Source: a virus
Virus record (IMG/VR): IMGVR_UViG_3300025889_018102
Coordinates: 91,950 to 155,949 of that record
DNA length: 64,000 nucleotides
Direction: 5' to 3' (one strand)
A model generated the notes under the pieces. The model did not search any database. It saw only the letters and a program-made list of their open reading frames with translations, and was not told the origin of the DNA. Below, piece by piece: positions 1-64,000 of this stretch. The first letter of the stretch is position 1. The number at the start of each line of letters is the position of its first letter. A program made the translations under genes and the position numbers.

Positions 1-2835
1 AAATCAGTTGTAGATAATTCTTTAGGTACAGTTTGGAATTCTTGGGAAACACAATGGGTTGGTTCTCCACAAGTTGAGACTATTAATCTCGGAACACAAC
101 AAATAAATGCTAATGATAATATTTCAACTATTTTACAGCGTGAGACAACACAAATAGGACAATCTAGAACAGGAGTACGCACTTCTGTTGTATCTAAAAT
201 AGACACAAGAAGTTTAGGTGATAGAGTAGTTTCTGTAGCAGCAATACCTTATATACGTGCTCGTGATGTTATGTTCTTAACACGAGGTATGAAACCAAAT
301 TCTAATATCTATGGTTTCTTTGATAATATACCTGTTTCAACGTATATTACGCCTGCAACAAAAGCAACATTAACTTCTGTATCTGGTACATTTGATTATC
401 AAACAAATGCTGAAACTTATGATACTGCTGCCGCTAGAAATAGAAGAAGAACCAATAATGATTCAGAGCCTGCATTTAATAAAGGTGATGTAGTTTATAT
501 TTCTTCAAATTCATATACAATAGAAACATCAAATGGTTCTGCAGTTGTAGCTTTTGTAGAAAATAGTAGTGCTGGTAATATATTACATTTGGTCAATATA
601 CAGGGAGAATTAAAAGCTAATAATCCTATTACTGGTTCTATTTCTGGTGCAACTGCAACATTAGTTTCAGATGTAACTGCTGAAACACAGGGCAATCAAT
701 TAGTAACAAATATCAATGGTGATATTGCTGGTATATTTAGTATACCAAATTCCGAAGAATTAAGATTCCGTACAGGTACAAGAGATTTTACTCTATCTGA
801 TTCTCCTACAAATTCAATAACACGTTCAACGAGAGGCAGAACAACTTATACTGCATCTGGAACATTAGAAACACGACAAGGAACTATTCTTTCAACAAGA
901 GTAGCAGAGATTGCACAGGAATATATTTCAGGGCAACAAACTATAACTCAAACAAATGAGAAAGTATTTTCTAATAGAAACACTACAAATATTATAGAAA
1001 ATGAACTAATTAGAGAAGTTCCTGTATATGTAGAAGTACCCATATTTGTGGGTATAGAAGAACCGGATGAAGATGGAGGTGATGATGGTGGTGATGATGA
1101 ACCATTAGCACAAACATTCTTAGTAGATCAACGAGGAGGTTGTTTCTTAACTAAGGTTGATTTATTCTTCTCTAATAAAGATGATGTATTACCGGTAAAA
1201 CTTGAAGTTAGAGATGTTGTAAATGGCTATCCAGGAAAACGTGTTCTACCTTTTGGAAGAGTATTCAAAACTCCTGAACAAGTTGCTACTTCTGAAGATG
1301 GAAGTGTTGCCACTACATTTACTTTTGATAGTCCTATTTACTTACAGAATGGAGTAGAATATTGTATAGTTGTATTAACAGATTCATTTAATTATAGAAT
1401 GTGGATTTCACAAGTTGGTGAAACAATGGTTGGAACTGATAGAATTATTTCGGCACAACCAGCTTTAGGATCATTATTTAAATCTCAAAATGCATCTACA
1501 TGGACTGCAGATCAATTACAAGATTTGAAATTTACATTGTATAGAGCAGTGTTTGATACTGCAAATTCTGATGCAACAATATCATTTGTAAATGAAAAAG
1601 TTCCTTCAGTAACGTTACAAAGAAATCCATTATTATTTTATAATGGATCTAATGTAATTACAGTCGTCCATACTGATCATGGTTTTGTAGATGGATCATC
1701 TGTAACGTTAACAGGATTTAGTACACAAAGTGGAATTCATACAACAGATGTAAACAAATCTCATACTGTAGGTAATGTAGAGGTTAATTCTTATAGTATT
1801 ACTTTAGCAAATACAGCTACAACTACATCATTTGTAGGTGGAAGCTCTATTAGAGCAACTAATAGTAAAAAATATAGTATAATACAACCAATTATACAAT
1901 ATCAAACTTTCTCTGATACTGTTATTAATTTTACAGGTAAAACAACAAATTCTTCAGATACGACTATGGGTACTGCAGTTTCTCTTGTACCTAATAGAAA
2001 TAATTATTACACAACAGAAAAAATTATTCTTTCGGATGAGAATCAAAATTCACCATCGGTTGCAGATAAATCATTAGAAATTTCTGCAATATTTTCATCA
2101 TCAAATGATAGTGTATCGCCAGTTATTGACTTTAATAGAAACTCTGTAATTGTAGTTAAAAATTCCATTAATGATGTAACTGCTTCTAGTATTAATTTTG
2201 CACATACTTATAGAAATGTAGTTGATGGAAATACCACGATATCATTTAGTGGAAATACAATTAGTACTACAAATGGTATTACAGCAAACTTATTAGGAAC
2301 TATTGATTCGGGTAAATCGGTTGTAATTACGGGTGCTGGTAATCCTTCAAATAATGTTGAAGTTATAATATCATCAGTTGTTAATGAAAATGGTTCTGCC
2401 AATATTACAACATATTCTTCATTTGTTACAGAGGGAACAGGTAATTCTATTACTTTAGTAGTAAAAGATAATTTTGTTGATGAAAGAGCACCAAAGAATG
2501 GTAGTGCAGCTGCAAAGTATGTAACTAGACAACTAAATTTAAAAAATCCTTCAAAATTCTTAAAAGTTATGTTCTCAGCATCAGTTCCTTCGCAAGGTGA
2601 TATTGATGTTTATTATCGTTCTGGTACTGATACTTTATCATCTGAAAATTGGAAACAAATGACTCCTCTTTCATCAATTGTAAAGACACAGGATCAAACA
2701 TATTTTACAGATGTTGAATATGAAGAAGATGATATTGCAGCATTCACTATAGTTGCAATTAAGATTGTATTTAGAAGCACATCATCAGCATGGATTCCAT
2801 TAGTTAAAGATTTGAGAATTATTGCATGTCCATAA
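1..2835 (+). CDS. Distal tail/baseplate-associated structural protein, 5' end missing
   Basis: The frame is open from base 1 with no start codon visible, so the N-terminus lies outside the window; 944 residues are present. The first part carries an RDVMFLTRGMKPN segment followed by FFDN, which I recognise from large structural proteins of T4-like marine phages. An acidic Gly/Asp linker (about bases 1060-1105) leads to a LAQTF...GGCFLTKVDLFF segment of the same family. The C-terminal half is Thr/Ser/Asn-rich beta-type sequence with no cysteine cluster or enzyme motif. It overlaps the next gene by 10 bp and opens the fibre module. A role as a baseplate or fibre-attachment protein is inferred from family and position; the exact T4 counterpart is unclear. 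Confidence 0.75.
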   Translation, partial: KSVVDNSLGTVWNSWETQWVGSPQVETINLGTQQINANDNISTILQRETTQIGQSRTGVRTSVVSKIDTRSLGDRVVSVAAIPYIRARDVMFLTRGMKPNSNIYGFFDNIPVSTYITPATKATLTSVSGTFDYQTNAETYDTAAARNRRRTNNDSEPAFNKGDVVYISSNSYTIETSNGSAVVAFVENSSAGNILHLVNIQGELKANNPITGSISGATATLVSDVTAETQGNQLVTNINGDIAGIFSIPNSEELRFRTGTRDFTLSDSPTNSITRSTRGRTTYTASGTLETRQGTILSTRVAEIAQEYISGQQTITQTNEKVFSNRNTTNIIENELIREVPVYVEVPIFVGIEEPDEDGGDDGGDDEPLAQTFLVDQRGGCFLTKVDLFFSNKDDVLPVKLEVRDVVNGYPGKRVLPFGRVFKTPEQVATSEDGSVATTFTFDSPIYLQNGVEYCIVVLTDSFNYRMWISQVGETMVGTDRIISAQPALGSLFKSQNASTWTADQLQDLKFTLYRAVFDTANSDATISFVNEKVPSVTLQRNPLLFYNGSNVITVVHTDHGFVDGSSVTLTGFSTQSGIHTTDVNKSHTVGNVEVNSYSITLANTATTTSFVGGSSIRATNSKKYSIIQPIIQYQTFSDTVINFTGKTTNSSDTTMGTAVSLVPNRNNYYTTEKIILSDENQNSPSVADKSLEISAIFSSSNDSVSPVIDFNRNSVIVVKNSINDVTASSINFAHTYRNVVDGNTTISFSGNTISTTNGITANLLGTIDSGKSVVITGAGNPSNNVEVIISSVVNENGSANITTYSSFVTEGTGNSITLVVKDNFVDERAPKNGSAAAKYVTRQLNLKNPSKFLKVMFSASVPSQGDIDVYYRSGTDTLSSENWKQMTPLSSIVKTQDQTYFTDVEYEEDDIAAFTIVAIKIVFRSTSSAWIPLVKDLRIIACP

Positions 2836-3062
2836 AAGTTAAAAATGAACCTGGTCTAATTAGAGATGATTTTTCTAAAGGCATAATTAGCACTGATTCA
2901 GGTGAATATAAAAAATACCTTTTACAACGTGAACAACTTCGCCGTACTAGAGAGCAAAACTTTAGTACGGCAAGTGAAATTTCAGATATAAAACAAGAAC
3001 TAAAAGAATTAAAAGATTTAGTTTTTAGTTTAATAACAATAATAAATAATAAGACAAAATAA
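2826..3062 (+). CDS. Small conserved phage protein with C-terminal coiled coil
   Basis: A 78-residue protein starting at an ATG inside the end of the preceding structural gene, which suggests translational coupling. The N-terminal half (KNEPGLIRDDFSKGI) is followed by a charged helix rich in Glu/Lys/Leu from about residue 45 to the end, likely a coiled coil. No signal peptide or membrane segment is seen. Its place between two structural genes suggests a minor virion or fibre-assembly component, but I do not recognise the function. Confidence 0.65.
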   Translation: MSIKVKNEPGLIRDDFSKGIISTDSGEYKKYLLQREQLRRTREQNFSTASEISDIKQELKELKDLVFSLITIINNKTK

Positions 3063-3075
3063 CGGGTAGGGAAAA

Positions 3076-5061
3076 ATGTCTATATTTGTAGAAAGAACAG
3101 ACACATTTGAACAATGGCGAGTTAAAACTAACTCTATAGGAAATTCTAGTAACGTATTTTTAGGTGAATGCGCGGGTGCTAATTCTTCTGGTAATTATAA
3201 TAATTTTATTGGTTATCTAGCTGGATCTTGTAATACCACAGGTTCTAATAATAACTTTTTTGGTTATCGGGCTGGATATAATAATTGTACAGGTAGTTGT
3301 AATAACTTTTTTGGTACTGCTGCTGGATGTTCTGTATCCACGGGTACAGATAATACAATTATAGGATCTTATTCTGGAACTGCAGGATTAACAAATACAA
3401 TCTATATTAAAGGTGGAACAAGTACACTTCAAGTTACAAGCGGTGGATTAGAAGTTAATGGTTCTCTTACTGCTACATCCGTAGGTACTTTCACGGGTGC
3501 AGTTTCCAATGCTAATTTGTTAAGTAGTATTTTAGATGTTGATGGTACTAGTTCTGGATTAGATGCTGATTTATTAGATGGTCAACAAGGTAGCTACTAT
3601 TTACCTGCAGGATCATATACAGCAGCAGATGTACTGAGTAAGTTAATAACAGTTGATGGAGCTGGTACTAATCTAGATGCTGATTTATTAGATGGTCAAC
3701 AAGGTAGCTACTATTTACCTGCAGGATCATATACAGCAGCAGATGTACTGAGTAAGTTAATAACAGTTGATGGAGCTGGTACTAATCTAGATGCTGATTT
3801 ATTAGATGGTCAACAAGGTAGCTACTATTTAGATTATACAAATACAACTAATAAACCATTTGCAGTAACTGCTACTGACAATATCATTAGCTGTACATCT
3901 GGTTCTACAACTACTGGCAGCTACAATTTCTTTGTTGGTACTAATGCTGGATTATGTACCACCACAGGTTCTAATAATAACTTTATTGGTTATCTAGCTG
4001 GATATAGTAATACCACAGGTTCTAATAATAACTTTATTGGTAGTCAAGCTGGACATTTTAATACCTCAGGTGGTTGTAATAACTTTTTTGGTTATCAAGC
4101 TGGATATTGTAATACCACAGGTTGTTATAATAACTTTTTTGGTCTTCTAGCTGGATATAGTAATACCACAGGTGGTTGTAATAACTTTATTGGTTATTAT
4201 GCTGGATGTAGTAATACCACAGGTACAAATAATAACTTTATTGGTAATTGTGCTGGACATAAAAATACCACAGGTTGTTATAATAACTTTTTTGGTTATT
4301 GGGCTGGATATTGGAATATCACAGGTTGTTATAATACCTTTATTGGTTATTTTGCTGGATATTGTAATACCACAGGTACTGATAATAACTTTATTGGTTA
4401 TGGAGCTGGATATAAAAATACCTACGGTTGTTATAATACCTTTGTAGGTTCTAATACTGGATTTTATAATACAACGGGTAATTCTAATACATTTTATGGA
4501 TTTTGCGCTGGAGTTAATAATTCTACAGGTTGTTGTAATACTTTTTTAGGACCTTATAGTGGACTCAGTGCAACAACAGGAACTAATAATTCTACATTAG
4601 GTTATTATGCAGGTGGAGATGGAACAACTGGTCTATGTAATTTAGCAGGAGTAAGCAATCACGTTGTAATTGGCAATTCTAGTATTACAAATGCATTAGT
4701 ACAAGTTGGTTGGACAACAGTTTCTGATATTAGAGATAAACATATATTTGGCAATGTACCACATGGTAGATGTTTTCTACAAGGTATTACACCAATTGAA
4801 TTCTCTTTTAAAAATAGAACAACTGACGAAATTACTGATACAAAACGTAGATATGGTTTCTCAGCACAAGAAATACGTGAATTAGAAGGTGATAAGAAGA
4901 TCTTAGTATCAAATCTATCAGAAGAAAAATTAGGATTAACTAGTGATTACTTAGTACCAATTTTAGTCAATGCAATAAAAGAAGTTAATAGTGAGATTGA
5001 TTCTCTAAAAAATACAATTCAAGAATTGAGGAATGAGATTGCAGTATTGAAAAATAATTAA
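3076..5061 (+). CDS. Tail fibre with NTTG/NNFIG repeats and S74 chaperone
   Basis: A 661-residue fibre-like protein. After a short head it has a few 17-residue repeats of the form NTTGSNNNFIGYLAGY. Next comes a region with DADLLDGQQGSYYL units (about residues 155-260), including a perfect 114-bp tandem duplication. A second block of a dozen or so 17-residue repeats follows (about residues 285-510), and then the C-terminal domain from about residue 548. That domain starts SDIRDKHIFG and contains RRYGFSAQE and LVPILVNAIKE followed by a coiled coil, the signature of peptidase S74 (endosialidase-type) chaperones. These trimerise the fibre and are usually released by self-cleavage just before the SDxRxK serine. 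The last 150 residues are almost the same as those of the 1206-residue fibre downstream. A receptor-binding role is inferred. Confidence 0.85.
   Translation: MSIFVERTDTFEQWRVKTNSIGNSSNVFLGECAGANSSGNYNNFIGYLAGSCNTTGSNNNFFGYRAGYNNCTGSCNNFFGTAAGCSVSTGTDNTIIGSYSGTAGLTNTIYIKGGTSTLQVTSGGLEVNGSLTATSVGTFTGAVSNANLLSSILDVDGTSSGLDADLLDGQQGSYYLPAGSYTAADVLSKLITVDGAGTNLDADLLDGQQGSYYLPAGSYTAADVLSKLITVDGAGTNLDADLLDGQQGSYYLDYTNTTNKPFAVTATDNIISCTSGSTTTGSYNFFVGTNAGLCTTTGSNNNFIGYLAGYSNTTGSNNNFIGSQAGHFNTSGGCNNFFGYQAGYCNTTGCYNNFFGLLAGYSNTTGGCNNFIGYYAGCSNTTGTNNNFIGNCAGHKNTTGCYNNFFGYWAGYWNITGCYNTFIGYFAGYCNTTGTDNNFIGYGAGYKNTYGCYNTFVGSNTGFYNTTGNSNTFYGFCAGVNNSTGCCNTFLGPYSGLSATTGTNNSTLGYYAGGDGTTGLCNLAGVSNHVVIGNSSITNALVQVGWTTVSDIRDKHIFGNVPHGRCFLQGITPIEFSFKNRTTDEITDTKRRYGFSAQEIRELEGDKKILVSNLSEEKLGLTSDYLVPILVNAIKEVNSEIDSLKNTIQELRNEIAVLKNN
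3562..3789 (+). repeat. Perfect 114-bp tandem duplication in fibre gene
   Basis: Bases 3562-3675 and 3676-3789 read identically base for base. A third partial copy starts at 3790 and matches for about 42 bases before diverging. Each unit encodes 38 residues beginning DADLLDGQQG, so the frame is kept. The lack of any synonymous difference points to a recent duplication or to gene conversion. Confidence 0.95.
3928..4560 (+). repeat. 51-bp (17-residue) fibre repeat array, copy 1
   Basis: Consecutive 51-bp units, each with the DNA core aataccacaggt and then aataacttt about 18 bases later, encode GYxAGYxNTTGxxNNFI. There are about 12 units, with variation mainly at the residues after G and before NTTG. 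The same unit occurs in the two longer fibre genes downstream. The pattern suits a beta-roll or beta-helix in which each unit is one turn (inference). Confidence 0.9.
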
Positions 5062-5069
5062 TTTTAGAA

Positions 5070-5228
5070 ATGGATAATATGATTAGAAAATATACACTTA
5101 CATTGAAGAAAGAAGATATCGAAGTACTGTTAACAATTCTTTCTGAAAAACCTTTTAATATAGTATCACCATTAATTTTAGAGATAGCTAAACAAATACA
5201 AGAGCAAAAATTAGATGGCGACGATTAA
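5070..5228 (+). CDS. Small 52-residue protein of unknown function
   Basis: An ATG nine bases after the stop of the S74 fibre gene opens a 52-residue frame (start MDNMIRKYTL, end EQKLDGDD) that overlaps the next gene by 14 bases. It fills what would otherwise be an unusually long gap for this genome, and the overlap is typical of coupled phage genes. The protein looks mostly helical, with no recognised motif. A second in-frame ATG three codons on is possible. It is supported by position and coding appearance only. Confidence 0.5.
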   Translation: MDNMIRKYTLTLKKEDIEVLLTILSEKPFNIVSPLILEIAKQIQEQKLDGDD

Positions 5229-5547
5229 TAATCTTTTCATAGATCAAGGTGCTACCTTCTCCGTAAATATTCAAGTATTTGATAGAGAAGGTATACCTTT
5301 AAATATCGCTGGTTATAATGCAAATGCACAAATAAGAAAATCTTATTCATCTGCAAATGCAGCAGCAACTTTTACAGCCAATGTTTCAAATCCCGCTAAT
5401 GGTACAGTTACTTTATCTTTAACCGCATCTCAAACAACTTCTTTAAAATATGGCAGATATCTTTATGATTTAACTTTAGATACAGGTACCGTTATTTTAA
5501 GAGCATCTGAGGGAATCGTTACAGTATATCCTCAAATAACTAAATAA
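5215..5547 (+). CDS. Ig-like tail/baseplate accessory protein
   Basis: A 110-residue protein beginning ATINNLFIDQGATFSV, followed by alternating beta strands. It resembles the small immunoglobulin-like domains (BppU N-terminal type) common in phage baseplates and in marine T4-like fibre clusters. It lacks cysteines and enzyme motifs. It overlaps the small upstream gene by 14 bp and sits in the fibre operon, which fits a connector or fibre-base role. The family assignment is by general pattern, not by a diagnostic motif. Confidence 0.6.
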   Translation: MATINNLFIDQGATFSVNIQVFDREGIPLNIAGYNANAQIRKSYSSANAAATFTANVSNPANGTVTLSLTASQTTSLKYGRYLYDLTLDTGTVILRASEGIVTVYPQITK

Positions 5548-5561
5548 AAGAGTAAGTTACT

Positions 5562-7163
5562 GTGACTCTAAAATCTATAATATCTCTGGCAAATGAGATC
5601 TCTTCAACTATAACAGAGAATTCTCTTATCGGCAATTCTATACGCCAAAATCAAGATATTATAGGGTATTCTGTACTCACAGAAAACGATCTATCTAAAT
5701 TAAAAGTTCTTAGAGTAACTGCAACAGATCTTATAGAATTCGCAGATTCTCTCTTTTCTATTATCGGCAAAAATATCTCCGATGATGTAACCATTAATGA
5801 TGTTCTTTCATTTATTATAAAATATCAAAGAGATTTTTCAGATGTAACTACAATTATAGAACAATTAAGCCTTTCTTCAGCAAAAATATTTACTGATGTA
5901 ACTACAATAACAGATCTTTCTTCTCTATCAACTCTTAAACATTTTGCAGATTCTTTATCTACAACAGATGCATTCTCTACATTAATAAAGTTTAATAGAT
6001 CTTTTAGTGATTTAATCAGTTTCTATGATACCGACACAAGTTTTAATATAAAGAAACAATTAACCGACCAATCTACTATAATTGAACAGTTAACTAAAGT
6101 ATTTTCATCAACAATATCTGATAACTTTACTTCTTTAGATGATAGATATTTTATCTTTAATAAATCTGAATTAGATGATGTTACATCTACAGATGATATA
6201 TCATTACTTGTATCATTTATAAGATCTTTTAATGATTATTATACCAATTTAGATACACTTAAATATGATCTAAATAAAATTTTAAGTGATTCATATTCAA
6301 TAACAGATGTTTTAACAAGAACAGCATTGTTTCAACGTGAGTTGACAGATTCTATATCAACATTTGATGTTATAGATCTAACTTTTGCTGGGTTGTTTAT
6401 CAAATCATTAGAAGATTCTTATAATATATTTGATGATCTAAATATAGCTTTTAATAAACAATTAGCGGATTCCATATCAACTGTTGATGAGTTAACTAAA
6501 TTTATAGCAATTGTAAAGGTGGATAGTTACTCTATTGAAGAATTATTGGCAAAAAATATAAGTAAAGAGTTACAAGATTCTATATCAACATTTGATGTTA
6601 TAGATCTGCTTTTTGCTGGATTGTTTATCAAATCATTAGAAGATTCTTATACTACATTAGATGAATTTACGACAATAGTAAAGTATAATAGAACTTTTGA
6701 TATTGATTATTTCACTAGTACAGATAACAATTATTTTGATTTCTTAAAAACAGCGGATGATTCTATATCTTTTAATGATTCTTATAATAGAGTTATAGAT
6801 TATAATAGAGAATTACAAGATTCATTAAACTTCACTGATGAATTGATACTATTGCTTGCTGGTTTTATACAAAAACAGTTAGAAGATTCTTATACTACAT
6901 TAGATGAATTTACGAGAATTGCAAAATATAGTAGAACATTTAGTGAATTAGTAGAATTCACAGAAACTGCAGAAAAAACTTATATAAAAAGTATAACAGT
7001 AGATACTTTTGAATTATTAGACACAATAAATAAACAGATAATAAAGAATTTTAATGATTCTTATTCTATAGATAGTTTTGGTTCATTAATTTCACAAAAC
7101 TATACAATAGATAATTCTTATTTTTTAGAAGATTATGTCGGAGAATCTAGAACTTTCACATAG
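5562..7163 (+). CDS. Repetitive helical protein with DSxSxxD repeats, fibre module
   Basis: A 533-residue protein starting at GTG; no in-frame ATG lies nearby. It is made of repeats of about 38 residues with a recurring DSYS/DSIS...D core, spaced by hydrophobic stretches. Two neighbouring blocks share long identical segments such as DSISTFDVIDL and AGLFIKSLEDSY, offset by 228 bp in DNA. LEDSYTTLDEF also appears twice. It is rich in Asp, Ser, Leu and Ile, with almost no Gly, unlike the Gly/Asn-rich fibres around it. It may form a long helical rod or solenoid; I do not recognise a family. The gene lies 14 bp after the Ig-like gene and 9 bp before the next one, so it is in the same operon. Confidence 0.65.
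   Translation: MTLKSIISLANEISSTITENSLIGNSIRQNQDIIGYSVLTENDLSKLKVLRVTATDLIEFADSLFSIIGKNISDDVTINDVLSFIIKYQRDFSDVTTIIEQLSLSSAKIFTDVTTITDLSSLSTLKHFADSLSTTDAFSTLIKFNRSFSDLISFYDTDTSFNIKKQLTDQSTIIEQLTKVFSSTISDNFTSLDDRYFIFNKSELDDVTSTDDISLLVSFIRSFNDYYTNLDTLKYDLNKILSDSYSITDVLTRTALFQRELTDSISTFDVIDLTFAGLFIKSLEDSYNIFDDLNIAFNKQLADSISTVDELTKFIAIVKVDSYSIEELLAKNISKELQDSISTFDVIDLLFAGLFIKSLEDSYTTLDEFTTIVKYNRTFDIDYFTSTDNNYFDFLKTADDSISFNDSYNRVIDYNRELQDSLNFTDELILLLAGFIQKQLEDSYTTLDEFTRIAKYSRTFSELVEFTETAEKTYIKSITVDTFELLDTINKQIIKNFNDSYSIDSFGSLISQNYTIDNSYFLEDYVGESRTFT
6351..6940 (+). repeat. Internal direct repeats in the DSxSxxD protein gene
   Basis: The segment starting tctatatcaacatttgatg at 6351 recurs at 6579 (offset 228 bp, 76 codons). 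The segment encoding LEDSYTTLDEF near 6640 recurs near 6885. The matches keep frame, so the array can grow or shrink by recombination without breaking the gene. Confidence 0.75.
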
Positions 7164-7172
7164 GAGAAGTAA

Positions 7173-7613
7173 ATGTTACGAGATGATTTTAAGTTAAAAG
7201 GTAGAGTAGATTTAGTTCTCTCTGATCCTACAGGAGCAGTGAAGGAAGTTATCACTGTTCCTAATCTTGTTGTAAATACAGGTAAAAATTTTATTGCACA
7301 TAGAATGGCAGATGCAGGTAATACTGTAATGTCTCATATGGCAGTAGGAACTGATAATACTGCTGCAGCTTTAACGGATACTGCACTAATCACAGAATCA
7401 GCACGTGTTTCATTAACAGGAAATGCTGCTTCTGCTAATTCGGTTGTTTATACTGCAAGTTTTCCACCAGGTACAGCAACAGATGCTCTTGTGGAAGCAG
7501 GTATCTTCAATAATTCATCGGGTGGTGAGATGCTTTGTCGTACAGTATTCGCTGTAGTTAATAAAGGTGCATCAGATACTTTAAATGTTACTTGGACTGT
7601 ATCAACAACATAA
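7173..7613 (+). CDS. Conserved fibre-module structural protein
   Basis: A 146-residue protein starting MLRDDFKLKGRVDLVLSD, with GGAGAAG just before the ATG. The NLVVNTGKNFIAHRM and SHMAVGTDN segments are typical of small beta-rich proteins that accompany fibres in T4-like marine phages. The second half (DALVEAGIFN...LNVTWTVS) looks like the end of a beta-sandwich. No catalytic motif is seen. It stands between the helical-repeat protein and the giant fibre. A fibre-connector or tip role is plausible but not shown. Confidence 0.6.
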   Translation: MLRDDFKLKGRVDLVLSDPTGAVKEVITVPNLVVNTGKNFIAHRMADAGNTVMSHMAVGTDNTAAALTDTALITESARVSLTGNAASANSVVYTASFPPGTATDALVEAGIFNNSSGGEMLCRTVFAVVNKGASDTLNVTWTVSTT

Positions 7614-7624
7614 GAAATTAATAA

Positions 7625-10600
7625 ATGACTGATATCACTTTAAGACTTGTTAAAGGCTCCCCACTAACTAACAGCGAGGTAGATAATAACTTCTCCAATC
7701 TCAATATAACAAAAGTTGAGTTAGGGGGAGATCTTACAAATACAATATCTGTTCCTTTAGTGGGTGGCTTACAGGGTAGAACTGTTGCAAATGTAGATCC
7801 TTCTACCGGACAAGCACTTATTTGGATATCAAGTGAAAGCTCTTGGAAACCAGGAAATATACTCTATAACAATATAGAAAATGCTCCTGCAGCAAATATA
7901 TTACTTACAGGCGATGTAACAGGATCAGCTAATGCAATTTTAGAAGCTAATTCTACTATAATAAGCATTAGTACTACAATAGCTCCCAATAGTATTGATT
8001 TAGGTACTGACACTACTGGTGCTTATGTTGCAAACTTGGTACAAGGTTCTGGTATTACATTATCAGGGTTAACAGGTGAGGGTGCTACACCAACTATAGC
8101 AGCTAATGTGATTTCTGTAGGTACTTTTACAGGGGCTGTTTCTAATGTTAACTTATTAAATAGTATTTTACAAGTTGATGGAACGGGATCTACTTTAGAT
8201 GCTGATTTATTAGATGGACAACAAGGTACATACTATTTAGATTTTACAAATACGACTAATAAACCAGATCCTGTTGTAACTGTAACAATGACTGGTGATG
8301 TAACTGGTTCAGCATCAGCAACATTACAGGATTTAGCTTCAAATACTATTTCTATAGCAACTACAATAGCTGCTGATAGTGTAGCTTTAGGTACTGATAC
8401 TACTGGTGCTTATGTTGCAAACTTAATCCAGGGGTCTGGTATTACATTAACTGGATTAACAGGTGAGGGTGCTACACCAACTATAGCAGCTAATGTAATT
8501 TCTGTAGGAACATTTACAGGTACTGTTTCTAATACTAACTTGTTAAGTAGTATTTTACAAGAAGATGGAACTGGTTCTGGTCTAGATGCTGATTTATTAG
8601 ATGGACAACAAGGTAGCTATTATTTAGATTTTACAAATGCAACTAATAAACCAGATCCTGTTGTAACTGTAACAATGACTGGTGATGTAACTGGTTCAGC
8701 ATCAGCAACATTACAGGATTTAGCTTCAAACACTATTTCTATAGCAACTACAATAGCAGCTGATAGTGTAGCTTTAGGTACTGATACTACTGGTGCTTAT
8801 GTCGCAAACTTGGTACAAGGTTCTGGTATTACATTATCAGAGTTAACAGGTGAAGGTGCTACTCCTACTATAGCAGCTAATGTAATTTCTGTAGGTACTT
8901 TCATAGGTACTGTTTCTAATACTAACTTGTTAAGTAGTATTTTACAAGTTGATGGAACTGGTTCTGGTCTAGATGCTGATTTATTAGATGGACAACAAGG
9001 TACATACTATTTAGATTATACAAATACGACTAATAAACCTGCAGCGAATATAGTATTGACGGGTGATGTAACTGGTTCTGCCAATGCAATATTAACGGCT
9101 AGTAGTACAATAATTTCTTTATCAACAAGTGTTAGTCCAACTCTTTTTGATACAGAGAGTTGGACTAACACTTGTTCAAGCCCACAAATTGTTACAGGTA
9201 ATGTTACATTTGAAGGTAATGTTAATTTTACTGGTAATGTAACAACAATTAGTGCAAATAATTTAATTATTCAAGATAACTTCATTTATCTTAACAATGC
9301 ATCTGAAGAAACAAATATTGACTTAGGGTTTGCAGGCAATTACAACGATGGGACATATCGTCATGCAGGATTCTTTAGAGATGCGTCTGATGATGGAATA
9401 TGGAAAGTATTTGATCAATATTTGCCCGAACCTGATGCAGAAGTAAATGTTGATACATCAAATGCTTCTTTTAGATTAGCAAATTTTGCTGCCAATATTG
9501 TTTACACAAACAGTATTAATGTTACATCTTCTGCGGTTGTAGAGAATTTAAATTCTGATTTACTAGATGGACAACAAGGTACATATTATTTAGATTTTAC
9601 AAATGCAACCAATAAGCCAGATCCAGTAATCACTGTAACAATGACTGGTGATGTAACTGGTTCAGCATCAGCAACATTACAGGATTTAGCTTCAAATACT
9701 ATTTCTATAGCAACTACAATAGCTGCTGATAGTGTAGCTTTAGGTAGTGATACTACTGGTACATATGTCGCAAACTTAATCCAGGGGTCTGGTATTACAT
9801 TAACTGGATTAACAGGTGAGGGTGCTACACCAACTATAGCAGCTAATGTAATTTCTGTAGGAACATTTACAGGTACTGTTTCTAATACTAACTTGTTAAG
9901 TAGTATTTTACAAGTTGATGGAACGGGATCTACTCTAGATGCTGATTTACTAGATGGACAACAGGGTACATACTATTTAGATTTTACAAATGCAACCAAT
10001 AAGCCAGATCCTGTTGTAACTGTAACAATGACTGGTGATGTAACTGGTTCAGCATCAGCAACATTACAGGATTTAGCTTCAAACACTATTTCTATAGCAA
10101 CTACAATAGCATCCAATTCAGTTGATTTAGGTACTGACACTACTGGTGCTTATGTCGCAAGCTTGGTACAAGGTTCTGGTATTACATTATCAGGGTTAAC
10201 AGGTGAGGGTGCTACACCAACTATAGCAGCTAATGTTACATCGGTAGGTACTTTCATAGGTGCTGTTTCCAATGTTAACTTATTAAATAGTATTTTACAA
10301 GTTGATGGAACTGGTTCTGGTCTAGATGCTGATTTACTAGATGGACAACAGGGTACATACTATTTAGATTTTACAAATGCAACCAATAAGCCAGATCCTG
10401 TTGTAACTGTAACAATGACTGGTGATGTAACTGGTTCAGCATCAGCAACATTACAGGATTTAGCTTCAAACACTATTTCTATAGCAACTACAATAGCATC
10501 CAATTCAGTTGATTTAGGTACTGATACTACTGGAGCTTATGTTGCAAACTTAGTTCAGGGGTCTGGTATTACATTGACTGGATTAACAGGTGAAGGTGCT

Positions 10601-13459
10601 ACTCCTACTATAGCAGCTAATGTTACATCGGTAGGTACTTTCATAGGTACTGTTTCTAATACTAACTTGTTAAGTAGTATTTTACAAGTTGATGGAACGG
10701 GATCTACTTTAGATGCTGATTTACTAGATGGAGAACAGGGTACATATTATTTAGATTTTACAAATGCAACTAATAAACCAGATCCAGTAATCACAGTAAC
10801 AATGACCGGAGATGTAACTGGTTCAGCATCAGCAACATTACAGGATTTAGCTTCAAACACTATTTCTATAGCAACTACAATAGCTGCTGATAGTGTAGCT
10901 TTAGGTACTGATACTACTGGATCTTATACAGATCGAGTTATTCAAGGTACAGGTATTACAGCTACTGGAACAGCAGATGAAGGAAATGTAATAACTGTTG
11001 GACTTACTAATACTGGGGTTTCTGCTGCCACATATGGTAATGCAACTATTGTACCAGTTATAACAGTAGATGCACAAGGTAGAATTACAACAGCAGCGAA
11101 TGTTTCTATTTCATTCCCTGAAAGTACAACAGATTATAATGATTTAACTAATAAACCAGCAGCAAATATATTATTAACAGGTGATGTAACTGGTTCTGCT
11201 AATGCTCTTTTAACAGCAGATTCAACAATTTTATCTATTAATACAGCTTTAAATGCAACAGGAGTTTCTGCTACCACATATGGTAATGCAACTATTGTTC
11301 CTGTATTTACTGTAGGTTCTGATGGTCGTATAACATCAGCAGCTAATGTTGAAATATCTGCTGGTGGTGGTTCTTCAGTTTTTGCTGTTACTGCTACTGA
11401 TAATATAGCTAGTTGTACATCTGGTTCTTCAACTACTGGTAGCTATAATTTCTTTGCCGGTACTTGTGCTGGATTAAGTACTACTACAGGTAGTTATAAT
11501 AACTTTATTGGTTTTAATTCTGGGTATTGTAATACCACAGGTAGTGATAATAACTTTTTTGGTAATCAAGCTGGATATAATAACACCACAGGTATTCACA
11601 ATTTCTTTGCTGGTATGTGTGCTGGTTATGGTAACACTACTGGTTCATATAATACGTTTATAGGTCGAGAAGCTGGGGATAGTAATACATTTGGTTGCCA
11701 TAATAACTTTATTGGGTTCCAGGCTGGATATTGTAATACCACAGGTAGTTGTAATAACTTTATTGGTCGAGAAGCTGGAAGTAGTAATACATTTGGTTGT
11801 TATAATAACTTTTTTGGTTTTCTTGCTGGATTTTATAATATTACAGGTAGTTGTAATAACTTTATAGGTTATCAAGCTGGATATTGTAATACCACAGGTA
11901 ATAATAATAACTTCTTTGGTTTATTTGCTGGATGTTTTAATACCACAGGTAGTAATAATAACTTTATAGGTACTTGTGCTGGATATTGTAATACCACAGG
12001 TTCTACTAATAACTTTATGGGGTGTGCAGCTGGATATAAAAATACCACAGGTTCTAGTAATACCTTTTTTGGTAATCAAGCTGGATATAATAACACCACA
12101 GGAGTAAATAATACCTTTATTAGTTCTCAAGCTGGATATTGTAATACCACGGGGAATGATAATAACTTTTTTGGTAGACAAACGGGTTATAGTAATACCA
12201 CAGGTTGTTATAATACCTTTATCGGTTTTTGTGCTGGATATAGTAATACCATAGGTAACTATAATAACTTTATTGGTTATTGTGCTGGATATAATAATTC
12301 TACAGGAGGAGCTAATAACTTTTTTGGTCTATGTGCTGGATATTCTAATACCACAGGTTGTTGTAATAACTTTATTGGTCATTCTGCTGGATCTTGTAAT
12401 ACCATAGGTAATAATAATAACTTTATTGGTCAGAATACTGGATATTGTAATACCACGGGGAGTGATAATAACTTTATAGGTTCTCAAGCTGGATATTTTA
12501 ATACCACAGGTAGTTGTAATAACTTTTTTGGTGCATGTGCTGGACGTGCTAATACCACAGGCTGTTATAATAACTTTTTTGGTAATCAAGCTGGACGTTC
12601 TAATACCACAGGTTGTTATAATAACTTTATTGGTTTTTATTCTGGATATTTTAATACCACAGGTAATCATAATAACTTTTTTGGTATTTTTGCAGGAAAT
12701 TATAATACCACAGGTAGTAATAATAACTTTTCTGGTTATTATGCTGGATTTTGTAATACCACAGGTAGTTGTAATAACTTTTTTGGTAGACAAACGGGTT
12801 ATAGTAATACTACAGGTTGTTACAATAATTTTATAGGTTCTTGTGCTGGATATAGTAATACCACAGGTAATTGTAATTTCTTCGCCGGTTTTTGTGCTGC
12901 TTATAATAATACAACAGCATCTAATGCAATCGCTATAGGAAATTCAGTTGATATTGCAGATGATAATTCTGTAGCAATTGGTTACCAATCATCATCACCA
13001 ACAAAAGGTAAATATAGTTTTGCTTCTGGTAGATTTGCTAGCAATGGAGATGCACAAACAGGTTCTTATGTATTAAGATCAGATACTATAAACGCAACTT
13101 CTGAAGTAGTAACTACTAATAATAGTGCAGCAGATGCAACAAATCAAATCATTTTACCTGACAACTCAGCATATTCATTCTTAGGTTCTATTATTGCAAG
13201 ACAACAAGCTGCTGGCGGATCAGATTATGCTGCATGGGAAATTAAAGGTGCTATCATAAGAAATGGAAATGCCGCAGCAACTACATTAGGAAGCTACAAT
13301 ATCAATACATTAAGCAAAACAGCAGGAGCTACTAGTTGGAGCATTGCATTATCCGCTGATACTACAAATGGTGGACTTGCTATAACTGTTACCGGTGCAG
13401 CATCAACTAATATTAGATGGGTTGCTTCAATAAATACTAGCGAAGTTGTATATGCATAG
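7625..13459 (+). CDS. Giant repeat tail fibre, 1944 residues
   Basis: The N-terminal section, LRLVKGSPLTNSEVDNNFSN, is a familiar start of phage fibre proteins. It is followed by 129-residue (387-bp) repeats from about residue 115 to 1100, each with LLDGQQGTYYLDF, MTGDVTGSAS and GEGATPTIAANV segments. A different insert interrupts them near residues 480-640. From about residue 1270 to 1760 there are about 28 of the 17-residue NTTG...NNFIG repeats. The C-terminus is not S74: it starts with an AIAIGNS...SVAIGYQ stretch (YadA-head-like) and then a beta domain ending ASINTSEVVYA, shared in style with other marine T4-like fibres. It probably forms a trimeric host-recognition fibre. The insert codes through a 21-bp perfect inverted repeat. 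Confidence 0.85.
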   Translation: MTDITLRLVKGSPLTNSEVDNNFSNLNITKVELGGDLTNTISVPLVGGLQGRTVANVDPSTGQALIWISSESSWKPGNILYNNIENAPAANILLTGDVTGSANAILEANSTIISISTTIAPNSIDLGTDTTGAYVANLVQGSGITLSGLTGEGATPTIAANVISVGTFTGAVSNVNLLNSILQVDGTGSTLDADLLDGQQGTYYLDFTNTTNKPDPVVTVTMTGDVTGSASATLQDLASNTISIATTIAADSVALGTDTTGAYVANLIQGSGITLTGLTGEGATPTIAANVISVGTFTGTVSNTNLLSSILQEDGTGSGLDADLLDGQQGSYYLDFTNATNKPDPVVTVTMTGDVTGSASATLQDLASNTISIATTIAADSVALGTDTTGAYVANLVQGSGITLSELTGEGATPTIAANVISVGTFIGTVSNTNLLSSILQVDGTGSGLDADLLDGQQGTYYLDYTNTTNKPAANIVLTGDVTGSANAILTASSTIISLSTSVSPTLFDTESWTNTCSSPQIVTGNVTFEGNVNFTGNVTTISANNLIIQDNFIYLNNASEETNIDLGFAGNYNDGTYRHAGFFRDASDDGIWKVFDQYLPEPDAEVNVDTSNASFRLANFAANIVYTNSINVTSSAVVENLNSDLLDGQQGTYYLDFTNATNKPDPVITVTMTGDVTGSASATLQDLASNTISIATTIAADSVALGSDTTGTYVANLIQGSGITLTGLTGEGATPTIAANVISVGTFTGTVSNTNLLSSILQVDGTGSTLDADLLDGQQGTYYLDFTNATNKPDPVVTVTMTGDVTGSASATLQDLASNTISIATTIASNSVDLGTDTTGAYVASLVQGSGITLSGLTGEGATPTIAANVTSVGTFIGAVSNVNLLNSILQVDGTGSGLDADLLDGQQGTYYLDFTNATNKPDPVVTVTMTGDVTGSASATLQDLASNTISIATTIASNSVDLGTDTTGAYVANLVQGSGITLTGLTGEGATPTIAANVTSVGTFIGTVSNTNLLSSILQVDGTGSTLDADLLDGEQGTYYLDFTNATNKPDPVITVTMTGDVTGSASATLQDLASNTISIATTIAADSVALGTDTTGSYTDRVIQGTGITATGTADEGNVITVGLTNTGVSAATYGNATIVPVITVDAQGRITTAANVSISFPESTTDYNDLTNKPAANILLTGDVTGSANALLTADSTILSINTALNATGVSATTYGNATIVPVFTVGSDGRITSAANVEISAGGGSSVFAVTATDNIASCTSGSSTTGSYNFFAGTCAGLSTTTGSYNNFIGFNSGYCNTTGSDNNFFGNQAGYNNTTGIHNFFAGMCAGYGNTTGSYNTFIGREAGDSNTFGCHNNFIGFQAGYCNTTGSCNNFIGREAGSSNTFGCYNNFFGFLAGFYNITGSCNNFIGYQAGYCNTTGNNNNFFGLFAGCFNTTGSNNNFIGTCAGYCNTTGSTNNFMGCAAGYKNTTGSSNTFFGNQAGYNNTTGVNNTFISSQAGYCNTTGNDNNFFGRQTGYSNTTGCYNTFIGFCAGYSNTIGNYNNFIGYCAGYNNSTGGANNFFGLCAGYSNTTGCCNNFIGHSAGSCNTIGNNNNFIGQNTGYCNTTGSDNNFIGSQAGYFNTTGSCNNFFGACAGRANTTGCYNNFFGNQAGRSNTTGCYNNFIGFYSGYFNTTGNHNNFFGIFAGNYNTTGSNNNFSGYYAGFCNTTGSCNNFFGRQTGYSNTTGCYNNFIGSCAGYSNTTGNCNFFAGFCAAYNNTTASNAIAIGNSVDIADDNSVAIGYQSSSPTKGKYSFASGRFASNGDAQTGSYVLRSDTINATSEVVTTNNSAADATNQIILPDNSAYSFLGSIIARQQAAGGSDYAAWEIKGAIIRNGNAAATTLGSYNINTLSKTAGATSWSIALSADTTNGGLAITVTGAASTNIRWVASINTSEVVYA
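7974..10920 (+). repeat. 387-bp (129-residue) direct repeats in giant fibre gene
   Basis: The unit boundary (DADLLDGQQG codons) falls at 8198, 8585, 8972, 9551 (degenerate start), 9938, 10325 and 10712. Neighbouring boundaries are exactly 387 bp apart, except where the insert between 8972 and 9551 breaks the series. Units differ by scattered substitutions and by swapped blocks, for example IAADSVALG against IASNSVDLG. That mosaic pattern suggests recombination between units. Confidence 0.9.
9124..9176 (+). repeat. 21-bp perfect inverted repeat inside giant fibre gene
   Basis: The left arm 9124-9144 and right arm 9156-9176 are exact reverse complements, separated by an 11-base loop. It would form a very stable hairpin in RNA or single-stranded DNA. 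It lies in coding sequence for a SVSPTLFDTESWTNT segment, at the junction between the 387-bp repeats and an unrelated fibre domain. No U-run follows, so it is not an ordinary terminator. Confidence 0.9.
11430..12920 (+). repeat. 51-bp fibre repeat array, copy 2
   Basis: About 28 units of 51 bp with the cores aataccacaggt and aataacttt encode GYxAGYxNTTGxxNNFI. A few units carry FGC or FFAGM variants. The array is homologous to those at 3928-4560 and 13890-16640. The strict period keeps long antisense frames open, which should not be read as genes. Confidence 0.9.
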
Positions 13460-13468
13460 GGGAATTAG

Positions 13469-16400
13469 ATGGGTTCAATAAACATTGATAATACAGGATC
13501 TGGAAGTGCTATTACTTTAAGTAGTGATGGTACTGATCTTCTTGTTAATGGCTCTACTGTAGGTGGTGGTGGTTCTTCAGATTATAATGATTTAACTAAT
13601 AAACCAGCAGCAAATATATTATTAACAGGTAATATCACAGGTTCTTCTAATGTTTTATTAGAAGCTAATACAAATATAATTAGTATCGATACTACTTTAG
13701 AAAATACAGGAGTAACAGCTACCACATATGGTAATGCAACTATTGTTCCTGTTATAACAGTAGATGAACAAGGTAGAATTACATCAGCAGCTAATGTAGA
13801 GATATCTGCTGGTGGTGGTGGAGGTTCTTCAGTTTTTTCAGTAACAGCTACTGATAATATCATTAGCTGTACATCTGGTTCTACAACTACTGGCAGCTAC
13901 AATTTCTTTGTTGGTACTAGTGCTGGATTATGTACCACTACAGGTAGCTATAACACATTTATTGGTTATCAAGCTGGATGCAAAATTTCATATGGTACCA
14001 ATAACACATTTATTGGTTATCAAGCTGGATTAAGTAGTACAAATGCATGTAATAATAACTTTTTTGGTTATCAAGCTGGAACTAGTAATACTGGAGGTGA
14101 TTTTAATAACTTTTTTGGTTATCAAGCTGGATGTGCTAATACTTCAGGTAATTTAAATAACTTTTTTGGTTGTCAAACTGGATATTGTAATACCACAGGT
14201 GATTGTAATAACTTTTTTGGTCCTCAAGCGGGATATTGTAATACCTCAGGTGCACATAATAACTTTTTTGGTTATCGTGCTGGATATCGTAATACTACAG
14301 GTAGCTGTAACACATTTATTGGTGCTAGTTCTGGATATGATAATACCACAGGTATTTATAATAACTTTATTGGTGTTAATGCTGGATCTAATAATACCTA
14401 CGGTTCTGATAATAACTTTATTGGTTCTAATGCTGGATTTTGTAATACCACAGGTTGTTATAATAACTTTTTTGGTAGTTGTGCTGGATATAAAAATACC
14501 ACAGGTAATTATAATAACTTTTTTGGACTTAATGCTGGATCTTGTAATACCACAGGTAGTGATAATAACTTTTTTGGTTATAACGCTGGATGTTCTAATA
14601 CCACAGGTAGTAATAATATCTTTATAGGTACTTTTGCTGGAGAAGGTAATACTACAGGTAGTAATAATACCTTTATAGGTGATCAAGCTGGACGTAATAA
14701 TACCTACGGTTGTTATAATAACTTTTTTGGTTGGCGAGCTGGACTTAATGTAACCACGGGTAGTAACAACCTTGCCGCTGGTACATGTGCTCTTATAAAC
14801 GCAACAGGAAATTATAATACAGTTATAGGTAATTTTGCACGAGGTTGTGGCTGTCGTAATGTTATTGCCGGTTATTGCGCTTCTAGTGACAGCTCTACTA
14901 ATGTTGATAATGTAATTATAGGTTTTAATGCAGGAAGCACCAGTGGATCTGGAGCTAATTATAATACAATTATTGGTTCTTGTGCTGGTGCGTGTTCTAC
15001 AGGTACAGTATGTAGTGCTTTTTATGGATTTGAAGCAGGTTTTGCACAAAACGGGTTAGAATGCCATAATAGTTTTTTTGGTACTCAAGCTGGACGCAAT
15101 AGTTGCGGATCATTTAATACTTTTGTTGGTTCTTGTGCGGGTTATAATTCTGCATATGGTGACTATACTACCGCGGTAGGATTTAATGCGGGTAGAAATA
15201 ATGCTGGTTATGGTAGTTATTTGGGTGCATATGCTGGATATTCTGATACAGGTGATAGCTATAATAGTTTTATAGGTTATCAAGCTGGATATTATACTAC
15301 AGGTAGTTATAATACCTTTATTGGTAGTTGTGCTGGATATTGTAATACCTCAGGTAGTTATAATAACTTTTTTGGGTTTTGTGCTGGATTTTCTAATACC
15401 ACAGGTAGTTGTAATAACTTTTTTGGTTATAATGCTGGATCTAGTAATACCACAGGTAGTTATAATAACTTTTTTGGTCTGAATGCTGGATGTTCTAATT
15501 GCATAGGTAGTTATAATAACTTTATTGGTTATAACGTTGGATATTGTAATACCACAGGTTGTTATAATAACTTTTTTGGTTATTATGCTGGATTTTCTAA
15601 TACCACAGGTTCTTGTAATAATTTTATTGGTTTTCTAGCTGGATGTAAAAATACCACAGGTAATTGTAATAACTTTATCGGTTTATGGGCTGGATTTTAT
15701 AATTCTACAGGTAGTAGTAATAACTTTATTGGTCGAGGAACTGGATATAATAATACCACAGGTAGTTGTAATAACTTTTTTGGTTTTTGTGCTGGATATG
15801 ATAATTCTTCAGGGTGTTATAATAACTTTATGGGTTATCAAGCTGGGGCTAATAATACCACAGGTTGTTATAATAACTTTTTTGGTTATTATGCTGGACT
15901 TTGTAATACCACAGGTAGTAGTAATAACTTTTTTGGTATTTATGCTGGATATAAAAATACCACAGGTAGTAATAATAACTTTATTGGTTCTAATGCTGGT
16001 TATTGTAATACTTCAGGTTATTATAATAACTTTATTGGTTATAGTGCTGGAAATTATAATACCATAGGTGGTTCTAATAACTTTATTGGGCCAAGTGCTG
16101 GATATTGTAATACTACAGGTGGTTTTAATAACTTTATTGGTAATAATGCTGGATTTTCTAATACTACAGGTACAAATAATAACTTTATTGGTTATTTTGC
16201 TGGATATAGTAATACCACAGGTAGTGATAATAACTTTTTTGGTACTAGTGCTGGATATTGTAATACCACAGGTAGTGATAATAATTTTATTGGTTATCTA
16301 GCTGGATATGCTAATACCACAGGTTATTTTAATAACTTTATTGGTAATCAAGCTGGATGTTCTAATACCACAGGTTGTTATAATAACTTTATTGGTTCTA

Positions 16401-17089
16401 ATGCTGGACAGTATAATACCGAAGGTGGAGCTAATAACTTTTATGGTAATGCTGCTGGATATTGTAATACTACAGGTTGTTATAATACCTTTATCGGTTC
16501 TAATGCTGGATATTTTAACACAATTGGGGCTTATAATGCATCTTTTGGATTTTGTGCTGGACATTGTAATACCACAGGAAATTGTAATACTTTTATAGGA
16601 CCTTATAGTGGACTCAGCGCAACAACTGGAGAAAATAATTCTACATTAGGTTATTATGCAGGTGGTGATGGAACAACTGGACTATGTAATCTAGCAGGAG
16701 TAAGCAATCACGTTGTAATTGGTAATTCTAGTATTACAAATGCATTAATACAAGTTGGTTGGACAACAGTTTCTGATATTAGAGATAAACATATCTTTGG
16801 CAATGTACCACATGGTAGATGTTTTCTACAAGGTATTACACCAATTGAATTTTCATTCAAAAATAGAACAACTAATGAAATCACAGACAACAAACGTAGA
16901 TATGGTTTTTCAGCACAAGAAATACGTAAATTAGAAGATGATAAGAAGATCTTAGTATCAGATCTATCAGAAGAAAAATTAGGTTTAACTGGTGATTACT
17001 TAATACCGATTTTAGTTAATGCAATCAAAGAATTAAACAATGAAATTGACTCATTAAAAACAAGGATAAATACATTAGAAACTAAATAA
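13469..17089 (+). CDS. Long repeat tail fibre with S74 chaperone, 1206 residues
   Basis: The N-terminus (GSINIDNTGSGSAITL) is short, then there is a DYNDLTNKPAANILLTG segment shared with the giant fibre. Roughly fifty 17-residue NTTG...NNFIG repeats run from about residue 140 to 1050, interrupted near residues 440-590 by degenerate units richer in Ala and Cys. The C-terminal domain from about residue 1100 begins SDIRDKHIFG and carries RRYGFSAQE, then a coiled coil: peptidase S74. Its end is nearly the same as that of the 661-residue fibre, including synonymous choices over long stretches, so the two share a recent common origin or exchange sequence. It is probably a trimeric side or tip fibre. 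Confidence 0.85.
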   Translation: MGSINIDNTGSGSAITLSSDGTDLLVNGSTVGGGGSSDYNDLTNKPAANILLTGNITGSSNVLLEANTNIISIDTTLENTGVTATTYGNATIVPVITVDEQGRITSAANVEISAGGGGGSSVFSVTATDNIISCTSGSTTTGSYNFFVGTSAGLCTTTGSYNTFIGYQAGCKISYGTNNTFIGYQAGLSSTNACNNNFFGYQAGTSNTGGDFNNFFGYQAGCANTSGNLNNFFGCQTGYCNTTGDCNNFFGPQAGYCNTSGAHNNFFGYRAGYRNTTGSCNTFIGASSGYDNTTGIYNNFIGVNAGSNNTYGSDNNFIGSNAGFCNTTGCYNNFFGSCAGYKNTTGNYNNFFGLNAGSCNTTGSDNNFFGYNAGCSNTTGSNNIFIGTFAGEGNTTGSNNTFIGDQAGRNNTYGCYNNFFGWRAGLNVTTGSNNLAAGTCALINATGNYNTVIGNFARGCGCRNVIAGYCASSDSSTNVDNVIIGFNAGSTSGSGANYNTIIGSCAGACSTGTVCSAFYGFEAGFAQNGLECHNSFFGTQAGRNSCGSFNTFVGSCAGYNSAYGDYTTAVGFNAGRNNAGYGSYLGAYAGYSDTGDSYNSFIGYQAGYYTTGSYNTFIGSCAGYCNTSGSYNNFFGFCAGFSNTTGSCNNFFGYNAGSSNTTGSYNNFFGLNAGCSNCIGSYNNFIGYNVGYCNTTGCYNNFFGYYAGFSNTTGSCNNFIGFLAGCKNTTGNCNNFIGLWAGFYNSTGSSNNFIGRGTGYNNTTGSCNNFFGFCAGYDNSSGCYNNFMGYQAGANNTTGCYNNFFGYYAGLCNTTGSSNNFFGIYAGYKNTTGSNNNFIGSNAGYCNTSGYYNNFIGYSAGNYNTIGGSNNFIGPSAGYCNTTGGFNNFIGNNAGFSNTTGTNNNFIGYFAGYSNTTGSDNNFFGTSAGYCNTTGSDNNFIGYLAGYANTTGYFNNFIGNQAGCSNTTGCYNNFIGSNAGQYNTEGGANNFYGNAAGYCNTTGCYNTFIGSNAGYFNTIGAYNASFGFCAGHCNTTGNCNTFIGPYSGLSATTGENNSTLGYYAGGDGTTGLCNLAGVSNHVVIGNSSITNALIQVGWTTVSDIRDKHIFGNVPHGRCFLQGITPIEFSFKNRTTNEITDNKRRYGFSAQEIRKLEDDKKILVSDLSEEKLGLTGDYLIPILVNAIKELNNEIDSLKTRINTLETK
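13890..16640 (+). repeat. 51-bp fibre repeat array, copy 3
   Basis: The longest array of the 51-bp unit, about fifty copies, with a degenerate middle (about 14790-15290) in which spacing and composition drift. Cores aataccacaggt and aataacttt recur with mainly third-base and local changes. The unit is shared with two upstream fibre genes. Confidence 0.9.
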
Positions 17090-17104
17090 AATAATGAGAA
17101 TTTG

Positions 17105-17749
17105 ATGAAAAAAATATTAATTGCTACACCATGTTTAGATCAAAAAGTTGATGCTTATTTTGTTCATAGTTTATGTGAGTCAATAAAACTTGGACTAAAA
17201 CACGATTTAGATATCAAATGTGTATTCCTAGCCAATGAGAGCATACTTCCCATGGCTAGGAATGAATTGTTCAATCTTGCATATATAGAACAATATGATT
17301 GTATGGTTTTTATTGATGATGATGAATATTGGAATGAACAATATCTAATTGATATCATTCTATCAGAAAAAGATGTTATATCTTTACCTGTAGTAAATAA
17401 AGGTGATAAAAATATTCAATATAACATCTTTTTAGAAACAACTTCTCCAGAATCTGATTCTACAGATGGATATATAAAAACAAACAAAGCAGGAACTGGA
17501 TTTCTAAAACTTTCAAAAAAAGTAATAGAAGATTTATGGATCTCCAACCCCGAGATATTTTTTAGAAATAAAGTACTAAAAAATATATGTGAATATGGAT
17601 TCCATAAAGGATCTTTTGTTGGAGAAGATATAACTTTATCTAGAAAGATAATTGAATTAGGTTATACTATTTGGGTCAATCCACATCATACAGTTTCACA
17701 TATTGGTAATAAAATGTATAAAGGTAATTTTAAAAGTAGCATAAAATGA
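17105..17749 (+). CDS. GT-A type glycosyltransferase-like protein
   Basis: A 214-residue protein. I chose the ATG at 17105, not the TTG just before it. KKILIATPC at the start, ANESILPMARN at residues 44-54 and a metal-binding-type FIDDD at residues 69-73 mark a nucleotide-diphospho-sugar transferase fold. Near the C-terminus, AGTGFLKLSK and GEDITLSRK match the acceptor-side motifs of the same family. It is paralogous to the transferase at 36161-36979, which keeps the same order of motifs. It starts a small group of surface-modification genes between the fibres and the neck genes and overlaps the next gene by 4 bp. The sugar and acceptor are unknown. Confidence 0.7.
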   Translation: MKKILIATPCLDQKVDAYFVHSLCESIKLGLKHDLDIKCVFLANESILPMARNELFNLAYIEQYDCMVFIDDDEYWNEQYLIDIILSEKDVISLPVVNKGDKNIQYNIFLETTSPESDSTDGYIKTNKAGTGFLKLSKKVIEDLWISNPEIFFRNKVLKNICEYGFHKGSFVGEDITLSRKIIELGYTIWVNPHHTVSHIGNKMYKGNFKSSIK

Positions 17750-18492
17750 ATACAATTGATATTGCTATGCCAACAATGTGGTTTGTTGATGGTTTTACAG
17801 ATCTTCTCAATTCTTATATACAATCAGAATATATAAACAATATATTTTTAATTGATAATAATAGAAACCATCGCCCAAAAAATCTACCAAAACATGAAAA
17901 ATTAAATCTGATAGATTATGGTAGAAATATATATTGTAATCCAGCATGGAATGAAGGATATTATAGATCACAAGCTGATATAATAGGATTATTTAGTGAT
18001 GATGTTATAGTTCATGATGATATCTTTAAATTAGTAGCAGAGGCTGATATTACAGATATTGATCTTATTGGAGTAGCTTTAAAAGGCACAGAAGATAATT
18101 TTCATATAGATGATTCATTTTATAACTCTGATACACTTTCCAAATTAGAAGTATTAAAGAGTCGTCCAATAGGTGAACAAGCATGGGCTTTTGGAACCTG
18201 TATGTTCGCTAAAAGAAAAACATATAAAGTTATACCTAGTCTATATCAAATTTGGTATGGTGATGATTATCTAGTACAAAAAAGTAAAAACATTTATGTG
18301 TTAAAAACAAATAAGATAATAGGTGAAGTTTCTAAAACTTTAATGTGTCTACATGATGATGAAGATGTGCAAAGAAGAATAGCATTGGATGCTTTAAATG
18401 TGTATAATTTTAATCATTTTAAAAATGGTAAGAATTGGGAAAATGTAACTGATACATTGAAAGCAAGAACTAAATTTATATTGAAAAGGTAA
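17746..18492 (+). CDS. Glycosyltransferase-like protein (GT-A type)
   Basis: A 248-residue protein overlapping the previous gene by ATGA. It begins NTIDIAMPTMWF, has FLIDNN near residue 35, NPAWNEGY around residue 65 and an acidic GLFSDDVIVHDD segment around residue 83 that fits the DxD region of family 2-like transferases. GEQAWAFGTCMF and WYGDDYLV follow, with the latter a likely catalytic-acid region. No membrane segment is seen. The neighbours are two other transferases and a sulfotransferase, so a shared glycan or virion-decoration role is likely. The assignment rests on fold-type motifs only. Confidence 0.6.
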   Translation: MNTIDIAMPTMWFVDGFTDLLNSYIQSEYINNIFLIDNNRNHRPKNLPKHEKLNLIDYGRNIYCNPAWNEGYYRSQADIIGLFSDDVIVHDDIFKLVAEADITDIDLIGVALKGTEDNFHIDDSFYNSDTLSKLEVLKSRPIGEQAWAFGTCMFAKRKTYKVIPSLYQIWYGDDYLVQKSKNIYVLKTNKIIGEVSKTLMCLHDDEDVQRRIALDALNVYNFNHFKNGKNWENVTDTLKARTKFILKR

Positions 18493-18497
18493 TTATA

Positions 18498-19397
18498 ATG
18501 AAATACAGTATTTTTCATGTACAAGGTGGAATTGGTAAACATGTTGCTGCAACTGCAGTTGCACAAACAATCAAAAATAATTATCCAGATAGAAAACTTA
18601 TTGTTGTATGTGCCTATACAGATATCTTTATAAATTTAAAGTTTGTTGATAGAGTATATCAGTTGGGAAATACACAATACTTCTATCAAAATTATATCAA
18701 AGGTAAAGATTCTTTAATCTTTCATCATGAACCATATTTTACTACAGATCATATCCATCAAAAAATGCCTTTAATTCAAAATTGGTGTAAGATGTATGGT
18801 CTTACTTATAATAACGAAAAACCCATTGTGAGGTTTAATAATATCCAAAAAGATTTATCAAGAAAATTTTGGAAGGTTAGTAATAAACCTATCATGGTTA
18901 TTCATACAAATGGAGGATTGATTTCTTTAGATGCTAAACCCTATGCATGGACTCGTGATATGCCAGAAAATTTAGCACAAAGAATAGTTGATCATTATAA
19001 AGATCAATATTACATTTATCAAATAACAAAACTCAATTCTCCTAAGTTAAATGGTGCTACACATATATTTGCTACTCCAGAAAAATCTTTAACTATAATG
19101 GAGCTATTTAGCTTATTGATAAATACCAAAAAACGTGTATTAATAGATTCATGTATGCAACATGCTGCTGCAGCATTAGATTGTAAGTCCACTGTATTGT
19201 GGAACGGAACAAGTCCAAAAGTATTTGGATATAAATTACATGATAATATTGAGACACAGATACCATATGAGTTTAAGTTACCAAAAAGTTATCTCTTCGA
19301 TTTTGATTTTAATGGAAATGAAGTAGAATATCCTTTTGGTGAACAAGAAGAATTATTTAATTTTAACGATATAATACAATCAATAGATAACCAATGA
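18498..19397 (+). CDS. GT9-like (heptosyltransferase-type) GT-B protein
   Basis: A 299-residue protein. The N-terminal FHVQGGIGKHVAATAVAQTI is the glycine-rich start typical of GT9-like proteins. A central VIHTNGG strand and a C-terminal LIDSCMQHAAAALDCKSTVLWNGTSPKVFG correspond to the nucleotide-sugar site, where GT9 members have a DSG...HLAAA...P motif. It most likely transfers a sugar to a lipopolysaccharide-like or protein acceptor. It follows the preceding gene by 5 bp and is in operon with the sulfotransferase. Confidence 0.65.
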   Translation: MKYSIFHVQGGIGKHVAATAVAQTIKNNYPDRKLIVVCAYTDIFINLKFVDRVYQLGNTQYFYQNYIKGKDSLIFHHEPYFTTDHIHQKMPLIQNWCKMYGLTYNNEKPIVRFNNIQKDLSRKFWKVSNKPIMVIHTNGGLISLDAKPYAWTRDMPENLAQRIVDHYKDQYYIYQITKLNSPKLNGATHIFATPEKSLTIMELFSLLINTKKRVLIDSCMQHAAAALDCKSTVLWNGTSPKVFGYKLHDNIETQIPYEFKLPKSYLFDFDFNGNEVEYPFGEQEELFNFNDIIQSIDNQ

Positions 19398-19406
19398 GGT
19401 ATAAAC

Positions 19407-20351
19407 ATGCAAGAGATGATTAAACAAATTGTAAAAGAAGAGATGTATCGTAGTTATAAACAATACTATTTTATTGCTGGGTTACCAAGATCTGGAAGCA
19501 GTCTTATTTCTGCTATTCTAAATCAAAATCCAAAGTTTTATGCTGGACCAAATTCTCCTGTATTGCATCTAATGACTCAAATGGAGCAAAGTTTAAGCCA
19601 AGATGCTTTTTTCAATGCTTATCCTAAACCAGGGCAAGCAGCATTAATCATTGGTTCAATTATCAATAATTGGTATAGAGATGTTGAGCAGAATGTTATC
19701 TTTGATAAAAATAGTTTTTGGTTAAATCATATTCCATATATTAATGGATATATAGATCAAAAACCAAAGATCATTTGCCCAGTTAGAAATGTTGAAGAAA
19801 TTTTAGCATCTTATATGGATATGATTAATAGAACTCAATTAATCAGTACTGAAGGCAAACTTAATATGTTTGATGATATTTTAGTGAAAAACAATTTACC
19901 TATTACTAATGATAATAGATGTATGTTGTTAGCAAACAATGGTGTATTTGGTCAAGTGTTTACATCATTGAAGAATGCTTATGAACGTGGTGAAGATGAA
20001 CATTTACATATCGTTGAATATGAAAACTTAATTTCTGATCCTAAAGGTACAATTGAAAAAATTTACGAATTTATTGAACAGCCTTATTATGAGGGACACA
20101 AATTTACAGATATCTCTACAGATATTAAAGAAAAAGATGCAGAGGTATATGGATTCTCTGATATGCATGAAGTAAGATCCACTATTGCAAAACGAAATAT
20201 AAATATTGAAGAACTTTTATCAGAACAGATTAGAACTCTATGTCAAAATCAAGAATTTTGGCGTGTTTCTAAAGAAACTAGTGAAGAAACAGAGGAAAAC
20301 TTTGATATAAATAACAAAGATGATGAAACCACGGAAACAAATTTAATTTAA
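19407..20351 (+). CDS. Sulfotransferase (PAPS-dependent)
   Basis: A 314-residue protein. The FIAGLPRSGSSLISAIL stretch at residues 22-38 is the 5'-phosphosulfate-binding loop of the sulfotransferase family. A following PNSPVLHL and the CPVRNVEEILASYMD segment at about residues 130-145 match the 3'-phosphate-binding region. The C-terminus is acidic (EETEENFDINNKDDETTE), probably disordered. It would move sulfate from PAPS to a sugar or protein hydroxyl. The gene ends the glycosyltransferase group and lies just before the neck genes, so a sulfated glycan on virion or host surface is plausible; the acceptor cannot be read from sequence. Confidence 0.8.
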   Translation: MQEMIKQIVKEEMYRSYKQYYFIAGLPRSGSSLISAILNQNPKFYAGPNSPVLHLMTQMEQSLSQDAFFNAYPKPGQAALIIGSIINNWYRDVEQNVIFDKNSFWLNHIPYINGYIDQKPKIICPVRNVEEILASYMDMINRTQLISTEGKLNMFDDILVKNNLPITNDNRCMLLANNGVFGQVFTSLKNAYERGEDEHLHIVEYENLISDPKGTIEKIYEFIEQPYYEGHKFTDISTDIKEKDAEVYGFSDMHEVRSTIAKRNINIEELLSEQIRTLCQNQEFWRVSKETSEETEENFDINNKDDETTETNLI

Positions 20352-20361
20352 GGAGTAAAAA

Positions 20362-20649
20362 ATGCCAGCATTAATTACAGATACAATTTCTTCTCTTTCA
20401 GAAGTTGTTTTAGTTGAAAGAAGAACTTCTAGTGAATTCAAAGTTAGAGAGATTCAAGAAAGTATTGAAGATCGCAGAGTGCGTGCTGAGATTGAATTTG
20501 GTCCTTTTGTTGAAGATGATGGTCCTATTTCTCGTATTAGAGGAAGTGGCGGAAGAGGTATCACTGTATGGGAAGGTGAAGAATATGATGCTATTCGTGA
20601 TTCGTGGACAAATGCCGATCTACTAGAAGCAATTAAAGCAAAACTATAA
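20362..20649 (+). CDS. Conserved hypothetical protein before gp13
   Basis: A 95-residue acidic protein with GGAG ten bases before the ATG. Features include VERRTSSEFKVREIQESIEDRRVRAEIEFG, a Gly/Arg patch RIRGSGGRGI and a C-terminal helix. Small proteins of this look sit just before gp13 in marine T4-like phages; no function is known to me. It ends 44 bp before gp13, and the gap holds the hairpin/late-promoter element. Confidence 0.6.
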   Translation: MPALITDTISSLSEVVLVERRTSSEFKVREIQESIEDRRVRAEIEFGPFVEDDGPISRIRGSGGRGITVWEGEEYDAIRDSWTNADLLEAIKAKL

Positions 20650-20656
20650 TAAAAAA

Positions 20657-20688
20657 ATTCTCCTTATAAATATTCATATAAGGAGAAT
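20657..20688 (+). promoter_or_regulatory. 12-bp hairpin sequestering the gp13 ribosome-binding site
   Basis: attctccttata (20657-20668) and tataaggagaat (20677-20688) are perfect reverse complements around an 8-base loop. The right arm contains AAGGAG, the ribosome-binding site of gp13, six bases before the hairpin's end region and near the ATG at 20694. In any transcript coming from upstream this site would be paired. The element overlaps the late promoter described next. Confidence 0.85.
20665..20672 (+). promoter_or_regulatory. T4-type late promoter for gp13
   Basis: TATAAATA, the gp55-recognised late -10 element. With the usual T4 late spacing, transcription should begin near 20677-20679, at the start of the right hairpin arm. 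A late transcript would therefore lack the left arm and leave the gp13 ribosome-binding site free. Confidence 0.75.
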
Positions 20689-20693
20689 CTATT

Positions 20694-21647
20694 ATGGCTA
20701 TTGCATCTAGACAAGATTTAATCGATTACTGTTTAAGAAGACTTGGTCATCCCGTTATAGAAATTAACGTAGATGATGACCAAGTTAGTGACCGTATTGA
20801 TGATGCTTTACAATTTTATCGTGAATATCATTTCGATGCCACTGAAAAAGTATATTTAAAGACTGAAGTTACAGCATCAGATTTTGTTTTAGGTTCATCG
20901 GTTGCTAATTCTTTTGTCAGCGGAGATATAATCACCGGACAAACATCGGGTGCTACTACTCAATGGTTTGCTGCAAATACAGCAACAGCAATTAAATCTT
21001 ATAATACATCTGAAACTGATTTTATAAATGGAGAAACTGTTGTTGGTTCAGTTTCTAGCACAACATCTACTTTTTCATCTATAACTAAAGGTTCTTATGA
21101 TAAGAGATATTTTGATATCTCCGATGCTGTTATTGGTGTAGAACGTGTATTACCATTCTATAACAAAACTTCTGGTATAAATCTCTTTGATATTCGTTAT
21201 CAGATGTTAGTGCAAGATCTATATAATCTTATGTCAGTTGATATGATCCATTATACTATGATACAGAATCATTTACAGATGATTAATATGCTTCTAGTTG
21301 GTCAAAAACCAATTAGATTTAATCGCCATATGAATAGACTTTTTGTTGATATGGATTGGGGCAGAGATGCTTCTATCGGTGATTTATTGATTGTTGAATG
21401 TTATAGAATTCTTGATCCGGATACATTCACAGATGTTTATAATGATATGTTTTTGAAAAGATATGCTACTGCTCAAATAAAAAGACAATGGGGTGATAAT
21501 CTTAAGAAGTTTCAAGGAGTACAATTACCTGGTGGTGTAATTCTTAATGGACAGGTGATTTACGATGAAGCTGTAACTGAAATTGAAAAAATTGAAGCAG
21601 AAATACAATCAAGATTTGAGTTACCAGTAGATTTCTTTTTGGGATAA
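20694..21647 (+). CDS. gp13: Neck protein gp13
   Basis: A 317-residue protein starting AIASRQDLIDYCLRRLGHP, with VDDDQVSDRIDDALQFYREYHFD, the well-conserved N-terminus of gp13 in marine T4-like phages. A Thr/Ser-rich insertion at about residues 65-135 (GQTSGATTQWF and related) precedes the conserved NKTSGINLFDIRYQMLVQDL core. gp13 with gp14 forms the neck that closes the filled head and takes the tail. It is first in a run of head-tail joining genes in T4 order and has its own late promoter. Confidence 0.93.
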   Translation: MAIASRQDLIDYCLRRLGHPVIEINVDDDQVSDRIDDALQFYREYHFDATEKVYLKTEVTASDFVLGSSVANSFVSGDIITGQTSGATTQWFAANTATAIKSYNTSETDFINGETVVGSVSSTTSTFSSITKGSYDKRYFDISDAVIGVERVLPFYNKTSGINLFDIRYQMLVQDLYNLMSVDMIHYTMIQNHLQMINMLLVGQKPIRFNRHMNRLFVDMDWGRDASIGDLLIVECYRILDPDTFTDVYNDMFLKRYATAQIKRQWGDNLKKFQGVQLPGGVILNGQVIYDEAVTEIEKIEAEIQSRFELPVDFFLG

Positions 21648-21754
21648 AGAAACAGTATTAGTGTTGTTATCATCATTCGCCACATAGCGAAGTATATACG
21701 GTTGTCAATGATTAATCAATAGAGAAGATAACTTTTTAAAAGTTTAAAAGAATA

Positions 21755-22501
21755 GTGTCTACAAATTTCTATTTTCAATCAGGTATTCCAATGGGTCGCC
21801 GTTCGGAATCGAATCTTCAAGAAGATTTGATTATCGAATGTTTAAAGATCTATGGATTTGATGTATACTATTTACCTAGATCTGCAGTAAATAGAGATTA
21901 TATTCTTAATGAAGATTCTTTAAACGAATTTAAGAATGCATATCCAATAGAAGTTTATCTAGAAAATGTAAATGGATTTGGTGGAACTGAACTTTTATCT
22001 AAGTTTGGAATAGAATTACAAGACACAGCAACATTTGTTATGGCACGTAGACGATGGGATCAACTTATTCGTAGAAGCGGCAATACAGTATTAACAACAA
22101 GACCTGCTGAAGGTGATATATTATTCTTTCCTCTAACTAAATCGTTTTTTGAAATAAAATATGTAGAAGCCACAGATCCTTTCTTTCAGGTAGGAAAGTT
22201 ATATGTTTATAAACTTCAATGCGAACTATATCAATTTAGTCATGAAACTATTGATACTGGAATAGAAGAAATTGATGATGTATCGGATGCATTGAATATA
22301 GATATACTTTCTTATGAACTTACTTTAGAAACAGGGGATTCATTCTTATTGGAATCAGAAAGAGCATCAAGTCTTATATTAGAGAGTTATGATGAAGAGG
22401 AAATTGATCCTATTGCAGATAACGTAAGATATGATGCTGAAGCTATTGATATATTGGACTTCACTGAAAGAAATCCTTTTGGAGAGGTATTTAACCGATA
22501 A
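21755..22501 (+). CDS. gp14: Neck protein gp14
   Basis: A 248-residue protein beginning at GTG; a stop codon 15 bases upstream rules out a longer reading, and no strong ribosome-binding site is visible. STNFYF...GRRSESNLQEDLIIECLKIYG and YYLPRSAVNRDYI are diagnostic of gp14. It works with gp13 in the neck. The 107-bp gap before it is longer than usual here and holds a short palindrome (TGATTAATCA at 21709-21718) and a TTCGC/GCGAA stem, with no gene seen. The gp15 start overlaps its last base. Confidence 0.92.
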   Translation: MSTNFYFQSGIPMGRRSESNLQEDLIIECLKIYGFDVYYLPRSAVNRDYILNEDSLNEFKNAYPIEVYLENVNGFGGTELLSKFGIELQDTATFVMARRRWDQLIRRSGNTVLTTRPAEGDILFFPLTKSFFEIKYVEATDPFFQVGKLYVYKLQCELYQFSHETIDTGIEEIDDVSDALNIDILSYELTLETGDSFLLESERASSLILESYDEEEIDPIADNVRYDAEAIDILDFTERNPFGEVFNR

Positions 22502-23265
22502 TGTTAAATAATAAATTTTACTGGGGGACAATTAGAAAGTGTATTGTTGCATTTGGAAATATGTTCAACAATATAACTATAGATAGATTAGATGAGAACA
22601 ATGTTCCACAAAAATCTATTCGTGTACCACTATCTTATGCGCCTAAACAAAAATTCTTAGCTAGAATAGATCAGATTTCAGGTCCAGCTGAAGAACGAAA
22701 AGTAGAGATTTCTTTACCAAGAATGTCATTTGAGATGATTGGTATTAATTATGATTCTGCAAGAAGAATATCTTTAATGCAACAAAACCGAGTAGTGAAT
22801 TCAACATCAACTACACTTACTACTCAATATTCACCTACACCTTACGAAATAAAAGTTAATCTTTATGTTTATACAAAGAATATAGAGGATGCTCATCAAA
22901 TAATTGAACAGATATTACCATATTTTAATCCAGAGTTTAATCTTACAGTTAAAGCAGTACCAGATCTAGATCTAAAACACGATCTACCTATAATTTTAGA
23001 TAATGTAACATTTGAAGATAATTATGAAGGTAGTCTGATAGAACAAAGAAAAATTATCTGGACTTTATCATTTACATTAAAGACAAACTTTTATGGTCCT
23101 TCGTCCAAACAAGGATTTATACGTAAAGCAATTACTGATGTTTATAATAACAAAGAACTTAGTAATCTTCATGGAACATATTCTGTTGAAGTTAGTCCCT
23201 CAACAGCACAACCAGGTGATACGAATATTACATTAGTAGAAACATTTGAGGGCTTTGGTGATTAA
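22501..23265 (+). CDS. gp15: Tail sheath stabiliser and completion protein gp15
   Basis: A 254-residue protein: NNKFYWGTIRKCIVAFGNMFNNI at the start, then SYAPKQKFLARI and EISLPRMSFEM, all typical of T4 gp15. In T4 gp15 forms a hexamer capping the tail tube and sheath and joins tail to neck. It directly follows gp14 (one-base overlap) and precedes gp16 by 2 bp, so it is read from the gp13 transcript. Confidence 0.92.
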   Translation: MLNNKFYWGTIRKCIVAFGNMFNNITIDRLDENNVPQKSIRVPLSYAPKQKFLARIDQISGPAEERKVEISLPRMSFEMIGINYDSARRISLMQQNRVVNSTSTTLTTQYSPTPYEIKVNLYVYTKNIEDAHQIIEQILPYFNPEFNLTVKAVPDLDLKHDLPIILDNVTFEDNYEGSLIEQRKIIWTLSFTLKTNFYGPSSKQGFIRKAITDVYNNKELSNLHGTYSVEVSPSTAQPGDTNITLVETFEGFGD

Positions 23266-23267
23266 TT

Positions 23268-23696
23268 ATGGAGAAGTTAAATACTATCTTTAATATAAGT
23301 TCTGACATTCCAAAACAAGATTCTTTACCTGTTATAATACAACAAGACGATGTTATAGATAGTGAAAGTGACTATGAACTTGCAAGAAATACACTTAGAG
23401 AAGTAATAACTAAAGGTACTTCTGCTTTAGATGATATAATTTCATTGGCGAGAAGTTCAGAACATCCTCGTGGATTTGAAGTTGCCGGACAACTTATGAA
23501 AACTATGTCCGAGGTCTCTAAAGATTTGTTACAGTTGCATAAACAAAAACAAGAGATTGATAAACCTACAGCAAATGTAATGCAACAATCTATAGGGCAA
23601 CAAAATAATATTGTTTTTGCTGGCTCTACACAAGATCTTTTACAAATGATTGAACAAAAAAATACAGAGCGGTTAATTGATTCCACAGATTCTTAA
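23268..23696 (+). CDS. gp16: Small terminase subunit gp16
   Basis: A 142-residue mainly helical protein between gp15 and gp17. The central part, YELARNTLREVITKGTSALDDIISLARSSEHPRGFEVAGQLMKTM, has the two-helix coiled core of T4 gp16, and the C-terminal tail is Gln/Asn-rich. gp16 forms rings that recognise DNA ends and stimulate gp17. Its 3' end overlaps the gp17 start by 20 bp. Confidence 0.9.
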   Translation: MEKLNTIFNISSDIPKQDSLPVIIQQDDVIDSESDYELARNTLREVITKGTSALDDIISLARSSEHPRGFEVAGQLMKTMSEVSKDLLQLHKQKQEIDKPTANVMQQSIGQQNNIVFAGSTQDLLQMIEQKNTERLIDSTDS

Positions 23697-25365
23697 TACT
23701 GTAAGAAATCGTTATAAAGGTAATTCCAATTTAAAACAAATTGGTTATATTATCCCCTATACAGAAGATCATATTGCAGAAATTATTCGATGTAAAAATG
23801 ATCCTATTTATTTTATAGAGAAGTATTGTTTAATTGTTTCTCTCGATAAAGGTTTAATACCATTTTTATTATATGGTTATCAAAAAAAGTTTATAAATGT
23901 TTTATTGAATAAGCGTAAGATTATAAGTATGCAGCCACGACAGATGGGTAAAAGTCAAACTGTGGCAGCCTTTATACTATGGTATACATTATTTGAAAAG
24001 AATAAAACGGTTGCTATTCTTGCAAATAAAGCACCTGCAGCGAGAGAAATTTTATATCGTTATCAACTAATGTATGAAAATTTACCTTTATGGTTACAAC
24101 AAGGTATAAAGACATGGAATAAAGGTGATGTGGAATTAGAAAACGGTTCTATTGTTTTTACAGCAGCAACTAGTGCATCAGGAATTCGTGGTAAATCAGT
24201 TAATTTATTATATGTAGATGAAACTGCAATCATTCCAAATAATATAGCAGAGGATTTCTTTACATCGGTATATCCTGTTGTCTCTGCTGGTGAAACAACT
24301 AAAATTGTGTTAACATCTACTCCATTGGGTTATAATCATTTTTGGAAGTTTTGGAATGATGCACTGCAGGGATTAAATGGATTTTTTCCTTTTGAGGTTA
24401 AATATTTTGAACATCCAAATAGAAATGAATATTGGGCTGCGGAGCAAAAGAAACTTCTAGGTGAGATTAAGTTTAATCAAGAAGTTTTATGTTCTTTTAT
24501 TGGAAGCTCTTATTCTCTTATTTCAGGTGATGTATTAGCTCAGATGTCATCTCTACCTAATGTATATTCTACAGATGATGGATTAGACATTTTAGAGGAA
24601 CCATTATTAAACAAACAATATTCTATAATTGTCGATACATCTAGAGGAGTGGGTGGAGATTATTCCGCATTTACTGTTATAGATGTTACTCAAATTCCTT
24701 ATAAAGTAGTTGGTAAATATAGAAATAATAAGATTAGCCCATTACTTTATCCTAATATAATTTATAAAATTGCTAAAGATTATAACGATGCATATATATT
24801 AGTTGAAGTGAATGATAATGGGCAACAAATTGCCGATATCTTACATTCCGAATTAGAGTATGAAAATATTTTTAGAATTGGATCAGATGCAAAGAAGGGT
24901 CAATTTATATCTATTGGATTTAAAGGTAAAACTTTATTAGGTGTTAGAACAACAAAACAAGTTAAACGAATTGGTTGTTCAAACTTAAAAACTTTAATAG
25001 AATCTAAAAAATTACAAGTTTTCGATAAAGATATAATATCTGAACTCTCAACATTTATAGAGCAGAGGGGTTCATATGCTGCCGATGAAGGATATCATGA
25101 TGATTTAGTCATGACCCTTGTTCTTTTTGCATGGATAGTTAGAGATCCGGTTTTTAAAGAATTAACAAACTTTGATCTTCGGCATGCAATTTTTGAGCAA
25201 CAAATGAAACAGATTGAAGATGAGCTTACACCTTTTGGATTTAAAACAGATGAACTTTCTGATGAAGAAAAACCAATGATAATGGCAGGAGATTTATGGG
25301 TTTCTGGAGGAGAAAATCCACAAGATTATTTCAGAAAAACATACGATGAAATTATAGGAAGTTGA
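23677..25365 (+). CDS. gp17: Large terminase subunit gp17 (packaging ATPase-nuclease)
   Basis: A 562-residue protein starting at TTG inside gp16; the codon just upstream is a stop, so this is the longest possible frame. The ATPase domain has the Walker A PRQMGKSQ at residues 87-94 and Walker B NLLYVDE ending at 182, with the SGIRGKS segment before it. The RNase H-like nuclease has IIVDTSRGVGGD (D320, D328), VEVNDNG (E377) and a C-terminal HDDLVMT (D475/D476). It packages DNA into the prohead through the gp20 portal and cuts headfuls. The TTG start probably limits its amount relative to gp16 (inference). Confidence 0.95.
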   Translation: MIPQILNTVRNRYKGNSNLKQIGYIIPYTEDHIAEIIRCKNDPIYFIEKYCLIVSLDKGLIPFLLYGYQKKFINVLLNKRKIISMQPRQMGKSQTVAAFILWYTLFEKNKTVAILANKAPAAREILYRYQLMYENLPLWLQQGIKTWNKGDVELENGSIVFTAATSASGIRGKSVNLLYVDETAIIPNNIAEDFFTSVYPVVSAGETTKIVLTSTPLGYNHFWKFWNDALQGLNGFFPFEVKYFEHPNRNEYWAAEQKKLLGEIKFNQEVLCSFIGSSYSLISGDVLAQMSSLPNVYSTDDGLDILEEPLLNKQYSIIVDTSRGVGGDYSAFTVIDVTQIPYKVVGKYRNNKISPLLYPNIIYKIAKDYNDAYILVEVNDNGQQIADILHSELEYENIFRIGSDAKKGQFISIGFKGKTLLGVRTTKQVKRIGCSNLKTLIESKKLQVFDKDIISELSTFIEQRGSYAADEGYHDDLVMTLVLFAWIVRDPVFKELTNFDLRHAIFEQQMKQIEDELTPFGFKTDELSDEEKPMIMAGDLWVSGGENPQDYFRKTYDEIIGS

Positions 25366-25377
25366 AATTGAGAAAAA

Positions 25378-25385
25378 TATAAATA
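25378..25385 (+). promoter_or_regulatory. T4-type late promoter for gp18
   Basis: TATAAATA 61 bases before the gp18 start, in an 81-bp gap that also holds an AAGGAG site before the ATG. Its place before the most abundant tail gene fits the known late promoter positions of T4. Confidence 0.75.
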
Positions 25386-25446
25386 AATTATAGATTATTA
25401 TAAACTATTTGAAGATTTTGTTATATTTCTAATTAAGGAGAATTAT

Positions 25447-27138
25447 ATGGCTTTTCAACTTTCACCTGGAGTTTTAGTTAAAGAAGCTGATCTCACTACA
25501 GTAGTGCCATCAGTTTCTACTAGCGCAGGGGGATTTGTAGGTAATTTTGCATGGGGTCCAGCAAATGTAGTCACATATATTAGTTCTGAAAATGAACTAG
25601 CATCTGTGTTTGGAAAACCAAATGCAAACACTTATTTATCTTTCTTTACAGCAGCTAACTTTTTATCATATTCTAATCAACTTTTAACTATTAGAGCTGT
25701 TGGTAGCAATGCAAAAAACTCTGTTGCAAATGCAAATGTTGGGGCAGCATCTAGCGCCGAACTTATCGAAAATAGAGATGCATATGATGCATTATCAGTT
25801 AGTACTAGTAACTTTGTAACATCAAAATATCCTGGTACCTTAGGTAATTCACTAAAGGTTCTTATTGCATCAAACGCTAATTGGTCAAATATAGGTAACA
25901 CAAACCAAGCTATATTTGACACTCAACCTGGTACATCAACATATGCAGCAAAGTTTGGTTCAACCAATGATGAAGTACACGTTGCTATAGTTGATGAAGA
26001 TGGATTAATTACAGGTACACAGGGTGCAGTATTAGAAAGATATCAATATCTTTCTCTTGCTCCTGATGCTGTTGGTGCTCAAGGTGAATCAATTTATTAT
26101 CAAAATGTTATAAATGACTCACAATATTTGTATTGGAGAGGTCATCCGGTACCTAATTCTAATGCCGGTAATGCTGCATCAGGTAATCTTACTTATTCTT
26201 TAACTTATGCCGGAAATCTTTCATTATCTGGTGGAGTTGATGCAGACCCAACAGATGGGCAGATCTTAACTCAATATGATCTATTTTTAAATACTGATCT
26301 TTATGATGTCTCCTTATTACCAATGGGTAATTTATCATTAACTAATGTCAAAACAGTTGTTGAGAATATTGCTGAAGTAAGAAAAGATTGTGTAGTATTT
26401 TTATCACCAACATATGATGCAGTTAAAGCAGGGACAGCGGATTCAGCGAAAGTTACTGCTGTTGTAAGTGACAGAACAACTGATCTTTCTAATCTTTCAT
26501 CATCTTATGCGGTGATGGATTCTGGTTGGAAGTATCAATATGATCGTTACAATGATGTATATAGATGGATTCCATTAAATGGTGATATTGCTGGTCTTTG
26601 TGCAAGAACAGATTTAGTATCGGATCCATGGTTTTCTCCTGGTGGATTGAATCGTGGACAAGTTAAGAATGTTGTTAAACTAGCATTTAATCCAAATCAA
26701 TCACAGCGCGATACTTTATATAAAAACGGTATCAATCCTGTAATTTCTGTAGCAGGACAAGGGACTGTTCTTTTTGGTGATAAGACATTATTATCTAAAC
26801 CAAGTGCTTTTGATCGTATTAATGTACGTAGATTGTTTATTGTTTTAGAAAAAGCAATAGCAATTGCATCAAAATATTCTTTATTTGAATTTAATGATCC
26901 TTTTACACGATCACAGTTTAAGAACTTGGTTGAGCCATTTTTAAGAGATGTAAAAGGTCGTCGCGGAATTACTGATTTTCTTGTTGTTTGTGATGAAACA
27001 AATAATACAGGTGAAGTTATAGATAGAAATGAATTTGTGGCTGATATATATGTTAAGCCTGCACGTTCAATTAACTTTATAACACTTAATTTCGTAGCTA
27101 CAAGAACATCAGTGTCATTTACAGAAATTGGCGCCTAA
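25447..27138 (+). CDS. gp18: Tail sheath protein gp18
   Basis: A 563-residue protein with the conserved start FQLSPGVLVKEADLTTVVPSV and GGFVGNFAWGP. The C-terminal part holds GVNRG-like GGLNRGQVKNV, the DRINVRRLFIVLEKAIA helix and the NFVATRTSVSFTEIG end, all typical of contractile sheaths. Sheath subunits polymerise around the gp19 tube and contract on infection. It is preceded by its own late promoter and strong ribosome-binding site. Confidence 0.95.
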   Translation: MAFQLSPGVLVKEADLTTVVPSVSTSAGGFVGNFAWGPANVVTYISSENELASVFGKPNANTYLSFFTAANFLSYSNQLLTIRAVGSNAKNSVANANVGAASSAELIENRDAYDALSVSTSNFVTSKYPGTLGNSLKVLIASNANWSNIGNTNQAIFDTQPGTSTYAAKFGSTNDEVHVAIVDEDGLITGTQGAVLERYQYLSLAPDAVGAQGESIYYQNVINDSQYLYWRGHPVPNSNAGNAASGNLTYSLTYAGNLSLSGGVDADPTDGQILTQYDLFLNTDLYDVSLLPMGNLSLTNVKTVVENIAEVRKDCVVFLSPTYDAVKAGTADSAKVTAVVSDRTTDLSNLSSSYAVMDSGWKYQYDRYNDVYRWIPLNGDIAGLCARTDLVSDPWFSPGGLNRGQVKNVVKLAFNPNQSQRDTLYKNGINPVISVAGQGTVLFGDKTLLSKPSAFDRINVRRLFIVLEKAIAIASKYSLFEFNDPFTRSQFKNLVEPFLRDVKGRRGITDFLVVCDETNNTGEVIDRNEFVADIYVKPARSINFITLNFVATRTSVSFTEIGA

Positions 27139-27150
27139 TAGGAGAATTAA

Positions 27151-27726
27151 ATGCCAGCATTTAATATAGATCAATTTAGAAGTACACTTCAAGGTGGAGC
27201 AAGACCTAATCAGTTTGAAGTGACACTTACATTTCCTTCGGGTATTGAAAATGGTGCAGGCGCAGTTGCACCATTTTTAGTCACGGCTGCATCATTACCA
27301 GGACAAACTATTCCTCCTGCTACTGTTCTTTATAGAGGTCGTGAAGTTCATCTAGCAGGTGATAGAACATTTGTCCCTTGGACAACAACAATTATCAATG
27401 ATAGTACTTTTATTGTAAGAGCTGCTCTTGAAAGATGGATGAATACAATTGAAGATATGGGTACAAAGGTAGGTAGAATTGAGCCAAGAAATTATTTGGC
27501 AACATTATATGTCACACAATTAGATAAAAACGGTACCGATTTAAGAACATATCAATTTATCGATGCTTATCCTACAGATATCTCTGAAGTTGGATTAAGT
27601 TTCGGTGCTAATAATGATATTAGTACATTTACCTGTACTTGGCAGTATCAGCACTTTTATCCATATGAGGGGACGGGATTAGTTAGCGAAAATAATGTTT
27701 CTTCAGCATCTCTATTTAGACGGTAA
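27151..27726 (+). CDS. gp19: Tail tube protein gp19
   Basis: A 191-residue protein: FNIDQFRSTLQGGARPNQFEV at the N-terminus, PFLVTAASLPGQTIPPATV, FRGR-like YRGREVHLAGDRTF and FIDAYPTDISEVGLSF, all diagnostic of T4 gp19. It forms the inner tube through which DNA passes. It lies 12 bp after gp18 with GGAG before the ATG, so sheath and tube are coexpressed. Confidence 0.95.
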   Translation: MPAFNIDQFRSTLQGGARPNQFEVTLTFPSGIENGAGAVAPFLVTAASLPGQTIPPATVLYRGREVHLAGDRTFVPWTTTIINDSTFIVRAALERWMNTIEDMGTKVGRIEPRNYLATLYVTQLDKNGTDLRTYQFIDAYPTDISEVGLSFGANNDISTFTCTWQYQHFYPYEGTGLVSENNVSSASLFRR

Positions 27727-27738
27727 TTATTAAAATTT

Positions 27739-29286
27739 ATGGACTTATCATTATTTGGTTTTAGAATAACTAAACCCAAGAAAGAAGAGCCAGCCAAAAA
27801 TCAGGGGTTTGTAACACCAACCCCTGATGATGGTGCAACTACAATTTCTGCGGGTGGATATTATGGTACATATGTTGATTTAGATGCTACTTCTAAAACA
27901 GAGTCTGAACTTATTACAAGATACAGACAGATGGCTATTTATCCTGAATGTGATATGGCAATTGAAGATATTGTAACGGAGGCTATTGCTAATATAGACG
28001 AAGAGCCTCCGGTACAACTTGATTTAGAAGAATTAGAAATATCTCCAAGTATAAAGAAAACAATTGAGAATGAATTTGAAGAGATATTAAAACTTTTAGA
28101 TTTCAATTCTAAATCGCATGATATATTTCGTCGATGGTATGTAGATGGTAGAGTTTACTATCAAAAGATTATTGATACAAAAAATACTAAACGAGGAATA
28201 ACTGAACTTAGATATATCGATCCAAGGAAAATTAAAAAAGTCCGCGATATAAAGAAGGAAAAGTTACCTAGTGGAGTAGAAGTAATTAAGACTATTGATG
28301 AGTTCTATATCTACAATGAAAAAGGTATTAATCATTCAGTATCTTTTGCTAGTAGTCAAACTGTTGCAAGTGGAACAGGTATTCGTATAACACCCGATAC
28401 TATTACGTATTGTCATTCTGGTTTAATAGATTTGGATAAAAATATTGTAGTAGGTTATTTACATAAAGCTATTAAACCAGTTAATCAATTAAAAATGATG
28501 GAGGATGCTTTAGTAATTTATCGTTTAGCTAGAGCACCAGAACGTAGAATTTTTTACATTGATGTGGGAAATCTACCAAAACTAAAAGCGGAACAATATT
28601 TAAAAGATATCATGGCTAGATATCGTAATAAAATTGTTTATGATTCATCTACAGGTGAAATACGTGATGATAGAAAATTTACATCAATGCTTGAAGATTT
28701 TTGGTTACCTCGTAGAGAAGGTGGACGAGGAACTGAAATTACCACTTTACCTGGTGGTGAAAATTTAGGACAAATTGATGATATAGAATATTTTAAGATG
28801 AAGATGTATCAAGCATTAAATGTACCTATTACACGTTTACAACCACAACAAGGTTTAAATTTTGGTAGACAAGTAGAAGTTACAAGAGATGAATTAAAAT
28901 TTGCCAAATTTATTGGTAGATTGCGTAATAAATTTTCAGATTTATTTAGAGATCTTTTAAAGACACAACTTATTTTAAAAGGTGTTATAGTAGAACCAGA
29001 TTGGAATGAGATTAAAGAATCTATTCGCTTTAAATTTGCTGAAGATCAATATTTTGTTGAAGCAAAAACAGCAGAGATGTTACGCAATCGTATAGATTTA
29101 CTTAATCAAGTTCAACCATATGTAGGTGTATATTTTAGTCAAGATTATGTTAAGAAGAATATTCTATATATGACAGAAGATGAAATTGAAAATGTAGCTA
29201 AAGAGATATCACAAGAGCCACCTATAGAAGCACCTATAGTTCCAGGACAAAGTGCAATAAATAATACACAACAAGGAAAAGGTTAA
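27739..29286 (+). CDS. gp20: Portal vertex protein gp20
   Basis: A 515-residue protein. YGTYVDLDATSKTESELITRYRQMA, PECDMAIEDIVTEAI, FRRWYVDGRVYY and LREL-like ITELRYIDPRKIKKVR are the conserved portal blocks, followed by RLARAPERRIFYIDVGNLPK and GGRGTEITTLPGG. gp20 forms the dodecameric portal, the start point for prohead assembly and the docking site for gp17. Order 19-20-core genes is as in T4. Confidence 0.95.
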   Translation: MDLSLFGFRITKPKKEEPAKNQGFVTPTPDDGATTISAGGYYGTYVDLDATSKTESELITRYRQMAIYPECDMAIEDIVTEAIANIDEEPPVQLDLEELEISPSIKKTIENEFEEILKLLDFNSKSHDIFRRWYVDGRVYYQKIIDTKNTKRGITELRYIDPRKIKKVRDIKKEKLPSGVEVIKTIDEFYIYNEKGINHSVSFASSQTVASGTGIRITPDTITYCHSGLIDLDKNIVVGYLHKAIKPVNQLKMMEDALVIYRLARAPERRIFYIDVGNLPKLKAEQYLKDIMARYRNKIVYDSSTGEIRDDRKFTSMLEDFWLPRREGGRGTEITTLPGGENLGQIDDIEYFKMKMYQALNVPITRLQPQQGLNFGRQVEVTRDELKFAKFIGRLRNKFSDLFRDLLKTQLILKGVIVEPDWNEIKESIRFKFAEDQYFVEAKTAEMLRNRIDLLNQVQPYVGVYFSQDYVKKNILYMTEDEIENVAKEISQEPPIEAPIVPGQSAINNTQQGKG

Positions 29287-29290
29287 GATT

Positions 29291-29464
29291 ATGGATTATG
29301 CAGATGGTATTAGACAAATGTTAGATAATATTTTAAATGGTGATAATGTATCGGCGCAGAATAATTTTGATGATTTAATATCTGCTAAAGTATCTACAGA
29401 GCTTGATGCTAAAAAAGTAGATCTAGCTCAAACTATCTATAATAGAGGATCCGAAGATGTCTAG
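29291..29464 (+). CDS. gp67: Prohead core protein, gp67-like (57 residues)
   Basis: An ATG four bases after the gp20 stop opens a 57-residue frame: DYADGIRQMLDNILNGDN, then a helix DDLISAKVSTELDAKKVDLAQTIYN. In T4 the small core protein gp67 occupies this slot and has a similar N-terminal pattern of an ND.AA..F......ID....KI.IA helix, but this version lacks its acidic tail. It overlaps the next gene by 8 bp. The gp67 assignment comes from synteny and the helix pattern; it is too short for certainty. Confidence 0.7.
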   Translation: MDYADGIRQMLDNILNGDNVSAQNNFDDLISAKVSTELDAKKVDLAQTIYNRGSEDV

Positions 29465-30485
29465 CAAATCGTTTAAAAGTTTTGTCTTAGAAGATGCAGA
29501 AGAAATTGATGAAGTATTATCACAGAGCGATCCTGCGTCTAAATGGATCCATGATTTTGTAAAATCTGATAATCCAAAATTTAAAGGTAAGACAAAGAAA
29601 GAACGCATAAAGATGGCTCTTGGAGCATATTATGCTAAGCAGCGTAATGAAGAAGTTGAATCTATTGATGAAATTTCTCAACAAACTAAAGCATCATATA
29701 CTGCTAAAGCAAAAGCACAGGTAAAGGAATTAAAACCCTTTACACAGAAAAAATCTGAATATCATGATTTAGCAAAGAATCTAATTGCAAAAAGAACTGC
29801 TGGTATTGCTAAAGCTAACGAAGAATTACAAGATGTGGCGGAAACCACAGGTGTTACAAACTATAATCCTCCAAGTCAAGGTGGAACCCGAAAAGAGTTA
29901 TTAGCAAAATATCATAAAACCAAAAATGCCAAAGATGCTGAAGCTGCTCGTAAAGCAGGAGCTACACAAAAAGAACTACAAGGTGTGGCGGAAGGCAGAG
30001 TTGACCAACTTCCAACTAAAGGTGCTGATTATAGTGATTATGATACAGAACACTTACGAACTTTATTGAAGCCAGGCATCTTACATCGTAATGAAGCAAG
30101 ATTCAAAGCATTGATTCGCAAAGAATTAAAAAAGCGTGAACAACAAAGTCAGCAAGGTGTGGCGGAAGGCTTGAATGAAATGGACAAATCACAAACACCA
30201 CCTGGTCGTGATGGTGGACACCAATTCCCTGAACCAAAAGTATCTAAAAAAGATAGAGACGCAGTAAAGAAAGATCCAGCAAAGCATCTTTCAGACCTTT
30301 TTGCTAAGTATGATAAGAAAAAGAAAGGTGTGGCGAAAGAAGTAATTGAATCATCAGCTAGATCACGTATATCACGTATGATGCAAGATAAAGCAATGGT
30401 TAAAAATCCACCAAAGATACCAAGTCATGCGGAACGTAGAGCAGAACTTGAAACTAAAGAAAAAGAATCTAAAAAAGCGGAATAA
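29457..30485 (+). CDS. Prohead-core-region protein with spaced GVAEG repeats
   Basis: A 342-residue, highly charged (Lys/Glu/Ala-rich), mainly helical protein. Residues 1-65 hold EDAEEIDEVL and SKWIHDFVKSDNPKFKGKTKKER...MALGAYYAKQRNE, a block I know from marine T4-like phages. The rest is made of segments bounded by DVAET (residue 126), GVAEG (176), GVAEG (234) and GVAKE (291), 50-58 residues apart, with unrelated sequence between. It occupies the place of T4 gp68 (core protein) but is over twice its size. A scaffold/core role is inferred from position; function of the modular part is unknown. Confidence 0.6.
   Translation: MSSKSFKSFVLEDAEEIDEVLSQSDPASKWIHDFVKSDNPKFKGKTKKERIKMALGAYYAKQRNEEVESIDEISQQTKASYTAKAKAQVKELKPFTQKKSEYHDLAKNLIAKRTAGIAKANEELQDVAETTGVTNYNPPSQGGTRKELLAKYHKTKNAKDAEAARKAGATQKELQGVAEGRVDQLPTKGADYSDYDTEHLRTLLKPGILHRNEARFKALIRKELKKREQQSQQGVAEGLNEMDKSQTPPGRDGGHQFPEPKVSKKDRDAVKKDPAKHLSDLFAKYDKKKKGVAKEVIESSARSRISRMMQDKAMVKNPPKIPSHAERRAELETKEKESKKAE
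29832..30341 (+). repeat. Four spaced ggtgtggcggaag boundary repeats
   Basis: The DNA core gtgtggcggaa occurs at about 29832, 29982 and 30156, with a diverged copy at 30327. Each is preceded by an A-rich Gln/Lys codon run and encodes (G/D)VAE. The sequences between copies are not alike. This looks like module boundaries and not a simple tandem repeat. Confidence 0.7.
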
Positions 30486-30496
30486 GGTAGAGATAA

Positions 30497-30895
30497 ATGC
30501 CTATTACAAAGACTATACTTAAGAAGCAACGTCAACAAGCAGTTATCGAATTGGTTGGAGATGGTACTGCTAATATTGATCTTAATGCAGATTTAACAAT
30601 GGCAGATGAAACATTTAGAGGATATGCTAATTGTAATGTAAATATAACATCAGTTGTATATTCTGTTCCCGAATCATCGGGTGGATTATCTTCTATTAAT
30701 AGAGATGGAAGTAATATTTTACTATTTTATAGTAATGATAATTGGGCATTTTCACAACAATTTGGCTATGTATTAAGTCAAAACAATACTGCAAATATTT
30801 CAGTCACTATACCTTCACCTGGTGGTACAGTATTATTAGGTTTATCTAAAACTGCTGGGTACGAAGAACCTGATCAACAATCAGTACCAAGGTAA
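30497..30895 (+). CDS. Small structural-type hypothetical protein
   Basis: A 132-residue protein starting MPITKTILKKQRQQAVIELVGDGTANIDLN, then beta-rich segments (TFRGYANCNVNITSVVYSV, SNILLFYSNDNWAFSQQFGY, NISVTIPSPGGTVLLGLSKTAGY). It looks like a single beta-sandwich domain. It lies between the core-region gene and the gp21 protease, so a minor capsid or decoration protein is plausible. I do not recognise a named family. Confidence 0.6.
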   Translation: MPITKTILKKQRQQAVIELVGDGTANIDLNADLTMADETFRGYANCNVNITSVVYSVPESSGGLSSINRDGSNILLFYSNDNWAFSQQFGYVLSQNNTANISVTIPSPGGTVLLGLSKTAGYEEPDQQSVPR

Positions 30896-30901
30896 AATAC
30901 A

Positions 30902-31543
30902 ATGAAATTAATTACAGAAATTACACAAGAGCTTCAATATATTACTGAAGCTAAAGAAAACGGAGGTAAAAGTACTTTCATTGAAGGTATTTTTATGCAA
31001 GCCGAACAACCCAATCGTAATGGTAGAATATATCGTAAAAATATTCTTGAAAAAGAAGTTGACAGATATCAACAATTAATATCAGAAAAACGTGCTCTAG
31101 GTGAATTAGGTCATCCAGCCAATCCTTCAATTAATTTGGATAAAGTATCGCATCTAATTACTAATTTAAGATTTGAAGGCAACGATGTTATTGGAAGAGC
31201 AAAGATCCTTGATACTCCTATGGGAAAGATTGCAAAGAATTTTGTTGAAGAGGGTGTTCGTTTAGGAGTTTCTTCAAGAGGATTAGGTTCTTTAAAGATG
31301 AATAAAGAGGGTGTTAATGAAGTACAAGATGATTTTCATCTTGCTACTGTAGATATAGTTGCGGATCCTTCAGCCCCTCAAGCCTTTGTCCAAGGTATTA
31401 TGGAGGATGCTTCATGGCTTTATGTAGAAGGAAAAGGTTGGGTACTGGAGCAGATTAAAAATGAGATTAAACAACATAAATTAACTGAAGAAAAGAAATT
31501 ACAATTATTCAGTAAATTTATTACTTTAATCTCTAAAAATTAA
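30902..31543 (+). CDS. gp21: Prohead core scaffold protease gp21
   Basis: A 213-residue protein of the U9/herpesvirus-assemblin-like prohead proteases. NRNGRIYRKNILEKEVDRY is the usual lead-in; GELGHP (H71), RLGVSSRGLG (S124/S125) and VDIVADPSAP (D151/D155) give the His-Ser-Asp type site. It cleaves core and capsid proteins, including the gp23 N-terminus, before packaging. It stands directly upstream of the scaffold and capsid genes, as in T4. Confidence 0.93.
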   Translation: MKLITEITQELQYITEAKENGGKSTFIEGIFMQAEQPNRNGRIYRKNILEKEVDRYQQLISEKRALGELGHPANPSINLDKVSHLITNLRFEGNDVIGRAKILDTPMGKIAKNFVEEGVRLGVSSRGLGSLKMNKEGVNEVQDDFHLATVDIVADPSAPQAFVQGIMEDASWLYVEGKGWVLEQIKNEIKQHKLTEEKKLQLFSKFITLISKN

Positions 31544-31547
31544 TTTT

Positions 31548-31555
31548 TATAAATA
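31548..31555 (+). promoter_or_regulatory. T4-type late promoter for gp22
   Basis: TATAAATA 30 bases before the gp22 ATG, right after the gp21 stop, with an AGGAG site between. The spacing is short, as for many T4 late genes. Confidence 0.78.
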
Positions 31556-31585
31556 ATATTTGTCAATTCAATTAGGAGAATTTCT

Positions 31586-32683
31586 ATGTCTGTTGAACAG
31601 AAAATTAAAGATTTGTTAGCACGTTCAGGTGCTCAACAAATTGATGAGGCTGAGGAAATGGGAGCAGCTTCTGTAAAGAAAGATACATCTGTAAAAACTG
31701 CTGTTGCGGGTGATACAAGCATGCCTAAACAAGGTTCATCACAAGAAGCTTCTTATGATGAAAGAGAAGAAGATGAAGAGAACCAAGGTGCCAAGGCAGC
31801 TGCTTCTATTAAACCTAATAATTTACAAGCTCAAGGTGCTGGACAAGCTCCTAACTATACAACAGTCGCAGATGCAACATCTGTAGTCAATATGCAAGCA
31901 TCTTCTGGAAATGTTGCTAAAGAAGAAACAGAAACAGAAGAAGACCAAATTTCTGAACAGCCATCAGTAGATGTTAAATCAGAACTTAATGCAATTTTTG
32001 GTGAAGATTTATCTGAAGATTTTCGTAATAAAGCAACATCAATTTTTGAAGCAGCAGTAATCGCTCGCGTAAACTCTGAAATGGAAAAAATTAGTGAACA
32101 ACTACAAGAGCAAAAAGAAGCTGAAGTAACAGAGCTTAAAGAAGCACTTGTTGAAAAAATTGATTCATTCCTCAACTATGTCGTCGAACAATGGATGCAA
32201 GAAAATGAGCTAGCAGTTGAGAATGGATTAAGAACTGAAATCGCCGAAGATTTTATTGGCGGTCTAAAGAATCTCTTCCAAGAGCATTATATCGAAGTAC
32301 CAGAAGAGAAATACAATGTGTTAGAGCAGTTAAATGATAAAGTTGCATCACTTGAAGAACAATTAAATACTATAGTAGAAAAAAATATTGAGCTAGTAAA
32401 AGAATCATCAGAACTTAAGAAAGATAAGATTCTTAGTGAAATGTCTGGCGATTTAGCTGATACAGAAACAGAAAAACTTTCAAAACTTCTTGAAGGTATT
32501 AGCTATGAGTCAGATGAATTGTTTAGAGAGAAGGTTAAAGTCGTTAAGGAAAACTATTTCCCCAAGATTCAAACAGCTTCTCCCGAAGAACAAATTCTAA
32601 GTGAAGAAGCACCACTCGATACATCAAATGATACAATTGCACGCTATGCTCAGGCTTTATCAAGAGCTGTTAAGGCACGATAA
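31586..32683 (+). CDS. gp22: Major prohead scaffold protein gp22
   Basis: A 365-residue acidic protein. The first 130 residues are low-complexity (Gln/Ala/Glu/Ser); the rest is long heptad-type helices (SEMEKISEQLQEQKEAEVTEL, LNDKVASLEEQLNTIVEK). The C-terminal NDTIARYAQALSRAVK is a motif of gp22 in this phage group. It forms the inner core on which gp23 assembles and is destroyed by gp21. It has its own late promoter. Confidence 0.9.
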   Translation: MSVEQKIKDLLARSGAQQIDEAEEMGAASVKKDTSVKTAVAGDTSMPKQGSSQEASYDEREEDEENQGAKAAASIKPNNLQAQGAGQAPNYTTVADATSVVNMQASSGNVAKEETETEEDQISEQPSVDVKSELNAIFGEDLSEDFRNKATSIFEAAVIARVNSEMEKISEQLQEQKEAEVTELKEALVEKIDSFLNYVVEQWMQENELAVENGLRTEIAEDFIGGLKNLFQEHYIEVPEEKYNVLEQLNDKVASLEEQLNTIVEKNIELVKESSELKKDKILSEMSGDLADTETEKLSKLLEGISYESDELFREKVKVVKENYFPKIQTASPEEQILSEEAPLDTSNDTIARYAQALSRAVKAR

Positions 32684-32685
32684 TT

Positions 32686-32693
32686 TATAAATA
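32686..32693 (+). promoter_or_regulatory. T4-type late promoter for gp23
   Basis: TATAAATA just after the gp22 stop and 39 bases before the gp23 ATG, followed by TTAAGGAGTA as ribosome-binding site. It is the expected strong late promoter of the major capsid gene. Confidence 0.8.
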
Positions 32694-32732
32694 ATTAAAC
32701 AATTTATTTTTCCATTAAGGAGTAACAAAAAG

Positions 32733-34034
32733 ATGTTAATGACAGAAGGACTACAACAAAAATGGGGAGCTATTCTAGAGCACCCCGATCTTCCTGAAAT
32801 TAAGGATACTTATAAGCGTGCAGTTACCTCCGTTCTACTCGAGAACCAAGAAAAGGCTCTAAGAGAAGAAAGAGCTGCACTTTTTGAAACCGCCCCAGCT
32901 AATAACATCGCTGCAACAAGCGGCATCGATAAGTACGATCCAATTCTTATTGGTCTCGTTCGTCGCGCTATGCCTAATCTAATGGCATATGATGTTTGTG
33001 GCGTTCAACCAATGACAGGCCCAACAGGTCTTATCTTTGCAATGCGTTCTATTTACGGTACAGAGCGTGCAAACACCTCAACCCGTATAGAAGCACTATT
33101 TAATGAAGCTGATACCGATTTCTCAGGTGCAGCTTCTCCTGTACATGCTGGTTCAAATCCAGTAAATGGTACTTATACCACAGGTACAGCTAACGTTACA
33201 GCATGGGCAGAACAACTAGGTTCAACCGGTTATGACTTTGGCGAAATGTCTTTTGCAATCGATAAGACAACAGTTACCGCTAAGTCACGTGCTCTAAAGG
33301 CAGAATACACCATCGAACTCGCTCAAGATCTTAAGGCAGTTCATGGTCTTGATGCCGAGTCAGAACTTTCAAATATTCTTTCACAAGAAATTATGTTTGA
33401 AATTAATCGTGAAGTTATTCGTACCATTTATAAAGTTGCTAAGACAGGTTCTCAAGCAACAGCAACACCCGGTACTTTTGACCTAGATATCGACTCCAAT
33501 GGTCGTTGGTCAGTAGAGCGTTTCAAGGGTCTTCTATTCAATATCGAACGCGATGCTAATCACATTGCACAAGATACACGTAGAGGAAAAGGTAACTTCA
33601 TCGTTTGCTCAGCAGACGTTGCTTCAGCTCTAGCAATGGCTGGTGTTCTTGATTATGCCCCCGCATTATCAACTAGCCTAAATGTCGATGATACTAGCAA
33701 TACCTTTGCAGGCGTTCTAAATGGTCGCTTCCGCGTTTATATCGATCCTTATTCTGCAAATCTAGGCGCTCAGTATCAGTTCTATGTCGTAGGATACAAA
33801 GGCACAAGCCCATATGACGCAGGTCTTTTCTACTGCCCATATGTTCCTCTACAAATGGTTCGTGCTGTCGATCCTAATACTTTCCAACCTAAGGTTGGTT
33901 TCAAGACACGTTATGGGATGATTGCAAACCCATACGTTACAAGTTCTTCTAGCTTAAGTGATGCTGATGGATCAACATTCACAGCTAATCGCAATCAATA
34001 CTACAGAAGAACCGCAGTTCTAAATATTATGTAA
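32733..34034 (+). CDS. gp23: Major capsid protein gp23
   Basis: A 433-residue HK97-fold protein with MTEGLQQKWGAILEHPDLPEI at the start, YDPILIGLVRRAMPNLMAYDV, GVQPMTGPTGLIFAMRS and ELAQDLKAVHGLDAESELSNILSQEI, all hallmarks of gp23; the C-terminus has RYGMIANPY. The N-terminal 60 or so residues would be removed by gp21. The gene is richer in C and G (about 48% in a hand-counted line at 33241) than its surroundings, with many CGT/CGC/ATC codons, as expected for strong selection on translation. A terminator follows directly. Confidence 0.97.
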   Translation: MLMTEGLQQKWGAILEHPDLPEIKDTYKRAVTSVLLENQEKALREERAALFETAPANNIAATSGIDKYDPILIGLVRRAMPNLMAYDVCGVQPMTGPTGLIFAMRSIYGTERANTSTRIEALFNEADTDFSGAASPVHAGSNPVNGTYTTGTANVTAWAEQLGSTGYDFGEMSFAIDKTTVTAKSRALKAEYTIELAQDLKAVHGLDAESELSNILSQEIMFEINREVIRTIYKVAKTGSQATATPGTFDLDIDSNGRWSVERFKGLLFNIERDANHIAQDTRRGKGNFIVCSADVASALAMAGVLDYAPALSTSLNVDDTSNTFAGVLNGRFRVYIDPYSANLGAQYQFYVVGYKGTSPYDAGLFYCPYVPLQMVRAVDPNTFQPKVGFKTRYGMIANPYVTSSSSLSDADGSTFTANRNQYYRRTAVLNIM

Positions 34035-34056
34035 TTTGTAGTATCCTGTTCGAGAG

Positions 34057-34086
34057 AAATAGGGACCTTCGGGTCCCTATTTTTTT
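34057..34086 (+). terminator. UUCG-loop intrinsic terminator after gp23
   Basis: The stem aaatagggacc/ggtccctattt (11 bp, 34057-34082) encloses a TTCG loop and runs into a T-tract to 34086. The stable tetraloop and following T-run are a textbook intrinsic terminator. It separates the capsid gene from the homing endonuclease. Confidence 0.92.
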
Positions 34087-34094
34087 GGTATATA

Positions 34095-34123
34095 TTTACA
34101 AAGTTTTGTTTGTAATATATAAT
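34095..34123 (+). promoter_or_regulatory. Sigma70-type promoter before homing endonuclease
   Basis: TTTACA at 34095-34100, a 17-base spacer, then a perfect TATAAT at 34118-34123, starting nine bases after the gp23 terminator. It would transcribe only the endonuclease and following genes, early or by host polymerase. The -35 has one mismatch to TTGACA, and AT-richness makes chance possible. Confidence 0.5.
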
Positions 34124-34152
34124 ACATATATCTTAAATCTAATTTAAATATA

Positions 34153-35556
34153 ATGAATACATGTATTACTTGCAGTAATCCTATACCGAGTTCTAATTCC
34201 AAATATTGTAACTTTGATTGTTACAAATCTGATCTGTTAAAAAGAAATGAAGAAACACAAACTAAATTTGTTCGAGTTAATGGAGAAGTATTGCCTTTAA
34301 CACATGCTGCCAAAAAGTATAACAGTAATCATTATTCTATAGTTAGAAGTATTATAACGGGTGGAGAATTTGAAGCAGTCATAGGTAGAGATAAATTTAT
34401 TGAGAAAGAGCTCATCAAATTTTATCAAAAGTATACTACAGCGCCGTCTAAGGAAGAAATACTACAACATAAAAATAGTAATAAGCCACTAAAAGAATTG
34501 GCTAAGAATTCAAATATATCGTATAATAATTTAAACTTCCTGTGTATATTATATGGTATATCTACAAAGTTTGATCAAGTTCCACAAGAAACACATGATT
34601 TATATCTAACTGAAGAAAGTTTAAAGAAAAAACTAAAAGAGGGTTGGTCTGCAGAAAAAATAGCACAATCAATTAATGTTTCGCCATCTTTGGTTTTGCA
34701 AAAGATACATTCTTATGGTTTATATGTTTCCCCATCATTTACTTCTACAGGTGAGCAAGAGGTAACAGATTATATAAAAACATTAGGATTTACTGTAAAA
34801 AAACATAAAACAAAAAGATATGAAATTGATATCTTCATTCCGGAGTTAAAGATTGGTATAGAATTTAATGGAGTATATTGGCATTCAAGATATACTAGAT
34901 CGTATCATTTCGACAAATATATAATGTGCCGAGAAGATGGTATTCGGTTAATACAGTTTTGGGATGTAGATTGGAATGAAAAGAAGGATCTAATAAAAAA
35001 GAAACTTTGTCATATTTTGGGTGCTAGAACGGAAAAGATTTTTGCAAGAAAATGTTCTATTCAGTCTATAAGAAGTGGAGACTTAAGAACTTTCTATAAT
35101 GAAAATCATATTCAAGGTTATAAACCTTGTAAAAATAATTTTGTTTTAAGATATAATAATACTATAGTAGCTGCAATATCAATACAAAAGAATAAAATTG
35201 AAAGATATGCCTCCTCGATTCATGTGGTAGGAGGATTTACTAGATTACTTAAATATGCAATTGAAACTTTGAATCTAATCTCTATAGAAACATTTGCAGA
35301 TTTATTTTGGTCAGATCATGAACAGAATCAATATATGAAAAATGGCTTTAAGTTCATTTCCATTACCGAACCCAATTACTATTGGTGTAAAAGCGGTAAA
35401 ATGTATTCTCGAGTAAAGTTTCAAAAACATAAACTAACAAACATGCCACATTATGATATAAATAAAACAGAGAAACAAATTATGGAGGCGAATAAATATT
35501 ATAAAGTCCATGATGCAGGAAATGCTAAATTTCTTCTTATTGTAAATAGAGATTAA
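34153..35556 (+). CDS. Free-standing homing endonuclease (EDxHD / I-Bth0305I-like)
   Basis: A 467-residue protein. The N-terminus has a zinc-finger-like cluster CITC...CNFDC (residues 4-25). The middle contains helix-turn-helix-like stretches (WSAEKIAQSINVSPSLV). The catalytic part EIDIFIPELKIGIEFNG, then WHSR, FDKYIMCREDGIRLIQFWDVDW (about residues 225-275), matches the Vsr-like EDxHD nuclease core. A C-terminal domain of about 180 residues follows. It lies between gp23 with its terminator and a tail gene, and likely spreads into phages lacking it. It begins with its own promoter and has codon use similar to its surroundings. The exact target is unknown. Confidence 0.82.
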   Translation: MNTCITCSNPIPSSNSKYCNFDCYKSDLLKRNEETQTKFVRVNGEVLPLTHAAKKYNSNHYSIVRSIITGGEFEAVIGRDKFIEKELIKFYQKYTTAPSKEEILQHKNSNKPLKELAKNSNISYNNLNFLCILYGISTKFDQVPQETHDLYLTEESLKKKLKEGWSAEKIAQSINVSPSLVLQKIHSYGLYVSPSFTSTGEQEVTDYIKTLGFTVKKHKTKRYEIDIFIPELKIGIEFNGVYWHSRYTRSYHFDKYIMCREDGIRLIQFWDVDWNEKKDLIKKKLCHILGARTEKIFARKCSIQSIRSGDLRTFYNENHIQGYKPCKNNFVLRYNNTIVAAISIQKNKIERYASSIHVVGGFTRLLKYAIETLNLISIETFADLFWSDHEQNQYMKNGFKFISITEPNYYWCKSGKMYSRVKFQKHKLTNMPHYDINKTEKQIMEANKYYKVHDAGNAKFLLIVNRD

Positions 35557-35558
35557 AA

Positions 35559-36143
35559 ATGTATACAGGAAACTCTTTCGTTGCTTCAACATCATATTTA
35601 GATAATAGACCATCTACATATGATTTCTTAAAACCCAATGGATTTAGATTTGTCTTAGAAAATTATCCCCAAGTTTCTTATACATGCCAATCTGTTACTC
35701 TTCCTTCTATTGGATTGGGTTCAGGAGTACATTCAACCCCTTTTATAGACTATCCGATAGTAGGTGAAAAAGTTTCTTTTGGTGATCTTGATATAAACTT
35801 TATTGTATCAGAAGATATGAGTAATTATATAGAGTTATATAATTGGATGACTGCTTTAGGTGATTTTAAAGATTACTCTAAGATACAAGAGTTTATAGAA
35901 AACAGAAAAAATAGAATAACGCCTTCTTCTATTGACAAAAAAGATAATGATCATGTAAAATATAGTGATGCTACTTTAGTAATTCTTAATTCATCGTATA
36001 ATGCAAATATAAATATAAAATTCACGGATGCTTTTCCTGTGGATTTAAGTCCTTTAACTTTCGATACTACAGTAACCAATATACAATATTTTACTTGTAG
36101 AGCATCTTTTAAATTTAGAATGTTTGAGGTAGAACCACTTTAA
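35559..36143 (+). CDS. Tail-tube-like virion protein
   Basis: A 194-residue protein with PSTYDFLKPNGFRFVLENYPQVSYTCQSVTLPSI at residues 19-52. This pattern, a fold-opening strand and then a CQSVTLPSIGLG turn, recalls the tail-tube family (gp19/gp54). GDLDINFIVSEDMSNYIELYNWMTALGDF and C-terminal FDTTVTNIQYFTCRASFKFRMFEV complete a beta-barrel. In T4-like marine phages a gene of this type stands downstream of gp23, in the slot where T4 has gp24/gp3. Tube-initiator or terminator is the likely role; I cannot name the exact gene. Confidence 0.65.
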   Translation: MYTGNSFVASTSYLDNRPSTYDFLKPNGFRFVLENYPQVSYTCQSVTLPSIGLGSGVHSTPFIDYPIVGEKVSFGDLDINFIVSEDMSNYIELYNWMTALGDFKDYSKIQEFIENRKNRITPSSIDKKDNDHVKYSDATLVILNSSYNANINIKFTDAFPVDLSPLTFDTTVTNIQYFTCRASFKFRMFEVEPL

Positions 36144-36160
36144 TAATATTGAGGTAAATT

Positions 36161-36979
36161 ATGTCTGAAACTCGTGTTGAACAAAAATCAATCTCTGTAG
36201 CAGAATTACAAAAAAATAAACTTTTTATTGCCACACCTTGTTATGGTGGAGCATTAACAGAACCATATTTTAAAAGTATTTTACGTTTAGTTTTCTTTTG
36301 TGATAAACATAATATTCCTTTGCAGTTTGGAACTATTGCAAATGAAAGTCTAGTTCCTAGAGCACGAAATACATTAACTGCTTTCTTTTTAAAATCTGAT
36401 TGTACACATTTATTTTTTATTGATGCTGATATTGAATTTAAGGTAGACGATGTAATCCGTTTACTTGCAGCTGATAAAGATGTTGCTGTTGGAGCATATC
36501 CCAAAAAGGGTATTAATTGGACTGCAGTAAAAGAAAGTGTTTTACGTGATCCAGAAGTAACTGATGATGTTCTTGCTTGTGCGGGTAGTGAATATGCTAT
36601 CAATTTTAATTTCTCATCTTTAGAAGATAGAACAGTTGCCATTACTAATGGCTTAATGTCTTTAAAAGATGCGGGAACTGGATTTATGATGATTAAGCGT
36701 GAAGTTATACAAAAAATGACTGAAGCATATCCCGAACTTCAATATAATAATGATATCAATGTTGATAAAGAATTAGATAAATATACATATGCATTATTTG
36801 ATACTATTATCGAAGAAGAATCGAAGCGGTATTTGTCAGAGGATTATACATTCTGCCGGCGATGGCAAAAACTTGGTGGTGACATTTGGCTTGATCCAAA
36901 TGTTTCATTGAATCATTTTGGTACAATTCCCTTTAGAGGTAATCCTTTTGTTATTTTTGAAAAAACAAAAATTTCTTAA
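36161..36979 (+). CDS. GT-A type glycosyltransferase-like protein
   Basis: A 272-residue protein with KLFIATPCYGG at residues 20-30, ANESLVPRARN at 60-70, FFIDADIEF with the DxD at 88-90, AVGAYPKKGINW and DAGTGFMMIKREV, and a late SEDYTFCRRWQKLGG acid region. The same motif order is found in the shorter transferase at 17105. Genes of this family regularly flank uvsY-uvsW in marine T4-like phages. Substrate unknown; it may glycosylate a virion protein or the cell surface. It is 3 bp from uvsY. Confidence 0.75.
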   Translation: MSETRVEQKSISVAELQKNKLFIATPCYGGALTEPYFKSILRLVFFCDKHNIPLQFGTIANESLVPRARNTLTAFFLKSDCTHLFFIDADIEFKVDDVIRLLAADKDVAVGAYPKKGINWTAVKESVLRDPEVTDDVLACAGSEYAINFNFSSLEDRTVAITNGLMSLKDAGTGFMMIKREVIQKMTEAYPELQYNNDINVDKELDKYTYALFDTIIEEESKRYLSEDYTFCRRWQKLGGDIWLDPNVSLNHFGTIPFRGNPFVIFEKTKIS

Positions 36980-36981
36980 TT

Positions 36982-37422
36982 ATGAAATTAACAGAGCTTC
37001 AAAATCTTTGGGAAAAAGACTCAAAGATTGATGAAACAAATTTAGGTAAAGAAGCAACAAGGATTCCCACATTACATGCCAAATATTTAAATTTTCTTTC
37101 TTCTGCAAAACTTAGTTTAAGAAAAGCAGAATCAAATTACTTTTTTATGCGAAGAAAGAAATTTAGATATTATCGTGGTGAGATGACACAGGCAGAATTA
37201 CTTTCTGAAGAATGGGAACAATGGCAAGGAACTAAACCATTGAAAAATGAAATGGATGAGTTTCTTTCCCATGATCAAGATCTTGTAGAGCTACAAGATA
37301 AAGTAGAATATTTTAAAACTGTCATCTATCATCTGGAGCAAATCATTAGATCACTTAATTCAAGAACATGGGATATTAAAAACCATATAGAATGGCTTAA
37401 GTGGACTAATGGTTCATTTTAA
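36982..37422 (+). CDS. uvsY: Recombination mediator UvsY
   Basis: A 146-residue basic helical protein: LTELQNLWEKDSKIDETNLGKEATRIPTLHAKYL at the start and AESNYFFMRRKKFRYYRGEM are typical of UvsY. UvsY loads the UvsX recombinase on gp32-coated single-stranded DNA. It is joined to uvsW by a one-base overlap, the same order as in T4. Confidence 0.92.
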   Translation: MKLTELQNLWEKDSKIDETNLGKEATRIPTLHAKYLNFLSSAKLSLRKAESNYFFMRRKKFRYYRGEMTQAELLSEEWEQWQGTKPLKNEMDEFLSHDQDLVELQDKVEYFKTVIYHLEQIIRSLNSRTWDIKNHIEWLKWTNGSF

Positions 37423-38915
37423 TGACCGATATAATAAAGATACATAAAAAGGATGAAGTCCATCTAAAAGTAGATGCTTCGCCTTCAATTTTACAGGAAC
37501 TACAAGAGTATTTTACTTTTGATGTACCTGGAGCAAAATTCCATCCACTATATAGAAATAAAATGTGGGATGGAAAAGTTCGCCTCATTACTCCTTTTAC
37601 ACGAGAACTATATATCGGATTAAAAGATTATCTGCAAAAATTTGCTGAAAATAATGACTATAGTTTTGATCAAACCGCATATATACCTATAGCAGATATT
37701 GTAACATATGAAGAAGTAAAAGAATTTTGTAATTCCCTTGTACCAACATCTAATGAAAAAAGAATTGATTATAGAGATTATCAACTTGATGCTATTTATC
37801 AAGGTATAAAAGAAGGACGAAAATTATTATTATCACCTACAGGTTCAGGGAAATCTCTTATAATATATAGTTTAATTCGTTGGCATCATCTTAGAAATAG
37901 AAAACAACTTGTTATAGTACCCACTACATCATTAGTGGAACAGATGTTTACAGATTTCAAAGATTATTCATATGAAAATAAATGGAATACAGATGAATAC
38001 TGTTATAAAATTTATGGTGGATCGGAAAAAACTGCAGATCATGATGTAACAATATCAACATGGCAATCTTTACAAAGATTACCAAAAAGTTTCTTTGAAC
38101 AGTTTGATTGTGTTTATGGAGATGAATGCCATCAATATAAAGCAAAATCTCTATCAGGTATAATTACAAAATGTATTAAAACTCCTTATAAAATTGGAAC
38201 AACAGGAACATTAGATGGTACACAAACACATAAATTAGTACTAGAAGGTCTTTTTGGTTCTGTTTATAAAGTTACTACTACGAAAGAGTTAATGACAAAT
38301 AAACAGTTAGCCGAGTTAAGAATCTATTGTATTACATTAAGTTATGATGATAATACAAGAAAGCTATTATCTAAAGCGGATTATCAAACTGAAATAGATT
38401 TTTTAGTAACTAATTCAAAAAGAAATACCTTTATAAAGAATTTAGCTCTTTCTCGTAAAGGTAATACGTTAGTGTTATTTCAATATGTAGAGAAGCATGG
38501 AAAAGTTCTTTATGAAATGATTAAAGAAAAAGGTGAAGAGAGTAGAAAAATTTTCTTTATACATGGTGGAACAGAAGCTGAGCAACGTGAATCTATTAGA
38601 GCTATAACTGAAAAAGAACTTGATTCTATTATTGTAGCATCTTATGGTACATTTTCGGCAGGAGTAAATATTAAAAATCTTCATAATATTATTTTTGCTA
38701 GCCCCTCTAAATCTCGTATAAGAAATTTACAATCAATTGGTAGAGGATTACGTATATCAGATACAAAAACCGAATGTAATTTATATGATATAGGTGATGA
38801 TCTTAGTTGGAAAAGAAGAAAAAATTTTACATTACAACATTTGGTTGAACGTGTTAAAATCTATACAAGTGAATCTTTCAATTACAAGTTAATAGAGGTA
38901 AAATTAAATGAATAA
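37422..38915 (+). CDS. uvsW: DNA/RNA helicase UvsW
   Basis: A 497-residue SF2 helicase. Residues 1-60 (KVDASPSILQELQEYFTFDVPGAKFHP...MWDG) form the UvsW N-terminal DNA-binding domain. Motifs: Q-like RDYQLDAI (118-125), Walker A SPTGSGKS (138-145), DECH (234-237), GTTGTL (motif III), and QSIGRGLR (motif VI) near residue 435. UvsW remodels R-loops and stalled forks and shuts off origin-primed replication late in infection. It overlaps the next gene by 8 bp. Confidence 0.94.
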   Translation: MTDIIKIHKKDEVHLKVDASPSILQELQEYFTFDVPGAKFHPLYRNKMWDGKVRLITPFTRELYIGLKDYLQKFAENNDYSFDQTAYIPIADIVTYEEVKEFCNSLVPTSNEKRIDYRDYQLDAIYQGIKEGRKLLLSPTGSGKSLIIYSLIRWHHLRNRKQLVIVPTTSLVEQMFTDFKDYSYENKWNTDEYCYKIYGGSEKTADHDVTISTWQSLQRLPKSFFEQFDCVYGDECHQYKAKSLSGIITKCIKTPYKIGTTGTLDGTQTHKLVLEGLFGSVYKVTTTKELMTNKQLAELRIYCITLSYDDNTRKLLSKADYQTEIDFLVTNSKRNTFIKNLALSRKGNTLVLFQYVEKHGKVLYEMIKEKGEESRKIFFIHGGTEAEQRESIRAITEKELDSIIVASYGTFSAGVNIKNLHNIIFASPSKSRIRNLQSIGRGLRISDTKTECNLYDIGDDLSWKRRKNFTLQHLVERVKIYTSESFNYKLIEVKLNE

Positions 38916-39321
38916 CGAAACAGATACAGAAGAAATAGAATTCCTTTTTGTTAAACTTGTTAATGGAGAAAATCTTCTTTGTGCATCAAAAAAAATAACT
39001 AAAACAGATTATCCTTTCTTAGAGGCAATAGAACCCATAGAAGTAGTTTCATTCAAAATGCCAATTAATGGTGTTATTATGGAACGTTATATTATGCAAA
39101 AATGGATACCTTTTTGTGATGCAAATATTATACAGATTCCACATAAAAATATACTTTTTATTGGTGAGCTTTCAAATATGTTTAAAGAAAGATATTTGGA
39201 ATATTTAAAGACAACACCCAATGAAGATTTTATGAATTCTGAAGAAGATGATGAAGATTTTGATGAAATAGATGAGATGTTACAAAGAGAAATAACAGAA
39301 ACTAAGAAATGGTTACATTGA
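38908..39321 (+). CDS. Small acidic conserved protein upstream of gp55
   Basis: A 137-residue protein starting with an acidic run (NNETDTEEIEFLFVKLVNGENLLC) and a beta-rich core that recalls Sm-like barrels (LVNGENLLCASKKI...IEVVSFKMP). It ends in an acidic SEEDDEDFDEIDEML helix. A comparable gene stands between uvsW and gp55 in many marine T4-like phages. Its function is not known; location suggests a link to transcription or replication. Its stop overlaps the gp55 start as TGATG. Confidence 0.6.
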   Translation: MNNETDTEEIEFLFVKLVNGENLLCASKKITKTDYPFLEAIEPIEVVSFKMPINGVIMERYIMQKWIPFCDANIIQIPHKNILFIGELSNMFKERYLEYLKTTPNEDFMNSEEDDEDFDEIDEMLQREITETKKWLH

Positions 39322-39863
39322 TGAAAAAAGAAGCAAATTATATAGATAATAAAAAGTTTTTACAAGCATTGATTGATTATAAAGAAACATGTAAAATAGC
39401 AGAAGAATCTAACAAAGATACTCCTATAGTTACAGAATATTTGGGTGAATGCTTTATAAAGATCTCAACTCATCTAAGTTATAAGATGAACTTTATTAAT
39501 TATACTTTTAAAGATGATATGATTTCTGATGGCATAGAAAATTGTTTAGTTGCAGTTAGAAAATTTGATCCAACTAAATCTGAAAACCCATTCGCATATT
39601 TTACACAAATAGTTTTCTATGCTTTTGTTAGACGAATACAAAAAGAAAAACGTCAACAAGTTACTAAATACAAGATGATGGAAAATTTTGATCTAGAAGA
39701 AATCATTACTCAGGAACAAGATTTTGGTGATTTTGATAGTCAAATTTTAGATAATATTAGAAAGCAAATGGAATATTTAGATATAGAAAAGAAACATAAT
39801 GTAGATAGAAAACAAAAAGTACCTGAGGTGAAAAAAACTTCTTTAAATTTTGACGAACTGTGA
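39321..39863 (+). CDS. gp55: Late-transcription sigma factor gp55
   Basis: A 180-residue protein from the ATG at 39321, which overlaps the upstream stop as ATGA; the ATG at 39309 would add four residues but lacks a family match. ANYIDNKKFLQALIDYKETCK at the start and FINYTFKDDMISDGIENCLVAVRKFDPTKSENPFAYFTQIVFYAFVRRIQKEKRQ are the sigma-region-2 core of gp55. It directs RNA polymerase to TATAAATA promoters, together with the sliding clamp and gp33. Those promoters occur in this window before gp13, gp18, gp22 and gp23. Confidence 0.94.
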   Translation: MKKEANYIDNKKFLQALIDYKETCKIAEESNKDTPIVTEYLGECFIKISTHLSYKMNFINYTFKDDMISDGIENCLVAVRKFDPTKSENPFAYFTQIVFYAFVRRIQKEKRQQVTKYKMMENFDLEEIITQEQDFGDFDSQILDNIRKQMEYLDIEKKHNVDRKQKVPEVKKTSLNFDEL

Positions 39864-39874
39864 GATGAACTTCT

Positions 39875-40714
39875 ATGAGTAAAATTAAAGTTTCAGAATT
39901 ATTCTATTCAATACAAGGTGAAGGTAGATATATGGGAGTACCAAGTATCTTTCTTCGTACTTTTGGATGTAATTTTAGTTGTGGTGGATTTGGAATGCCC
40001 AAAGGAGAATTAAGTGCAGAACGACTTAAAATCGCAGCTAATGGAAAGACTTACGCAACTTATAGGGATCTTCCTCTTGTTAGTACTGGCTGTGATAGTT
40101 ATGCTTCTTGGGATCCTGCTTTTAAGCATCTTAGCCCTGTTCTTAGTATCGATACTATTGTTAACACCATTATGGGGCTCTTACCACATGGTATGTGGAG
40201 GGAGGAACATCTGGTAATTACAGGCGGAGAACCATTACTTGGATGGCAAAGAGCATATAAAGATCTTTTATCACATGAAATGATGTATGATCTTGCCGAA
40301 TTGACTTTTGAAACAAATGGAACACAGTCTTTACATGAGGATCTATACGATTATCTTTGTAATTGGGCAACTCCAGATAATATTACATTTTCAGTCTCAC
40401 CTAAATTATCTGAATCAGGTGAAAAATGGTCTGAAGCAGTTATTCCTGATATTGTTGTAGAATATCAAAGTATTGGTTATACTTATTTAAAGTTTGTTAT
40501 CTCAAGAGAAGAAAGTCTTGAAGAAGTAGAACAAGCTGTAAGTGAATATGTTAAAGCAGGATTTGGGGGTCCAGTGTATTTGATGCCCGTTGGAGGAACA
40601 GAGGAAGTATATTCGCTAAATAATCGTAAAGTTGCAGAGATGGCAATGAAACGAGGATGGAGATATTCAGATAGATTGCAAGTTCCTTTATTTAAAAATG
40701 AATGGGGAACCTAG
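39875..40714 (+). CDS. queE: QueE-like 7-carboxy-7-deazaguanine synthase (radical SAM)
   Basis: A 279-residue radical SAM enzyme. SELFYSIQGEGRYMGVPSIFLRTFGC (residues 7-32) is the QueE start. The cluster cysteines appear as C32, C36 and C73: GCNFSC is separated from CDSYASWDPA by about 36 residues, where most QueE have two. VITGGEPLLGWQ (SAM-binding GGEP) and FETNGTQ follow. It turns 6-carboxytetrahydropterin into CDG, on the way to preQ0. It begins the deazaguanine gene group, after gp55 by 11 bp, and touches the next gene. Confidence 0.88.
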   Translation: MSKIKVSELFYSIQGEGRYMGVPSIFLRTFGCNFSCGGFGMPKGELSAERLKIAANGKTYATYRDLPLVSTGCDSYASWDPAFKHLSPVLSIDTIVNTIMGLLPHGMWREEHLVITGGEPLLGWQRAYKDLLSHEMMYDLAELTFETNGTQSLHEDLYDYLCNWATPDNITFSVSPKLSESGEKWSEAVIPDIVVEYQSIGYTYLKFVISREESLEEVEQAVSEYVKAGFGGPVYLMPVGGTEEVYSLNNRKVAEMAMKRGWRYSDRLQVPLFKNEWGT

Positions 40715-41134
40715 ATGAATTATACCTTTGACATGTTTAGTGATGATATAAACAATATTGTTAAACAAATTAAAGAAGATAAGTTTGAGCCATTTACAGT
40801 AATAGGGATTACACGAGGTGGATTGATCCCTGCTACAATGTTAGCACATGCTCTTAATATTAAGAATGTTGAGGCTTTAAATTTTAATGATGATTTAAAA
40901 CTCAATCCCATATTTAGAGTAATAAACAAGTACAATTTAGAAGTTCTCGTTGTGGATGATATTGTTGATACGGGTGATACTTTTTTAAAAGTTAAAAAAC
41001 TTTTTCCTAATTGCAAATATACCTCATTGATTTATAATAGAGGTCAGATATTAGGTGAACCAGATTTTTATGGTAGAACAATTGACAAGACATTAGATCC
41101 TAGTTGGATTACTTTTTGGTGGGAAAATGAATAA
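40715..41134 (+). CDS. Phosphoribosyltransferase (purine PRTase family)
   Basis: A 139-residue type I PRTase. ITRGGLIPATMLAHAL at about residues 32-47 is the PP-binding loop region, and LVVDDIVDTGDTF at residues 79-91 is the PRPP-binding motif. It lacks the long hood of full-length HPRT and is closest in shape to small xanthine/guanine PRTases. Members of this type sit among 7-deazaguanine genes in marine phages, so salvage of a purine or deazapurine base is a plausible job, but base specificity cannot be read. It overlaps the next gene by 8 bp. Confidence 0.78.
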   Translation: MNYTFDMFSDDINNIVKQIKEDKFEPFTVIGITRGGLIPATMLAHALNIKNVEALNFNDDLKLNPIFRVINKYNLEVLVVDDIVDTGDTFLKVKKLFPNCKYTSLIYNRGQILGEPDFYGRTIDKTLDPSWITFWWENE

Positions 41135-41639
41135 ACAGAATGTGATGATTGACTTAGAAACTATGTCAACTAGATCTAATGCTGCAATTTGTTCTATTGG
41201 TGCAGTAAAATTTACAATTGAGAGTGGCATTATAGACACATTCTATTGTACAATAGAGGCTCAATCATGTAAGAATTATGGATTGCACTTTTCAAAAGAT
41301 ACAATTGAATGGTGGATGAAGCAAAATAAAGAAGCACTTAAAGCATTGACTATAGATTGTATATCTTTAGATGATGCTTTAACAAAGTTTAAAGAATGGT
41401 ATGGTGAAAAAAGTTTATTTACATGGGGTAATGGTGCTGGATTTGATAATGTAATTATGGAAAATGCTTATTTTGCTATAGGAAATATACGTCCATGGAA
41501 TTGGTGGGATGATAGATGTTATAGAACAATTAAAAATATTATTGTTCTTCCTGAAGATGAAAGAGAAGGTGTTTATCATAATGCTTTAGATGATGCAATC
41601 CATCAAACAAAACATTTACTTAAAATAATGAGGTCATAA
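41127..41639 (+). CDS. DEDD-family 3'-5' exonuclease (DexA/Rv2179c-like)
   Basis: A 170-residue exonuclease: MIDLETMSTRSNAAICSIGAV (D9, E11), GFDNVIMENA and YHNALDDAIHQ give the DEDDh residues. WWMKQNKEAL is typical of DexA and the Rv2179c-like group. It could degrade single-stranded or host DNA, or trim RNA. It is in the middle of the deazaguanine operon, overlapping folE by 1 base; no direct link to modification is evident. Confidence 0.82.
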   Translation: MNKQNVMIDLETMSTRSNAAICSIGAVKFTIESGIIDTFYCTIEAQSCKNYGLHFSKDTIEWWMKQNKEALKALTIDCISLDDALTKFKEWYGEKSLFTWGNGAGFDNVIMENAYFAIGNIRPWNWWDDRCYRTIKNIIVLPEDEREGVYHNALDDAIHQTKHLLKIMRS

Positions 41640-42307
41640 TGGCAATTTCTGATAAAATTCGTGCTCGTATCAATGAAGCAGGTGCATCATTTGTTTCTAA
41701 TGATAATATTTCAGAATATTTGAAACCTGGTGAAAAAGAAAAATTAATTGAAGAGATTGAAAAGAAGATGCGCGGTATCTTACAATCTCTTGTTATCGAT
41801 ATTGATAACGATCATAATACGAAAGAAACTGCTCATAGAGTAGCGAAGATGTGGATTAATGAAGTATTTGGTGGTAGATATGATCCTGCACCCGATGTAA
41901 CAAGTTTTCCAAATATAGGTTATAAAAATTTATATACTTGTGGACCTATTTCTATTCGTAGTACATGTGCTCATCATTTTCAAAATATTGTTGGAAGTTG
42001 TTGGGTAGGAGTTTTACCTAATGAAAAAGTTATTGGTTTGTCAAAGTTTAATCGAATTGTACATCATATTGCTGAAAGACCACAGATTCAAGAGGAGATG
42101 ACTACTCAAATTGCTGACGCTCTTGTAAAATTCGCGGAGACACCTGATATTGCTGTTGTTATTAAAGCAGAGCATCATTGTATGACTCATAGAGGAGTTA
42201 GAGAACATGAGTCAGATATGACCACTGCAGTTATGCGTGGTTGTTTTTTAGAAGATAAAAGCATTAAAGAAGAATTTTATCAAATTTTAAATCTGAGGCA
42301 AAAGTAA
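41639..42307 (+). CDS. folE: GTP cyclohydrolase I (FolE)
   Basis: A 222-residue protein with the zinc ligands C110, H113 and C181 and catalytic H112 and H179, in STCAHHF and EHHCMTHRG; length and numbering match E. coli FolE. GLSKFNRIVHHIAERPQIQEEMT is the conserved core. It turns GTP into dihydroneopterin triphosphate, the first step to folate and to queuosine/7-deazaguanine. Placed between queE and dpdA and with queD in the same group, the second use is likely. It precedes the transglycosylase gene by 2 bp. Confidence 0.95.
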   Translation: MAISDKIRARINEAGASFVSNDNISEYLKPGEKEKLIEEIEKKMRGILQSLVIDIDNDHNTKETAHRVAKMWINEVFGGRYDPAPDVTSFPNIGYKNLYTCGPISIRSTCAHHFQNIVGSCWVGVLPNEKVIGLSKFNRIVHHIAERPQIQEEMTTQIADALVKFAETPDIAVVIKAEHHCMTHRGVREHESDMTTAVMRGCFLEDKSIKEEFYQILNLRQK

Positions 42308-42309
42308 TT

Positions 42310-43575
42310 ATGCAAAATGTTAAATTTGAATATGTTGCCTCAGGTTTTAGTTATTTTAGAATCAATAAGAAGAATGGATTAACTCCAAATATTCTAGATT
42401 TTTTCAAAAAAACATATGCATCTATAAACGATAAACACAATCATAAAGTTTCATTACTTTATAATGCCTTTGTTGAAACTGCTCATGGTGAGATGTTTCA
42501 AGATACTGTAAGACCTTTAGTTCATCAAATTCATGCTGATTCGGGTGGATTGCAGATGATTACTTTAGGTAAAACTATTACTGAACAACTTAAGATGGAT
42601 ATTTATGCTAATCAAGCAAAATATAGTGATGTTGCTATGTCTTTTGATATGATTCCAGTAAAAGTTTTAGGTGATCGATCTGTAAGATTAGATACTACTA
42701 CAAGAAAATTTGATCCAGAATCATTAGAGTCATGTGCTAAAGAATCTGGTAAAAATTTAGAAAAACAAATACAATATTTCTTAGATCAAAAATCTAAAAC
42801 TAAACCTTTTCTAATTGCTCAAGGTAATTGTTATGATTCTTATATGAAATGGGTTGAATTAATGTTAAAAGAAATTCCATCTAATCATGTAAAGTATATT
42901 GGTGGAATTGCTATGGGAGCCGCTGCTTTAGGTAAAGGAACATTAGAAGATATTAAACGAGCATTTTACTTTACTCAATTACCCATTGAATTAGAACATA
43001 ATCATATGCATCTTTTAGGTGTAGGTGCATTTCCTAGAATGATTCCTACTTTAGTATTTGTTCAAAATGAACTATATAAAAATATGGTTATCAGTTATGA
43101 TTCAACCACACATACTGCTTCTATAACAAGAGGATTATATTTTTATAAAACAAAAATGTTAAATTATCCTAGATATCTTAATTTAGATTATGAGACTATT
43201 CATAAAGATATAAATAGTAATTTTCCTAATGTTTTTAACCACGATGTGCATCTCTTGCATGAATGTTTAAATAATCCACCATCTGTTATAGCAAAGAAAT
43301 ATGGTTCAACAGATCCTTCTATAGAAACAGCAGTTGCATATATTTCATCCGCTATTAAAAATTTTGCTAAATGTGTAGATCATATGGTTAATAATGAAGA
43401 AGATATGTTAAAACTTTTATCTCCGATTTATCAAAGTGCATTTAGATCTTTAAAAGAAGTACAAACTTTAGAAGATTTCAATAAATGGTTAAGTTCTGTT
43501 GGTAAATATATTGACAGTGATGCGTTAGGGATTTATAATCCTACTCCAGCACTTGAAGCATTATTTGGAGAATAA
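42310..43575 (+). CDS. dpdA: DpdA-like DNA 7-deazaguanine transglycosylase
   Basis: A 421-residue TGT-fold protein. IHADSGGLQMI (D77) matches the TGT DSGG.Q substrate-site motif, AMSFDMIP (D113), LIAQGN (171-173) matches QGG, GGIAMG (198-203) matches GGLAVGE, and LLGVGAFPRM is followed by ISYDST with D264 as likely nucleophile. The Cys-rich zinc site of bacterial Tgt is not seen, as in known phage DpdA. It would swap guanine in DNA for a 7-deazaguanine base. The operon with queE, folE and queD supports a DNA-modifying role over a tRNA role; paralog type (DpdA1, DpdA2 and so on) is uncertain. Confidence 0.83.
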   Translation: MQNVKFEYVASGFSYFRINKKNGLTPNILDFFKKTYASINDKHNHKVSLLYNAFVETAHGEMFQDTVRPLVHQIHADSGGLQMITLGKTITEQLKMDIYANQAKYSDVAMSFDMIPVKVLGDRSVRLDTTTRKFDPESLESCAKESGKNLEKQIQYFLDQKSKTKPFLIAQGNCYDSYMKWVELMLKEIPSNHVKYIGGIAMGAAALGKGTLEDIKRAFYFTQLPIELEHNHMHLLGVGAFPRMIPTLVFVQNELYKNMVISYDSTTHTASITRGLYFYKTKMLNYPRYLNLDYETIHKDINSNFPNVFNHDVHLLHECLNNPPSVIAKKYGSTDPSIETAVAYISSAIKNFAKCVDHMVNNEEDMLKLLSPIYQSAFRSLKEVQTLEDFNKWLSSVGKYIDSDALGIYNPTPALEALFGE

Positions 43576-43576
43576 G

Positions 43577-43957
43577 ATGGTTAAAAGACGAATTGAAGTT
43601 AAGTTTACAAAAGAGGGAGTACATAGTTATCCAGCCGCTGCTATAGATTCCAATTTAAAGACTGGTGATTATTTAGATGTATCTTTTTTAGCTAATGCTC
43701 ATAGACACATCTTTCATTTTTATGTATCACTTGAAGTAACACATAATGATAGAGAAGTTGAATTTATACAATTTAAGAGATGGTTGGAAAATTTATATAG
43801 AGTAGGTACTCAATATATAGATTTTAAATCTTGTGAGATGTTAGCTGAAGATTTATATAATCAAATACAAACTCATCCCGTTTATAGTAATAGAGAAACA
43901 GTTATTAAAGTTTATGAAGATGATGAAAATGGAGCCATTTTAGAGTTTAAACCATGA
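43577..43957 (+). CDS. Conserved small protein of the deazaguanine cluster
   Basis: A 126-residue protein. I use the ATG at 43577, two bases after the dpdA stop, in preference to a TTG inside dpdA. KRRIEVKFTKEGVHSYPAAA, SFLANAHRHIFHFYVSLEVTHNDREVEFIQFKRWLENLY and FKSCEMLAEDLYNQI are the main segments. The beta-strand/helix order and HxFHF..V.LEV pattern look somewhat like a T-fold (QueD/PTPS) module but lack the usual zinc ligands and C...HGH. I recognise it as a conserved gene next to 7-deazaguanine genes in marine T4-like phages without known function. It overlaps the next gene by 4 bp. Confidence 0.6.
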   Translation: MVKRRIEVKFTKEGVHSYPAAAIDSNLKTGDYLDVSFLANAHRHIFHFYVSLEVTHNDREVEFIQFKRWLENLYRVGTQYIDFKSCEMLAEDLYNQIQTHPVYSNRETVIKVYEDDENGAILEFKP

Positions 43958-45009
43958 AAACTATTTATATTGTACCTATAGAACCTATAGAACAACGTTA
44001 TACTAAACAATGGTATGATAATATACCTAAGATCTTAGAAAAAGAAATCAAAAAAAATAAATTACAAATTAGAATTGAGAATATAGATGGCACTTTAATT
44101 TCTTCTAGCACTACAAAAGGTGCTTTCTTAGATTTTGGCTCTACAAACCTTTATAAAGCATCTCAAGTAGAAAGAATTTCTTCACTATTTAGTTTTGGAC
44201 AAGTTAAACCAGGAGATAAGTTTCTTGTCACTGATGCATGGAATTTTGTAATAACTTCTATCAAATATATGAGTGAATTACTAAATATACCTGTAGAAAT
44301 TCATTCAATTTGGCATGCCGGCAATTATGATCCTTCAGATATTCTTGGTATGAAGATGACAACAGGTTGGGCATCTAATCAAGAGCGAGCATGGTATTAT
44401 GCAAGTGATTATAATTACTTTGCCACAAATTTTCATAAAGATATGTTTTGTGAAAATTTATGTGTAGGTGCTTTAAAAGCATATAGATCAGGGCAACCAC
44501 ATACTCCTATTATTGAAGAATTAGTTTGTTATAAAGATAACAAAGAACGAAAAAATGTTATCATGTTTCCACATAGATTAAATGAAGATAAACAACCCGA
44601 GATAGTTACAGATTTAAAAACAGATTTCGATATTCTCATTACTCAAGAAAAACATCTCTCCAAAGAACTTTATTATAAGAACTTAAGTGAAGTTAAAGCT
44701 GTATTTAGTTGTTCTTTGCATGAAAATCTTGGTATCAGTATGATGGAGGGAACATTAGCAGGTGCTATACCTATTGTTCCTAATAGATGTTCATATCAAG
44801 AAATGTACCTCGATATATTTAAATATCCATCAGAATGGACTTCATCATTTGATAATTATAAAAAATATAAAAAGAATCTAATCAATTTTATAAACAATCT
44901 TATAAACAATTATGATAATCTATATCAAAGTATGGAGGAACAAAGAAAAGATCTAATTGATAATTATTTAACTCCTACAATTATGATTAATAAACTTTTA
45001 AAGGATTGA
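43954..45009 (+). CDS. GT-B glycosyltransferase inside the deazaguanine operon
   Basis: A 351-residue protein. SIWHAGNYDPSDILGM and ASDYNYFATNFHKDMFCEN in the N-terminal half, FPHRLNEDKQPEIV and a C-terminal FSCSLHENLGISMMEGTLAGAIPIVPNRCSYQEMY follow the GT-B order of family 1/4 transferases, where H/E...E..AxGxP.V binds the nucleotide sugar. It lies between dpdA-linked genes and queD, overlapping one by 4 bp and preceding the other by one base, so it is coexpressed with them. It could glycosylate modified DNA or another target; no membrane segment is visible. The sugar and acceptor are unknown. Confidence 0.72.
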   Translation: MKTIYIVPIEPIEQRYTKQWYDNIPKILEKEIKKNKLQIRIENIDGTLISSSTTKGAFLDFGSTNLYKASQVERISSLFSFGQVKPGDKFLVTDAWNFVITSIKYMSELLNIPVEIHSIWHAGNYDPSDILGMKMTTGWASNQERAWYYASDYNYFATNFHKDMFCENLCVGALKAYRSGQPHTPIIEELVCYKDNKERKNVIMFPHRLNEDKQPEIVTDLKTDFDILITQEKHLSKELYYKNLSEVKAVFSCSLHENLGISMMEGTLAGAIPIVPNRCSYQEMYLDIFKYPSEWTSSFDNYKKYKKNLINFINNLINNYDNLYQSMEEQRKDLIDNYLTPTIMINKLLKD

Positions 45010-45010
45010 T

Positions 45011-45469
45011 ATGAGTAAATATATTTCAACAAAAACCTATGGACATGAAAGAGGTTATGCCGTAGCATATCGCCAATGGAGAGCAGATACTCATTGTAAT
45101 AAAATTCATGGTTATGCTTTGGCTTTTCATTTTGAATTTGAATGTACTGAACTAGATAATAGAAATTGGTGCGTTGACTTCGGAGGATTCAAATCTCTAA
45201 AAGAAAAATTAGATGATTGGTTTGATCATACTTTATTAGTAGCAGAAGATGATCCCGAATTCAAAACCTTTGAAATGTTACATGAAAAGAAACTATGCAA
45301 AATGGTTGTTGTTGAAAAAACTGGATGTGAAGGATTAGCAAAGTTTCTTGCAGATTATATCCAAGATATTTGGATGGAAGAAAATGGTTATAATGATGGT
45401 CGTGTTAAATTAAGAATGGTTAAAGTAATGGAAACTCCTTCAAATTCGGCAATGTGGATTAATGAATAA
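45011..45469 (+). CDS. queD: QueD-like 6-carboxy-tetrahydropterin synthase
   Basis: A 152-residue T-fold protein. THCNKIHGYALAFHFEFE (residues 27-44) carries the C...HG motif, DFGGFKSLKEKLDDWFDHTLL holds the catalytic Asp-His region, and VMETPSNSAMW has the Glu of the substrate site. Two standard zinc ligands look altered: the usual AAH near residue 20 reads VAY, and HGH reads HGY. I have seen this RQWRA...HC..IHGYA variant in other phages and bacteria. It makes 6-carboxytetrahydropterin from dihydroneopterin triphosphate, feeding QueE. It overlaps gp47 by one base. Confidence 0.85.
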   Translation: MSKYISTKTYGHERGYAVAYRQWRADTHCNKIHGYALAFHFEFECTELDNRNWCVDFGGFKSLKEKLDDWFDHTLLVAEDDPEFKTFEMLHEKKLCKMVVVEKTGCEGLAKFLADYIQDIWMEENGYNDGRVKLRMVKVMETPSNSAMWINE

Positions 45470-46521
45470 TGCAAATAGCATTAGTTACCGATACGCACTT
45501 CGGAGCACGTTCCGATTCTATAATATACGATAAGTTTTTTGAAAAATTCTATACAGAGGTTTTCTTCCCCGAACTTGAAAAACGAGAAATAGATACTATC
45601 ATTCATCTAGGCGACGTTTTTGATAGAAGAAAATATATCAATTATGTTACTCTTAGATCCTGTAAACGATACTTCTTTGATGAACTAGAATCTAGAGGTA
45701 TTACAGCACATGTACTTACAGGTAACCATGATACAACATATAAAAATTCAAATGAGATTAATTCACCAGATATTCTTTTAATGGGTTATTCTAATATTAT
45801 TACTTATGCTAAACCTGAAGTAGTTAGAATAGGTGGAATCGATATTCTTATGATGCCATGGATCTGTGCAGCAACACATGATGAATCTATACAAATAATA
45901 AAAGAAGGTGCAGCTTCGGTATGTCTAGGACATTTTGAGTTCTCTGGATTCCCTATGTATAGAGGACAAGTAAGTGAAGATGGAATGGATCCTTCTCTTC
46001 TTGCGGATTATAAATTGGTTTGTTCAGGACATTATCATCATAGATCAGCTAATAAGAATATAGTTTATTTAGGCAATCCATATGAATTTACTTGGCAAGA
46101 TCATGGTGATCAAAGAGGATTTAATATTCTTGATACTGATACTTTGCAACTTGAATTTGTACTAAACCCTAATACAATTTTTGAAAAGATTTATTATAAT
46201 GATGAAAACACCGATTATAGCAAAGTATCAGTGAATAAGTATTCAAATAAAAATGTAAAACTTATTGTAGAAAAGAAAACAGATTTTTATATGTTTGATA
46301 AGTTTATTGATTCTTTGTATTCTTCTATACCATTAGATTTAAAGATTGTTGAAGATTTTTCTGATTTTGAATCGACAGAGGATAATGAATCTGTTAGTAT
46401 AGAGGATACGATGTCTTTACTTTCTTCATATGTTGATGCAGTGGAAACTCCTATGAATAAAGATAAAATAAAAACAATTTTAAAAAGTCTTTATGTGGAA
46501 GCACAGGTGTTAAACGAATGA
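45469..46521 (+). CDS. gp47: Recombination nuclease subunit gp47 (SbcD/Mre11)
   Basis: A 350-residue metallophosphatase: LVTDTHFG (D8, H10), HLGDVFDR (D49), LTGNHDTT (N86, H87), and GHYHHR late in the domain are the five phosphodiesterase motifs. With gp46 it resects DNA ends for recombination-dependent replication and helps degrade host DNA. It overlaps gp46 by 4 bp. Confidence 0.94.
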   Translation: MQIALVTDTHFGARSDSIIYDKFFEKFYTEVFFPELEKREIDTIIHLGDVFDRRKYINYVTLRSCKRYFFDELESRGITAHVLTGNHDTTYKNSNEINSPDILLMGYSNIITYAKPEVVRIGGIDILMMPWICAATHDESIQIIKEGAASVCLGHFEFSGFPMYRGQVSEDGMDPSLLADYKLVCSGHYHHRSANKNIVYLGNPYEFTWQDHGDQRGFNILDTDTLQLEFVLNPNTIFEKIYYNDENTDYSKVSVNKYSNKNVKLIVEKKTDFYMFDKFIDSLYSSIPLDLKIVEDFSDFESTEDNESVSIEDTMSLLSSYVDAVETPMNKDKIKTILKSLYVEAQVLNE

Positions 46522-48242
46522 GTGTAAATTTTGAAAAAATTAGATGGCGTAACTTTTTATCTACAGGTAACTCTTTTACAGAGATTCAATTAAATAGAAG
46601 CACAACTACATTAATTCTTGGCGAAAATGGTGCAGGCAAAAGTACTATTCTCGATGCCATTTGTTTTGCCCTTTTTGGTAAAGCATTTCGCAATATCAAT
46701 AAACCACAATTGATCAATTCTATTAATCAAAAAGAATTGATTGTTGAAGTAGAGTTTATAACTAATAAGAAGAAATATATTGTAACAAGAGGAATTAAAC
46801 CTAATATCTTCACTATATTTTGTAATGGGGTATTAGTTAATCAAGATGCTGCATCTAAAGATTATCAAAAAGTACTTGAGGAGCAAATTTTAAAATTTAA
46901 TTATAAAGCATTTACACAGATAGGTATTCTCGGTAGTGCATCTTTTACTCCTTTTATGCAGTTGCCTTTAGCACATCGTAGAGAAGTTATTGAAGATATT
47001 CTTGATATTCAGATCTTCTCTGTAATGAATACTTTACTTAAAGAAAAATTATCATTTAATAAAGATACTATTCGGGATCTTGATAGTAAAATAGAATTAC
47101 AGAAACAAAAAGCGAAGATGCAAAAAGATTTTATTAAAAAGATCGAAGATACAAGAGATAAAAAAGCAGAAGAAGTTCGTAATGAGATAGAAAAAACTAC
47201 TACAGAAATAGAAACTGCTCAAAAAACCATCGATCTATTAATGAATGATGTTACTGAAAAAAGAAAGAAAACTGACAGAAAAGATACATTAGAAAGTAAA
47301 CTAGTTAAAGTAAAAACAATGCAGCAGAAACTAGACACATGTAATGTAAAGTTATCAACTGAAATTGTTTTCTATAAAAATAATGATGAATGTCCAACAT
47401 GCAAACAATCTATTACACAGGAATACAAAGAAGATATCATTCAACAAAAACAAACTAAATATAAAGAAGTAGAAGAAGCAATTAAAAAATTAAATAAAGA
47501 TTTGAAAAAGATAACAAGAAGTATAGATACTATTGATCATCTTAATGATGAAATTGATGAACTAAACAAAAAGATCCATGAGCACAATAGTATCATTCTT
47601 GCGAGTGAACGATACTTAACCAAATTACGAAAACAAGAAACTCAACCAACAGATGATATAGTAAATAATTTAGATCAGGAGAAGAAGAAGTTAAAGGAAC
47701 TCGCTAAAGAAGTACTCAATTTATCCAATGAAAAAACATCTTTAAAAGAAGAACAAGAATATTACAATATCTGCACTCTATTGTTGAAAGATACAGGAAT
47801 TAAGACAAAAGTAATACGACAATATCTTCCTATCATTAACAAATTAGTAAATAAATATTTAACATTGATGGATTTCTTTGTTCATTTTGAATTAGATGAA
47901 GCCTTCAATGAAGTGATAAAATCCCGTCATAGAGATGAATTTAGTTATGCATCATTTAGTGAGGGTGAAAAACAACGTATAGATCTATCACTTTTATTTA
48001 CATGGAGAACAATAGCTAAAATGAAGAATTCAGTAAGTACAAATATTTTAATACTTGATGAAATCTTCGATAGTTCATTAGACAATAATGGTACAGATTT
48101 TCTTATGTCTCTTTTGAATACTTTGGGTGAAGAGACAAATCTTTTTGTAATCAGCCATAAACCAGATGCACTCTACGACAAGTTTCGTTCTGTAATCAGA
48201 TTCGAGAAACACAATAACTTCTCAGTAGTTAGAAGTGCTTGA
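46518..48242 (+). CDS. gp46: Recombination nuclease ATPase gp46 (SbcC/Rad50)
   Basis: A 574-residue SMC-like ATPase. The start, FEKIRWRNFLSTGNSF, then Walker A GENGAGKS (35-42), a long coiled coil interrupted by the zinc-hook CPTC (292-295), then the SFSEGEKQRIDLSLLFTW signature and ILILDEIFDSS Walker B. It partners gp47. The sigma70-like promoter of the next gene overlaps its last codons. Confidence 0.95.
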   Translation: MSVNFEKIRWRNFLSTGNSFTEIQLNRSTTTLILGENGAGKSTILDAICFALFGKAFRNINKPQLINSINQKELIVEVEFITNKKKYIVTRGIKPNIFTIFCNGVLVNQDAASKDYQKVLEEQILKFNYKAFTQIGILGSASFTPFMQLPLAHRREVIEDILDIQIFSVMNTLLKEKLSFNKDTIRDLDSKIELQKQKAKMQKDFIKKIEDTRDKKAEEVRNEIEKTTTEIETAQKTIDLLMNDVTEKRKKTDRKDTLESKLVKVKTMQQKLDTCNVKLSTEIVFYKNNDECPTCKQSITQEYKEDIIQQKQTKYKEVEEAIKKLNKDLKKITRSIDTIDHLNDEIDELNKKIHEHNSIILASERYLTKLRKQETQPTDDIVNNLDQEKKKLKELAKEVLNLSNEKTSLKEEQEYYNICTLLLKDTGIKTKVIRQYLPIINKLVNKYLTLMDFFVHFELDEAFNEVIKSRHRDEFSYASFSEGEKQRIDLSLLFTWRTIAKMKNSVSTNILILDEIFDSSLDNNGTDFLMSLLNTLGEETNLFVISHKPDALYDKFRSVIRFEKHNNFSVVRSA

Positions 48243-48266
48243 CATTCCTCTTAATACATGTATAAT
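48239..48266 (+). promoter_or_regulatory. Sigma70-type promoter 1 (TGCTTGACA family)
   Basis: TTGACA at 48239-48244, a 16-base spacer, then TATAAT at 48261-48266; both boxes are perfect consensus. Like three later promoters it is preceded by GC, giving GCTTGACA. It reads into the His-rich exported protein gene 27 bases downstream. Confidence 0.88.
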
Positions 48267-48292
48267 ATTCGTTCACTCGTTAGGAGATGTAC

Positions 48293-48622
48293 ATGAAAAA
48301 GACTCTTTTTGTTGCATTGATGTTGGCAGCAGGTGTTGTAAACGCACAACATCGAGGACATAATTATCATAGATATAACCATGGTCATCATCATGGTCAT
48401 CATCATGGTCATCATCATGGTCATCATTACAAATGGATAGGTCCTATGGTTGCTGGTGCTATAATCGGTGGTGCGGTAGTGTATACTCAGAGACAGTATA
48501 TACAACCTTCCACTATATACGTGGAAAAAGTACCGGAAAATCAAGTAGTTTGTGATTCTTGGATAGAAAAAATCGATCAAGATGGTAATGTTTCCCGCGA
48601 ACGAATTTGCTATCAACGATAA
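48293..48622 (+). CDS. Exported His-rich small protein
   Basis: A 109-residue protein from the ATG at 48293, six bases after AGGAG; an ATG at 48287 is too close to that site. KKTLFVALMLAAGVVNAQ is a Sec signal peptide with probable cleavage after VNA. It is followed by GHHHGHHHGHHHGHHY from a 12-bp DNA repeat, a hydrophobic Gly-rich WIGPMVAGAIIGGAVV that may be a membrane helix, and a C-terminal part with two cysteines (VVCDSW, RICYQR). Metal binding in the periplasm or at the cell surface is likely. It may be host-derived; phages of this type rarely carry such proteins, and I cannot name a function. Confidence 0.7.
   Translation: MKKTLFVALMLAAGVVNAQHRGHNYHRYNHGHHHGHHHGHHHGHHYKWIGPMVAGAIIGGAVVYTQRQYIQPSTIYVEKVPENQVVCDSWIEKIDQDGNVSRERICYQR
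48383..48427 (+). repeat. 12-bp GGTCATCATCAT tandem repeat
   Basis: Three perfect units and a fourth partial one encode repeated GHHH. The unit length keeps frame, so copy number could vary without loss of the protein. Confidence 0.9.
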
Positions 48623-48644
48623 CTCATTGATTATAAAGTATATT

Positions 48645-48905
48645 ATGAAAAGTGTTGAAATTCAACAAGTTATTTACGATTGGGCAATGACTCAAGATTT
48701 CACTGCCCCATATGGTGTTCTGATGGGTAAGCATACAAATAAAAAAGGTAAACAATATCTTAGTGTTACATTCGGACGTGCAAGAACCCTTGATGCTACA
48801 GTAGAAATTTACAATCGTAACTTCATGATTCTACGAACAAATCTTCATGGTAATAAAATCTTTAAAGATTTCAATGAGTTACAAGAGGCATTAAATCTTC
48901 TTTAA
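48645..48905 (+). CDS. Small conserved hypothetical protein
   Basis: An 86-residue protein from the ATG at 48645; longer upstream reading would run inside the previous gene. KSVEIQQVIYDWAMTQDFTAPYGVLMGKHTNKKGKQYLSVTFGRARTLDATVEIY is the main block and ends in a short helix. Proteins of this look occur in marine T4-like phages; function unknown. It has no clear ribosome-binding site and is followed by promoter 2. Confidence 0.6.
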   Translation: MKSVEIQQVIYDWAMTQDFTAPYGVLMGKHTNKKGKQYLSVTFGRARTLDATVEIYNRNFMILRTNLHGNKIFKDFNELQEALNLL

Positions 48906-48910
48906 ACTGC

Positions 48911-48938
48911 TTGACAATTAGTTCAGACTCTGTATAAT
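48911..48938 (+). promoter_or_regulatory. Sigma70-type promoter 2 (TGCTTGACA family)
   Basis: TTGACA at 48911-48916, a 16-base spacer, then TATAAT at 48933-48938, again preceded by CTGC. It transcribes the GC-rich AAA+ ATPase gene. Confidence 0.88.
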
Positions 48939-48972
48939 CTCAGTATACGTTGATTAATTGATGAGGGAAAAT

Positions 48973-49884
48973 ATGCAAGCAGCGAAGATCGTTTTTAGCA
49001 AGTCACTGAACAAGTATACTGCTATTGTCGGTTCTAAGATCATTGCAAAGTCGAGGAATCAGGACTATCTGGTCATGCGTATTGCTTCGATGGGTTACAC
49101 TCTCGCATCTGCACCTTCGATAGCAGAGCAGCAGAAGAAAGCAGATGAATTTGGCATTAATAAGCGGTTCGACTTTGTTGGTAAAATGGTCGATATGGTA
49201 TCAAGCAAGACCATCGCCTCTGCCGTAATTACAGGTCAAGGTGGTTTGGGTAAGACGCATTCGGTGCTGAAGGCTCTCGAAGAGTCTGGTATGCAGAACG
49301 TGACTGAACTCGCATCGTTCGAGGTCGGTGCCAAGGTTCAATCGTCAAATTCCTATCGCATCATCAAGGGATTTTCGACTGCTAAAGGTTTGTATCGAAC
49401 CCTGTTTGAGGGTAACGGTATGGTGCTGGTGTTTGATGATTGCGACAGTGTTCTTAAGGATCCTGTTGCATTGAATTTGCTTAAGGGTGCTCTTGATTCT
49501 TACTCGGAGCGTTATATCAGCTGGAATGCTGACATTCGAGATGAAGATCTTCCTCGTTCATTCAAGTTCACGGGCTCTGTTATCTTTATCTCTAATATGG
49601 ATCTGGACTCAATCGATCAGGCAGTTCGTTCCCGCGCTCTTTGCGTGGATGTATCGATGACAGAAGAGCAGAAGGTTGAGCGGATGGAGAAGATCATCGA
49701 GGACAAGGAGTTTCTGCCAGAATATTCGATGGAACAAAAGATTGAATCTATCGCATTCATCAAGATGTGTCTCAAAGAGATTAGCAATTTGTCTCTGCGG
49801 TCGTTGATTGCGACAGTTAAAATTCGTTCGCGGGGTGGAGATTGGAAGTCTCTTGCAAAATATATTCTCACCCAAGGAGCTTAA
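48973..49884 (+). CDS. AAA+ ATPase, GC-rich island gene
   Basis: A 303-residue ATPase from the ATG at 48973, which has GAGGG five bases upstream; TTG and ATG codons 15 and 12 bases earlier are less likely. Residues 1-50 form a separate leader (KIVFSKSLNKYTAIVGSK). Walker A GQGGLGKT is at 88-95, Walker B MVLVFDDCDSV at 150-160, and SVIFISNMDLDSIDQAVRSRALCVDV provides sensor 1 and Arg finger. Hand-counted lines are near 48-50% GC, against 30-37% in lines sampled nearby, and codons such as CTG and GTC are common. It lies before the zinc-ribbon, zincin-VWA and MoxR genes; joint function is inferred. Confidence 0.8.
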   Translation: MQAAKIVFSKSLNKYTAIVGSKIIAKSRNQDYLVMRIASMGYTLASAPSIAEQQKKADEFGINKRFDFVGKMVDMVSSKTIASAVITGQGGLGKTHSVLKALEESGMQNVTELASFEVGAKVQSSNSYRIIKGFSTAKGLYRTLFEGNGMVLVFDDCDSVLKDPVALNLLKGALDSYSERYISWNADIRDEDLPRSFKFTGSVIFISNMDLDSIDQAVRSRALCVDVSMTEEQKVERMEKIIEDKEFLPEYSMEQKIESIAFIKMCLKEISNLSLRSLIATVKIRSRGGDWKSLAKYILTQGA

Positions 49885-49888
49885 TGTA

Positions 49889-50092
49889 ATGGTAATAAAA
49901 GTAATTGAGCGTAAGTTACAAAAAAATCTAGTTAAAGAAACTATATGCCATTGTTGTAATAACACTCTAGAATATACATCTGAAGATGTACATGAATATA
50001 GAGAATATGACTTCGATCTGCGCGGTGATATAGTATACTATATCGAATGCCCAGCTTGTTTTCAGAGAACTCATGTAACAGGAAAAGTTTAA
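49889..50092 (+). CDS. Small zinc-ribbon protein
   Basis: A 67-residue protein from the ATG at 49889, four bases after the ATPase stop. Cysteines C20, C22, C23 (ICHCCNN) and C54, C57 (CPAC) form a zinc-ribbon pattern, with an acidic stretch between. It could bind RNA, DNA or a protein partner. Its neighbours are AAA+ genes, so an adaptor role is possible; not recognised. Confidence 0.65.
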   Translation: MVIKVIERKLQKNLVKETICHCCNNTLEYTSEDVHEYREYDFDLRGDIVYYIECPACFQRTHVTGKV

Positions 50093-50100
50093 AATGCTGC

Positions 50101-50129
50101 TTGACATCTTCTCTTGTAGCATTTATAAT
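50101..50129 (+). promoter_or_regulatory. Sigma70-type promoter 3 (TGCTTGACA family)
   Basis: TTGACA at 50101-50106, 17-base spacer, TATAAT at 50124-50129, preceded by CTGC. It reads the zincin-VWA gene, whose GTG start at 50155 is preceded by AAGGAG. Confidence 0.88.
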
Positions 50130-50154
50130 ATAAAAAATTGTTAAGGAGTTAAGA

Positions 50155-52218
50155 GTGATTTTATCCCAATCAAAGTCAATTCTAGCAAAGCTTCTTGCTG
50201 AAGAAGATATTAATGTGCAACATAAGAATGTCTCAACTGCCTACTTTGAGTTGAAGAATAGAACACTTGTCTGCCCTATATGGAAAGACATGACTGCAGA
50301 TGTATATGATCTTCTAATGGGGCATGAAGTCGGACATGCTCTCTTTACTCCTGCTGAAGGGTGGCATAATGCCATTGATAAGAAGAATTCAAAGGGATTT
50401 AAAACCTATCTAAATGTAGTTGAGGATGCTCGAATTGAGAGGATGATTAGAGGAAAATTTCCTGGGCTTCGTAAATCCTTTTACTCCGCATATAGAATTC
50501 TATTTGATAATGATTTCTTTGGAGTGAAAAAATATAATCTAGATGTAGAGAAGTTGCCTTTGATTGATAGAATCAATCTTCATTTTAAACTTGGTTCTAT
50601 TCTCAATCTAAAATTCAATACAGCAGAACAATATTATGTAGATAAGGTTGATACTTGTCAGACGTGGAGTGATGTAGAGAAAGTATCTACTGAGATATAT
50701 GATTATGCGAAAAAGACTGAATCTAATCTTCTCCACTTTGATATCATGGATGAGATGATGGATCAGGATGGAGAAGATGCTGATTCAGATTATTATGAAG
50801 AAGTAGATGAAGAAGTAGATGAAGAAATAGATCCTATATCTATCACGGATCAAGAATTTAGAAATCGTGAGAGTGATCTGAGAGAAGAATCTTCTGAAGA
50901 TACTATTTATCTTACTTTACCTAAGATGAATTGGAGACCTCGAATTATTGGCTATAAAACAGTATATAAGAATATTGCTCAAAGTTATTATGATGTCTAC
51001 AAAAACTATGATCTCGCAATTCTTTCCGATATCGAAGTAGAAAGAAACAAACTATTTTCAGAGTTTAAAAAGAAAAATGAGAAATATGTTGCTTATATGG
51101 TCAAGGAATTTGAGTTGAGGAAAAATGCTCAGCAATTTGCAAGAGCAGCAGTATCAAAGACAGGTGAGCTTGATACCAAGAAACTTTTTTCATATAAAAT
51201 TGCTGATGATCTCTTTAAACGCATGACTATCATCCCTAATGGTAAAAATCATGGGTTGATTATGTTTATTGATTTTTCTATGTCAATGCATGATCATTTT
51301 AAGGCAACAATAGAACAAACTATTCTATTAGCAATGTTCTGCAGAAAAATTAATATCCCCTTTCATGTTTACTCGTTTACTAATGCCGCAGACCTATATA
51401 AGGAAATCCCCACAGTAGCAGAAGAACAAAAAATTCCATTATTCCCTAATGTAGAAGATGGTAATCCTATCTTCCCAGAACGAGGATTTAGACTACGTGA
51501 GTATATTAATTCAAGAATGTCTAGCCGTGAATTTAAACATGCGTTGAAAGTTCTTCTACTTATTGCTGAATCCTATACATATAACAATAAATTTGTAATG
51601 CCTTATTCAGAAAAACTAAATTCTACTCCTTTGGATGAAGCTATTATCGCCGCTATTCCTCTGGTAAAAGAATTTAAAAAAGTTAATAAACTTGATATTG
51701 TGAATACTATCTTTCTTTCAGATGGAGAGTCTGATGGTTGCACATCATATAATGTTATAAACAATAACGGGGCAACATATCTGCCTAGATATTCTTCAAC
51801 TCGTATAATCACTGATCCAGAAACTAAACTACAAGGGCTATCACATAGTAAGCAACCTCTTACGTGTGCTTTACTTCAACTATTTAAACAGTTAACCGAT
51901 TCTAATGTTGTTGGATTCTTCTTGGCAGGTAATACAAGATCTAAGATCCATAAATATATCTCAATTTATAGTTCTAAACTTCTTACAGAAGAAAATTTTA
52001 AGAAATTTAGAAAACAAAAATATTATGAGATCAATGGTGGAGGTTATGATAGTTTCTTTATTCTTACAGGTGGAAAGGATCTAGAAATTAATGATGATGG
52101 TATAGAGGTATCTGAAAAAGCATCTAAGAATGAATTGAAAAAGGCATTTATTCTCAACAGAAATAAAAAGAATTTTAATCGTATGTTTCTTAACAGATTT
52201 GCTGAGATTATCTCCTAA
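50155..52218 (+). CDS. HExxH metallopeptidase-like and VWA domain protein
   Basis: A 687-residue protein starting at GTG with AAGGAG at optimum spacing. The N-terminal part has MGHEVGHALFTP, a zincin HExxH at residues 57-61, then LNVVEDARIERMIRGKFPG, where the Glu/Asp would be further ligands. An acidic stretch of Asp/Glu repeats stands near residues 205-230. The C-terminal VWA domain has the MIDAS DFSMS (near residue 370), a STPLDEAI threonine region and FLSDGESDG. It resembles CobT-like proteins that pair with MoxR/CobS ATPases; the HExxH part makes it unusual. Such pairs use ATP to change or insert metal in partner proteins. The AAA+ partner is downstream under its own promoter. Confidence 0.8.
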   Translation: MILSQSKSILAKLLAEEDINVQHKNVSTAYFELKNRTLVCPIWKDMTADVYDLLMGHEVGHALFTPAEGWHNAIDKKNSKGFKTYLNVVEDARIERMIRGKFPGLRKSFYSAYRILFDNDFFGVKKYNLDVEKLPLIDRINLHFKLGSILNLKFNTAEQYYVDKVDTCQTWSDVEKVSTEIYDYAKKTESNLLHFDIMDEMMDQDGEDADSDYYEEVDEEVDEEIDPISITDQEFRNRESDLREESSEDTIYLTLPKMNWRPRIIGYKTVYKNIAQSYYDVYKNYDLAILSDIEVERNKLFSEFKKKNEKYVAYMVKEFELRKNAQQFARAAVSKTGELDTKKLFSYKIADDLFKRMTIIPNGKNHGLIMFIDFSMSMHDHFKATIEQTILLAMFCRKINIPFHVYSFTNAADLYKEIPTVAEEQKIPLFPNVEDGNPIFPERGFRLREYINSRMSSREFKHALKVLLLIAESYTYNNKFVMPYSEKLNSTPLDEAIIAAIPLVKEFKKVNKLDIVNTIFLSDGESDGCTSYNVINNNGATYLPRYSSTRIITDPETKLQGLSHSKQPLTCALLQLFKQLTDSNVVGFFLAGNTRSKIHKYISIYSSKLLTEENFKKFRKQKYYEINGGGYDSFFILTGGKDLEINDDGIEVSEKASKNELKKAFILNRNKKNFNRMFLNRFAEIIS

Positions 52219-52226
52219 GATTTTGC

Positions 52227-52255
52227 TTGACATCTGATTCTAGTTATATTATAAT
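52227..52255 (+). promoter_or_regulatory. Sigma70-type promoter 4 (TGCTTGACA family)
   Basis: TTGACA at 52227-52232, 17-base spacer, TATAAT at 52250-52255, preceded by TTGC. It reads the MoxR/CobS-type ATPase gene at 52288. Confidence 0.88.
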
Positions 52256-52287
52256 ATATTTTTAACATTGAAGAAGGGATATACATT

Positions 52288-53454
52288 ATGGCACGCACTA
52301 GTTTTTATACTCCTGAGCAACAAAAGAAAGTTATTTCTCAACTAGTTGAGAAGTTTGGTCCAATTGTTACTAGGAAACAGATTCTTTCTTTTATTGAAGA
52401 AAACAAATATCCCTTTCCATTCTTCATCTTTAATTTTGGTACATATAAAAGTGGTCATGGATTGTATAATTTTATCGTCAATGCACCTGTGGCCAAGAGT
52501 GAAGAAAAAGTTATTGAAACTGAACCCGCAATGGCAGTAGTTCCTCTACGGCAGAAACGTATGCATACAGAAGTAGACAATCTTGTTCCTGAAAAAGATT
52601 CGACATATGTTCCTTTTGGATTTTTCAAGGATCTAGAATCGATTATTCGTTCATATGAATTCTATCCCGTGTTTATCACTGGACTTTCTGGTAACGGTAA
52701 GACAACAATGGTTGAGCAAATCTGTGCTCGTATTAAGAGGGAATGTATTCGTATCAATGTATCAATTGAGACAGATGAAGATGATCTAATTGGTGGAAAT
52801 ACTCTTGTAGATGGCAATATCGTTTATCGTGAAGGACCATTTCTAACTGCAATGAAACGTGGTGCTGTAGTCATTCTAGATGAAATTGATCGTGGATCTA
52901 ATAAACTAATGTGCTTGCAAGCTATTCTAGAAGGTAAACCATATTTCAATAAAAAGACAGGTGAGGTTGTACATGCAGCTAGGGGCTTTAATGTAATTGC
53001 AACAGCAAATACTAAAGGACGAGGTACTGAAGATGGAAAGTTTATTGCTGCTCAGATTCTCGATGAAGCATTTCTAGAACGGTTTCCCATTACAATTGAA
53101 CAAGAATATCCTTCTTCATCAGTAGAAAAAAAGATTATTATTAATAATATGGATGTACATAATTGCACAGATGAAAGTTTTGCAGATAAACTGGTAACAT
53201 GGGCAGATATCATTCGCAAAACCTTCCAAGAAGGTGCTATCGATGAACTCATTTCTACTCGTCGTCTAGTTCATATTGTTAAAGCCTATAGCATGTTTAA
53301 AGATAAACAGAAAGCAATTCAACTTTGTATCAATAGGTTCGATGAAGAAACTAAAGGTGCTTTTTTAGATCTTTATTCTAAAATTGATACTGAAACACAA
53401 CCTATTCAAGAACAACCACAACAAGAAGTAACACCTGAAAATACTGCAGTATAA
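52288..53454 (+). CDS. cobS: MoxR/CobS-type AAA+ ATPase
   Basis: A 388-residue protein. Residues 1-70 are an N-terminal domain resembling DNA-binding or CobS leaders (FYTPEQQKKVISQLVEKFGP). Walker A GLSGNGKT (132-139), IETDEDDLIGG (MoxR helix region), Walker B VVILDEID (194-201), sensor 1 VIATANTKGRGT and Arg-finger ERFPI are present. T4-like cyanophages commonly annotate this gene as cobS, cobaltochelatase subunit. The cobNT partners are absent, and its nearest partner is the zincin-VWA protein, so a MoxR-VWA chaperone role fits equally. A strong hairpin terminator follows. Confidence 0.85.
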   Translation: MARTSFYTPEQQKKVISQLVEKFGPIVTRKQILSFIEENKYPFPFFIFNFGTYKSGHGLYNFIVNAPVAKSEEKVIETEPAMAVVPLRQKRMHTEVDNLVPEKDSTYVPFGFFKDLESIIRSYEFYPVFITGLSGNGKTTMVEQICARIKRECIRINVSIETDEDDLIGGNTLVDGNIVYREGPFLTAMKRGAVVILDEIDRGSNKLMCLQAILEGKPYFNKKTGEVVHAARGFNVIATANTKGRGTEDGKFIAAQILDEAFLERFPITIEQEYPSSSVEKKIIINNMDVHNCTDESFADKLVTWADIIRKTFQEGAIDELISTRRLVHIVKAYSMFKDKQKAIQLCINRFDEETKGAFLDLYSKIDTETQPIQEQPQQEVTPENTAV

Positions 53455-53457
53455 ATA
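53450..53457 (+). promoter_or_regulatory. Possible late promoter at the cobS stop
   Basis: TATAAATA covering the stop codon of the MoxR/CobS gene. Transcription from it would start near 53463, just before the hairpin at 53468, so it would be ended or yield a hairpin leader for the sugar operon. The match may be by chance. Confidence 0.35.
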
Positions 53458-53467
53458 ACAAGGAAGT

Positions 53468-53500
53468 TAAAGGAAGCGGGCTTAAGCCCGCTTCCTTTAT
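53468..53500 (+). terminator. Strong hairpin terminator before the sugar operon
   Basis: A perfect 14-bp stem, taaaggaagcgggc and gcccgcttccttta, with loop TTAA. It contains GC-rich inner pairs and A-rich/T-rich flanks, so it could work in both directions. The T-run after it is short (CTTTATTATAT). It divides the MoxR cassette from the sugar genes. Confidence 0.82.
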
Positions 53501-53526
53501 TATATAAAAACAATGTGGAAAATATA

Positions 53527-54531
53527 ATGAAGAAAGTTGCTTTAATTACAGGTATTACAGGTCAAGATGGATCTTATCTAGCAGAACTTTTACTTGAAAA
53601 AAATTATGAAGTACATGGTATAATTCGCCGTAGTTCTTCTATTAATACAAGTAGAATTGATCATGTATATGAGCATCCAAATCTAAAATTACATTATGGT
53701 GATGTTACTGATTCTCTTTCTCTAACTTCTATTATTCAAAAAGTATGTCCTAATGAGATATACAATTTAGCGGCTCAGAGTCATGTTAAAGTCTCCTTTG
53801 AGATACCTGAATATACAGCTCAAGTTGATGCTGTAGGGACATTGAGAATATTAGAAGCAGTTAGATTTCTAAAATTAGAAAAAGTAACAAAAATTTATCA
53901 AGCATCGACATCTGAACTATATGGATTGGTGCAAGAGACTCCTCAAAAAGAAACTACTCCGTTCTATCCTCGTTCCCCCTATGGAGTGGCGAAACTATAT
54001 GGATATTGGATAGTAAAAAATTACCGAGAAGCATATAATATGTTTGCTTGTACTGGTATACTTTTCAACCATGAGTCACCTCGCCGTGGACATAATTTTG
54101 TGACTAAGAAGATTGTAGATGGATTAAGAAATATCTGTAAGGGTAAACAAGATGTATTATATTTGGGCAATTTAAATGCAAAGCGTGATTGGGGACATGC
54201 AAAAGACTATGCTAGAGCAATGTGGTTAATGATGCAACAAGAAACACCTGATGATTATGTTATTGCAACAGGGGAGCAGTATTCAGTTAAAGAATTTATT
54301 GAAGAGTGTGCTCCTCATTTCAAAATGAGTATATATTGGGAGGGCGAGAGTGAAAACGAAGTGGGTTATGATCGTTTTACTGGTCAACCAGTAATTAGAG
54401 TTGATCCGAGATATTTTCGACCATCAGAAGTAGATTCTTTATTAGGTGATGCCACAAAAGCAAGAGATGTATTGGGATGGAAACCTGAATATACATTTGA
54501 AAAATTAGTGAATGAGATGTGCAATGAATAA
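53527..54531 (+). CDS. gmd: GDP-mannose 4,6-dehydratase
   Basis: A 334-residue short-chain dehydrogenase-type enzyme. The ATG at 53527 gives the family start [19 protein letters not shown] with GxxGxxG for NADP; a GTG 12 bases earlier is less likely. [29 protein letters not shown], and ASTSELYG with [11 protein letters not shown] (catalytic Tyr-Lys) complete the picture, with HESPRRG and W[11 protein letters not shown] downstream. It converts GDP-mannose to GDP-4-keto-6-deoxymannose, precursor of GDP-fucose and GDP-colitose. Start of the sugar operon; overlaps the next gene by 8 bp. Confidence 0.95.
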
Positions 54532-55462
54532 ACATGAGAAAATTTTTGTTGCAGGACATAGAGGTTTAGTTGGATCTTCATTAGTTAGACGTCTAACTGA
54601 ACTAGGTTATAGTAATATACTAGTGGTGGATAAAGAAAAAGTAGATCTTAGATTCCAAACAGCAGTTAATCAATTTTTTGAAAAAGAAAAACCCGATTAT
54701 GTTTTCTTAGCTGCAGCTAAAGTAGGTGGCATTAACTACAATGCCACTCATCCAGCTGATTTTATCTTCGATAATCTTGCTATACAGAACAATGTAATCA
54801 ATGCAGCTTGGCATGTAAATTGTAAAAAGTTATTATTTTTAGGTAGTGCATGTATCTATCCTAAAGTCACACCACAACCTATTAAAGAAGAGTATTTACT
54901 CACTGCACCATTAGAACCTACTAATGAACCATACGCACTAGCAAAGATTGCAGGTCTACGCATGTGTCAGGCGTATCATAAACAATTTGGTTTCAATGCT
55001 ATCAGTGTTATGCCTGCTAATCTGTATGGTATTAATGATAATTTTCACCCTGATAGATGCCACGTAATTCCTGGTATGATTAACAAGTTTTACAATGCTA
55101 AAGTAAACAATCTACCACAAGTTGAGGCATGGGGAGATGGAACACCTACGCGAGAATTTTTGTATGTAGATGATTTAGCAGATGCTTGTATTTTTCTTAT
55201 GAATTATTATGATTCACCCGATCATATTAACATTGGTAGTGATGTTGAAATTACTATCAAAGATCTTTCTGATATCATTAAAAAGAAGATTGGTTATGAA
55301 GGTGAAATCTTTTGGAACATCAATAAACCTAATGGTACTCCTCGTCGTAAAATTGACAATGAAAAGTTATTTTCTCTTGGGTGGAGACCAAAAGTGTCAT
55401 TTGAAGAAGGATTAGAGAGATCTGTAAATTGGTTTATTGCTAATAAGGATAGATTTCTATGA
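54524..55462 (+). CDS. fcl: GDP-L-fucose synthase / ColC-like epimerase-reductase
   Basis: A 312-residue SDR enzyme from the ATG at 54524. [19 protein letters not shown] has the NADP motif, [18 protein letters not shown] and GSACIYPK (Ser) with [10 protein letters not shown] (Tyr-Lys) are the conserved active-site blocks of GDP-fucose synthase, then [16 protein letters not shown]. It converts GDP-4-keto-6-deoxymannose by 3,5-epimerisation and 4-reduction to GDP-L-fucose. ColC, which makes GDP-L-colitose, is a close relative; since the next gene looks like colD, that use is possible. Both sugars may be made. Confidence 0.9.
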
Positions 55463-56625
55463 GATGGCCTTTGATGGGTGAAACAATTACCTTTATGGAT
55501 AGAGTCAAGATGGCTAAGTTCGTACTTACTACCAAAAGATTTACTAATGGTAAAAAAGTATATGATTTTGAAAAACAATGGAGTGAGTGGTTAGGGTGTA
55601 AACATTCACTTTTTGTTTCAAGTGGTAGTACAGCAAACTTTCTTCTCATTGCTGCAGTAAAAGAACATTTTAAGTTACAGCCCGGTGATAAAGTTTTGCT
55701 ACCCGGATGTACTTGGATGACTAATGTCGCACCAATTATTCAATTGGGGTTACAACCTATCTTTTGTGATATCAATTTACAAGATTTTAGTTTTGATTAT
55801 AACGAAGTTTGTGCAATAGAAAAAGTTCATCGAGATATTAAACTAATTTTTACCACACATTTACTAGGTTTTCCTAGTGATTGCTCTGTATTAAGAACTA
55901 TTTTTCCAAAAGCTCTTATACTAGAAGATATATGTGAATCACATGGGTGTATTATACGTAGTAATTTTCCAGAAAAAGTTGGATCAAAAAGTTTAGGTGC
56001 CACATTTAGTTTTTATTTTGGTCATCATATGTCCACAATTGAAGGTGGAATGGTATGCACAAATAATGAAGATCTTTATGATCTCATGAGAATGAAACGT
56101 AGCCATGGATTAGCGCGTGAATCAACTTGGTACGATGTTTATGCTAATGCTTATCCACATATCGACAAACAGTTTCTTTTTATGACGGATGGTTATAACT
56201 TTAGAAATCATGAGATCTGTGCTGTTTTAGGTATTGAACAACTTAAACGTTTAGATCGCATGAATGAACAACGTGAAAGAAATTATAAAAATTATTGTGA
56301 AATAATTAAGTATTATGATAGATTATTCTATCCACACCAGAGAGATTTTTATGCTAGTAGTTTTTGCTTTCCCTTCATTTGTAGAAAAGAAGATACAATG
56401 AAGAAACTTAAACAAGTATTCATTAAGAACGGTATTGAGTATAGACCAATTGTGAGTGGCAATCTTTTGGAACAACCTTTCTTAAAATCTTATTCATTAA
56501 CAACTACAAAGAAGATTACCAATCTTGATATTATTCAGAAAAAAGGTGTGTATATTGGTAACAATCACTTTGTCAAAGATAAAGATATGCAGTTTCTTCA
56601 CAAAATTATTGGAGAAGTATTATGA
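55459..56625 (+). CDS. ColD-like GDP-4-keto-6-deoxymannose 3-dehydratase
   Basis: A 388-residue DegT/DnrJ/EryC1-family protein overlapping the previous gene by ATGA. SSGSTANFLLI (phosphate site), PGCTWMTNV, LEDICESHG (Asp of the PLP ring) and FSFYFGHHMSTIEGG are seen. In the last motif most members have Lys as PLP anchor; here it is His (H189). His in that position marks 3-dehydratases such as ColD and E1; E. coli ColD is also 388 residues. It would remove the 3-OH of GDP-4-keto-6-deoxymannose on the way to GDP-colitose. A GDP-perosamine synthase reading is disfavoured by the missing Lys. Confidence 0.82.
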   Translation: MRWPLMGETITFMDRVKMAKFVLTTKRFTNGKKVYDFEKQWSEWLGCKHSLFVSSGSTANFLLIAAVKEHFKLQPGDKVLLPGCTWMTNVAPIIQLGLQPIFCDINLQDFSFDYNEVCAIEKVHRDIKLIFTTHLLGFPSDCSVLRTIFPKALILEDICESHGCIIRSNFPEKVGSKSLGATFSFYFGHHMSTIEGGMVCTNNEDLYDLMRMKRSHGLARESTWYDVYANAYPHIDKQFLFMTDGYNFRNHEICAVLGIEQLKRLDRMNEQRERNYKNYCEIIKYYDRLFYPHQRDFYASSFCFPFICRKEDTMKKLKQVFIKNGIEYRPIVSGNLLEQPFLKSYSLTTTKKITNLDIIQKKGVYIGNNHFVKDKDMQFLHKIIGEVL

Positions 56626-56966
56626 TAGGTGTTTCAATAGAGGAAACAATTAAGCAAGCAGTAGAGAAAACTCTAACACAAAGAACTCTACCCGATACTG
56701 AATATGTTGCTACAGACAATTTGGGTGAGGTTATAGAGAAGTTAGTAATTCTTCACATTCGTACTTGGATGTTAGAGGATGCAATTCAAGGAGCAAAGAC
56801 TGATGCTGAGATTGCAGAGCTAAAGCGCAAAATAGATATTTGCTTTAAAGTAAAAAGACCAAAATTTGTTCAAGCTATTAATCTAATGATCGATGATTGT
56901 ATTGTAAGAAACAAAAGTTTAGTTGAAGATTCAGTTAAACTTTATAAAGGTATCGATAGTGTTTAA
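56622..56966 (+). CDS. Small DUF4254-like protein of the sugar operon
   Basis: A 114-residue helical protein: VIEKLVILHIRTWMLEDAIQGAKTDAEIAELKRKIDICFKVKRPKFVQAINLMIDD. The W..ED......D.EI...KR.ID..... pattern recalls DUF4254 proteins found in bacterial O-antigen and capsule clusters. The protein is shorter than full DUF4254 members. Function unknown. It overlaps the ends of both neighbours, so it is part of the operon. Confidence 0.6.
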   Translation: MIGVSIEETIKQAVEKTLTQRTLPDTEYVATDNLGEVIEKLVILHIRTWMLEDAIQGAKTDAEIAELKRKIDICFKVKRPKFVQAINLMIDDCIVRNKSLVEDSVKLYKGIDSV

Positions 56967-57879
56967 CAGAATAGTATTCTTCAATCACTTTCACCGTGGT
57001 GATCTTTTTACTCATAAAGAGTTCGTTCGTGAGATAAAAAAATCATTAAAAAATGTGGACTATGAGTATTGGCATTTTAACCATCCTAAAGTTAATCTTG
57101 ATCTACAAATTCCATTGACTGGTGTTCCTAAAGTACCCAAAAATCATTTATTTTATAGACATGAAGATACTCTTCTGATTAATACTTGGATTGGTGTGCA
57201 TTCACAGATTTTTAATGAATGTGGAGGAGTAAATCTACAATCGTTATCTAGAAGTTGGACAACAATATATGAGACCATTAATAGTTTATTTAATGTTAAT
57301 CTGGTTACTTACAACGACATTACTAAGTATCTTCCCACAGTTAATTACTCTTTTTTCAATTTAGAATCTATTGAAGTATACTTGAAGCAAAGATCATCAC
57401 AAAAAAAGGTGCTAATCTGTAATGGTATACCAATGTCGGGTCAATCTTTTCAATCCTCAATGGAGGCTGAGATTCAAGAGTTTGCCCTTAAGTATAAAGA
57501 TATAGATTTCATTTGTACTAAAAAGTTTAATTGTAGTATTCCTAATATATGTTTCACAGATGAAATTATTGCTGATAAAGAAGAATACACTTATAAGACT
57601 CCATGGAATGATAGAAGTTTAAACAATTGTGATCTAAACGAGATATCGTATTTGAGTACAAAATGTGATATGATTATAGGGAAGAACTCAGGTCCATTCG
57701 TTTTCTGTGAAACCTATAATAATCTGATGGATTCCACAAAAAAGATTATCTCGTTTAGTCGTGGTGAAAGAGAATCGATGTCTAACGGAATAGATAAGAA
57801 GTGTGATTACCATTTAGTTACAGATCATTCACCTGACAATATAAAGTACATTATTGAAAGAGAGTTGAATAAATTATGA
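56959..57879 (+). CDS. Putative glycan-biosynthesis protein (GT-B-like)
   Basis: A 306-residue protein from GTG at 56959, which overlaps the previous stop; an upstream TTG lies in the earlier gene. FNRIVFFNHFHRGDLFTHKEFVREI resembles the start of glycan-transferring proteins, and the C-terminal KCDMIIGKNSGPFVFCETYNN is like the nucleotide-sugar side of GT9/GT-B enzymes. No membrane helices. Its place between DUF4254-like and GT10 genes backs a role in surface glycan synthesis. The family is not recognised with certainty. Confidence 0.55.
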   Translation: MFNRIVFFNHFHRGDLFTHKEFVREIKKSLKNVDYEYWHFNHPKVNLDLQIPLTGVPKVPKNHLFYRHEDTLLINTWIGVHSQIFNECGGVNLQSLSRSWTTIYETINSLFNVNLVTYNDITKYLPTVNYSFFNLESIEVYLKQRSSQKKVLICNGIPMSGQSFQSSMEAEIQEFALKYKDIDFICTKKFNCSIPNICFTDEIIADKEEYTYKTPWNDRSLNNCDLNEISYLSTKCDMIIGKNSGPFVFCETYNNLMDSTKKIISFSRGERESMSNGIDKKCDYHLVTDHSPDNIKYIIERELNKL

Positions 57880-58772
57880 AACAAAAACTGAAACTAGGAT
57901 TTACTGATACACATGACCATCTAGCATCATTCTTTTATCACATTCTCTCTAAAAGATATGATATTGAGATTGATAATGAGAAACCAGAGTTTCTCATCTT
58001 TGGTGATGAAAATTTTGGTACAAATAACAAAAACTTTTCAAAGCTGGATTGTATTAAAATTTTTTACACTGGTGAAAATCGTAGACCAGAAAATTATGAT
58101 TGCCATTATGCAATAACTTTTGATCATAACTTTAATCCATGGCATTATCGGTTGCCTCTGTTTATGATCTATATTTGGTCTTTAGAGAATATACATAAAG
58201 CACCTTATCCCCAGGACTATATTCTAGAGAATCATATTCAACCTAAGACAGATTTCTGTTCTTTTGTTGTAAGTAATGGTGGATGTAAGGAGAGAAATGA
58301 TTTTTTTCAAAAATTAAATGAAAGAAAACTAGTTCATAGTGCAGGTAGACATTTAAAGAATGTTGATGTACAATTAGATACTGAAGTAGATAAGATCAAC
58401 TACTTAGCTAAACATAAGTTTAATATTTGCTTTGAAAGCGGATCTCATCCTGGTTATGTAACAGAAAAGATTCTTCATGCTTTTTATGCTGGTACAGTGC
58501 CAATCTATTGGGGTAGTCCTACAGTATCACTTGACTTCAATCCAAATGCTTTTATCAATGTTCACAGTTATAAAGATATAAACCATTGTATTGAAACAAT
58601 TATGGCTATATATAATGATGATGAACTGTATAATAGAATTTTGACTCAACCAAAGTTTCCTTTTAACATTCCTCCTTCTTATTATCTTTATGATAATTTT
58701 TTAAATTGGTTTGATGCTATTGTTTATAGAAAGATTGAATCGAGAGATGCAAATACACTCATTTATTTTTAA
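57876..58772 (+). CDS. GT10 fucosyltransferase-like enzyme
   Basis: A 298-residue protein. KIFYTGENRRPENYDCHYAITFD (residues 61-83) and FNICFESGSHPGYVTEKILHAFYAGTVPIYWGSP (182-215) are the two hallmark motifs of alpha-1,3/4-fucosyltransferases such as those of Helicobacter pylori. They bind GDP-fucose in the C-terminal domain. With gmd and fcl upstream the phage may both make and use GDP-fucose; GDP-colitose as donor is an alternative given the ColD-like gene. It overlaps neighbours by 4 and 26 bp. Confidence 0.88.
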   Translation: MKQKLKLGFTDTHDHLASFFYHILSKRYDIEIDNEKPEFLIFGDENFGTNNKNFSKLDCIKIFYTGENRRPENYDCHYAITFDHNFNPWHYRLPLFMIYIWSLENIHKAPYPQDYILENHIQPKTDFCSFVVSNGGCKERNDFFQKLNERKLVHSAGRHLKNVDVQLDTEVDKINYLAKHKFNICFESGSHPGYVTEKILHAFYAGTVPIYWGSPTVSLDFNPNAFINVHSYKDINHCIETIMAIYNDDELYNRILTQPKFPFNIPPSYYLYDNFLNWFDAIVYRKIESRDANTLIYF

Positions 58773-59463
58773 TTGGCGAGGTCAATATGAAAAAGCCAAA
58801 TATAAAGAAAAACAATTAAAAGATCTTGGATTAAAAGTTACTGTTATTAATAGTGATGATACAGTAACTGCACAAGAGGTTGATTGGATCAATATAGGAG
58901 AATGTTCTTATTTTACATCTCAATTTTTAATGGCGTTAAAATTATTTGATGGTGATATTTTATTCCATATTCAGGCAGATGCATCTTATGATAATTGGAA
59001 TAAATTGATTGAAGATGCAAAGATATATTATGAAAAGTATAAATGGGGGATATATGCACCTAATGTAGACTATACATGGTATGATTCTACGAGAACAGAT
59101 ATTTCTCAAGTAAAGTTTAGAGATGATGCCAATTTGAGATTAATATCTTGTCCTGATTGTACCTGTTGGTTTATACATAAAGATATAATAGAAGAGTTTA
59201 ATAATAGACAGATTGATATGAGTCCATATAAAATGGGGTGGGGTTGGGATATTATTTTTCCAGGAATAAGTTTTCTGAAGAGTAGATTGGTCATTAGAGA
59301 CTATAATCATACGATAGAGCATCCTCCGGGAACCAACTATAATAAGAACCAAGCTGAAGTTGAGATGCAGCAGCTTTTCAATTCTCTCCCCAATGATCTA
59401 AAAGTTATGTTTAGTTTGATTAAAGGTGATCGTCAACAAATTTTACAAATGTTCAAAAAATAG
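58747..59463 (+). CDS. GT-A type glycosyltransferase-like protein
   Basis: A 238-residue protein from the ATG at 58747 inside the GT10 gene. IHSFIFNWRGQYEKAKYKEKQL at the start, LFHIQADASYDNW (acidic QADAS as DxD type) at about residues 80-92, CPDCTCWFIHKDI, and KMGWGWDIIF near residue 165 as acceptor-side motif, fit GT2-like transferases. Sugar unknown. It follows the operon's tight spacing. Confidence 0.65.
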   Translation: MQIHSFIFNWRGQYEKAKYKEKQLKDLGLKVTVINSDDTVTAQEVDWINIGECSYFTSQFLMALKLFDGDILFHIQADASYDNWNKLIEDAKIYYEKYKWGIYAPNVDYTWYDSTRTDISQVKFRDDANLRLISCPDCTCWFIHKDIIEEFNNRQIDMSPYKMGWGWDIIFPGISFLKSRLVIRDYNHTIEHPPGTNYNKNQAEVEMQQLFNSLPNDLKVMFSLIKGDRQQILQMFKK

Positions 59464-59465
59464 AT

Positions 59466-60164
59466 ATGAAAAAACTATTATCCTTTTCTGTGTGGGGAAA
59501 TAATCCTCGTTATGTGGTGGGAGCACATCGTCAAATTGAACTTGCTAATAAGTATTTTCCTGATTGGAATATTAGAATTTATACTGATAATTATTCAAAC
59601 TTTAAGAAATATCAGTATGTTGAGTTAGTAAGATGTGAAGATGGTTCACCAGGATTATTTTGGAGATTCTTTCCTTTATTTGAAGATACTTATGACATTA
59701 TAGCGAGTAGGGACTCAGATAGTAGGTTTTCATTCAGAGAATGCAAAGCTATGAAAGAGTTTGTTGAGAGTGGTAAACGATTTCATGTTATTCGAGATCA
59801 CGAAGCACATTTTCAATTTCCAATCATGGGGGGGATGTTTGCATGTAAGGGTGGATTACCTATCTCTCTAAGAGAGGTGATGATTGACTTTATGCTAAAA
59901 CAAAAAGAATATTTAAGTGATCAAATTTTTCTGCGCGACTTTGTTTGGAAAGATGTTGAAAGTGATACGCTTATTCATAGTATGAATGAAGGTTGGTTCG
60001 GTGAAACAAGAGCAAAGTTAAAGAATCGCTTTTCTTTTTGTGGAAACGGATATGATGAGCATGACATGCCTTTGTATGCTCCAACACTAAAGGAATGTGT
60101 TGGGTTTAACCCAAAAAATGTACAAACACAGTATAGGTTTGATTTTGGGCAACTAAATGACTAA
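59466..60164 (+). CDS. Glycosyltransferase-like protein with DSDSR motif
   Basis: A 232-residue protein. KLLSFSVWGNNPRYVVGAHRQIELANKYFPDWNIRIYTD is the N-terminal nucleotide-sugar fold, LFWRFFPLFEDTYDIIASRDSDSRFSFRE holds the DxD (DSD near residue 83), and FPIMGGMFACKGG is a likely acceptor loop. It resembles GT8/GT32-like proteins from bacterial capsule loci. It overlaps the next gene by 8 bp. Confidence 0.62.
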   Translation: MKKLLSFSVWGNNPRYVVGAHRQIELANKYFPDWNIRIYTDNYSNFKKYQYVELVRCEDGSPGLFWRFFPLFEDTYDIIASRDSDSRFSFRECKAMKEFVESGKRFHVIRDHEAHFQFPIMGGMFACKGGLPISLREVMIDFMLKQKEYLSDQIFLRDFVWKDVESDTLIHSMNEGWFGETRAKLKNRFSFCGNGYDEHDMPLYAPTLKECVGFNPKNVQTQYRFDFGQLND

Positions 60165-60861
60165 AGTTATAGTTCATCATCATTTGGGACTAGGTGATCA
60201 TTTTATATGTAATGGTATAGTCAATGCCCTTTCAAAACAGGTGAAAATTTATCTAGTCTGCAAAGAAAATTATTATGAAACTGTTAGTTATCTATATACA
60301 GATAATTTCAATGTAAAATTAATACCTCTATATAACGATAGCTACTTTGGTGAATTTGAACAGGTATCTCATATTCAAAAAGTTCTACAGAAAGACTTAA
60401 TAAGAATAGGATTTCAAAACATAGAACATACACATTTTGATAGAAATTTTTATGAGTCAGTTGAAATGCCTTTCGAGTATAGATATACAATGTTTAGATT
60501 GCCTAAAGTTAATCAAAAGGCATCTAAACTATATCAACAGCTATCACATGGGCAAGAATATGTACTGGCACATCGTCAATCGAGCGAATCTAAATATAAT
60601 ATAAATATAGACACACATTTGCCTGTAATTGATGTTGATCTTAGAGTTTCTCAAAATATGTTGAATTGGATTGATCTAATAAAGGGTGCTTCTCAGATTC
60701 ACTGTGTTCCTAGCAGCTTTTACTGCTTAGTTGATAGTATAGCGTCTACTCTCGAGGGTAAGTTGTTTTATCATGATATTAGAAAGGGTACCCTTCTAAA
60801 TCCAAATAACGAGTTTAATAATAACTGTTGGAATGTAATATCTTATGCTTCCAAACTATAA
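60157..60861 (+). CDS. GT9-like small glycan protein
   Basis: A 234-residue protein starting TKVIVHHHLGLGDHFICNGIVNALSK, the GLGD....NG start of GT9-type proteins. GASQIHCVPSSFYCLVDSIAS near residues 180-200 corresponds to the ligand-binding SS..H/C motif. It is shorter than classical heptosyltransferases. Likely a step in the same glycan route, unknown sugar. It shares its last 17 bases with the next gene. Confidence 0.6.
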   Translation: MTKVIVHHHLGLGDHFICNGIVNALSKQVKIYLVCKENYYETVSYLYTDNFNVKLIPLYNDSYFGEFEQVSHIQKVLQKDLIRIGFQNIEHTHFDRNFYESVEMPFEYRYTMFRLPKVNQKASKLYQQLSHGQEYVLAHRQSSESKYNINIDTHLPVIDVDLRVSQNMLNWIDLIKGASQIHCVPSSFYCLVDSIASTLEGKLFYHDIRKGTLLNPNNEFNNNCWNVISYASKL

Positions 60862-61468
60862 CTGTGATAACAACGGGGTTATCTTTCAACAAACCAAGGT
60901 TCCAACCAAATATGACAAAACCTATGTTATAGATAGATACGATTCATATGGAGAGTTATCTAACTATATGGGTTATCTTAGACTAGGATATATTGTCGGG
61001 GCTTTGGGACGTATACCAGAATCGATTCTTGATGTGGGATATGGAAATGGCGCCTTTCTAAAGGTATGCACGAACATAATATCAGAATGCTACGGAAACG
61101 ATGTAAGTGGATATAATCTGCCCCCCTCTTGCTCATTCATTTCAGAAATTACTTCAAAACATTTTGATGTTATAACATTTTTTGATTCTCTTGAACACTT
61201 TGAGGATATAAGCATTGTAGGTGAGCTGAAGTGTAACTATTTAGTTATTAGCGTACCTTGGTGTCACTATTATAATGACAGTTGGTTTGAGAACTGGAAA
61301 CACAGACGTCCGAATGAACATCTCTTTCATTTCAATGAAAATTCATTAGTTAAGTTTATGTCGGAACATAAGTTTGATCTTTTGTCTTTTTCACATATAG
61401 AGGATACTATCAGAAAAGGTGAGCAAAGAAATATCTTAAGTGCTATTTTTCAAAAGAGAATTAGATGA
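60845..61468 (+). CDS. SAM-dependent methyltransferase
   Basis: A 207-residue class I methyltransferase. ILDVGYGNGAFLKVC at about residues 59-73 is motif I, HFDVITFFDSLEHFED at about 107-122 matches motifs II/III of methyltransferase type 11 proteins, with LEH conserved. The NPF-type catalytic site of nucleic-acid enzymes is not seen. In this setting O-methylation of a sugar is likely. Overlaps its neighbours by 17 and 4 bp. Confidence 0.78.
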   Translation: MLPNYNCDNNGVIFQQTKVPTKYDKTYVIDRYDSYGELSNYMGYLRLGYIVGALGRIPESILDVGYGNGAFLKVCTNIISECYGNDVSGYNLPPSCSFISEITSKHFDVITFFDSLEHFEDISIVGELKCNYLVISVPWCHYYNDSWFENWKHRRPNEHLFHFNENSLVKFMSEHKFDLLSFSHIEDTIRKGEQRNILSAIFQKRIR

Positions 61469-61908
61469 AAATCATCGCACATAGAGGAAATATATTCGGT
61501 CCCAGTAGAGATGAAAACCGCCCCGAACATATTGACAGAGCCATCTCTTTAGGTTATGATGTTGAAGTTGATATTCATGTAGATCAAGAAACTCTTCTTC
61601 TGGGTCATGATAGTGGTATCTATAAAGTTGATATGGCTTGGCTTACAGAACGTAAGAATAGGTTGTGGATTCATTGTAAAAATTTTAATGCTTTAAGTTT
61701 GTTATCAGCCACAGACTTTAATTATTTTTATCATATTGATGATCCTTATACTATAACAAGCTTAGGTTATATTTGGACATATCCGGGACAGCAATTTACC
61801 CAAAACTTTGTATTGGTTATTCCTGAAATAGCAAATATTATTCCTCAAAAAAATATTGAGTGTTGTGCAGTATGCACAGACTATGCACATGATTGGAGGC
61901 TGCAGTGA
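61465..61908 (+). CDS. GDPD-like (glycerophosphodiesterase/PLC fold) short protein
   Basis: A 147-residue protein: KIIAHRGNIFGPSRDENRPEHIDRAISLGYDVEVDIHVDQETLLLGHDSG holds HRGN, ENRPE (with Glu), EVDI and LGHD, the active-site residues of glycerophosphodiester phosphodiesterases. It is shorter than normal family members (about 240) and lacks the second half of the barrel motifs. Similar short versions stand in bacterial polysaccharide clusters. Role in glycan or lipid head-group handling is possible. No signal peptide. Confidence 0.72.
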   Translation: MKIIAHRGNIFGPSRDENRPEHIDRAISLGYDVEVDIHVDQETLLLGHDSGIYKVDMAWLTERKNRLWIHCKNFNALSLLSATDFNYFYHIDDPYTITSLGYIWTYPGQQFTQNFVLVIPEIANIIPQKNIECCAVCTDYAHDWRLQ

Positions 61909-62867
61909 AAGATTTTTTGTTTATTTACTTTTCCCATCTGCCCGGACCAGAGTTTTTTTTTAGAAGCATTGAAAATTGCGGGTATTCATGTGACTTTGTG
62001 ACTGAAAAATATGTGCATGAATTTGTCCCCAACAATGAATATAAAGTAGTAATATGTTATTTACATGAACATCCTTATGTATCTCATGTGAATAGAATAT
62101 TGAGACATCCTCATCTATCTAAAACTTTTATGGTACAGCATGATGATAGTGACTTTGAGCATGTTCAAGTATATTATTCTAAAAGACCACAACTTGTTAT
62201 TCAGCGTGAATTAACAACTGAAAGTAATTCTCCTTTTGATGCTGCACTAGAGCCGATGCATTTTTCATTCCCATCAATTTACAATGTAGAATTACAAAAA
62301 AAAGACATCGATATATCATTCATCGGAAGACAAACTAATCCGAGAAGAGAAACCTTCATTAATTATATCATGCATCTTTCAAAAAATGACCTTAGACATT
62401 TTAATTGGTTTATTGACAATGGTAACTGCCGAAACCATGGTGAGTTTGTTAGGATAACTAATCAATCTAAAATATGTTTGCACTTCCCTGGGAATTCACA
62501 AGATAGTATCAGAATTTGGGAACTAGCTAGCGCAAACACTTGTTTATTGATGCCTCCAAACAACCTATTATCATTGTCTGATAAACATATGCCTCTCAAA
62601 AATTATGTTAAGTATAATGAAGATATGCATGACCTTAAGGATATCCTAACATATTATCTAGCAGAAAATAGATATGAGTATGTTGCAAGAATGCTTCGTG
62701 ATGAATACAATGAATATCACACACCTAAAAGATGTTTTGAAGCATACTATCAACAAATACTAAATCATGCTCCGGTTGAAAAGAAACCCTGCATTCCAGT
62801 CGAATGCGATGATATCTATAGAAGGTTTTGGAATGAGGAAGAGGCTTATTGGAAAGATAAAAGATAG
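61905..62867 (+). CDS. Glycosyltransferase-like protein (GT-B, exostosin-like)
   Basis: A 320-residue protein starting at GTG 61905 with GGAGG five bases upstream. KDFLFIYFSHLPGPEFFFRSIENCGYSCDF resembles a Rossmann start, DIDISFIGRQTNPRRETFINYI and ICLHFPGNSQDSIRIWELASANTCLLMPPNN are typical for family-1-like C-terminal domains, where R..E.aa.g.. contacts the donor. It is the last complete gene of the operon. Acceptor unknown. Confidence 0.65.
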   Translation: MKDFLFIYFSHLPGPEFFFRSIENCGYSCDFVTEKYVHEFVPNNEYKVVICYLHEHPYVSHVNRILRHPHLSKTFMVQHDDSDFEHVQVYYSKRPQLVIQRELTTESNSPFDAALEPMHFSFPSIYNVELQKKDIDISFIGRQTNPRRETFINYIMHLSKNDLRHFNWFIDNGNCRNHGEFVRITNQSKICLHFPGNSQDSIRIWELASANTCLLMPPNNLLSLSDKHMPLKNYVKYNEDMHDLKDILTYYLAENRYEYVARMLRDEYNEYHTPKRCFEAYYQQILNHAPVEKKPCIPVECDDIYRRFWNEEEAYWKDKR

Positions 62868-62959
62868 GTAGATATGTTAAGATTTTAACATCCATTACTT
62901 TGAACTAAATTGGGTTACACAATAAAAACTAACGTTAAAACATATCAAACAGGTGGTAT
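62868..62959 (+). other. Operon gap with weak AT hairpin
   Basis: A 92-bp gap without a gene. ATGTTAA (62874-62880) and TTAACAT (62885-62891) can pair around a 4-base loop, but the stem is AT-rich and no T-run follows. The rest shows no promoter or RNA gene that I can support. AGGTGG stands just before the next ATG. Confidence 0.5.
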
Positions 62960-64000
62960 ATGAATAAATTGGTTATTTTTGATTTAGATGGTGTTCTGAT
63001 AGACAGTAAAGAAATTCATTATAGAACACTAAATACTGCGCTTGGGCAGTTTAATCCCTCCTATATCATTGAGAGAGAAGAACATCTAAAATATTATGAC
63101 GGGCTAACTACTCAGACAAAATTAGATTTACTTTCAGAGCGAAAGCAGTTGCCTAAGGCTCTTCATTCTCAAATATGGGAACTGAAGCAGCATTTAACAT
63201 CTGAGTCATTTAGCAGCCTGCTATCTGATGTTAAGATAATTGAAATCTGCAAATGGTTGAAAGCGCAGGACTTCAAAATTGCAGTAGCGACTAATAGTAT
63301 TCGTCAAACAACAAAGATAATATTACTTCGCTTAGGAATCATGGAATATGTAGATGTGTTTGTCACAAATCAAGATGTTTCAAAACCAAAACCTCATCCT
63401 GAAATGTATTGGAGATGCATGACTTTGACTGGCTGTATCCCTAAAAATACACTCATAGTTGAGGATAGCCCTGTAGGTAGAGAGGGGGCAAGGAATAGCG
63501 GAGCTCATGTATGTGAAGTCAATGATACTAATGATGTAACTTTAGAGCGTATACAGCATTCTCTGAATAAAATTAATAATGTGCAAGATACTGAACCTTG
63601 GGTTGACGAAACTCTAAATGTTCTTATTCCCATGGCAGGGCTAGGTAGTAGATTTGTTTCTGCAGGATACTCCTTACCCAAACCCCTTATTGATGTAAAG
63701 GGGAAACCTATGATTCAACTAGTTGTAGAGAATCTAAACATAAAAGCAAACTATATTTTTATTATTCAGCGGGAGCATTATGAGAAGTTTAACTTGAAGT
63801 ACCTTTTCAACATAATGACACCAAATAACCAAGTTATTTTAGTTGATACGATAACAGACGGAGCCGCACGCACCACTTTACTTGCAAAAGGACTCCTAGA
63901 TAATAATAACCCTCTTCTTATTGCTAACAGTGATCAGTTTGTTGAATGGTCTCCAAAAGATATCATGTATAGGGCTGTAACAGATAAAGTTGATGCAGGT
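62960..64000 (+). CDS. HAD phosphatase-nucleotidyltransferase fusion, 3' end missing
   Basis: 347 residues are visible and the frame is open to the window end. The first domain is a HAD-family phosphatase: FDLDGVLIDS (D8, D10), AVATNS, KPKPHPEMYW and VEDSPVGREGARNSGA. From about residue 220 a nucleotidyltransferase starts: VLIPMAGLGSRFVSAGY with SLPKPLIDVKGKPMI, then NSDQFVEW as metal site, typical of sugar-1-phosphate nucleotidyltransferases. The two activities would dephosphorylate a sugar intermediate and activate the product. The substrate is unknown; a heptose or hexose is possible. It stands apart by 92 bp from the operon before it. Confidence 0.85.
   Translation, partial: MNKLVIFDLDGVLIDSKEIHYRTLNTALGQFNPSYIIEREEHLKYYDGLTTQTKLDLLSERKQLPKALHSQIWELKQHLTSESFSSLLSDVKIIEICKWLKAQDFKIAVATNSIRQTTKIILLRLGIMEYVDVFVTNQDVSKPKPHPEMYWRCMTLTGCIPKNTLIVEDSPVGREGARNSGAHVCEVNDTNDVTLERIQHSLNKINNVQDTEPWVDETLNVLIPMAGLGSRFVSAGYSLPKPLIDVKGKPMIQLVVENLNIKANYIFIIQREHYEKFNLKYLFNIMTPNNQVILVDTITDGAARTTLLAKGLLDNNNPLLIANSDQFVEWSPKDIMYRAVTDKVDAG

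Follow-up and report, generated by a model that had tools for sequence, protein, structure and literature searches.

Which function the cobS-type locus of T4-like cyanophages serves is a question raised anew by a 64,000-nucleotide stretch (here called the window) of the virus record IMGVR_UViG_3300025889_018102. In the parts available of the sources concerned, cobS is a core gene of these phages (PMC3037559), and its effect is either called unknown or taken to be an increase in B12 or nucleotide synthesis (PMC2984593, PMC9723779). An earlier note had picked positions 48973 to 53454 of the window as a candidate for an undescribed system, an early-type cassette of two AAA+ ATPases, a zinc-ribbon protein and a protein with both HExxH and MIDAS motifs, possibly hidden behind the cobS label.

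The locus and its predicted promoters

All four open reading frames (ORFs) were confirmed (Table 1). By eye, the first AAA+ protein carries the Walker A-like stretch GQGGLGKT and the zinc-ribbon ORF two CxxC pairs. The source virus is a T4-like phage. The early type of the block is supported by perfect predicted sigma70 promoters 5' of its three larger genes. Both strands of the window were scanned for perfect matches with spacers of 16 to 18 nucleotides; the four promoters listed, with spacers of 16 or 17, are four of the five matches on the plus strand, and the minus strand had none with these spacers.

Table 1. Genes, motifs and predicted promoters at the locus (window coordinates)
Feature	Position	Strand	Remark
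Predicted perfect sigma70 promoter TTGACA-N16-TATAAT	48239..48266	+	5' of His-rich ORF 48287-48622
Predicted perfect sigma70 promoter	48911..48938	+	5' of first AAA+ gene
AAA+ ATPase, T4 nrdC.10 family (phrog_1250, E 1.1e-55)	48973..49884	+	Start ATG 48973
Zinc-ribbon ORF, 67 aa (phrog_2834, E 2.2e-9)	49889..50092	+	
Predicted perfect sigma70 promoter	50101..50129	+	5' of HExxH-VWA gene
Putative gluzincin-VWA protein, 687 aa (phrog_459 'peptidase', E 1e-181)	50155..52218	+	
HExxH, residues 57-61	50323..50337	+	Within predicted helix 48-64
E90-D91-x-R93	50422..50433	+	Within predicted helix 80-101; E90 is candidate third zinc ligand
MIDAS DxSxS, residues 373-377	51271..51285	+	Completed by T491 and D523
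Predicted perfect sigma70 promoter	52227..52255	+	5' of CobS-type gene
CobS/NorQ/CbbQ-type MoxR AAA+ ATPase, 388 aa (phrog_249)	52288..53454	+	

Two of the four genes recur together

The reading of the four genes as one cassette did not hold up, as only the HExxH-VWA and CobS-type genes recur together. A CobS-type gene was found in 22 of 26 VWA-bearing records and in 80 of 102 VWA loci; an adjacent CobS gene was absent from 11 VWA loci with at least 1.8 kb of downstream sequence. Strong matches to the first AAA+ protein occurred in 4 of the 26 records, two of the four being near-identical viruses, and its gene adjoined the VWA gene only in those two. Among the 102 VWA loci, only those of the window's virus and of a near-identical virus have the zinc ribbon. 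Because these two genes are not linked to the pair in other loci, the four-gene cassette was dropped: the first AAA+ gene is an early-block neighbour and no conserved part of the pair, and the zinc-ribbon ORF is a neighbour only. We are highly confident of the pair at 50155 to 53454 as the functional unit and of its domain architecture.

Several candidate blocks elsewhere were rejected. Bacteroides phage DAC16 has a relative of the first AAA+ gene, and by eye its next three genes encode no HExxH-VWA protein. Next to nrdC.10 of T4 lies nrdC.11, annotated as a nucleotidyltransferase, and phrog_249 found no match in T4. In Listeria phage LP-125, which carries a CobS-like AAA_5 gene, three nearby proteins lack HExxH and DxSxS.

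The pair is the known 'peptidase-CobS' pair of cyanophages. In Kyanoviridae, the same families (phrog_459 and phrog_249) stand in the same order and the same position 3' of gp46 as in the window; the early-block neighbours differ, and the window's VWA protein is 22 to 53 percent identical to the other rows of a 14-row alignment, the near-identical L002 aside. That the system is undescribed is not supported either, going by the available text of two sources: one counts a cobST-type cluster among the core genes of cyanophages (PMC8651126), and in the other, Iyer et al. described a MoxR and metallopeptidase-vWA pair of group 2.2 jumbo phages in 2021 (PMC7824862). The latter shares the domain plan, a MoxR AAA+ protein next to a vWA protein whose N-terminal domain is a metallopeptidase, and is likened to the present pair by plan only; in sequence there was just a local match to phrog_1576 (E 7.3e-7), which may or may not be related to the Iyer proteins ASV44728.2 and ASV44729.1.

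The VWA protein keeps a protease-like site

The VWA protein matched 463 of 50,697 phage records. HExxH was present in all 101 loci with an intact N terminus, and the one locus of the 102 without it, L015, is truncated ahead of the motif. The motif has not been lost in most relatives, a loss that the earlier note had named as speaking against its reading. Two sets of locus-search patterns took the HExxH and EDxRI stretches as their basis, which biases their samples; in the sample from patterns not built on these stretches, 16 of 17 loci had HExxH, the other one again being the truncated L015. E90, D91, R93, D373, S375, S377, T491 and D523 were invariant in 14/14 aligned rows and in 58/58 rows of an alignment whose rows had first been selected by HExxH and length. 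Among the 102 loci, 82 fitted a strict MIDAS expression and 98 a strict expression for the Glu helix, with the misses only partly inspected. Both in the window and in the phage family, HExxH and E90 lie on separate predicted helices, a gluzincin-like arrangement; the distant homologue from Vibrio phage ICP2 lacks the Glu at this position of the E-D motif. Peptidases are characterised by HExxH together with a Glu further along the chain, and the intact, conserved site suggests that the VWA protein is probably an active metallopeptidase.

Since Foldseek with the full model gave mainly VWA-type chains, the N-terminal part was modelled alone. The best Foldseek E value of this model was only 0.13. 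Structure comparison placed ZMPSTE24 at the top (Z 7.0) and gave ArdC a Z of 6.3, with no row at Z 8 or above; the best 19 rows all belong to what we take to be zincin-type proteins (ZMPSTE24, BlaR1, ArdC, BepA, minigluzincins and IrrE/PprI). The phage profile yielded no convincing relative among the sequences of solved structures. The VWA domain model resembled most closely the NorD VWA domain of the NorQD complex (9qhd_G, Z 16.1 over 229 residues at 4.0 Å), tied with the midasin MIDAS domain (up to Z 15.1), while generic VWA domains scored about 12. The window's VWA protein matched no Pfam family at E values up to 1, PF06213 and PF11775 included.

The CobS-type ATPase

The CobS-type protein matched AAA_5 (E 1.1e-18) and the CbbQ_C lid (E 2.6e-6, 28 bits against a cut-off of 20.6), which is shared with the NorQ-NorD and CbbQ-CbbO systems. 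It matched CobS chains of solved structure (E 5.5e-23) and TIGR01650 (E 3.4e-23), the latter with 82.3 bits, below the curated cut-off of 558.55. Most aligned rows of the family have a variable N-terminal region ahead of the AAA+ core. The analysis supported a MoxR-type AAA+ protein with a VWA partner that bears an intact-looking zincin site; the 'cobS' label, which the earlier note had suspected of hiding another role, is probably misleading.

Predicted expression timing in relatives

Promoters were surveyed across 82 non-redundant loci, a promoter being a site within one mismatch of the consensus. Such early promoters stood 5' of 36 of 77 VWA starts and 33 of 62 CobS starts, compared to 30/166 genes in the neighbourhood and 0/139 shuffled controls. 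The late promoter TATAAATA, strings of which occur 5' of virion-type genes in the window, was found 5' of 1/77 VWA and 0/62 CobS starts versus 12/166 neighbouring genes. In the cultured or single-cell Kyanoviridae loci of S-RIM12, HTVC008M, AG-345-L05 and phage OC, no promoter within one mismatch was detected. A record-wide scan allowing two mismatches (48+26) did not beat its reversed-pattern control (30+67). Expression of S-SSM5 cobS is stated in the available text of PMC9723779, with no temporal class found for it there.

Genomic neighbourhood and plasmid relatives

Homologues of gp46, gp47, gp44, gp45 or uvsW lay near the pair in 61 of 75 loci; in the window, sugar-type genes (named by eye) stand 3' of the pair, where many relatives have gp45 and gp44. 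Outside Kyanoviridae, the neighbours come from hand-picked inspections and not from a sample. An IncC plasmid carries ssb-bet-exo near the VWA homologue and, about 2.8 kb past the VWA gene, a gene whose annotation is yfaE, for the maintenance of class I ribonucleotide reductase. A Microbulbifer plasmid has RecT, exonuclease and toprim genes near its homologue; primase and helicase genes lie near that of Vibrio phage ICP2, and ligase and Pol III alpha genes near those of SSU5 and a Rhizobium phage. Relatives of the pair in the inspected phages and plasmids have genes for replication, recombination or repair in their vicinity. Phage genomes group their early and replication genes, which makes neighbourhood alone weak evidence. 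A literature search of titles and abstract openings found no published link to replication or recombination and no comparison of HExxH between such proteins and CobT.

The VWA, DUF3150 and AAA genes of conjugative plasmids resemble the phage pair in that the VWA protein has HExxH, MIDAS and a motif of the E-D type, and in that an AAA gene of the CobS type lies close by. They differ by the DUF3150 gene, which the phage pair lacks, and in both plasmids opened, bet/RecT and exonuclease genes lie beside the VWA set. The alignment of the phage family to the plasmid VWA profile covers the N-terminal part only.

Proposed mechanism and alternative readings

With about even confidence, we propose that the pair forms a remodelling ring of the NorQD/CobST kind, made early and equipped with an intact gluzincin, and that its substrates are probably proteins associated with the element's DNA. 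Judged by its family, the CobS-type protein would form a MoxR/NorQ-like ATPase ring. The VWA domain of the partner may dock on this ring and recruit the substrate via its MIDAS, as fold and family suggest by comparison with NorQD, CobST and midasin; the ring would then pull on or remodel the substrate, and the N-terminal gluzincin domain, its site being intact and conserved, would cut it. From the predicted promoters, the pair would be made early in infection. The substrate might be a protein of replication or recombination, a roadblock sitting on the DNA, or some host factor that attacks the element's DNA. A DNA-acting early substrate appears the likeliest kind because relatives in unrelated phages and the two inspected plasmids have replication, recombination or repair genes nearby; we put forward an early DNA-linked substrate tentatively, at slightly less than even confidence. 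The conserved zincin site, its absence from the CobT proteins read, the lack of CobN in the records, the predicted early promoters and the replication or recombination neighbours of relatives jointly point to an early protein-remodelling protease.

The two published readings, virion assembly with processing and a hijack of CobN for cobalamin, conflict with each other, and the tests made here disfavour both. For the latter, Liu et al. (2021), who saw 'peptidase' as a mistaken label, proposed that phage CobS and CobT borrow the host CobN to form a cobaltochelatase and so raise B12 production. The AAA+ and the N-terminal/VWA protein of cobaltochelatase CobS-CobT are indeed homologous to those of the phage pair; a set of plasmid, contig and phage homologues matched CobT at E 2.6e-30 and the phage family matched that set at E 2.6e-24, to which the TIGR01650 and CobS-chain matches of the ATPase can be added. 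However, HExxH was absent from 31/31 genuine CobT sequences (from one order, chosen by homology) and retained by those phage and plasmid proteins that were read. CobN was found in 0 of 28 records, 26 of them VWA-bearing, though a host may supply it. With the ATPase also far under the TIGR01650 cut-off and the VWA protein free of Pfam matches, we consider this reading highly improbable, and the substrate would not be a cobalamin enzyme. In the virion assembly reading, the MoxR-vWA pair would be a chaperone and cochaperone and the metallopeptidase would process structural proteins, as published by analogy with an archaeal virus tail-assembly pair (Iyer et al. 2021; available text of PMC7824862). 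That role is at odds with the early-type promoters 5' of both genes in the window, where the late string precedes virion-type genes instead, and with the VWA homologues on plasmids. Assembly chaperones can precede structural proteins in expression, which counts for it; we still find it quite unlikely.

Another possibility is an enzyme activator of the NorQD/CbbQO kind, which would remodel a metalloenzyme such as ribonucleotide reductase and insert or restore its cofactor, with HExxH handling metal and not peptide bonds. The NorD match of the VWA domain, the CbbQ_C lid and the yfaE-annotated plasmid gene are consistent with it. The peptidase motif set argues against it, as do the homologous CobT proteins read, which lack HExxH, so that a metal-handling partner of this type needs none; we regard it as distinctly improbable. 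Rather unlikely, in our judgment, is counter-defence or host takeover, the latter being the earlier note's own view; the pair would take apart a particular complex of the host soon after infection. The early predicted promoters, the relatives on conjugative plasmids and the resemblance of the modelled protease domain to the antirestriction protein ArdC would fit. Against it, PADLOC gave only weak AAA-type matches, to the first AAA+ and the CobS-type protein, and the pair is syntenic in the loci compared and core in cyanophages, according to the available text of PMC8651126, whereas counter-defence genes would usually be patchy.

The preferred reading, a remodelling ring with a gluzincin, has a wider form that we think unlikely: the phage pair and its homologues on plasmids and chromosomal contigs would be one mobile-element-wide AAA+ unfoldase with a zincin adaptor, clearing or cutting proteins on the element's own DNA. 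It might act during replication or recombination and be functionally like Cdc48 with the DNA-protein-crosslink proteases Wss1 and SPRTN, an analogy that we judge equally unlikely. If such a machine exists, phage and plasmid 'cobST' genes were wrongly taken for B12 genes, and the CobT of cells would be a relative in which the protease site was lost. Such pairs were already known from phages; the comparisons made here render their function testable, down to single residues.

A two-gene unit within the block

The window covers bases 91950-155949 of a virus record of 155,949 bases, and its gene content points to a T4-like phage. Since no psbA-type gene was found in this record, which may be incomplete, a photosynthetic host is not indicated. 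Genes of the gp47/gp46 type lie at 45469-48242 (homologues in S-RIM12 and HTVC008M are annotated as recombination endonuclease), and all genes between 48.2 and 53.5 kb are on the + strand. The four genes that the earlier note had named there are real and all present (see the table), and they follow a small ORF for which no PHROG match was found at E 0.1.

Genes of the window's block, and genes near CobS-type and HExxH-VWA genes in relatives
Source	Feature	Position	Strand	Remarks
Window	small ORF, 111 aa	48287-48622	+	signal-like N-terminus, HGHHHGHHH repeats
Window	first AAA+	48973-49884	+	phrog_1250, T4 nrdC.10 family
Window	zinc ribbon	49889-50092	+	
Window	HExxH-VWA	50155-52218	+	phrog_459, 687 aa
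Window	CobS-type MoxR AAA+	52288-53454	+	phrog_249
IncC plasmid	ssb-bet-exo			
Microbulbifer plasmid	RecT, exonuclease, toprim genes			
Zhongshania contig	toprim/primase-type gene			
Vibrio phage ICP2	primase, helicase			
Cobavirinae phage	DNA polymerase, primase/helicase			
SSU5 and Rhizobium phage	ligase, Pol III alpha			
CRP-810	endonuclease V			

Of 102 loci with the VWA gene, that of the window among them, 80 also had a CobS-type gene, and in 64 of these 80 the open frames were at most 108 bases apart. Eleven of the 22 CobS-less loci had at least 1.8 kb of downstream sequence and were still without CobS when the CobS profile was included; room but no adjacent CobS was seen in L055, L057-L059, L063, L065, L070, L071, L080, L082, and L088. 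At the level of whole records, CobS was matched (E 1e-70 or better) in 22 of 26 VWA-bearing records, and the four without a match were linear and of 46-74 kb; in the record of L080, CobS lies about 18 kb from the VWA gene. The first AAA+ gene had strong matches in 4/26 VWA-bearing records, two of them near-identical viruses, and weak matches in three further records, two on annotated clamp-loader genes. It had matches in 1,233 phage records, roughly 70 percent of them named after enterobacteria. Among the 102 loci, only the window's virus and the relative nearly identical to it showed the zinc ribbon. Because these two genes seldom accompany the VWA gene and CobS often does, the unit is a two-gene pair, HExxH-VWA plus CobS-type, and the proposed four-gene cassette is not supported.

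In the record of L093, the CobS match (20940-21836) contains six stop codons, and the N-terminal region is missing from the part read. Either the gene is apparently disrupted or some stop codons are translated as sense in this record.

Zinc site and VWA domain

Residues H57, E58, H61, E90, D91, R93, and I94 of the VWA protein and the MIDAS residues D373, S375, S377, T491, and D523 were invariant in 14/14 and 58/58 aligned rows; besides the window, the 58 rows hold 57 of the 89 candidates, which had been pre-filtered for HExxH and length, so that HExxH invariance among them is by construction. Without the HExxH filter, the motif was present in 101/102 loci, the lone exception being a copy without an N-terminus. 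The motif reading of the earlier note was sound. An AlphaFold2 model (58 rows; mean pLDDT, 79.7; pTM, 0.75) placed HExxH within helix 48-64 and E90 within helix 80-101. When the N-terminal 205 residues were modelled separately (55 rows; pLDDT, 87.6), the best 19 structural rows were all zincin-type metalloproteins (Z 4.7-7.0), among them ZMPSTE24, BlaR1, ArdC, BepA, minigluzincins, and IrrE/PprI. The highest Z was below 8 in every row and the best Foldseek E was 0.13; therefore, a zincin fold is rated as probable only.

The VWA part resembled NorD of the NorQD complex (9qhd_G; Z 16.1, 229 residues, 4.0 A) and the MIDAS domains of midasin (Z 13.7-15.1), whereas generic VWA domains reached a Z of about 12. 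The CobS-type protein matched solved midasin, cobaltochelatase CobS, CbbQ, and NorQ in sequence. Listeria phage LP-125 carries a CobS-like AAA_5 gene (L179:4737-5753), and three proteins near it contained neither HExxH nor DxSxS.

Relation to CobT

Profile comparisons show a genuine, though distant, relation between the phage VWA protein and CobT. Seven homologues from a plasmid, genome contigs, and phages, taken as a set, aligned with CobT along most of its length (E 2.6e-30) and, in the N-terminal part, with the phage family (E 2.6e-24). Compared directly, the phage family and CobT aligned in 71 columns (probability 68.6, E 4.6e-5), which span the HExxH-ED region. Genuine CobT was sampled narrowly, from a single order, the one to which a Rhodobacteraceae bin belongs, in which 61/61 genomes matched PF06213; CobT was read at 30 loci of such genomes plus one more, and HExxH was present in 0/31 of this one-order sample. 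The motif was present in 4/5 distant genome-contig relatives, the IncC and Microbulbifer plasmid proteins, Vibrio phage ICP2 (whose E-D motif lacks the Glu), a Rhizobium phage, SSU5, CRP-810, a Cobavirinae phage, phage OC, HTVC008M, and S-RIM12. A Chromatiales protein (L138:3176-5440) with EDARIE and VWA motifs and without HExxH may be another degenerate relative.

CobN was found in none of 28 records searched, and the window CobS score was far below the CobS equivalog cut-off. The suspicion that the earlier note had about the cobS label is supported. Because the zinc-site residues are conserved, we argue, contrary to Liu et al. (2021), that "peptidase" is a better label than CobT for the VWA protein.

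Promoters

Perfect sigma70 promoters start at 48239 (that of the small ORF), 48911, 50101, and 52227, each with a gene just downstream. Perfect matches with spacers of 16-18 numbered five on the + strand and zero on the - strand of the window; one-mismatch matches numbered 8 (+) and 3 (-), compared to 0-6 in 20 single-strand simulations. Across the whole record, spacer 17 alone gave nine perfect matches, all on the + strand and two of them in the block, and a scan at up to two mismatches was not better than a reversed-pattern control. On the basis of its perfect promoters, the block at 48.2-53.5 kb is predicted to be early-type, and the earlier note had read it so. In T4-like phages, TATAAATA is the form of late promoters (PMC2984593); such strings occur just 5′ of virion-type genes (identified by eye) at 25447, 31586, and 32733.

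Among 82 non-redundant loci, 36/77 VWA and 33/62 CobS genes had a promoter with no more than one mismatch in the 110 bases preceding their first possible start, compared to 30/166 other genes of these loci and 0/139 shuffled upstream stretches. TATAAATA was upstream of 1/77 VWA, 0/62 CobS, and 12/166 other genes. The best promoters in the S-RIM12, HTVC008M, AG-345-L05, and phage OC loci had 2-4 mismatches, which counts against the early reading.

Neighbourhoods of relatives

Seventy-five VWA loci had 5 kb or more of sequence on one side (redundant loci kept); in 61 of them, the fetched stretch contained homologues of gp46, gp47, gp44, gp45, or uvsW. Neighbourhoods outside the phage family were picked for inspection and do not form a random sample. 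A DUF3150 gene lies 5′ of the VWA gene in both plasmids and, by Pfam, in two contigs. The Zhongshania VWA protein matched 1,128 of 72,556 plasmid records (930 predicted conjugative), 433 of them with at least 80 percent coverage; the remainder may share part only. In phages, early and replication genes form clusters in any case, and most weight goes to the plasmid neighbourhoods. On the IncC plasmid, a yfaE-annotated gene (class I ribonucleotide reductase maintenance; L141:11610-11834) lies downstream of the HExxH-VWA gene.

Possible roles of the pair

The pair, its motifs, its promoter matches, and its distribution are direct readings of the sequence. We give an even chance that the pair is an AAA+/gluzincin remodeller that works early, on proteins linked to DNA. 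The CobS-type protein would assemble into a ring onto which the VWA partner would dock; the MIDAS would capture a substrate, the ring would pull it in an ATP-driven manner, and the zinc site would cleave it. Judging from the neighbourhood, the substrate might be tied to the DNA of the element, early in infection or transfer.

The alternatives overlap in part and are not fully exclusive. Counter-defence is conceivable, if rather unlikely. Virion assembly plus processing was proposed for MoxR/vWA by Iyer et al. (2021), who describe group 2.2 jumbo phages with a MoxR AAA+ and a vWA protein bearing an N-terminal metallopeptidase (PMC7824862). The core pair is not an undescribed system, for which the earlier note had considered the block the best candidate. 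The promoters and plasmid homologues of the pair disfavour virion assembly, even if early synthesis is possible for assembly chaperones, and we consider this role unlikely. Enzyme activation is doubtful, and cobalamin synthesis is highly improbable. New here, with no published counterpart found in a partial literature search, are the way the pair differs from genuine CobT, the comparison of promoters, and the finding that relatives lie in a replication/recombination setting.

Sugar-nucleotide/glycosyltransferase-like genes (named by eye) directly follow CobS at 53515-62867; a late-promoter-like TATAAATA at 53450, upstream of them, overlaps the CobS gene end. Many relatives carry gp45/gp44 at the place of this run.
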